In this document: piece by piece, positions 1 to 22,930 of the stretch
How the letters are laid out: every line of letters begins with the position of its first letter
Numbering within the stretch: the stretch's first letter is position 1
IMG/VR virus record: IMGVR_UViG_3300042198_000296
Coordinates: 1-22,930 of that record
Length of the DNA stretch: 22,930 nt
Reading direction: 5' to 3' (one strand)
DNA from: a virus
Program-made: the position numbers and the translations under genes
The notes under the pieces: generated by a model
What the model was told of the DNA's origin: nothing
The model's database searches: none
What the model saw: only the letters and a program-made list of their open reading frames with translations

Positions 1-163
1 GGCCGATATTCTTCGGCGGGAGCGCGTGAATAAACCTTCGCCTCTCCGCGCGCCAGTCCGGTTAAGCGGATTTTTCGCCACCTCCGCCCGGCGCGTCGCC
101 CGGCCAGCGCGCCAGGCTTTCCTCATGCAAGCGTACCTGTGTGTTGGGCTGGTTTAGGCGCCC

Positions 164-247
164 TTGGTCAAACATGGTCAAATGGGCTCGCAATCATCTG
201 TGGAGGCTGGTTCGCGGATGATGGCAGGCTGGCCGCGTTTGGTCAAT
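164..247. repeat. TTGGTCAA-type direct repeats upstream of the phage operon
   Basis: TTGGTCAAA at 164-172 and ATGGTCAAA at 174-182 are spaced exactly 10 bp apart, one helical turn. A third copy, TTGGTCAAT, lies at 239-247. A fourth, ATGGTCAAA, occurs at 4733-4741 in the other gene-poor stretch of the phage block. Same-face spacing is typical of repressor operators or replication iterons. The role is inferred; the words are short enough that chance is not excluded. Confidence 0.35.
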
Positions 248-269
248 CTTCGGCTCTCGTTTTTACGCC

Positions 270-293
270 GGGGCTACCACCGGGGCTACCACC
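270..293. repeat. Perfect tandem 12-bp duplication
   Basis: GGGGCTACCACC occurs twice head to tail (270-281, 282-293), ending 18 bases before the ATG of the first small phage gene and just upstream of its ribosome binding site. It looks like a replication-slippage duplication in an untranslated leader. No function can be assigned. Confidence 0.7.
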
Positions 294-311
294 GAAAGGC
301 GGGAGGGCGGC

Positions 312-479
312 ATGAAGGCGCAGGCATTTCCTTTGCTGCTGATCGCGGGGCCGCACGCCAATAGCCGCGTCGGGGTGGCGCAGGCCGGGCGGGGTCTGCG
401 GGAATTGTCGGTCTGGCTGCGGGACCGTGAGGCGCAGTTGTGCGCGGTGAAACGTCTGCCGAAGAAAGGGGGCTGGTGA
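312..479 (+). CDS. Small phage protein, 55 residues, unknown function
   Basis: A 55-codon frame starts at ATG 312 behind a strong ribosome binding site (GGGAGG at 301-306). Its stop TGA at 477-479 shares a base with the next ATG (TGATG), the same coupled arrangement as the genes that follow, which is the main reason to believe it. The product begins MKAQAFPLLLIAGPHANS and is basic toward its end (VKRLPKKGGW). No domain, signal peptide or membrane segment was recognised; the hydrophobic run near the start (FPLLLIAG) is too short for a confident membrane anchor. It is probably the first gene of the phage replication operon. Function unknown. Confidence 0.55.
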   Translation: MKAQAFPLLLIAGPHANSRVGVAQAGRGLRELSVWLRDREAQLCAVKRLPKKGGW

Positions 480-913
480 TGCCGGCGGTGAACTTCCAAG
501 CGCAGTTTGCGGAGCGCGTCGTGCGGGGCTCGAAGCGGATGACGGTGCGCCCTGGGGCGCGCTTCAAGGTGGGTGACCGCTTTTTCGGCTATTACGGGAT
601 GCGGACGAAGCGGGTGATCAAACTCGTGGAGGGAAATGTGATTGCGGCCGATGTCATCGAGGTGGTGCGCGGTGCGGTGACGGTGGCCGGGCGGATGCTG
701 ACGCTCGGCGAGGCGCACGCGCTGGCGGTCGGCGATGGCTTCTCGTGCCTGGTGGAGTTCTGCGCGTTCTTCGCGAGGCAGTACGGACTGCCCTTCACGG
801 GCCAGCTCGTGCAATGGGAGCCGGAGCTGGGCTCGCAGCGGGAAATGAAAAAGCGGCTGAAGCAATTGTGGAGTGCGGGTGCGGAGAAAAAGCGAGGAGG
901 GAAACCTGGATGA
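479..913 (+). CDS. ASCH/PUA-like phage protein
   Basis: This 144-residue protein starts at ATG 479, which overlaps the previous stop and follows a purine-rich GAAAGGGGG site. An in-frame start at 440 would overlap the upstream gene and lacks such a site. The N-terminal half has the pattern of ASCH-type small beta-barrels: PAVNF-x-x-x-FAERVVRG-x-KRMTVRPG, then a K-V-G-D-R turn and the strand pair YYGMRTKRV..L. ASCH domains are thought to bind RNA or modified nucleotides, and stand-alone copies are common in phage replication regions. The C-terminal 25 residues are strongly basic. Its stop overlaps the next gene by ATGA. The family is assigned by remembered motif only; its actual ligand is unknown. 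Confidence 0.55.
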   Translation: MPAVNFQAQFAERVVRGSKRMTVRPGARFKVGDRFFGYYGMRTKRVIKLVEGNVIAADVIEVVRGAVTVAGRMLTLGEAHALAVGDGFSCLVEFCAFFARQYGLPFTGQLVQWEPELGSQREMKKRLKQLWSAGAEKKRGGKPG

Positions 914-1104
914 ATTATCGCGCTGTGGTGAACGTGAGCAGCGCGGGGACGGTGGTGCATTATTTTGCCGTCGCGGACGACGGAACGCGGGTGTTGGTGG
1001 CGCGGAAGATCGAGATCTTCGTGCTCTGCCTGGCGGTGGTGAAAACGGAAGTCAGCTACGAGCGACCGCTGGATCCGTGGGAACTGGAAAGGATGCCGCG
1101 ATGA
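910..1104 (+). CDS. Small phage protein, 64 residues, unknown function
   Basis: Starts at ATG 910, overlapping the stop of the ASCH-like gene (ATGA) and preceded by GAGGAGG at 894-900, a near-perfect ribosome binding site. The 64-residue product reads as alternating beta strands (YRAVVNVSSAGTVVHYFAV, then VLVARKIEIFVLCLAVVKTEVSYE) with no signal peptide or catalytic motif that I can see. It ends in another ATGA overlap with the next gene, so the two are almost certainly co-translated. Function unknown. Position in the chain, not similarity, is the evidence that it is real. Confidence 0.6.
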   Translation: MNYRAVVNVSSAGTVVHYFAVADDGTRVLVARKIEIFVLCLAVVKTEVSYERPLDPWELERMPR

Positions 1105-1364
1105 CCTTGGGCGAGCTGATCGTGGCGGTGGACGACGAGTGCGCGACGCCGCTGGAGCGCGCGGCCGTGCTGGTGGATTTGCTGGAATCGCGGATGGTGC
1201 GGAGCAGTCCGCCGCTGCGCGTAGTGTGGCGCGCGTGCGTGGAGTGCCGGAAATATCGCGCGGCATTCACCTCGGGCCTGTGCGTGTGGTGCAACGTGGA
1301 AATGGATCCGTATCCGGGGCTGGAGGACGTGGGCGAGCGGATGCCGGCGGAGGAAGCGGTATGA
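1101..1364 (+). CDS. Small zinc-ribbon-like phage protein
   Basis: An 87-residue protein starting at ATG 1101, which overlaps the previous stop by ATGA. The N-terminal half is predicted helical (LGELIVAVDDECATPLERAAVLVDLLE). The C-terminal half holds two CxxC pairs (CVEC and CVWC, about 15 residues apart), the layout of a small treble-clef or zinc-ribbon fold that would bind one zinc ion. It ends by ATGA overlap with the primase gene, so a DNA- or primase-associated role is plausible but only inferred from context. No homologue was recognised. Confidence 0.6.
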   Translation: MTLGELIVAVDDECATPLERAAVLVDLLESRMVRSSPPLRVVWRACVECRKYRAAFTSGLCVWCNVEMDPYPGLEDVGERMPAEEAV

Positions 1365-2482
1365 GCTACGACCTCGAGGCCATTCGGGAAAAGGTGTCGA
1401 TGCTGGAGCTGCTGGCGGCGGATGGCATCGCGGTGCGGCGCACGGGGGCGCGCTGGTTCTGCGCGTGCCCGTTTCATGCGGAGAAAACGGCGAGCATGGT
1501 GATCGCGGAGCGCACCGGGCTCTTCAAGTGCTTCGGGTGCGGGGCTGGCGGCAAAGGCTCGGGCATCAAGGGCGACGTCTTCGGCTATTGGATGGCGACG
1601 CGGGGCGTGGAGTTTCACGCTGCGGCAACGGCGCTGGCGCGGATGGCGGGGACGGGCGAGCTGCCCGATGGGTCGAGGATGCCGGCGCGGAAGATCGTGG
1701 AAGCGGCGGCGCCGGTGCGGCCGGCGGCGCTGGCCGGGCGCGATTTGGAGAATTGGCTCGAAGGCGTGGAGTATCTGCGCGAGTCGGAGGGCGAGCACGC
1801 ACGGCTCGCCGAGTGGCGGGGCTATTCGCGGGACACGATCGCGCTGTTGCTCGAGCGCGGGGCCATTGGTCAGCCGATCTACTCCGGCAAACGTGCGTGG
1901 GCCTTCGCGGTTGAGGCGATGAATGACGATGGCACGCGCTTCCTCTGCGGCTGGCATGTTCGGGTGGAGCCAAAAGGCGGCGAGAAGAAAGCGAGCTGGC
2001 GGTTCGTGCCGGGATCGAGCGAGACGCAGCCGAGCATTGGCGCATGGCCGATGGTGCTGGGAGATCCGGCGACGGCGCGGGCGCTGATCTTCACCGAGGG
2101 CGAATGGGACTTGGCCGCGGCGGCGGACCTGATGGCGTGGGGACTGTCGGACAGGACGAAGCGCGTCGCCATCTTCGGCATACGGGGCGGGCGCAATCTC
2201 GCGCACACGCTGGGTTATCAATGGCCCGCGGAAGCGCAGGCTTTCCTTTTCCCGGACGCAGACGAGACGGGCGGGAGCTGGCTGGAGCCCGATGGGTTGG
2301 CCGCGCTCATCAAGCCGCGCGTGCGGGCGCTGCACGCCTTCACCTTCGATGGGTGCAAGGACTTGAACGACTACCACAAGAGCCGTGGCACGGCGCAGCG
2401 CGAGCAGTGGGCGCACTTTTTCCGCGAGAATTTCAAAGCAGGGCTGAGACGCCGCAAACGCAGAAAACCAAAAGCCAAATGA
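1361..2482 (+). CDS. Phage DNA primase (CHC2 zinc finger plus Toprim)
   Basis: This 373-residue protein would make RNA primers for phage DNA replication. The N-terminal CHC2 zinc site is clear: CPFH at residues 36-39 and CFGC at 57-60, followed by a glycine-rich turn and GDVFGYW, as in DnaG-type zinc domains. A Toprim-like domain follows in the C-terminal half, with the acidic glutamate in FTEGEWD (about residue 245), the acidic pair in FPDADETG (about 298-300) and a KDLNDY motif near 333, typical of phage primase-like proteins. The end is very basic (RRRKRRKPKAK). The start at 1361 is chosen because it overlaps the upstream stop (ATGA); an upstream in-frame ATG at 1139 would lie fully inside the previous gene. 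It pairs with the SF3 helicase at 3030-4427. Confidence 0.85.
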   Translation: MSYDLEAIREKVSMLELLAADGIAVRRTGARWFCACPFHAEKTASMVIAERTGLFKCFGCGAGGKGSGIKGDVFGYWMATRGVEFHAAATALARMAGTGELPDGSRMPARKIVEAAAPVRPAALAGRDLENWLEGVEYLRESEGEHARLAEWRGYSRDTIALLLERGAIGQPIYSGKRAWAFAVEAMNDDGTRFLCGWHVRVEPKGGEKKASWRFVPGSSETQPSIGAWPMVLGDPATARALIFTEGEWDLAAAADLMAWGLSDRTKRVAIFGIRGGRNLAHTLGYQWPAEAQAFLFPDADETGGSWLEPDGLAALIKPRVRALHAFTFDGCKDLNDYHKSRGTAQREQWAHFFRENFKAGLRRRKRRKPKAK

Positions 2483-2796
2483 CCACTCTTCGCCACTACT
2501 GGGGCAACGGAAGATATAGGGATGGCAAGCCCTACGACGCCCAACTTACGCCGGACGACATCAAGGAGATGCAGACCATTGATGCGGACTGCAACGACTG
2601 CATCCACTTCCGCAGGGGCGCCTTGATCAAGGTGCCTGGACTGAAGCTGTTCGAGGGCCACTGCCTCAAGCTCGACAGGCCCACGAGAGCCTACCCCACG
2701 CAGTATACCGGCCGTGCCTGCTTTGAACACAGACGCACACCCGCTTCAACCAATCAAAGCAAGGAGCTAGCATGCGCGAGCAACTGCCCCAGCTAG
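2479..2796 (+). CDS. Small cysteine-rich phage protein
   Basis: A 105-residue protein whose ATG overlaps the primase stop (ATGA at 2479-2482). It contains CNDC, then a later isolated cysteine (GHCLKL) and a final one (RACFEH), a C4 or C3H arrangement that could coordinate zinc. The section around the cysteines (DADCNDCIHFRRG) resembles short uncharacterised proteins seen next to phage primases. No enzymatic motif is visible. Its 3' end overlaps the next gene by 25 bp. Function unknown. Confidence 0.6.
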   Translation: MTTLRHYWGNGRYRDGKPYDAQLTPDDIKEMQTIDADCNDCIHFRRGALIKVPGLKLFEGHCLKLDRPTRAYPTQYTGRACFEHRRTPASTNQSKELACASNCPS

Positions 2797-3026
2797 CTGA
2801 CGGGCTTTTCCAGATCGGCAAGGGGCCGACGTCGCTCTGGCTCTACGTGCGGGATGGCGTGCTCTATCTTCCAACCAAGGGGCTCGATCCGGTGGGGTGG
2901 CTGGGCCGCACCGTGATGATGGTCAATGGCCGCCCCTTCCTGCGAGCACGCGAGGTGGTGGAGATAGATCCAAAGCAGCGGGAATACGTGGAAGCCTTTT
3001 GCGCGGCACGCCGTCTCAAACTCTGA
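2772..3026 (+). CDS. Small phage protein, 84 residues, unknown function
   Basis: Starts at ATG 2772 behind AAGGAG (2760-2765), a strong ribosome binding site lying inside the end of the upstream gene, and ends 3 bp before the helicase gene. The 84-residue product has alternating strand and turn character (SLWLYVRDGVLYLPTKG, then GRTVMMVNGRPFLRAREVVEI) and a basic helical tail. No family was recognised. Its place between primase and helicase suggests a replication accessory role, which is inference. Confidence 0.6.
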   Translation: MREQLPQLADGLFQIGKGPTSLWLYVRDGVLYLPTKGLDPVGWLGRTVMMVNGRPFLRAREVVEIDPKQREYVEAFCAARRLKL

Positions 3027-3029
3027 CCT

Positions 3030-4427
3030 ATGGCTGAACAACCGAACATGGAGCGCCTGCCCGGCGCGGGCGGGCTGGGCTTCGAGGAGGAGCTGTGGGT
3101 GCAGAAGTTTCTGCGCAAGGTGCCGCTGCGCACCAAGGGCACGGATTGGTATGTCCACAACGCCAAGGCATGGAGCAGCGTGGAGAGCGAGCGGTTTCAT
3201 CCGGTGGCGAAAATGCTGCTGCCGCGCGGGCAGCGCAGCGTGAAGAACATCATGGCGATCATCGCCGGCGCGCAGGCCGACCGGCAGCTCCGCGAGGGCG
3301 AGGAGTTTGTGGGCGCGATGGTCATGGACCGGGAGACGCGCACGGTTTTTGTGAACTGCCAGAACGGGGTGCTGAAGGTGTCAAAGGAGTGCGTGGAGCT
3401 GATGCCACATGATCAAATGGTGCAGAACACGCGCGATGGGTCGGGGCGGCTGTTCATGGCCTGCCTGGATGCGGAGTGGCGCGGGGAATGGACAGCGGGC
3501 ATGGCTCCGCTTTTTATGAAGACGCTGTGGGAGGCTCTACCCGATGCCCAGGACCGCGCGCTGCAACAATGGTTCTCGGGCTACATCCTCTACCCGGCCT
3601 GCGAGCACGAGGTTTGTCTGATCTCCTACGGGGATGCAGGCACGGGCAAGAGCACGATCTCGGACGCGGTGATGGCGGTGATCGGGGGCTCGCCGCTCAA
3701 GACGGTGCTTTCGCTCGCGCAACTCTGCGCCGAGGGGCAGGGCGGTTATTCGCTGCCGTCACTGCAATACGCGTGCGTGAACATGGGCACGGAGCTGGAC
3801 ACCGTGGACATGAAGGACAGCTCGAACGTAAAGCGGTTCGTCTCGGGGGAGCCCGTGGAAGTGCGCTCGATCTACGGAAAGCCGTTCCCGATGCTCTCGC
3901 ATGTGAAGCTGTGGTTCAACTCGAACTCGCTGCCGCGCTTCAAGAACGGCACGGACGCCGAGCTGCGGCGCGTGCGCTTCCTGCGGTTCAGCCAAAAGGT
4001 CGCGGAGCAGGACAAGGATCGCGGGCTCAAGGCGAAGCTCGTGGAGGAGCGGAACGGCGTGCTTTCGTGGATGATCGAGGCGTTGCAAGCCATCCTCGGA
4101 GGCATGACGTGCCCGCTGGGTGGCAAGGACAGCAACGAGATCAAGACGCGCTTTGCCCTGGCCAATGATCCGGTGGGAGCGTTCTGCGATCAGTGCTGCG
4201 TGTTCGGGCCGGGGCACGAAGAGACAAAGGAGGCCATCTATGCCGCGTTCTCAGATTTCATGGGCGGGCACGGCTTCGCGGTGAAGACGAAGGATGCGTT
4301 GTTCCGCAGGTTCTATGAGCGCAACCCGCATGTGGAGGTTGATCGTCGGAAGGCAGGGGAGGAACGGGTGTATTGGCTCAAAGGCGTGAGTTTGCGTAAA
4401 GAAGCCGCTGCTGTTGCTGTGGCTTAA
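3030..4427 (+). CDS. Phage SF3 helicase, D5/P4-like primase C-terminal type
   Basis: This 465-residue protein is a replicative superfamily 3 helicase of the poxvirus D5/phage P4 type. Walker A is GDAGTGKST at residues 201-209. A Walker B-like stretch (YACVNMGTELD) follows near 247-257. Motif C is KLWFNSNSLP (293-302) with the sensor asparagine, and the arginines of ELRRVRFLRF (311-320) are arginine-finger candidates. The C-terminal 90 residues form a basic winged-helix-like tail (GHGFAVKTKDALFRRFYERNP). No N-terminal AEP primase catalytic motif was seen, so priming is presumably done by the separate CHC2 primase upstream. It is the last gene of the + strand replication operon; a hairpin terminator begins inside its stop codon. 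Confidence 0.88.
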   Translation: MAEQPNMERLPGAGGLGFEEELWVQKFLRKVPLRTKGTDWYVHNAKAWSSVESERFHPVAKMLLPRGQRSVKNIMAIIAGAQADRQLREGEEFVGAMVMDRETRTVFVNCQNGVLKVSKECVELMPHDQMVQNTRDGSGRLFMACLDAEWRGEWTAGMAPLFMKTLWEALPDAQDRALQQWFSGYILYPACEHEVCLISYGDAGTGKSTISDAVMAVIGGSPLKTVLSLAQLCAEGQGGYSLPSLQYACVNMGTELDTVDMKDSSNVKRFVSGEPVEVRSIYGKPFPMLSHVKLWFNSNSLPRFKNGTDAELRRVRFLRFSQKVAEQDKDRGLKAKLVEERNGVLSWMIEALQAILGGMTCPLGGKDSNEIKTRFALANDPVGAFCDQCCVFGPGHEETKEAIYAAFSDFMGGHGFAVKTKDALFRRFYERNPHVEVDRRKAGEERVYWLKGVSLRKEAAAVAVA

Positions 4428-4447
4428 AAACGGGATTCCCCGTTTTT
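4426..4447. terminator. Hairpin terminator after the SF3 helicase
   Basis: A perfect 9-bp stem, AAAAACGGG paired with CCCGTTTTT around a 4-base ATTC loop, begins inside the helicase stop codon. The right arm ends in a run of T on the + strand, and the left arm would give T on the - strand, so it can act in both directions. It closes the replication operon. Confidence 0.8.
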
Positions 4448-4477
4448 AGCGGTGTGCCCACTCTGTGTGAGGGGTGC

Positions 4478-4508
4478 GCTCTTTCGCACTTTCTTGGGGC
4501 GAAAGAGC
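4478..4508. repeat. 10-bp inverted repeat (hairpin)
   Basis: GCTCTTTCGC (4478-4487) and GCGAAAGAGC (4499-4508) pair perfectly around an 11-base loop. It is not followed by a T-run on the + strand, so it is not an obvious terminator. It may belong to the origin-like repeat cluster. Confidence 0.65.
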
Positions 4509-4621
4509 AAGGCGTTACTCTGGAGAGATGGCGCGCTTTCGCGTGCTCTTGCGGCTCTGGTTTGGAAGGTGGGCAGATTTCGGCGAGCGATCTACTCTGG
4601 AAATGGCGGTGATCTGGAGCC

Positions 4622-4715
4622 GCGTGCCCACCTTGCCTACCCTATTCCTGTACGTTCCAACCTGTGCGCGCTACGCGGAGCTGGTATGGAAACATGGTAG
4701 GCAAGGTGGGCACGC
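4622..4715. repeat. 20-bp perfect inverted repeat with structured spacer
   Basis: GCGTGCCCACCTTGCCTACC at 4622-4641 is the exact reverse complement of 4696-4715. The 54-base spacer contains a second, imperfect pair (GTTCCAACC against GGTATGGAAAC), so the whole 94 bp could fold into a long stem with one asymmetric internal loop. Partial copies of the GTGCCCAC / GTGGGCA core occur at about 4454-4461 and 4568-4574. The repeat could be an origin structure, a binding site for a dimeric protein or a structured RNA. Confidence 0.75.
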
Positions 4716-4835
4716 CCAAAAAATCAACCACCATGGTCAAAGGAATCTTTTTCCGCCTGGGAGCATGAGAGGTTGCCAACCGCCCCCATCCCGAGGCTGT
4801 AGAACATTCAAAAAACGAATGTCCCCTTTCGGGTA

Positions 4836-4899
4836 GGTCGCGCCTGCCTCGCGACCCGCCTCGCGGACATGTCGCCTCGGATGTCGCGCGGTTGACATC
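4836..4899. promoter_or_regulatory. Small inverted repeats just upstream of terminase small subunit
   Basis: GGTCGCG/CGCGACC form a stem-loop at 4836-4856 (7-bp arms, 7-base loop). GACATGTC is a palindrome at 4866-4873. GATGTC (4880-4885) and GACATC (4894-4899) form an 8-base-spaced inverted repeat, and TTGACA at 4892-4897 is a possible -35 box with no convincing -10 at proper distance. Together they could be operators for the late promoter. Only the repeats themselves are seen. Confidence 0.35.
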
Positions 4900-4911
4900 G
4901 GTAGTCGCGGT

Positions 4912-5532
4912 ATGAGCAACGACGACACCGAAAAATCCGAAAAATCGCGACATTCGGCTCTACCGGGGGAAGAGCGCGAGATTGATCCCGAATGGGCCGA
5001 TAGCCAGGCGGCTATCGCCGAGTTGTTAGACGTGGCGCCGAAGACCATCCAGCGCTGGCTCAAAAAGCCGGGCAACCCCGGTTGCGATGAGGCTGGCCGC
5101 TACAAGATCGCGCCCTGGCAGTCGTTCGCCGTGGCCGTGGGGCGCAAGACGCGCTCACCCGACAAGGCGGGCGCGGAACTGGAGGCGATTTTGCTGAAAA
5201 ACGAGCGGACTCGACTCGACATGGAAAAAGAGCAGGGCCGTCTGCTGTCCTTCCAGGAAGTGGCCGAGTTGCTCGCCTCAATGGGCCACGCCTTCACGCA
5301 GCGGCTCGCCGGCGCGCGTCATTCCCTCGGCCCGCTGGTCGTGGGCCTCACCGTTCCCGAAGCCACCAAGCGCATCGGCACCGAACATCTCGCTGCGCTC
5401 GCCGAAGTGTCCGTGCCCGATTGGGCTAAAAAAAAAGTGGGACCGGCTGGGCTTTTTTGGTCGAGAGTATCGCGGCTTCTCTCCGACCTCCGGCCCATCG
5501 CGAGCCCTGGCGCTGGGCTGAAGAGCACGTAA
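4912..5532 (+). CDS. Phage terminase small subunit (Nu1-like)
   Basis: A 206-residue protein that would recognise phage DNA and recruit the large terminase. Residues about 31-51 (DSQAAIAELLDVAPKTIQRWLK) form a helix-turn-helix of the type found in lambda Nu1 and relatives. A charged helix (EAILLKNERTRLDMEKEQGRLL) about residues 90-111 matches the coiled-coil dimerisation segment of that family. The ATG at 4912 is the first start after the upstream stops. The last third is odd: after VPDWAKKK, encoded by a run of nine A, the frame continues for about 32 residues overlapping the large-subunit gene and looks unlike the rest. The natural end, or a -1 frame change, may lie at the A-run. Confidence 0.8.
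   Translation: MSNDDTEKSEKSRHSALPGEEREIDPEWADSQAAIAELLDVAPKTIQRWLKKPGNPGCDEAGRYKIAPWQSFAVAVGRKTRSPDKAGAELEAILLKNERTRLDMEKEQGRLLSFQEVAELLASMGHAFTQRLAGARHSLGPLVVGLTVPEATKRIGTEHLAALAEVSVPDWAKKKVGPAGLFWSRVSRLLSDLRPIASPGAGLKST
5428..5436 (+). other. A9 homopolymer (possible slippery site) at the terminase subunit junction
   Basis: Nine consecutive A at 5428-5436 are read AAA AAA AAA in the small-subunit frame. A -1 slip here would enter the large-subunit frame, which is open from 5430 through the TTG at 5457 and beyond, giving a fused product. The large-subunit frame has a TAA immediately before (5427-5429), so that frame cannot be extended further upstream without a slip. Whether the slip occurs is unknown. 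Confidence 0.5.
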
Positions 5533-7298
5533 TCATCCCGTCCTCCGCCGTCGGCGAAAGATGGGATTCCACCGAATCGGTTTTCGTCCGCGAAATCATG
5601 GAGGCGTTCGCCGACGAGGGCATCAACGAGATCGCCGCCATGTGCAGCGCGCAGAGCGCGAAAACCCTCACCATCCTCTGCTGCCTGCTCTGGGCCATCT
5701 GCGAAGACCCCGGCCCGATCCTCTGGGTCACGGCCGACCGCCAGGAAGCCGTCAAATTGGTGAAGGGCCGCCTCATCCCCATGATGGAGCGCTGCGGTCC
5801 GGTCTGGGCGCGCGTGCCCAAGGAGCGCGGCAAGCGCAACACCCTCGAAATCTACTTCCCCGGCGCGCCGCTCATCATCACCGGCGCGAAATCGCCCGCG
5901 TCCCTGCAGTCCACGCCCTTCCGCTACATCCTCCTCGATGAAGTCCGCTCCTACCCGCCCGGCGCGCTCGAGATGGTCGAAAAGCGCACCCGCGCCTACC
6001 CGCACAACTACAAGAAAATCATCATCTCCACTCCCGACGCGGAGAACGACGCCCTCCACGCCGCGTTCATCAAGGGCGACCAGCGCCATTTCCTCGCCGA
6101 GCTGCCTTGCGGCCATTTGCAGGAGCTGGAGTGGAAGGACAAAAACGAAAAGGGCGGGCTCAAGTGGGACTCGATCAAGAACGCCGAGGGCGTGCGCGAT
6201 CTCGAAGCCATCCGTCGCACCGTGCGCTACGAGTGCGCCGAATGTGGCGCCACGACGCCCGGCCTGCTCACCCACCGCAAGCACATCGCCTCGCATGGCC
6301 GCTGGGAGCGCCGCAACCCCACCGCGCCGAGCAACTGCGCCTCCTTCACCTGGGGCGCGCTGCTCCCGTGGTGGACCGATTGGGGCGCGCAGGTTGTCGA
6401 ATACCTCAGCGCCCTCCGCCGCCTCGATTGGGGCGACCACGAGCCGCTGAAGAGCTTCACCAACGAAACGCAGGGCCGTCCCTGGACGGATCTCCTGCGC
6501 TACATGAAGCACGACAAATATGTCCGCGACCGCGAGCTGGACTACGACCCGACCGCGCCGTGGCCGCTCGAACGCGAACGCTTCGCCACCGTGGACGTCC
6601 AGGCCAGCGGCGGCCGTCATTACTACCTCGTCATCCGCGCGTGGGGCATGGGCGGCGTCTCCCGCCAGCTCTTTCAGGCCAAAGTCGGCCCCGGCACCGA
6701 GAGCTACGCCAATCTCCTCGCCCTCTGCGAGACGTGGCGCGTGCCGCGGCACAACATCGCCTTCGATGTCGGCACCTTCCAAAGCGAACTGTTCACGCAG
6801 ATCATGGAAGGCGGCTCCCTGCCCAATGGCGACTACGCCATGAAGGCGCTGTGGGGCGATGACCGCCCGTATTTCCTCATCGACGGCGAGCGCCACCTGT
6901 GGACGGTCGCGCCCACCGACCCCTACCTCGGGCGCAAGGCCCAGGGTTTCATCCGCCCGATCAACGTCATCCGATGGAGCAAGCCGGGCGTGCAGGACAA
7001 GCTCAACTTCTTCATGCACGGCTACGGCGAAACCGACTGGCGCATCCTGCCCACCGCCGATCAGGATTATCGCAAACAGGTCACCGCCTGGGACCGCCGC
7101 GAATTCACCGACGCCCGCGGCGCCCGCCGCACGGAATGGTGGTGCCCGCAGGGCCGGCCCGATCACTACTACTCCTGCGAACTCATGCAGATCGCCTGCG
7201 CCAGCGCCCGCGGTCTGCTCAGCGTCCCGCGCGAAGTTGGCCCGCTCTTCCAGCACGCGGCCGCGCACATCGACCTCGCCGTGTCACGAGGGGCATAA
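5457..7298 (+). CDS. Phage terminase large subunit (GpA family)
   Basis: This 613-residue protein is the packaging ATPase-nuclease. The N-terminus matches GpA proteins (LRPPAHREPWRWAEEHVIIP). A deviant Walker A is CSAQSAKT at residues 63-70 with Lys69, and Walker B is ILLDE at 158-162. Cysteines in PCGH and YECAECG (218, 260, 263) form a zinc-ribbon candidate. The nuclease domain begins at FATVDVQ with Asp380, and the family's late RPDHYYSCE-type motif is near the end. Length is close to lambda gpA (641). No ATG or GTG precedes the conserved region, so the start is TTG 5457 or a -1 frameshift product from the small subunit, with which it overlaps by 76 bp. The gene ends 3 bp before a converging foreign gene; portal and head genes that normally follow are missing. 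Confidence 0.88.
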   Translation: MVESIAASLRPPAHREPWRWAEEHVIIPSSAVGERWDSTESVFVREIMEAFADEGINEIAAMCSAQSAKTLTILCCLLWAICEDPGPILWVTADRQEAVKLVKGRLIPMMERCGPVWARVPKERGKRNTLEIYFPGAPLIITGAKSPASLQSTPFRYILLDEVRSYPPGALEMVEKRTRAYPHNYKKIIISTPDAENDALHAAFIKGDQRHFLAELPCGHLQELEWKDKNEKGGLKWDSIKNAEGVRDLEAIRRTVRYECAECGATTPGLLTHRKHIASHGRWERRNPTAPSNCASFTWGALLPWWTDWGAQVVEYLSALRRLDWGDHEPLKSFTNETQGRPWTDLLRYMKHDKYVRDRELDYDPTAPWPLERERFATVDVQASGGRHYYLVIRAWGMGGVSRQLFQAKVGPGTESYANLLALCETWRVPRHNIAFDVGTFQSELFTQIMEGGSLPNGDYAMKALWGDDRPYFLIDGERHLWTVAPTDPYLGRKAQGFIRPINVIRWSKPGVQDKLNFFMHGYGETDWRILPTADQDYRKQVTAWDRREFTDARGARRTEWWCPQGRPDHYYSCELMQIACASARGLLSVPREVGPLFQHAAAHIDLAVSRGA

Positions 7299-7301
7299 AT
7301 C

Positions 7302-7502
7302 CTATTCCTGACGCCTGCTGTAACGAACAATGCTCTCGGCAGAAATCAATTGTCGCCCGTTGATCCGCAACTGCATCCATTCAAGATCGCCTCGTCCCAT
7401 TATTTCTCTGACTTTGGTGGGTGTTGTCGAAAGGAACCGGGCGGCAGCTCCTATCGAGTAGTAAGCCTTCCCTTCATGCACAACTCTATCGCCTGCTCTC
7501 AT
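7302..7502 (-). CDS. Small helix-turn-helix (excisionase/MerR-like) protein
   Basis: A 66-residue basic protein with a clear DNA-binding helix-turn-helix of excisionase/MerR type: YSIGAAARFLSTTPTKVREIM, followed by the wing-like strand LRINGRQLISAESIVRY. The start at 7502 follows AAAGGGA on the - strand. It lies 18 bp downstream of the winged-helix gene, so the two probably form an operon, and it converges on the terminase gene with 3 bp between stop codons. Such single-domain proteins act as transcriptional regulators or as recombination directionality factors; which applies here cannot be told. Base composition is lower in GC than the terminase. Confidence 0.65.
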   Translation of the reverse strand: MRAGDRVVHEGKAYYSIGAAARFLSTTPTKVREIMGRGDLEWMQLRINGRQLISAESIVRYSRRQE

Positions 7503-7520
7503 TGATTATCCCTTTCGCCG

Positions 7521-8129
7521 TCATTTCTTCTTGAGCCACGCGCGCCCGGCATCCGAGATTTCCCACACGCCGGTGGGTGAGCCCTTTTTCATTCGTCCGT
7601 CTTCATTCACCATTTGGTTTCGTGCCCATTGGGCCGTGTTTCGCCAGCGAATTTGTTTCGCATCGGACTCGTGAGGCTCGTAGTCCTTCGGCTTTAGGAT
7701 GCCTTTCATCTTCTCGCCCATTCGGTCGATGACGTCCTTTGTCTTTCCGCGTCCGCCCATCTCCACGAGCGTTTCGAGAATGGGGCGGCAATAATCGGCT
7801 TGTGGCGTGATGTCACCGCTCGATTTGCGCCCGAAGAAGCGTTTGCTGACAATTTGCTGCACTTCGAGGGAGGCTTTGTCGCGGAGGCTCTCCAATTCGG
7901 TCCATTCTGCGCCGAGACCCTCGACCCGGCTGCGGAACGCCAGCAGCCGTTTGGCGAAGTCGAGCACGCCCTCCGCTGTGGAATAGTCGCCGGTCTTCAT
8001 CGCCTTGGCTCCCTCGTCATTGATGCGCTGGGCCTCCTCGGCTAGAGTGTCACGGAGCAGATTGAGCGCAGCGCCCACGTCGTTCGTCGAGTCGGATGCA
8101 AAGTGGAGAAGTTTGAGTTGCTTGTTCAT
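7521..8129 (-). CDS. Mrr-type N-terminal winged-helix protein lacking a nuclease domain
   Basis: A 202-residue protein with two parts. Residues 1-90 are helical and probably coiled (NLLRDTLAEEAQRINDEGAKAMKTG... LLAFRSRVEGL). Residues about 113-202 match the winged-helix domain found at the N-terminus of Mrr restriction enzymes: CRPILETLVEMGGRGKTKDVIDRMGEKMKGILKPKDYE, then RWRNTAQWARNQMV, then GVWEISDAGRAWLKKK. In Mrr that domain contacts DNA and is followed by a PD-(D/E)xK nuclease; here the protein ends at the winged helix, so it is probably a DNA- or modification-reading regulator or specificity partner. It is in an operon with the HTH gene and in the same orientation as the methyltransferase-helicase pair, but is separated from it by the capsid relic. 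No strong ribosome binding site was seen before 8129. Confidence 0.7.
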   Translation of the reverse strand: MNKQLKLLHFASDSTNDVGAALNLLRDTLAEEAQRINDEGAKAMKTGDYSTAEGVLDFAKRLLAFRSRVEGLGAEWTELESLRDKASLEVQQIVSKRFFGRKSSGDITPQADYCRPILETLVEMGGRGKTKDVIDRMGEKMKGILKPKDYEPHESDAKQIRWRNTAQWARNQMVNEDGRMKKGSPTGVWEISDAGRAWLKKK

Positions 8130-8204
8130 GATGACCGCTGGAGTTGGCCGCGATTTGCTGCGCCAACAAACTTTGCCCGAAACCTTCTTGATGATCGAGC
8201 CGAA

Positions 8205-8440
8205 CTTTTCTCGGGACGAACATCGGCAAGGGCATGACCGACGACCTCGCTTTCGAGGCGCTGGCGAAGTTCCCGGCCGGAGTCGCTCCCGACTACTGCT
8301 TCATGAATCGCCGCGCGCTGGAGCAGCTCCGCCGCAGCCGCACGAAGGTCACGAGCCCGACGGGCGTTCCCACTCTGCCGGACAACGTGGCCGGCATCCC
8401 GATTGTCATCACCGACTCGCTGCGGAACGACGAGGTTTAG
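8205..8440 (+). pseudogene. Phage major capsid protein, C-terminal fragment
   Basis: On the + strand the frame reads LGTNIGKGMTDDLAFEAL, KFPAGVAPDYCFMNRRALEQLRR, SRTKVTSPTGVPTLP and GIPIVITDSLRNDEV. This is the pattern of the C-terminal part of a phage major capsid protein family, where a (M)TDD, FPAG..PD, MNR.(A/S)L..L..SRT, (P)T...GIPI..TDS series is usual. The N-terminal two thirds are absent: an in-frame TGA lies just upstream (near 8195) and the flanking DNA belongs to the winged-helix gene. The fragment ends at a TAG (8438-8440) where the methyltransferase-side sequence begins, a few residues short of a normal C-terminus. It is the scar of a phage head gene broken by the island. The left limit is approximate. 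Confidence 0.7.
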
Positions 8441-11400
8441 CTACTGCGTCCCCGCGAATTGTAGTTCTGTCTTTGTCACTGAGGCCGTATAGCCCGAATA
8501 CTTCCTCATCCAAGGCTTCCATCAACGATGCGAGGCGCTTCTCGTCAGCAGCGTTCACCTCTGGCCCCGTTCGCTCACGCAACGCCGTAAGTTCTTTCGC
8601 GGTGCGGAGTAACTCTCGTGACACAAAAGAACTAGGAATAGGGATCTCACCTACGTTAGTCGGCGAAAAGTTAATGCCGCCATCCATTGCGAGAGCGCTG
8701 TAGCACTCCCTGAGGAAAAATCGCGCGAGCTGCGAGTTGAGTATTCCGAGCAAACAATACCATTCGTCTTCACCAGCAATTCCGCGGATAACGACCGTGG
8801 ACTTCCCCGCAACGACCTCGCCATTCAAGTCTAGGATTGATTCGAAATGCCGCATTCCTGAGATGATAATCTTTGCCGAAGACATCTGAGTATAGCGTCT
8901 TGGAAACATCGCTTTGAATGCCGCTTTCTCGAGAACGGGGCACATGTATTTCGTCTTGAGGTATGTGGTCTGCGAGTAGCCCCAAAGCGAGTAGAACGGC
9001 TCGATAGTCCCTGTATTGATAAACCGGAACGCTCCTTTCATCCGGCGGTCGTCTTGAAGTAGTTCGGTAAGCTTATATGCTTCGCCCACCGTAAACGCTT
9101 CCTCCAAAGAACACAGGTTCCTAAGGGGCGTGTGTTCTGCCAAGAGCTTTGAAATCAGCGGCAAATGCTGGCTCAGCACGGCACCCCAACTCGACATCTC
9201 TGCAAAAGCCGTACGCGGCAACGATGTCGAAAAAATTTGTTCGTGGCCGTCGGAGAACCGTGCCATGTCCATCGTTGCCTTGCTTCGAGGCGATGCGAAT
9301 TGGACGACTGGAAACACACCAACGTTCTCGAACGCGCGAAAACGCGAGTAGTCGGCAATCCCGTAAATCATGTCCTTGGCAAAGGCGCGATATGCTTGCC
9401 CATAGCTGATCGCCAACCACTTGTTTGGGGTGATCAGACAGCTCGTGCCTTGGCGAGATAGCTTCGCTAACGAAAGTTCCAAGAAAGGGATGTATAGATC
9501 CCAGTTGCCCTTTGTCGTCGAGAATCTTGCCCCGATTGCCGTGCGAACTTCTGGTTGCTCCCGCACCATGACTTCGGAATCGACGTAAGGCGGATTGGCA
9601 ATCATGACATCGAATCCTCCTCGGGTGCGGAAAACCTCTGAGAAGTAAATCTCGAAGTCGAAGCTGACTTCGTAGCCAAGGCTGCTCTTGGACGCAGCGA
9701 ACGCTTGCGCCAGTTCGGAATCGATCTCGCGCTTGAGCTTCCGTTTTTTGTCGTGGTCGGTTTCGTCGAAGTATTCGGCCTTGAGCTTTTCGATCTTTTG
9801 CACGCGCTGGGATTTGAACGGGAAGCCGAGCAGGGAGTTTCCGACGACGATCTTGTAGTCGAGGTTGGGCAGTGGCTTGATCTGCTGCACGTCGTCCTCA
9901 TCTACGACGAGCGAGAGCCACAGGCGCAGCTTGGCGATCTCGACGGCACCGGGATCGATGTCCACGCCGTGAATTGAGCTTTGGATGACGTGGCGCTTGA
10001 AGTGGTAGGCCGTGCGTTCGGCCACGTCGTTGAAGTAGGGCGTGAGCGCCATGCGAGCGCGCACGATTTCCGTCATCATGCCGACCGGGAACGCGCCGGA
10101 GCCGATGGCGGGATCGCAAACAGTGATGTCGCGCAGGAGGGCATCAATCTCGCGCGCGAACTTGCGGATGGAGTCAGGTGGCTTGGGATAGTTGTCGCCG
10201 CGCGTCCCGGCGGCGATGGCCGCCGTGTAGTGGGCGAACTGGTCGCTCTGCCGAATCCAGACTTCCAAATCCTTCCGGGCTACGAGGACTCGCTGCCGGG
10301 CATCGGTGAACTCCCCCTGCGTAGGCCGTGCCTTGGGCTTTTCCGATGAGTCGCTGAAAAGCGGTGGCTGCTGGTCGGGCTGAGGCGTCGCGGCACCGAT
10401 TGGCGCGACCGGGCTGTTGAGTCCGGTGTCGAGGTAGTTGATGAGGCTCTCCTGACACATGAAGTGAACGATCTCGCGCGGCGTGTAGAATGCTCCGAGC
10501 CCCTTGCGGCGGTTTTCTTCGATGAGGTTCTCGAAGACCTTTCCTAGCATCTCAGGGTCAATGGCGACTTCCTGCTCCAGCGGCTCGGCTTCGTTGACCG
10601 TGAAGTTGTAGCGGTCGAAGACATCAAGGATGCCGGTGCCGACATCGCCGACGTCGCTGCGGGTCGTGTTGGCGAAGAGCGCGTTGGGCAGGTCGATGTC
10701 GGTCTTTTTCCACTCGTAGCCGGCGAGCGGCTCGAACAGGCCGCCGTTCAGGAACGGGATGCGGCAGGCAAAGATTTTGCACCACGCCGCGTGTCCGCGA
10801 TCGGTGGCGAGCGTGTCGTAGAACAGCGGTTCGAGCACGTCGTTGAAGAGGCACTTCTTTTCACCGATGGCGCGGTTGGCGAGCTGACGCAGAAAATTGC
10901 GGGGCCCGTTACCCCAGTTCCCGCCTTTAGCCACGCCGAGCCATCCCTTCTTTTGGATGAAGTAGAGAAAGACGATCTGGCCGAGCAGCTTCTTGGCGAA
11001 GTCGATGGTGGTAACACCCTTTTCCTTGAAGTCGTCGCGGATGGCTTTCTCGCGCCTCACCACGGCCGCGAGCGCATCATTGGTGTCCTCGAAGAGCCGC
11101 ACATACTCGCGGAAGAATTCTTTGGTGACAGATTCGACGCTGAACGCTTCCTCGATGTCTGCGAGCGTCGGCTTGTCGTCGGTGTTTTGCAGCAACGCGA
11201 GAAAGCGGCTCTGTGCGGTGTGACATTCCTCGTCCGCGCCGACGAGGTAGGAGTAGCGCCGCGCCGGGGTGAGACGTTCCTCGGGCTTGATCTTGCCGGT
11301 GCGCGGATCGCGCTTTGTCTCGTATTCCATGCGGACATACGAGAAGCGCCAGGCTTGCGAATCGGGCGCGACGAACGCGACGAGGCCGGCTTCCTTGTAG

Positions 11401-11708
11401 CTCTCATCGCGCTTGAGCTTGTGGGCGACGAAATCGCGCAGCGCGGTTCGAGTGCGCTCCAGCTTGAAGGATTCAGTGAGCTGCACCACAAGCACGTCCG
11501 TCAGCTCGCCGTCGGGAGATTCAAACGTGCCGAGCCGCTGGCAGCTTTTGATGTGCAGCGCGAAAGCGTCCGGCACGCCCATCGAGGGAATCGCCTTTGA
11601 TTCATCAATGCCGTTGCAAAGTTCGTTGATGAAGTCGCGGTAGCGTTTTCTGTCGAACGGCGCCTTGAAGGTGTCGCGGACGATGCGTTGAGCAGTGGTC
11701 TTGTCCAT
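8409..11708 (-). CDS. Eco57I-like adenine-N6 DNA methyltransferase (type IIG/DrmMI-like architecture)
   Basis: This 1099-residue protein should methylate adenine in a specific DNA sequence using S-adenosylmethionine. Residues 1-230 are a poorly characterised N-terminal domain (ELTDVLVVQLTESFKLERTRTALRDF) with no clear PD-(D/E)xK catalytic set. A helical domain follows, then GAFYTPREIVHFMC (405-418), SAM motif I DPAIGSGAF (532-540), GVDIDPGAVEIAKLRLWLSL (581-600) and catalytic NPPY (705-708). Residues about 720-1075 should hold the target recognition domain. The gene starts 3 bp after the helicase stop, so the two are translationally coupled. The final 12 or so residues (AVAKPRRSAASR) are antisense of the capsid relic, which supplies the stop. 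The recognition half is visibly lower in GC than the catalytic half. A self-contained type IIG enzyme is less likely because no nuclease motif is visible. Confidence 0.85.
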   Translation of the reverse strand: MDKTTAQRIVRDTFKAPFDRKRYRDFINELCNGIDESKAIPSMGVPDAFALHIKSCQRLGTFESPDGELTDVLVVQLTESFKLERTRTALRDFVAHKLKRDESYKEAGLVAFVAPDSQAWRFSYVRMEYETKRDPRTGKIKPEERLTPARRYSYLVGADEECHTAQSRFLALLQNTDDKPTLADIEEAFSVESVTKEFFREYVRLFEDTNDALAAVVRREKAIRDDFKEKGVTTIDFAKKLLGQIVFLYFIQKKGWLGVAKGGNWGNGPRNFLRQLANRAIGEKKCLFNDVLEPLFYDTLATDRGHAAWCKIFACRIPFLNGGLFEPLAGYEWKKTDIDLPNALFANTTRSDVGDVGTGILDVFDRYNFTVNEAEPLEQEVAIDPEMLGKVFENLIEENRRKGLGAFYTPREIVHFMCQESLINYLDTGLNSPVAPIGAATPQPDQQPPLFSDSSEKPKARPTQGEFTDARQRVLVARKDLEVWIRQSDQFAHYTAAIAAGTRGDNYPKPPDSIRKFAREIDALLRDITVCDPAIGSGAFPVGMMTEIVRARMALTPYFNDVAERTAYHFKRHVIQSSIHGVDIDPGAVEIAKLRLWLSLVVDEDDVQQIKPLPNLDYKIVVGNSLLGFPFKSQRVQKIEKLKAEYFDETDHDKKRKLKREIDSELAQAFAASKSSLGYEVSFDFEIYFSEVFRTRGGFDVMIANPPYVDSEVMVREQPEVRTAIGARFSTTKGNWDLYIPFLELSLAKLSRQGTSCLITPNKWLAISYGQAYRAFAKDMIYGIADYSRFRAFENVGVFPVVQFASPRSKATMDMARFSDGHEQIFSTSLPRTAFAEMSSWGAVLSQHLPLISKLLAEHTPLRNLCSLEEAFTVGEAYKLTELLQDDRRMKGAFRFINTGTIEPFYSLWGYSQTTYLKTKYMCPVLEKAAFKAMFPRRYTQMSSAKIIISGMRHFESILDLNGEVVAGKSTVVIRGIAGEDEWYCLLGILNSQLARFFLRECYSALAMDGGINFSPTNVGEIPIPSSFVSRELLRTAKELTALRERTGPEVNAADEKRLASLMEALDEEVFGLYGLSDKDRTTIRGDAVAKPRRSAASR

Positions 11709-11711
11709 GGG

Positions 11712-14700
11712 CTAGGGAAGGTAGGAAGAAAGGATGACTTCGCGCGGTGCGAGTGGCGCATCCTTGTCGGGTTTGTGCGCCGCGCCCACAAGATACTGGC
11801 GGGCGATGTCCTTGTGGAGAATGGCGAGCATCGCCACGGGATCGTCGGTCTTGTCGAACGCCTCCTTCACCTTGCGGATTGTGGCCTTGCCCACGCGGCC
11901 GTCGGCGATGATCTGATGCACGGCAGCGCCGAATTTTCGCTCCTCCGGCGTGAGCACGTCGGCGTTGCGAAAGCTGCGGGCGCGGAGCCGCTTCAAGATG
12001 ATGGCCTCGTTGCCACCGCCCGCCGCGGTCGAGGGAAGCAGCGTCTCGACGCTCGGCGTGGTCGCAGTCGCAAAGCCGTCCTTGTTCTTGTCGAGCAGCG
12101 GATAGAACTGCTCGGGCGGGATCTCGCGCCGCTTCTCGCTGGCGGTGGTTTCGAGCGTCTCGGCGGTGGTGAAGAAGTCGAGTTCCTCGGCGCGCTCGAT
12201 GTCGGCGTGGGAGCGGAAAAATTTGTCGAGCCGGTCCTGGCGGAAGTAGCTGATGACGGCGGGGCGATCCGGGCGCGGCGTGACCGCATCGGGATGTTCT
12301 GCCGGCCCCGGCTCCGGCGCGTGGAAGCGCGTCGAGCGGGCCTTGCGCGGCAGCGCGAGGATGCGCTGGAAAAGCTCCGGCTGCTTCTCCTTCACGTCGA
12401 GAATCTGGCGCAGATATTTCAGCTCGCTCTTTTGCTCCTCCCCGCCGCCTTCCGCCGACTCCTTCGAGTTGATGCGGTCGAAAAGATTGTGCGACGTGAT
12501 TTGCTCGTCGCCGGTGAGCAGGCGCGCGTCATTGCCGAGCAGCGAGATGAACGCGGCGATCTTCGACTTGGCCGACTCGGTGAGGGCGATCTGGTCGTTG
12601 CCCTCATCGGTCGGGAAGAAGTTGTAGGTGGAGATGGTTTTGAATTTCGTGCCGACGCGGTTCACCCGTCCGACGCGCTGCATCATGCGGCTCGGGTTCC
12701 AAGGGATGTCGTAGTTGATGACCGTGGCCGAGCGATGAAGGTTCACGCCTTCCGCGAGGACATCGGTGGTGATGAGGATGCGATAGTCATCGAGCGGCTC
12801 TTTCTTGTTCGCATCGAAGTTCGCGATGACCTCGCGCCGCAGCTCGGGGCTGGATGTCGAGCTGAAGAGCAGCGTCTCCGGCTCGACTTCCTTTTTGATC
12901 TTCTCCGCGAGATAGCGCGCGGTGTCGGCGAACTCGGTGAAGATGATGAGCTTCCCCTTAGCGAGCGTGGTGGTGAGCTGGCGCTTGAACTCGATCCACT
13001 TCGGGTCGCGCTTGATCGCCTTCCACGAGGTCTGAATCTGGCGCAGCGTCGCGAGGTCGGAGGCGACGTGCTTGCGGAAGTCGGGCGTGAATTTTCCCGC
13101 GTCGAACTCCTCGGCTTTTTCCTGCGCGATGAGATCGGCGATGGCGTCGTCGTCGCCTTCCTCCAGGAATTCGAGCACCTTGTTGCTGTGCTTGCGGCTC
13201 GTATAAACGGAGCCGTCGTCGAACGCCTGCAATACGAGTTCGTGGGACTTGATGAAGCGCGCGAGCGTTTCCTGAAATGCGTGGAAGCTGCTTTCCAGCC
13301 GCTTCACGAGCAGGATTTTCATGAAGGTGGCGAGGTTGCGCTGGCCCTGCACGGCGCGCTCTTCCATCGGCCCGGTGTAGTATTCGGGATTGAGCGGCTG
13401 GTAGCGGGCGTAGTGGAAATCGGTGCTGGTGATGCACTCCAGCGTGTCGGTGAAGACGGCGCTTTCCGCGCGGCTGAGCTGGTAGAGCAGCGGCACGGGA
13501 TCGCTGACCTTCGGAAACCAAATCTTCTGCTTCTTGAGGTCGTCGCCGTAGAACTCCTCAATTTCCCTGCGCGTGCGGCGCACCATGATGTATTTGAGCA
13601 CGCGCTCGCGCAGCTCGTGGGCGTTTTCCTCGATCGCGGCGACGTATTGCTCGGCGTCGTCGAGCCGATGGAACGGCTTGAGGCGATTGCGCAGCTTGTC
13701 GAAAAATGCCTCCAGATTGCGGAGTCCTGGGATGGTGCTGTTGCGCGGCGGCTGGAACAACTTCAACTGGCTGTAGATGTCGTCGAGCGTGTTGTTGTAG
13801 GGCGTGGCGGAGACGAGGATGACGCCCTTGCCCTGGCAGATGCGCGTGAGGTGTTCGTATCGCTGTGTGGAGTCGCCTTTGAAGCGGTGCGACTCGTCGA
13901 TGAACACGTATTTGTAAAACTCGACGCCTTGGTCGATGACCTCTTCGAGCTTGCCGATCGATACGCACTTGTGGCCGGGGATGCAGAAGTCGCGGAAGAC
14001 GCGCGGCCACGAGCCGGGGCTGTTTTCATCGAGCAAACTCGGCGGCGCGATGATGAGGCAGCGGCCATCGAGTTGCAGCGCGAGCAGCGCGGAGATGAAG
14101 GTTTTGCCGAGGCCAACGACATCGGCAATGAAGACGCCGCCGTAGGTCTTGAGCATCTGCAGCGCGGTGAAGACGGCATCCTCCTGGTAGCTGAGCTTCT
14201 TGAAATTCTGCGGCAGATTTTCCGCGTTCAGCTTCGTGCGGTCGCCGAGGTAGTCGCGGAAGTATTCGGCAAGGAACTTGAGGTAGAGTTCGTAGGGCGA
14301 GAAGAACGCGAACGGCGATTCCTTTTCCACGGCATCGAGGATCGTCTCGTGAACGTCCTTCACATCCACGGCGTCCTTCCACAGCTCGTTGAAGCGGTGC
14401 AGCGCGTAGTCGTGGTCCTCCGGTTCCGCGAGCAGCACGTTGAACTCGAGGTTTCCTTCGAGGCCGCTGTGCGAAAAGTTGCTCGACCCGGTGATGACGT
14501 AGCCGTGGTTCACGCTCTCCAGCGGATGCTCCGGCGTCATGATATAGACCTTCGCGTGGATGTTCTGCTCGCGGTAGAGCTTCACCTCCAGCTTGCCCGA
14601 GCGAATCCACTCGATGAACTTCCGCACGCCCGTCTCGATGGCGAGTGTGTCCTTCGCCTGGACGAGTTCCTTTTTCATCATGCCGCCGAAGATCGTCTTG

Positions 14701-15566
14701 ATCTCCGCCGTGGAGGGCGCGCCTTCGCCTTCGCCGTCGTTGGCGATCTGCATGAGCCCGTGGACGACGTGCTCGTTTTTTAGCCCGATGAGGATGCGGA
14801 TTTTCTTGATGGTTTCGAGCGACGGATAGAGCCGAAAAAAGCCGCTGATGAAAAAATATCCGACGAGACAATCGAAGTCCTGCATCAGCGGCAGAATTTT
14901 CTCCAGCCGCTTGCTCAGCGTGTTCTCGCCTTGATTGGTGAGAAACTTTTTCGGTGCAATGGGAATCGACTGAAACGCAGTTGGGTCTCGTGCTCCGGCA
15001 CTTGGCGTGGGGGGGATCGCTTTAACGCCGAGTAGTTCGAAATCGTCAACGAAGGCCGCTAGCAGTGGGTCTTTCGTTTTGAAGCCTGCAAGAATCTTTT
15101 CCGCCGCCATTCTTGTAGTTCGCACTACAATCTTACTGCTGTTGGCCTGCTCTACTGAAACAGTCTCAACTTCTCCGGGTCTGCCTGTATAGGCGGCCAA
15201 ACAGGATGCGAGTTCGGGAGCGCGCTGGCACATTTCGGCGACCTCTTTCTTCACTAGGATTTCGAGAAGCTGGACGAGATGCGCGTTTGTTCCTTCAGGG
15301 GCGTTGCTTTTCCGGGCCAAGATGCACGGGTTTTTTTTGTATTCCCGGAGCACGGAAACGCCCCATTTTTCTCCATCCGCCCGGGTGTGGCAGCCTGCAC
15401 AGAGGGCAACCAGGTTTGCGACGCTATGCACATGGCTCTTGCTCCAGGGAATGACATGCGCTTGTTCCAGCGGAAGGCCATTGCAGCAGACGGCGCAGTG
15501 GTGGCGTGCTTCAAAGAGGACTTCGCGGCGAATCGCGATGGGAATTGCCGGGCGATTTTGGCTCAT
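11712..15566 (-). CDS. HNH-PLD-SNF2 helicase fusion (restriction-like effector)
   Basis: A 1284-residue multidomain protein. Residues 20-62 are an HNH nuclease: CAVC (24-27), His37 in QAHVIP, Asn51 in VANL, CAGCH (56-60). Residues 90-200 are a linker of unknown fold. About 226-400 is a PLD-type nuclease with one H-x-K motif (His337, Lys339 in IHAKVYIM) and the following GSSNFS (360-365). An SF2/SNF2 helicase follows: Q motif LSYQ (458-461), Walker A GLGKT (485-489), Walker B DESH (557-560), SAT (586-588), motif V TTDVLAEGVNLH (933-944), motif VI QRVGRVNRVG (963-972). The C-terminal 200 residues include a Pro-rich linker and no known domain. It would translocate on DNA using ATP and cut with HNH and/or PLD sites. 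It is coupled to the methyltransferase gene (3-bp gap), arguing for one system. No clear ribosome binding site precedes 15566. Confidence 0.85.
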   Translation of the reverse strand: MSQNRPAIPIAIRREVLFEARHHCAVCCNGLPLEQAHVIPWSKSHVHSVANLVALCAGCHTRADGEKWGVSVLREYKKNPCILARKSNAPEGTNAHLVQLLEILVKKEVAEMCQRAPELASCLAAYTGRPGEVETVSVEQANSSKIVVRTTRMAAEKILAGFKTKDPLLAAFVDDFELLGVKAIPPTPSAGARDPTAFQSIPIAPKKFLTNQGENTLSKRLEKILPLMQDFDCLVGYFFISGFFRLYPSLETIKKIRILIGLKNEHVVHGLMQIANDGEGEGAPSTAEIKTIFGGMMKKELVQAKDTLAIETGVRKFIEWIRSGKLEVKLYREQNIHAKVYIMTPEHPLESVNHGYVITGSSNFSHSGLEGNLEFNVLLAEPEDHDYALHRFNELWKDAVDVKDVHETILDAVEKESPFAFFSPYELYLKFLAEYFRDYLGDRTKLNAENLPQNFKKLSYQEDAVFTALQMLKTYGGVFIADVVGLGKTFISALLALQLDGRCLIIAPPSLLDENSPGSWPRVFRDFCIPGHKCVSIGKLEEVIDQGVEFYKYVFIDESHRFKGDSTQRYEHLTRICQGKGVILVSATPYNNTLDDIYSQLKLFQPPRNSTIPGLRNLEAFFDKLRNRLKPFHRLDDAEQYVAAIEENAHELRERVLKYIMVRRTRREIEEFYGDDLKKQKIWFPKVSDPVPLLYQLSRAESAVFTDTLECITSTDFHYARYQPLNPEYYTGPMEERAVQGQRNLATFMKILLVKRLESSFHAFQETLARFIKSHELVLQAFDDGSVYTSRKHSNKVLEFLEEGDDDAIADLIAQEKAEEFDAGKFTPDFRKHVASDLATLRQIQTSWKAIKRDPKWIEFKRQLTTTLAKGKLIIFTEFADTARYLAEKIKKEVEPETLLFSSTSSPELRREVIANFDANKKEPLDDYRILITTDVLAEGVNLHRSATVINYDIPWNPSRMMQRVGRVNRVGTKFKTISTYNFFPTDEGNDQIALTESAKSKIAAFISLLGNDARLLTGDEQITSHNLFDRINSKESAEGGGEEQKSELKYLRQILDVKEKQPELFQRILALPRKARSTRFHAPEPGPAEHPDAVTPRPDRPAVISYFRQDRLDKFFRSHADIERAEELDFFTTAETLETTASEKRREIPPEQFYPLLDKNKDGFATATTPSVETLLPSTAAGGGNEAIILKRLRARSFRNADVLTPEERKFGAAVHQIIADGRVGKATIRKVKEAFDKTDDPVAMLAILHKDIARQYLVGAAHKPDKDAPLAPREVILSSYLP

Positions 15567-15568
15567 GA

Positions 15569-15613
15569 TTAAAAAGACAAAGCAGGGTTGCCGTTGGTCT
15601 TGGGGCGGGCCAT
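15569..15613 (-). other. 14-codon leader reading frame before the helicase fusion gene
   Basis: In the 87-bp gap between the two helicase genes, ATG at 15613 opens MARPKTNGNPALSF and stops 2 bp before the fusion's ATG. The peptide resembles the first residues of some type I HsdM methyltransferases (MA-R/K-x-K-T-N-G), so it may be the stub of a lost hsdM, or a short leader that couples translation. The evidence is thin. Confidence 0.2.
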
Positions 15614-15653
15614 AGGCTTGGTCTTTAGCGGACTAGCGGCGCATTGTCGATGT

Positions 15654-17783
15654 TCATGCCGCGTCCCGCAGTTGGCGCTTCCGCGTGGCCCAGGCGCGGG
15701 CCAGTGAACCGGGCGGCTCCAGCATGGCCAGCGGTGGCGCGTCGGCGGCGCGGTCGCGTTGCCGGCGGTGCAGGCGGAAGGCGGCTTCGGCGGCGGTTAA
15801 ACGGTCCCGCAGGGATTCCTCCCACTCGCGTTCCATGTCGCGCTCGTCAATTGTTGGGGCCGCCGGGTCGAAGTTGCGCACGGCCTTTTCCAGCAGCTTC
15901 GCCAGATCGACCTCTTCGACCACCTGCTCGATGAGTTGCCCGTCGAGTCCGAGCTGCGCGCTGTCCAGCTTCGCGCCAAAGTCGGCGTCCATCAGCTCGT
16001 CGATCGTATTCCGCGTGGTGAACGTGTAGATCGTCACGTCCTCGCGGGAATTGAGCCGCCAGACGCGGTGAATGAATTGCTCGTTCTCGTCCAGCGCCCA
16101 GCTTTTCGAGGGCAGGAAAAGATGCTTCGCGCACTCGAAGCTGTGCCCCTTTCCCATCGCCTTCAGTCCCGCCACGATCACCGAATACTCGCCTTCCTTG
16201 TAGCGCGCGGCCATTGCTCCGCGCCGCTTCGCGCTCACGCTGCCGTCGAGCAGCACGCTCGAAACGCCCGCATCCGCCAGCCGCGAGTGCAGGGCGGAAT
16301 TGAACGGCTCGAACGGCGAGCCGATGATCACCTGTTCGCCCTGCGCGATAACCTCCGCCACCTGCGCGCAGATCGCCGCCATCTTCGGGTTCAGATCCGT
16401 CCACGATTTCTTCGGGCCGATCGTTTCGGATTTCGAGTTTCGGATTTCGGGTTTCCCGCCAAAGCGGGTGTTGCTCGTCACGGTCTGCGCCAGCGTGGCG
16501 GCGTGCGGGCAGAGCGCGGCCGTGCGCAGGGTCGTGAGCTGCATCCCGATTTGCACGCGCCGCTCCACCGGCTTGGTCGGCGTGGCCCGCGCCGCGAGCG
16601 GCGGATTTTCCAGGTGAAAGCGATAGACCTCCTGCTGCGTGCGGCCGGGCGGGATGCAGATGGGCTGGACGATCTTCTGCACGATGGGCAGCCCGCAATC
16701 GTCCTTGCGCCGCCGCAGGATGATCGGCGCGGTGATCTTCCAGAACCGATGCACGTTGCAGAGCCGGGCGGTGCGCTTCTCGATCTTGATGCTCCGCGCC
16801 TTGCCGTGCTTGCAGTAGTGCGCCCGCTCGGCCTCCTCCTCCCGCGTCAGAAATTCGTCGTGCTGGAGATAGTGGTTGGCGAATTGCTCGCGCGCCTCCG
16901 CGGTGCCCTCGTAGGGGAAGCGCGCCGTCGGGCCGGGCTGGTTGCCGCACACCCATTTCATCAGCCAGAAGGCGCTGTCCACGCGGTTCTTAATCGGCGT
17001 GCCGGTGAACACGTAGCGGTAGCGCGGGTTGAGCATCCGCACGCCGTTGCCGAGATGCGAGTTGTCCGCCTGCATGATCGTCCCCTCGTCCACCAGCACC
17101 ATGTCGAAGCAGTCGTGCTGCGCGAGCATCCGCGCCAGCGTAGGCTTCCACACGCAGCGGATGGTGAGGGAATGTTGAGAGTTGAAAGTTGAGTGTTGAG
17201 AGTTCGGAGTTCCCGGAGCGGGCGGGTTCTTACTCTCAACTAAAGGCGAAGCCGTTCCCTCAACTCTCAACTGGTAAGTCCGCTCCGCGCCGATGCCTTT
17301 GAACCATTCATTCGCGTCCAGGTGCTTCTCCCCGCGCAGCCGCGCCGCCACGTATGCCGGCACAAGCTGCTCCAGGTCGTAGAGCCGCGCCCGCATCCGC
17401 GCGTCGCGGGTTCTGGCCAGCCCTTCGTCCTGCATTTCCGCCGGCCACTCGTCGGCGTTGTTGTAGCCGAGATTGTGGAAGCTGGTGATGAAGAAGCGCG
17501 GCGGCGCGGCGTCCGGGTGCGGGCGGTAAAGGCCCATCGGCCCAAGCTGCTCGATGCGCTCCAGCGTGGTCAGATGGACGTGGAAAAACTTGGCCGCGCT
17601 CTCTTTGTGCTGCTGGTGCAGGTCGTCGGGCGCGATGAGCAGGATGCGCCGCGCCCGCTTGATGAGTGCGAGCGCGATGGCCGCGATGGATTTTCCTAGC
17701 CCCTGTTCCCAGCCGCAAATCGCGCCGTCGAGAATCGCGAGCCGGGGAAGGTCTTCGAGTTGGAAGTCAGGGAATTTCAACAT
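15654..17783 (-). CDS. Phage-type SNF2 family DNA helicase
   Basis: This 709-residue SF2/SNF2 ATPase has a Q motif near DFQLEDL (6-12), Walker A GWEQGLGKS (24-32), Walker B VDEG (231-234), motif III-like TGTPIKN (260-266), and a C-terminal half ending in motif VI QFIHRVWRLNSRED (569-582). This spare architecture beginning right at the Q motif is typical of helicases in phage replication regions and is unlike the defence helicase downstream. Two insertions interrupt it in frame: residues about 172-207 (repeat element at 17174-17271) and about 443-458 (heptads at 16423-16457). Neither falls in a helicase motif, so the enzyme may still work. It lies upstream of the HNH-PLD-helicase in the same orientation with an 87-bp gap, so co-transcription is possible. 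The start at 17783 follows a heptad-like leader with no ribosome binding site; a truncated N-terminus is possible. Confidence 0.8.
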   Translation of the reverse strand: MLKFPDFQLEDLPRLAILDGAICGWEQGLGKSIAAIALALIKRARRILLIAPDDLHQQHKESAAKFFHVHLTTLERIEQLGPMGLYRPHPDAAPPRFFITSFHNLGYNNADEWPAEMQDEGLARTRDARMRARLYDLEQLVPAYVAARLRGEKHLDANEWFKGIGAERTYQLRVEGTASPLVESKNPPAPGTPNSQHSTFNSQHSLTIRCVWKPTLARMLAQHDCFDMVLVDEGTIMQADNSHLGNGVRMLNPRYRYVFTGTPIKNRVDSAFWLMKWVCGNQPGPTARFPYEGTAEAREQFANHYLQHDEFLTREEEAERAHYCKHGKARSIKIEKRTARLCNVHRFWKITAPIILRRRKDDCGLPIVQKIVQPICIPPGRTQQEVYRFHLENPPLAARATPTKPVERRVQIGMQLTTLRTAALCPHAATLAQTVTSNTRFGGKPEIRNSKSETIGPKKSWTDLNPKMAAICAQVAEVIAQGEQVIIGSPFEPFNSALHSRLADAGVSSVLLDGSVSAKRRGAMAARYKEGEYSVIVAGLKAMGKGHSFECAKHLFLPSKSWALDENEQFIHRVWRLNSREDVTIYTFTTRNTIDELMDADFGAKLDSAQLGLDGQLIEQVVEEVDLAKLLEKAVRNFDPAAPTIDERDMEREWEESLRDRLTAAEAAFRLHRRQRDRAADAPPLAMLEPPGSLARAWATRKRQLRDAA
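16423..16457. repeat. Heptameric short tandem repeat inside the phage helicase gene
   Basis: Five consecutive heptads, GTTTCGG ATTTCGA then GTTTCGG ATTTCGG GTTTCCC. On the - strand they are translated in frame as part of GKPEIRNSKSETIG, a low-complexity tract unlike the flanking helicase sequence. This is the pattern of short tandemly repeated repetitive (STRR) heptads. Confidence 0.75.
17174..17271. repeat. 98-bp foldback repeat element inserted in frame in the phage helicase gene
   Basis: The element is bounded by 12-bp perfect terminal inverted repeats, GTTGAGAGTTGA (17174-17185) and TCAACTCTCAAC (17260-17271), each extended by imperfect TTGAGAG/TTGAAAG heptads, around a GC-rich centre with another CTCTCAAC. 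It encodes an insertion of about 36 residues on the - strand (ending TPNSQHSTFNSQHSLT) without breaking the frame. It resembles a tiny non-autonomous mobile or REP-like element. Confidence 0.7.
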
Positions 17784-17785
17784 GG

Positions 17786-17815
17786 TGGTTCGTTGGTTTC
17801 TTGGTTTTTGGGTTT
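17786..17815. repeat. Heptad-like repeat at the start of the phage helicase gene
   Basis: TGGTTCG TTGGTTT CTTGGTT TTTGGGT lies immediately upstream of the helicase start codon. Its spacing and composition resemble the other heptad tracts, and it replaces what should be a ribosome binding site. Confidence 0.5.
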
Positions 17816-18153
17816 GGAAATTTCTGAAGCTCTTGGGGCGAGTTCGGCTGGGGCGCGGAAGTGGAAGGAAGGATGGTCGCGCTCCTGGGACCTCGGGCCA
17901 CGCGAAGCCAAAGCGGCAAACCGGCAGTGAGCCGATACCTTCGGCCAGATTTTATCTTGCCGGGCGCTCCTGAACCGGCCAGACTCCGCAACGGAATGAA
18001 CTCCCGGAACCTACGCTGCACGGTCGGCGAGCCAGACTCCTCACGCGGAGAGCCTGCTACCTGCTCTTATCCTCTCGCCCGCCCACTAACACTCGGCGTT
18101 TCCCTAGGAACGACATTTTCACGATTACTGACCATTCAAACAGCACACCTTCC
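17816..18153. other. Divergent intergenic region with no gene seen
   Basis: This stretch of about 340 bp separates the divergent phage helicase and the repeat-rich secreted protein. Open frames of 84-139 codons cross it but show no domain, signal peptide or start site that I trust. It should contain promoters for both directions, yet no clear -35/-10 pair stands out, and no ribosome binding site precedes the GTG at 18154. Confidence 0.4.
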
Positions 18154-21141
18154 GTGAAAGCAATCCTGTCCCTTTTCCTCGCCATCGCCCTGCTCCTCGT
18201 CCTCCCAGCGGGGGCGCAGATCACCACCCGCACGCTGGACATCGGCACCAACGGCAGCACGGGGCGATACACCTCGCAGGCTGTCGTCAATGGCAACCCG
18301 GCCATTGCTTATTGCGCGGACACGAAAAATAACCTCATGTTTGCCCGCAATAGCGCGACGGATGGCTCGGGTACATGGACGATCACTACCGTGGACTACG
18401 CTGGCGACGTGGGCTGGTTTCTTTCGCTGGCGGTGGTCAATGGCAACCCGGCCATCAGCTACTACGATGTCACCAACGGTGACCTCAAATATGTACGGGC
18501 GCTGGACGCGAACGGGACGAACTGGGGCACGCCTGTAGCCGTGGACAGCACCGGCAGCACAGGGCGATACACTTCGCTGGCGGTGGTTAATGGCATCCCG
18601 GCCATCAGCTACTACGACCTCACGAACGCCGACCTCAAATATGTGCGGGCGCTGGACGCGAACGGGACGAACTGGGGCACGCCCGTAACAGTGGACAGCA
18701 CCGGGAGAGTGGGCAAATACACCTCGCTGGCGGTGGTCAATGGCAACCCGGCCATCAGCTACAACGATGAAACTCAATCACTCGATTCCAACCTCAAATA
18801 CGTGCGGGCGCTGGACGCGAGCGGGACGAACTGGGGTCCGCCCTTGACCGTAGACAGTGCCGGCAGAGTGGGTGCCGACACGTCGCTGGCGGCAGTCAAT
18901 GGCAATCCGGCCATCAGTTACTACGACGTCACCAACGGCGACCTCAAATACGCCCGGGCGCTGGACACCAGCGGGACAAGCTGGGGCACGCCCGTGACCG
19001 TGGACAGCACCGGCAGCGTGGGCGCTTACACCTCGCTGGCGGTTGTCAATGGCAACCCCGCCATTAGTTACCGCAATGGCAACAGCGGCGACCTCAAATA
19101 CGTGCGAGCTCTGGACGCGAGTGGGACGGGCTGGGGCACAGCCATTATCGTAGACAGCGCCGGCAACACAGGCTTCTGGACGTCGCTGACGGTAGTCAAT
19201 GGCAATCCGGCCATCAGTTACTACGAAATCACAAACGGCGACCTGAAATACGTGCGGGCGCTGGATGCGAGCGGCACAAGTTGGGCAGGGGCCACCACGC
19301 CGGACGACGCTGCACAGAGCGGCAGCGTTGGCACAGAAACCTCCCAGGCGGTGGTCAACGGCAACCCGGCCATCTGTTACTTGGATGCCAGTAATCAAGA
19401 CCTCAAATACATCCGGGCGTTAGACGCAGCCGGAACGAGCTGGGGCACGCCCGTGTCTGTGGACAGTCCCGGCGATATGGCCCTGTACACCTCGCTGGCG
19501 GTGATCAATGGCAACCCGGCCATCTGCTACCACGATCAGATCTCTGGCGACCTCAAATACGTGCGGGCGCTGGATGCGAGCGGGACGAGCTGGGGCACGC
19601 CCGTGACCGTGGACGGTGCCGGCACTGTGGACGGTGACCGCACCGTGGGCACCTACACCTCGCTGGTGGTGGTCAACGGCAACCCGGCCATCAGTTATCA
19701 CGACCAGACCAACGACGACCTTAAATACGTGAGAGCACTGGACGCAAGCGGGACAAACTGGGGTACGCCTGTGACCGTCGATAGCATTGGCAGCGTGGGC
19801 ACCTACACCTCGCTGGCGGTGGTCAATGGCAACCCGGCCATCAGTTACAACGATGAAACAAATTTTTTCGACGCCGATCTTAAATACGTGCGGGCTCTCG
19901 ACGCAAACGGGACAAACTGGGGCACTCCCGTGACCGTGGCCAGTGCCGGTATGGTGGGCCAATATACGTCGCTGGCGGTAGTCAATGGCAACCCGGCCAT
20001 CAGTTACCACGACGTCACCAACCGTGATCTCCTTTATGTAAGGGCATTGGACGCGAGTGGGACGAGTTGGGATACGCCCGTGACCGTCGATAGCATCGGC
20101 ATCGTGGGGCTCTATACCTCGCTAAAAGTGGTCAATGGCAACCCGGCCATCAGTTATCACGACCAGACCAACGACGACCTTAAATACGTGAGAGCACTGG
20201 ACGCAAGCGGGACAAACTGGGGTACGCCTGTGACCGTCGATAGCATTGGCAGCGTGGGCACCTACACCTCGCTGGCGGTGGTCAATGGCAGCCCGGCCAT
20301 CAGCTACTACGATGAGGAAAACACGAGCCTGAAATGGGCGACGATTGGACCTTATGCCGAGATCGTGGTGACTCAAGCCAGCGCGCTGACCGATGGCGCA
20401 GGCAGCGTGGCCTTTGGCACGGTGACCGTAGGCAGCAGCGCGCAGCTCACCTTCACCATCACGAACCCGGGCACGGCCGCCCTGACCAGCCTCGCCGTGA
20501 CCAAGGATGGAGCGGACAATGCCGCCTTCACGGTGAGCGCGCTGAGCGCCACGACCGTCCCCGTGGGCCCAGGCACCGCCACTTTCACTGTCACCTTTTC
20601 TCCCGGCGCAGGCGGAACGAGCAACGCTGGCATCCACATCGCCAGTAACGTGACCGGAGCGAAGAACCCCTTCGACATCGCGCTGACGGGGATAGGGCAG
20701 ACGGTGTTCGAATCATGGGCTCTCGCCTATAGCGTGCCGAACGATCCAGATGCCCTTGGCACCAATGGAATCAAGAACCTGCTCAATTTCGCTTTCGGGG
20801 TGAACCCGAACACCGGCAGTAGTGGACCGCTAGTTTACAACGGCACGCTGGCCGGCGGCGGCACGATCACCGCGACCGGTCAGCCGACGACGCTCTTCGA
20901 GAGCATCCCCACCGGGGTGGACTTCCGGGCGCTCTTTGTCCGCCGGGACGATTACGTGGCTGCCGGGCTGACCTATACCGTGCAGTTCAGCCCTGACCTG
21001 ATCGACTGGACGCCGAGCATGGTAGATCCAACGGTGCTGGCCGACAACGGCCCTCACCAGATCGTCAGCGTGCCATTTCCCGGCTTCCTGAGCGGCAAGA
21101 AGGCCCGCTTCTTCCGCGTGCAGGTGACAATCTCCCCCTGA
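18154..21141 (+). CDS. Secreted repeat protein with 14 propeller-like repeats and choice-of-anchor D domain
   Basis: A 995-residue exported protein. The GTG start gives a clean signal peptide (KAILSLFLAIALLLVLPAGA, cleavage near residue 21). Fourteen repeats of about 50 residues follow (nt 18283-20340), consensus VVNGNPAISYYD..NGDLKYVRALDASGT then W-G-T-P-VTVDS-x-G-x-VG-x-YTSLA, a beta-rich unit consistent with propeller blades; fourteen would suit two seven-bladed propellers. Next is an Ig-like 'choice-of-anchor D' domain (VTVGSSAQLTFTITNPGTAALTSL), and finally the ~130-residue C-terminal domain common in Verrucomicrobia exported proteins (ESWALAYSVPNDPDALGTNG, NLLNFAFGVNP, RRDDYVAAGLTYTVQFS). 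No catalytic motif was seen. It is likely a cell-surface or extracellular binding protein and may be co-transcribed with the PEP-CTERM gene 24 bp downstream. It has no link to the phage genes. Confidence 0.8.
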   Translation: MKAILSLFLAIALLLVLPAGAQITTRTLDIGTNGSTGRYTSQAVVNGNPAIAYCADTKNNLMFARNSATDGSGTWTITTVDYAGDVGWFLSLAVVNGNPAISYYDVTNGDLKYVRALDANGTNWGTPVAVDSTGSTGRYTSLAVVNGIPAISYYDLTNADLKYVRALDANGTNWGTPVTVDSTGRVGKYTSLAVVNGNPAISYNDETQSLDSNLKYVRALDASGTNWGPPLTVDSAGRVGADTSLAAVNGNPAISYYDVTNGDLKYARALDTSGTSWGTPVTVDSTGSVGAYTSLAVVNGNPAISYRNGNSGDLKYVRALDASGTGWGTAIIVDSAGNTGFWTSLTVVNGNPAISYYEITNGDLKYVRALDASGTSWAGATTPDDAAQSGSVGTETSQAVVNGNPAICYLDASNQDLKYIRALDAAGTSWGTPVSVDSPGDMALYTSLAVINGNPAICYHDQISGDLKYVRALDASGTSWGTPVTVDGAGTVDGDRTVGTYTSLVVVNGNPAISYHDQTNDDLKYVRALDASGTNWGTPVTVDSIGSVGTYTSLAVVNGNPAISYNDETNFFDADLKYVRALDANGTNWGTPVTVASAGMVGQYTSLAVVNGNPAISYHDVTNRDLLYVRALDASGTSWDTPVTVDSIGIVGLYTSLKVVNGNPAISYHDQTNDDLKYVRALDASGTNWGTPVTVDSIGSVGTYTSLAVVNGSPAISYYDEENTSLKWATIGPYAEIVVTQASALTDGAGSVAFGTVTVGSSAQLTFTITNPGTAALTSLAVTKDGADNAAFTVSALSATTVPVGPGTATFTVTFSPGAGGTSNAGIHIASNVTGAKNPFDIALTGIGQTVFESWALAYSVPNDPDALGTNGIKNLLNFAFGVNPNTGSSGPLVYNGTLAGGGTITATGQPTTLFESIPTGVDFRALFVRRDDYVAAGLTYTVQFSPDLIDWTPSMVDPTVLADNGPHQIVSVPFPGFLSGKKARFFRVQVTISP
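18283..20340 (+). repeat. Fourteen coding tandem repeats of about 150 bp
   Basis: Each unit encodes V-[VI]-N-G-x-P-A-I-x-Y and then LKY-[VAI]-RALD; most are 50 codons, with a few 53-56. The first and last units are divergent. Units 10 and 13 are identical over 154 bp (19678-19831 and 20137-20290), 459 bp apart, although other units differ at many silent sites. Confidence 0.85.
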
Positions 21142-21165
21142 AGCCCTTCCAGCCTTACTCGCCCC

Positions 21166-21765
21166 ATGAAATCCCAATTGCTCCTGCTCCTTCCCCTGCT
21201 CGCCGCCGCCACGCCGGCCAGCCGGGCGGCCATCGTTTATAGCGGCGTGCAGGATTTCCCGATTCCGTTCGACCTCGAAGGTTCCTATCTCCGCATCGAC
21301 ACCGGGGCGACAGCCGGGGCACTCCCCGGTGGCTGGTCCACCGCGCCGTGGATCAACCCCTTTTTCGGCGGCGTGAAAATCGCCAACAGTCCGCTGCTGC
21401 GGCCCGTGATCACCGGTTCCTCCCAGATCCTCAACCTGGCCGTGGGCACCGTGATCGACGGCACGAGCAACTTTGTGGCGGGCGAAAGCGGTTCGGAAAC
21501 GCACTTCGGCATTGGGGTCGGACAGTTTGCCCTCAATGTCCCCGGCTACCTGGGCATCACCTTCCGCTCCACGGTGGGCGGGCCGGATCACTACGGCTGG
21601 ATCGAGGTGCAGGTCAGCAACGTCGGGCCGGGGAAGATCATCTCCTGGGCTTACGAGAACGTCAGCGCGGCCCCCATTCAGGTCGGTGCGGTCCCGGAGC
21701 CGGGATGCCTGGCGCTGCTTGGCTTGGCGAGCGCTGGATTCGGCTTGGGAAGGCGTCGGCGATAA
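21166..21765 (+). CDS. PEP-CTERM sorted exported protein
   Basis: A 199-residue protein with an N-terminal signal peptide (KSQLLLLLPLLAAATPASRA) and a C-terminal PEP-CTERM signal: VPEP, a hydrophobic helix (CLALLGLASAGFGLG) and the basic end RRRR. That signal directs recognition by an exosortase, with cleavage and attachment at the cell surface or in extracellular matrix. The 150 residues between are glycine- and serine-rich beta strands; the section ITFRSTVGGPDHYGWIEVQV resembles parts of other PEP-CTERM proteins of unknown function. It starts 24 bp after the repeat-protein stop, so the two form a likely operon. The exosortase itself is not in the window. Confidence 0.82.
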   Translation: MKSQLLLLLPLLAAATPASRAAIVYSGVQDFPIPFDLEGSYLRIDTGATAGALPGGWSTAPWINPFFGGVKIANSPLLRPVITGSSQILNLAVGTVIDGTSNFVAGESGSETHFGIGVGQFALNVPGYLGITFRSTVGGPDHYGWIEVQVSNVGPGKIISWAYENVSAAPIQVGAVPEPGCLALLGLASAGFGLGRRRR

Positions 21766-21795
21766 TCTGGAGCCACTGCACCGACACAGCCCCGC

Positions 21796-22930
21796 TCACC
21801 CCCACTCCAGCGCCCGCAGCCGCCGCTGATACTCCGCGAATTCCTCCGGGTGAACCTGCGCGATGTCAGGCACGTCGGGGATGTGGAAGCACTCCACGAG
21901 TTCCGCGAGCAGATGGAAATGCTGCTCGGGCCGCTCGGCCTGCTGGTCGCGGCCGAGATCGTATTGCGTGAAGGCGTGCCACGCGCCGGCGTCGTCCCGG
22001 ATGCGCAGGAGCAACTCCTGGCCGGTCACGAGCACTTCCTCCTTGCGGTCTTTCTCGCCGTTGTGGTGGGGGCGTCTCTCCACCTTTCGACCCTGGAACG
22101 TCTCGCTTTCCAGCGGATACGAGCGGCCCGCCGTGAAGCCAACGCCGGGCGGGTGCTCGCAGCGAATGTCATCCTCTTCGTCCAGATGCCCTAACCGCTG
22201 GACGGCATTGAGCGGACGCAGCGGCGCGCGCACGGCGTTGTAGTTCTTCATCGCCGCGTCCACCGCGGCGGTCACATCGGGATGCACGCGCCACACGCCG
22301 CCCTGCACCGCCAGCACCAGCGCCTTGCGCGAGTTGCGCTGCACCACGAGGCCAGCGGGATGCTGGCCGTCAATCGCCTTGAGCGCGTCCACCAGCTCTT
22401 TCGGCACGTCGCCGGTGATCGTCTGAAAGGGTGTGACGTAGGCCGCGATCATGCCCTTCGCCGTGAGCCGGATGTTCCAGCCGTTGCGTGCCGCATACTC
22501 CGCGTCGGTCTGCCGCTTCCACTCGTCGGCCACCGCCTCGAAGGCGCTCCCCGTGCCGGGCCAGCAGTCATGCGAGCGTTTCACCGTCTCGCCCGCGATC
22601 AGCTTGTCGCGGTTGTCGGCGGCAAACTGCAGCACGCGGCGGATGGTGCCGGGCATGGCGTCCTGCGCCGTCACTTCCAGCGGGGCGCTGCCGTGGTGGC
22701 TCGCCGCGAAATACACCACTGCGATGTGCATTTTCTGAAGCACGCCGGGGAAGAAATTCGGCAGCGTGAGCTTTAGCCAGGTCTTGCGCCACAGCGGGTG
22801 GGTTTCGAGCAACCGCGCGCACGTCGCCGCGCTGCAAATCATCATGCCCTCGCCGCGCTTGGTCAGCAGCCGGTGGGCGACCTCGAAGGTGGCGAGCGTG
22901 CTGTCGATGAAAAGTTGAGGGTTGAAAGTT
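21796..22930 (-). CDS. Unknown protein, partial at the right edge
   Basis: The - strand frame is open from the right edge to a TGA at 21796-21798, giving at least 378 residues. An internal ATG at 22845 would give 349. I do not recognise the family. Visible features: helical, basic N-terminal part (ATFEVAHRLLTKRGEGMM, then CARLLETHPLWRKTWLKLTLPNFFPGVLQKMHI), a central alpha/beta section (GWNIRLTAKGMIAAYVTPFQTITGDVPKELVDAL), and a C-terminal section (GFTAGRSYPLESETFQGR, then LLLRIRDDAGAWHAFTQYDL). No nuclease, methylase or ATPase motif was seen. The first visible residues (TFNPQLF) come from a TTGAGGG/TTGAAAG heptad tract, the same repeat as inside the phage helicase. It faces the same way as that helicase, so both may once have belonged to one phage operon. 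Confidence 0.55.
   Translation of the reverse strand, partial: TFNPQLFIDSTLATFEVAHRLLTKRGEGMMICSAATCARLLETHPLWRKTWLKLTLPNFFPGVLQKMHIAVVYFAASHHGSAPLEVTAQDAMPGTIRRVLQFAADNRDKLIAGETVKRSHDCWPGTGSAFEAVADEWKRQTDAEYAARNGWNIRLTAKGMIAAYVTPFQTITGDVPKELVDALKAIDGQHPAGLVVQRNSRKALVLAVQGGVWRVHPDVTAAVDAAMKNYNAVRAPLRPLNAVQRLGHLDEEDDIRCEHPPGVGFTAGRSYPLESETFQGRKVERRPHHNGEKDRKEEVLVTGQELLLRIRDDAGAWHAFTQYDLGRDQQAERPEQHFHLLAELVECFHIPDVPDIAQVHPEEFAEYQRRLRALEWG
22914..22930. repeat. Heptad repeat at the right edge
   Basis: GTTGAGG GTTGAAA GTT runs off the window. It is the same heptad family as the terminal repeats of the element at 17174-17271 and lies in the open frame of the unknown - strand gene. Its full length cannot be seen. 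Confidence 0.55.

Follow-up and report, generated by a model that had tools for sequence, protein, structure and literature searches.

Prophages and their satellites carry defence genes as cargo, the P2/P4 hotspots being a described example (PMC9122126). One recurrent defence gene pair consists of an Eco57I-type or PglX-like methyltransferase and an SNF2-PLD helicase, which PADLOC models as REase_MTase_IIG plus HKD+Snf2; its two-gene order is the same in most of the approximately 80 bacterial relatives that we fetched. A second family of concern here is the GP7-type major capsid protein (PF20911; PHROG 212), the intact members of which have 300-357 aa and end just past a conserved GIPIVITDS motif.

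Here we analysed a virus-derived DNA of 22,930 nucleotides (IMG/VR record IMGVR_UViG_3300042198_000296, positions 1 to 22,930; hereafter the window), in which a helicase-methyltransferase operon abuts a piece of a GP7-type capsid gene. As in the P2/P4 hotspots, the defence operon adjoins phage packaging genes; the capsid piece, however, is a scar common to unrelated surroundings and not the flanking gene of a working hotspot. The operon has the gene order of the PADLOC pairs but differs from them in two respects, since its methyltransferase ends in a non-native tail read from the capsid antisense strand and its helicase carries an extra HNH domain at the N terminus. Similarly, the last 77 residues of the capsid align to the intact 300-357 aa proteins with 42-59% identity and stop at the natural terminus, whereas the front three-quarters of the gene (about 240 5′ codons), the start codon and the adjoining head genes are missing. 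The relevant features are as follows.

5457 to 7298, plus strand: terminase large subunit, gpA type (PF05876, E=4.4e-38)
7521 to 8129, minus strand: Mrr_N winged-helix protein, on the scar flank opposite the operon (PF14338, E=3.2e-13)
8195 to 8215, about 8205, no strand: 5′ break of the capsid gene (blastn and alignment)
8207 to 8440, plus strand: capsid remnant (scar), covering the 3′-terminal 77 codons of a gene for a GP7-type major capsid protein (tblastn relatives, ends of intact homologues)
8409 to 11708, minus strand: Eco57I-type (IIG-like) adenine methyltransferase, 1099 aa (PF07669, E=1.5e-31; PADLOC REase_MTase_IIG, E=1.4e-224)
8409 to 8450, minus strand: non-homologous C-terminal extension DAVAKPRRSAASR and stop of the methyltransferase (homologues end before the extension)
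8437 to 8443, minus strand: stops of the other two minus-strand frames, TAG at 8443-8441 and TAA at 8439-8437 (three-frame translation)
8441 to 9581, minus strand: target-recognition region of the methyltransferase, replaced in comparison with the related contig L095 (blastn match stops at 9582 and resumes at 8435)
11712 to 15566, minus strand: SNF2/PLD helicase, the conserved methyltransferase partner (profile matches, relatives)

Ends of the capsid remnant

The plus-strand frame reads FLGTNIGKGMTDD...GIPIVITDSLRNDEV*, and its terminal residues ITDSLRNDEV are followed by TAG at 8438-8440. A first-pass annotation of this DNA had described the 8205-8440 frame as capsid-like and as ending in NDEV and a TAG, and both descriptions hold. 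Relatives of the frame are encoded by 77 IMG/VR viral contigs (tblastn, identity up to 52%), and the “major head protein” of Akkermansia phage Chantilly covers 97% of its length with 42% identity (E=3e-10). An intact relative matches Pfam GP7 PF20911 (E=1.7e-9) and phrog_212 (E=4e-21), while the 77-aa fragment itself gave no Pfam or PHROG match in the profile search; its place in the GP7-type family is given by sequence similarity. Between stops the frame has 81 codons only, short of the 300-357 aa of a full-length capsid.

Where is the capsid gene broken? At the 5′ side, homology begins near 8207-8211, as indicated by alignment and by blastn (8211 against L095 and 8209 against the viral contig L065). 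At the 3′ side, the stop codon lies 6-13 residues past TDS/TDA in 73 of 79 distinct intact C-termini (for example, ...DSILNDEVLS-stop and ...DSIINAE-stop), and in the window, L095 and L065 it lies 9 residues past this motif in each case. Because intact capsids stop at the equivalent place, the gene ends naturally with the TAG at 8438. Judged from these alignments, the gene is broken near 8205, on its 5′ side, and has its natural 3′ end; what is left is a remnant and not a working gene. The earlier picture of a capsid gene broken at the join, cut by a defence island at 8436-8442, is therefore not supported: the missing part is the 5′ three-quarters, and intact relatives end at that very place by their own stop codon.

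The methyltransferase tail and its helicase partner

The methyltransferase gene and the capsid remnant lie tail-to-tail. The methyltransferase has an Eco57I catalytic domain (PF07669) with ANPPY (the NPPY motif) in its translation, and its match to the TaqI-like specificity domain PF12950 scores 16.9 bits, below the 26.5 cut-off. As had been noticed at first pass, its frame crosses the capsid stop; it adds ...GDAVAKPRRSAASR and terminates at 8411-8409 in the capsid antisense, of which bases 8409-8437 (29 bases) lie within the frame. Homology to other methyltransferases ends at residue 1077-1087 of 1099, about position 8453, so that the two homologies do end together, as was expected, within about 15 bases of each other. 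Full-length homologues bear unrelated tails of 0-17 aa shortly past a common helix (EVFGLYGLSDKD in the window), and the last 13 residues of the window protein are not common to them. Since the tails beyond this helix are unrelated, DAVAKPRRSAASR is not native, in agreement with the first reading.

How was the stop codon lost? The TAG at 8443-8441 touches the capsid TAG, and the TAA at 8439-8437 overlaps it. With both out-of-frame stops at hand, one indel would account for the read-through; it would take no more than a change of one base upstream, such as in the GGGG tract (about 8449-8453), to bring the methyltransferase onto one of them. The read-through would thus most simply be a small slip, or a by-product of the replacement of the target-recognition part. 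The lost stop is a minor matter, and the tail taken from the capsid antisense is probably neutral.

The pair falls short of two named defence systems, as the methyltransferase scores 68.7 of 400 bits as PglX of BREX and the helicase 151.5 of 610 bits as DrmD of DISARM, both under the NCBIfam curated cut-offs. The N-terminal ~200 aa of the helicase (14957-15566, minus strand) form an HNH domain (IscB-type HNH model NF040563, E=7e-7). This domain is absent from the helicase relatives, whose similarity begins at about residue 202; it is apparently an HNH fusion to an SNF2-PLD helicase. The same helicase-methyltransferase pair is also found as phage cargo in another viral contig (L158, 6142-12767), where the neighbouring genes look Mu-like by eye (lysozyme, gp16-like and MuB-like).

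The same join in two other genomes

The join of operon and capsid 3′ end recurs in two further genomes, both represented by metagenome-assembled or draft contigs, so that it is known from three genomes only. L095 (JACCXJ010000043.1) is a bacterial contig of a metagenome-assembled genome titled Gammaproteobacteria. Its operon is 84.6% identical in nucleotide sequence to the window over 9582-14954 and is followed by the scar in antisense (81.5% over window 8211-8435; both blastn). The capsid piece carries a frameshift, and the methyltransferase ends at a TAG of its own that lies 5 nt before the capsid stop. The first-pass view that the native stop was necessarily lost at an insertion is thus not supported: with out-of-frame stops in place in the window, a later indel suffices. 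L242 (genome G602) belongs to the same class as the L095 genome and to a different order, according to the grouping of the search tool. It has the same arrangement, with decayed operon pieces (71-93% aa identity) and a scar (85% in nucleotide sequence at window 8283-8429) that has lost its stop frame.

L095 and L242 have in common the 3′ end of the methyltransferase, a GAGTAGC beside the scar, and the scar itself; GAGTAGC sits where the window has its other minus-frame stops (8437 to 8443). The window join aligns poorly to both across the last ~40 methyltransferase bases. The window and L095 have unrelated sequence at 8441-9581, but are 81-85% identical on either side of it, in the catalytic part and in the scar (blastn). 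In L242, a leftover tail of an older target-recognition domain (12984-13202), 79% identical to the 3′ end of the L095 methyltransferase, lies between a newer target-recognition domain and the capsid scar.

In contrast to the constant join, the 5′ break of the capsid differs among the three: it falls at residue ~2 in the window, further upstream in L095, and at residue ~22 in L242. A scar joined to the operon and eroding from its free end would be expected to give this pattern, with the join constant and the far break different in all three. Moreover, the occurrence of the join in two other genomes means that it predates the present surroundings of the window. Between the window and L095, divergence at third codon positions is 0.24 for the scar and 0.28-0.34 for the operon, and at 4-fold sites 0.34 and 0.28-0.39, respectively. 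The silent divergence of scar and operon is thus alike, which indicates about equal divergence times and fits co-inheritance. Within the scar, codon positions 1 and 2 changed half as often (18/150) as third positions (18/75); accordingly, the scar probably acquired some of its differences before the decay, or is still under some constraint. Fifteen further genomes with methyltransferase relatives were scanned, and no scar was seen in them.

Intact relatives and the search for an empty site

Most intact phages with a GP7-type capsid have a same-strand head or tail gene 0-60 nt past the capsid stop, and none of the intact phages examined showed defence genes there. We rejected the idea that GP7-type capsids are generally followed by a defence hotspot, as intact phages have normal head or tail genes at this place. 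We found no intact phage bearing the operon at its capsid stop. Nor did we find a true empty site: the intact capsid relatives are at most 59% identical, too distant to represent one. A terminase scan of IMG/VR returned no relative, and a 16-mer DNA scan of the same database gave noise as regards the scar. The best terminase relative from the Verrucomicrobia phylum (L239, 46%) has no nearby head genes and showed no empty site.

Origin of the join

We consider it likely that the capsid fragment is a decayed, inherited scar that belongs to the defence operon and stems from an ancestral phage with a GP7-type capsid and a convergent operon. Such a phage would have carried the helicase-methyltransferase operon as convergent cargo, with the 3′ end of the methyltransferase gene and the capsid's own stop codon a few bases apart. 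The ancestral lineage would have borne the operon while the capsid still worked, and separate decay in each line would have followed. The join would then have arisen once and passed, by descent or by transfer along with the operon, to several genomes; the capsid front would have been lost at a different point in each lineage, and the natural 3′ end beside the methyltransferase kept. The frame of the window methyltransferase may have been shifted off its stop by an indel, or by an exchange of the target-recognition domain, close to the 3′ end of the gene.

The first-pass annotation had instead proposed that this prophage acquired its defence island by insertion into the capsid gene, the join at 8436-8442 being the insertion point that cost the methyltransferase its stop. 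The terminase and capsid do share strand and order with their counterparts in intact relatives, and methyltransferase homology does stop about 15 bases from the capsid end. The capsid, however, ends naturally at the join, and the whole virus record holds one capsid match only: beyond the island, where the gene of a repeat-rich secreted-type protein lies, the capsid remainder is absent. The supposedly precise boundary of an insertion into a prophage is further contradicted by the same operon and capsid-3′ join in the two other genomes, and we regard the insertion as very unlikely. The underlying observation was real, the interpretation was only partly supported, and the mechanism was wrong. An assembly chimera, conceivable for a metagenome-derived virus record, is practically discounted by the recurrence of the join in two independent assemblies.

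Could the three joins be independent, with defence modules repeatedly landing, or breaks repeatedly falling, at the capsid 3′ end? L065 speaks for this. This viral contig carries a scar from that capsid family, shortened and with an internal deletion, which ends NSEE-stop and matches the window at 8209-8276 (blastn). The scar lies after an unrelated major head protein (phrog_283), the contig's own and of a different family, and directly before an unrelated C5-methyltransferase/HATPase/Mrr-helicase/Vsr module (L065, 2054-8466). Independent joins nevertheless appear unlikely, given that the intact phages examined have ordinary head or tail genes after the capsid, and that operon and scar in the window, L095 and L242 stand at equal silent divergence. 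L065 is also the one observation in favour of a portable boundary element, in which the ~230-bp capsid 3′ end would lie beside different defence modules (the helicase-methyltransferase operon in three genomes and the C5-methyltransferase module in L065) and serve as a homology arm for the exchange of modules or target-recognition domains. It shows that such scars can adjoin a different defence module, but we hold the element itself to be improbable. We give equally little credence to a 230-bp piece kept because it is useful, either as a homology arm for such swaps or as a non-coding element. The replaced target-recognition region between conserved flanks and the old tail retained beside the scar in L242 would suit this use. 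Against it, other methyltransferase relatives swap domains without any capsid piece, and the RNA fold at the join is ordinary (z 0.58 and 0.87); the antisense stretch of the scar at 8205-8300 gave z=-2.4 as one among four stretches tested. The relative with such a swap (L083, 12457-14972) possesses a second TaqI_C specificity domain in inverted orientation, together with 294-nt inverted repeats (85%) and a serine recombinase, an arrangement that constitutes an invertible target-recognition domain.

As an inherited scar, the join can neither date nor locate a defence-gene insertion in this prophage, which corrects a misleading reading of a precise-looking boundary. It indicates instead that a decayed phage structural gene can stay attached to a defence operon across genomes, and that such a scar may serve as a searchable trace of the phage-borne transfer of the operon. 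A capsid remnant fixed to a defence operon is ordinary in kind and mildly interesting as a transfer marker.

Surroundings of the scar

The left arm of the window (1139-7298) encodes a DnaG zinc-ribbon protein, a DUF5906 primase-helicase, and the small and large terminase subunits, without portal, intact capsid or tail genes, and is a satellite-like element or a decayed prophage. L239 likewise has a TerS/TerL pair (40-46%) without head genes nearby. The distance from the terminase to the end of the scar is 1.1 kb; in an intact relative such as L008, the ends of terminase and capsid lie about 3.9 kb apart. The portal-protease-capsid region has therefore been lost, even if the terminase and scar once belonged together.

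The Mrr_N gene between them is an independent module. Its relatives have no capsid or methyltransferase neighbour where inspected, and Mrr_N is absent from plasmids. In genome G242, neither gene occurs in the 3.5 kb inspected around the relative (61%), which has an AbiEii-like gene upstream, as identified by eye from the sequence.

The gene of the repeat-rich secreted-type protein, with choice-of-anchor-D/ASH domains, follows immediately after the helicase genes, at 18154-21141 on the plus strand, and is apparently a host gene. A PEP-CTERM motif occurs in the gene at 21166-21765.

Follow-up and report, generated by a model that had tools for sequence, protein, structure and literature searches.

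A putative fold-back element with tandem-heptad arms lying in frame within a viral helicase gene, and similar elements in bacterial genomes

Heptamer arrays are already known, and in-frame insertions of fold-back sequences are best known from Rickettsia. According to the accessible parts of the respective papers, REPINs are doublets of REP sequences that form hairpins, with short conserved copies inverted around a less conserved spacer and located mainly outside genes, single copies also occurring (PMC3116915); Rickettsia palindromic elements (RPEs), of about 150 bp, are found in frame in unrelated genes, to which they add a peptide (MITE review PMC10969869); TAACTGA arrays consist of seven-base tandem units that are mostly intergenic, with a few lying in open reading frames (ORFs) in stop-free orientation (PMC4679880); and GTAG/CGTC REPs are short palindromes found in several phyla, Planctomycetes and Verrucomicrobia among them, that lie in part within genes, often those of replication and repair (PMC3733652).

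The locus considered here lies in a stretch of viral DNA (the window) that comprises a whole IMG/VR virus entry of 22,930 bases, and copies of the element in its own genome are not countable in such a 22.9-kb fragment. The sequence GTTGAGAGTTGA at positions 17174-17185 recurs as its reverse complement at 17260-17271, delimiting a fold-back element of 98 bp end to end (17174-17271, no strand assigned) with the 12-bp perfect terminal inverted repeats stated in a preliminary description of this DNA. The arms are indeed made of heptads, but the left one is longer than described there, consisting of four GTTGANN units on the plus strand (GTTGAGA GTTGAAA GTTGAGT GTTGA, 17174-17199). The right arm holds two heptads on the minus strand (TCAACTCTCAAC, 17260-17271), the perfect complement of 17174-17185, and in the predicted fold the fourth left heptad pairs with an internal heptad of the core (CTCTCAAC, 17233-17240, minus strand). 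The RNA fold of the element reached -41.8 kcal/mol, compared with -24.5 ± 3.2 kcal/mol in shuffled sequences (z -5.5), and the DNA fold gave z -4.4; in both cases none of 200 shuffles equalled the element. It is these heptad arrays and the fold that argue for the element being real, and not the TTGAGAG count, which is at chance level when taken alone (4 observed, 2.4 expected, at least 4 in 22 of 100 shuffles). The number of 12-bp inverted pairs within 100 nt was mildly unusual (10 pairs at two places, whereas 50 shuffles averaged 0.52 pairs). GTAG, CGTC and their complements were absent from 17174-17271 when the sequence was read by eye, and an Rfam scan of the window, which is not a test for RPE families, gave no match.

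The element is located in a gene on the minus strand (15654-17783) coding for an SNF2/phrog_62 helicase of 709 aa (Pfam SNF2-rel_dom and Helicase_C, PHROG 62), to which it supplies codons 171-204 (QLRVEG...FNSQH; 17172-17273, minus strand), as judged from the translation and the homologue alignment. The motifs GLGKS (28-32), VDEGT (231-235) and TGTP (260-263) are preserved, and the segment falls between the first two, which we take to be helicase motifs I and II, at the site that had been proposed for it; the frame is kept as had been described, with a length of about 34 rather than about 36 residues. Also in line with the description, the frame is not disrupted: 709 codons are open on both sides of the element, and of the six frames through it the only stop-free one is the helicase gene's own. 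A scan of viral contigs yielded 13 helicase relatives, 12 of which were aligned (the 13th, a fragment, was left out); these include near-duplicates and represent about nine distinct sequences. Residues 171-204 were absent from all 12, which have one compact loop in common instead, so that the empty site proposed as a check was present in each aligned homologue. By this comparison, the 98-bp segment is an apparent insertion relative to the homologous helicases, its ends being approximate because the homologues are just 40-47% identical. The same low identity, together with the fact that a single contig carries the segment, would also fit an ancestral loop that the other helicases have lost, or a misassembly of the viral contig; we regard this as very improbable in view of the 12 homologues (about nine distinct) with their common compact loop and of a frame that is open on both sides over 709 codons with all motifs intact.

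A second in-frame segment, codons 438-453 (16424-16472, minus strand), contains a TTTCGGA-family heptad array and the hairpin CCCGC-CAAA-GCGGG (16455-16468), and these residues were likewise missing from all 12 aligned homologues. The AlphaFold model of the helicase was weak (mean pLDDT 56.5), with residues 171-204 and 438-453 among its least confident stretches (about 27-33), and the peptide supplied by the element would probably form a disordered surface loop that is tolerated. Immediately upstream of the helicase start codon is a third short-period stretch, GGTTCGTT GGTTTCTT GGTTTTTG GGTTTGG (17785-17825), with a period of about 8.

No exact match to the core was found in viral contigs and, among the matches listed, there was no full-length match in phages, plasmids or 288 Verrucomicrobiota genomes; the matches in these three sets covered the heptad arms and at most part of the core. 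Searches for the host of the phage with terminase and helicase queries returned distant matches only, the helicase giving no hit in the 288 Verrucomicrobiota genomes at 1e-20. A truncated heptad array, GTTGAGGGTTGAAAGTT, is located at the contig edge (22914-22930, plus strand). The recurrence of the heptads in an open frame at the right edge, as previously described, holds in that GTTGAGGGTTGA lies at 22914-22925 in a frame that stays open up to the point where the contig stops; a search for viral relatives of this ORF found none.

Several other features of the contig were observed. An intergenic fold-back with 32-nt arms that are 84% complementary and 30 nt apart (GCGTGCCCACCTTGCC..., 4622-4715) lies between a primase-like gene and the small terminase gene, and its arm was absent from the other loci compared. 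On the minus strand (8409-15566), a Type IIG restriction enzyme-methyltransferase (PADLOC 1e-224) adjoins a 1284-aa protein with HNH, PLD and SNF2 domains that resembles DrmD/HKD-Snf2 defence proteins, and the two genes likely constitute a defence island near the terminase genes. On the plus strand (18154-21765), a PEP-CTERM protein follows one that combines 150-bp tandem repeats with a choice-of-anchor D domain; because these proteins look bacterial and not phage-like, the contig possibly represents the edge of a prophage.

Elements of the same design, in which a GTTGANN array and a TCAACNN array face each other at a distance of about 30-60 bp, were found in viral contigs and in bacterial genomes. 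The viral contigs contained 103 stretches with three-heptad arrays, and among the 28 pairs of opposite-strand neighbours within 260 bp in the viral loci, 25 had the inward orientation of the window pair, and the 3 outward-facing pairs include two between neighbouring fold-backs. The paired pattern was present in at least 120 stretches of GTDB genomes, belonging to at least seven phyla among the 80 titles listed (Verrucomicrobiota, Bacteroidota, Chloroflexota, Planctomycetota, Acidobacteriota, Nitrospirota, Armatimonadota and Clostridia are named, and some titles of metagenome-assembled genomes look unreliable); 123 elements were examined as a set, 122 of which were used in the target-duplication test given below. 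In 48 genomes chosen for carrying the pattern, 788 matches had the window orientation and 39 the reverse, where one element can give several matches. The window orientation outnumbered the reverse in 45 of these genomes, and the reverse matches came mostly from two (24 and 9). Genome G026 showed mostly the reverse arrangement, with TCAAC at the left end (24 vs 10 matches) and a recurrent core, CCCGTCTCC...TTCGAAGCG. Among 287 unselected Verrucomicrobiota genomes, a count that leaves out the centre genome G028, there were 16 matches in 7 genomes, compared with 4 reverse matches in 3. With the pattern in just 7 of the 287, the class is patchy, reaching a high copy number in few genomes.

Arrays of this kind could be 7-bp microsatellites that expanded by slippage on each strand and fold by chance, and according to the available part of PMC4679880 no other class of long repeats is as abundant as heptanucleotides in most of the genomes surveyed; moreover, unpartnered arrays are common, with 175 in the viral loci besides the 25 fold-backs. 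The strong orientation preference speaks against plain slippage, as does the fact that the arms mostly end at four or five units. The viral loci, which had been found with the three-unit pattern, contained 64 two-unit, 65 three-unit, 86 four-unit and 11 five-unit arrays and 2 longer ones, a distribution that is unlike a slippage-type tail. In one Acidobacteriota genome, 16 of the 24 copies read had exactly 5+5 units, and 23 of the 24 carried the off-consensus unit GTTCAAT in at least one arm (counted from the listed copies), which points to copying and not to independent slippage. In addition, both arms are absent together in homologues of the helicase and of SpoIID (see below). Heptanucleotide slippage is thus already disfavoured, and we consider it distinctly unlikely.

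The cores of the Acidobacteriota copies were about 15-41 nt long and differed between copies, and the bases flanking these copies look complementary; visual inspection suggests conserved cores among the copies in Bacteroides and in one Planctomycetota genome. Across 122 elements, inverted complementarity reached about eight bases beyond the heptads. Covariation of the arms was dropped as support, since the similarity of the two arms of an element (15.9 of 19, compared with 14.3 for partners shuffled across genomes) is confounded by genome-specific heptads. Within one Acidobacteriota genome, mirrored changes between arms (3 of 25) were not above the background of 24%, and arm pairing is therefore not demonstrably selected.

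Insertion into genes is constrained by the code: whichever frame is read, a GTTGANN array brings a TGA with every third heptad, and TCAACNN arrays are usually stop-free, so that a fold-back within a gene needs one short arm, as in the helicase. By a mechanical criterion, 21 of the 123 elements lay within an ORF extending 30 codons on both sides, and the remaining 102 did not. When 19 of 20 element-bearing ORFs were scanned with Pfam, 12 had a family match. The element was located inside the domain match in TilS (25 codons; 217 residues over 188 model positions), PSD1 (277 residues over 243 positions) and PriA (526 residues over 481 positions). The clearest case outside the window is a SpoIID gene of Bacteroides: it contains two elements, absent from all orthologues aligned at the respective sites (8 and 9), the SpoIID query was matched in 39 of 41 genomes of the genus, and the element sequence matched many other places in the genus (best 75-88% identity). 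At one of these sites, a single SpoIID orthologue (L246) had a heptad-like loop of a different kind. The idea of the preliminary description that such elements can add protein segments thus agrees with in-frame segments in some real genes elsewhere (TilS, PriA, PSD1 and SpoIID). A Hymenobacter element in a 370-aa ORF (L171) was rejected as intragenic because it is intergenic and the real genes are on the other strand, and ORF spans alone are hence no proof of an intragenic position. An isoleucyl-tRNA synthetase gene (L168) was likewise rejected as a clean tolerated case, given that the gene ends early (378 of 861 model positions). Of the 175 unpaired viral arrays, 35 were in ORFs of at least 250 codons, often with exactly four units and all in the stop-free orientation, as the genetic code demands; by the same ORF criterion, none of the 25 other viral fold-backs lay in an ORF.

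A particular situation was found in Hymenobacter, where one orthologous spacer between two co-oriented genes was surveyed in 61 genomes (60 with a match, 45 spacers read, 42 scorable). A fold with z ≤ -4 was present in 32 of the 42 spacers and in 0 of 45 coding controls. The 32 folding spacers formed 16 clusters, from different species and with no detectable similarity to each other, and contained GTTGANN heptads, other short-period repeats or long unrelated palindromes. Either fold-backs repeatedly land at this site and replace each other, or a hairpin is needed there and its sequence is free. The latter would be expected if a structural hairpin were kept by selection, for transcript ends, mRNA stability or insulation, with its sequence being freely replaced and the intragenic copies being strays; the 102 of 123 elements outside ORFs would also agree with this. 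Selection for a hairpin accounts neither for the in-frame copies (in TilS, PriA, SpoIID and the phage helicase) nor for a fixed arm length and a common off-consensus unit within a genome, nor for the rarity of the class among relatives. We consider it unlikely overall, and it is mainly the Hymenobacter spacer that keeps it under serious consideration. Selfish spread and selection for a hairpin could be told apart with the natural series that this spacer provides.

A target-site duplication, which had been suggested as a check, was not evident in the class: in 122 elements exact 2-mers were found 11 times compared with 5.8 expected, and nothing clear was seen at 3 or more bases. The RAYT/Y1 transposase, the sole transposase family searched, was not supported as the mover. 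Y1_Tnp was present in 39 of the 48 carrier genomes and absent in 9, including those with 82, 40 and 26 matches, although incomplete assemblies may hide genes; it did not correlate with the match count in these genomes (Spearman -0.08, p 0.57), and heptads were near 1 of 30 Y1 loci.

With moderate confidence, we interpret the window segment as a copy, inserted into the helicase gene, of a short fold-back element that is non-autonomous, REPIN/RPE-like and armed with tandem heptads and that was spread by machinery acting in trans. Such an element consists of two inverted arrays of 7-bp repeats (GTTGANN on the left, TCAACNN on the right) around a short variable core, together forming a hairpin, and its copies would probably spread as a whole unit through a hairpin or single-stranded intermediate, a route suggested by the lack of an evident target duplication, with the mover being supplied in trans. 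Inside genes, the survivors would be those insertions that keep the frame open; the TCAACNN arm is largely stop-free, and the GTTGANN arm with its TGA has to be short or luckily framed. In the helicase, the GTTGA-type arm on the coding strand has two heptads and one of six frames is open, and the insertion would have been tolerated for this reason. The earlier notion of a miniature element that spreads is partly supported by similar fold-backs dispersed in the same orientation in many genomes, but not by movement of the window copy itself; no mobility event was observed, and we infer its mobility from sequence. More tentatively, fold-back elements with short-period tandem arms, comprising several heptad families and perhaps octads, could form an undescribed guild in several phyla and phages that spreads without target duplication by non-RAYT machinery, occupies fixed harbour sites where one family replaces another, and occasionally creates new loop peptides in essential genes.

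The presence of a class with simple heptad arms in Verrucomicrobiota, Bacteroidota, Chloroflexota, Planctomycetota, Acidobacteriota and phages would mean that repeat DNA contributes peptide segments to genes more broadly, and would pose the question of what copies such hairpins where a RAYT was not found. Among the papers listed in a literature search, in which sequence-string queries mostly returned oligonucleotides or unrelated sequence and subscription journals were thinly covered, none dealt with this heptad element. The element shares with MITEs of DDE transposons the terminal inverted repeats, while the target-site duplication was not found in the class, and it has neither tag of the GTAG/CGTC REPs. 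With the TAACTGA arrays, as presented in the available part of PMC4679880, it has in common a tandem 7-bp unit (encoding LSVISYQ there and LSTLNSQ-type peptides here); those are direct arrays of another heptamer in other taxa, with one indirect repeat reported and no paired fold-back architecture in that text, whereas the window has an inverted GTTGANN pair. Like RPEs, it is an in-frame insertion in a working gene that is missing from homologues; the host range and probably also the sequence are different, and in the accessible part of PMC10969869 RPE peptides are family-specific and conserved, while here the peptide is largely heptad-derived, and tandem-heptad arms are unmentioned. The likeness to REPINs, as far as the available text of PMC3116915 describes them, lies in an inverted pair with a spacer, roughly 70-120 bp long, hairpin-forming and dispersed mainly outside genes, and the many dispersed copies per genome are seen in the relatives of the window element; the arms of the latter are tandem heptads, whereas those of a REPIN are a GTAG-tagged palindrome, and no RAYT association was found here. 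Set apart by its tandem-heptad arms and by having no REP tag and no RAYT link, the element would, by analogy, resemble a REPIN in the way it works and a Rickettsia palindromic element in the way it lands.
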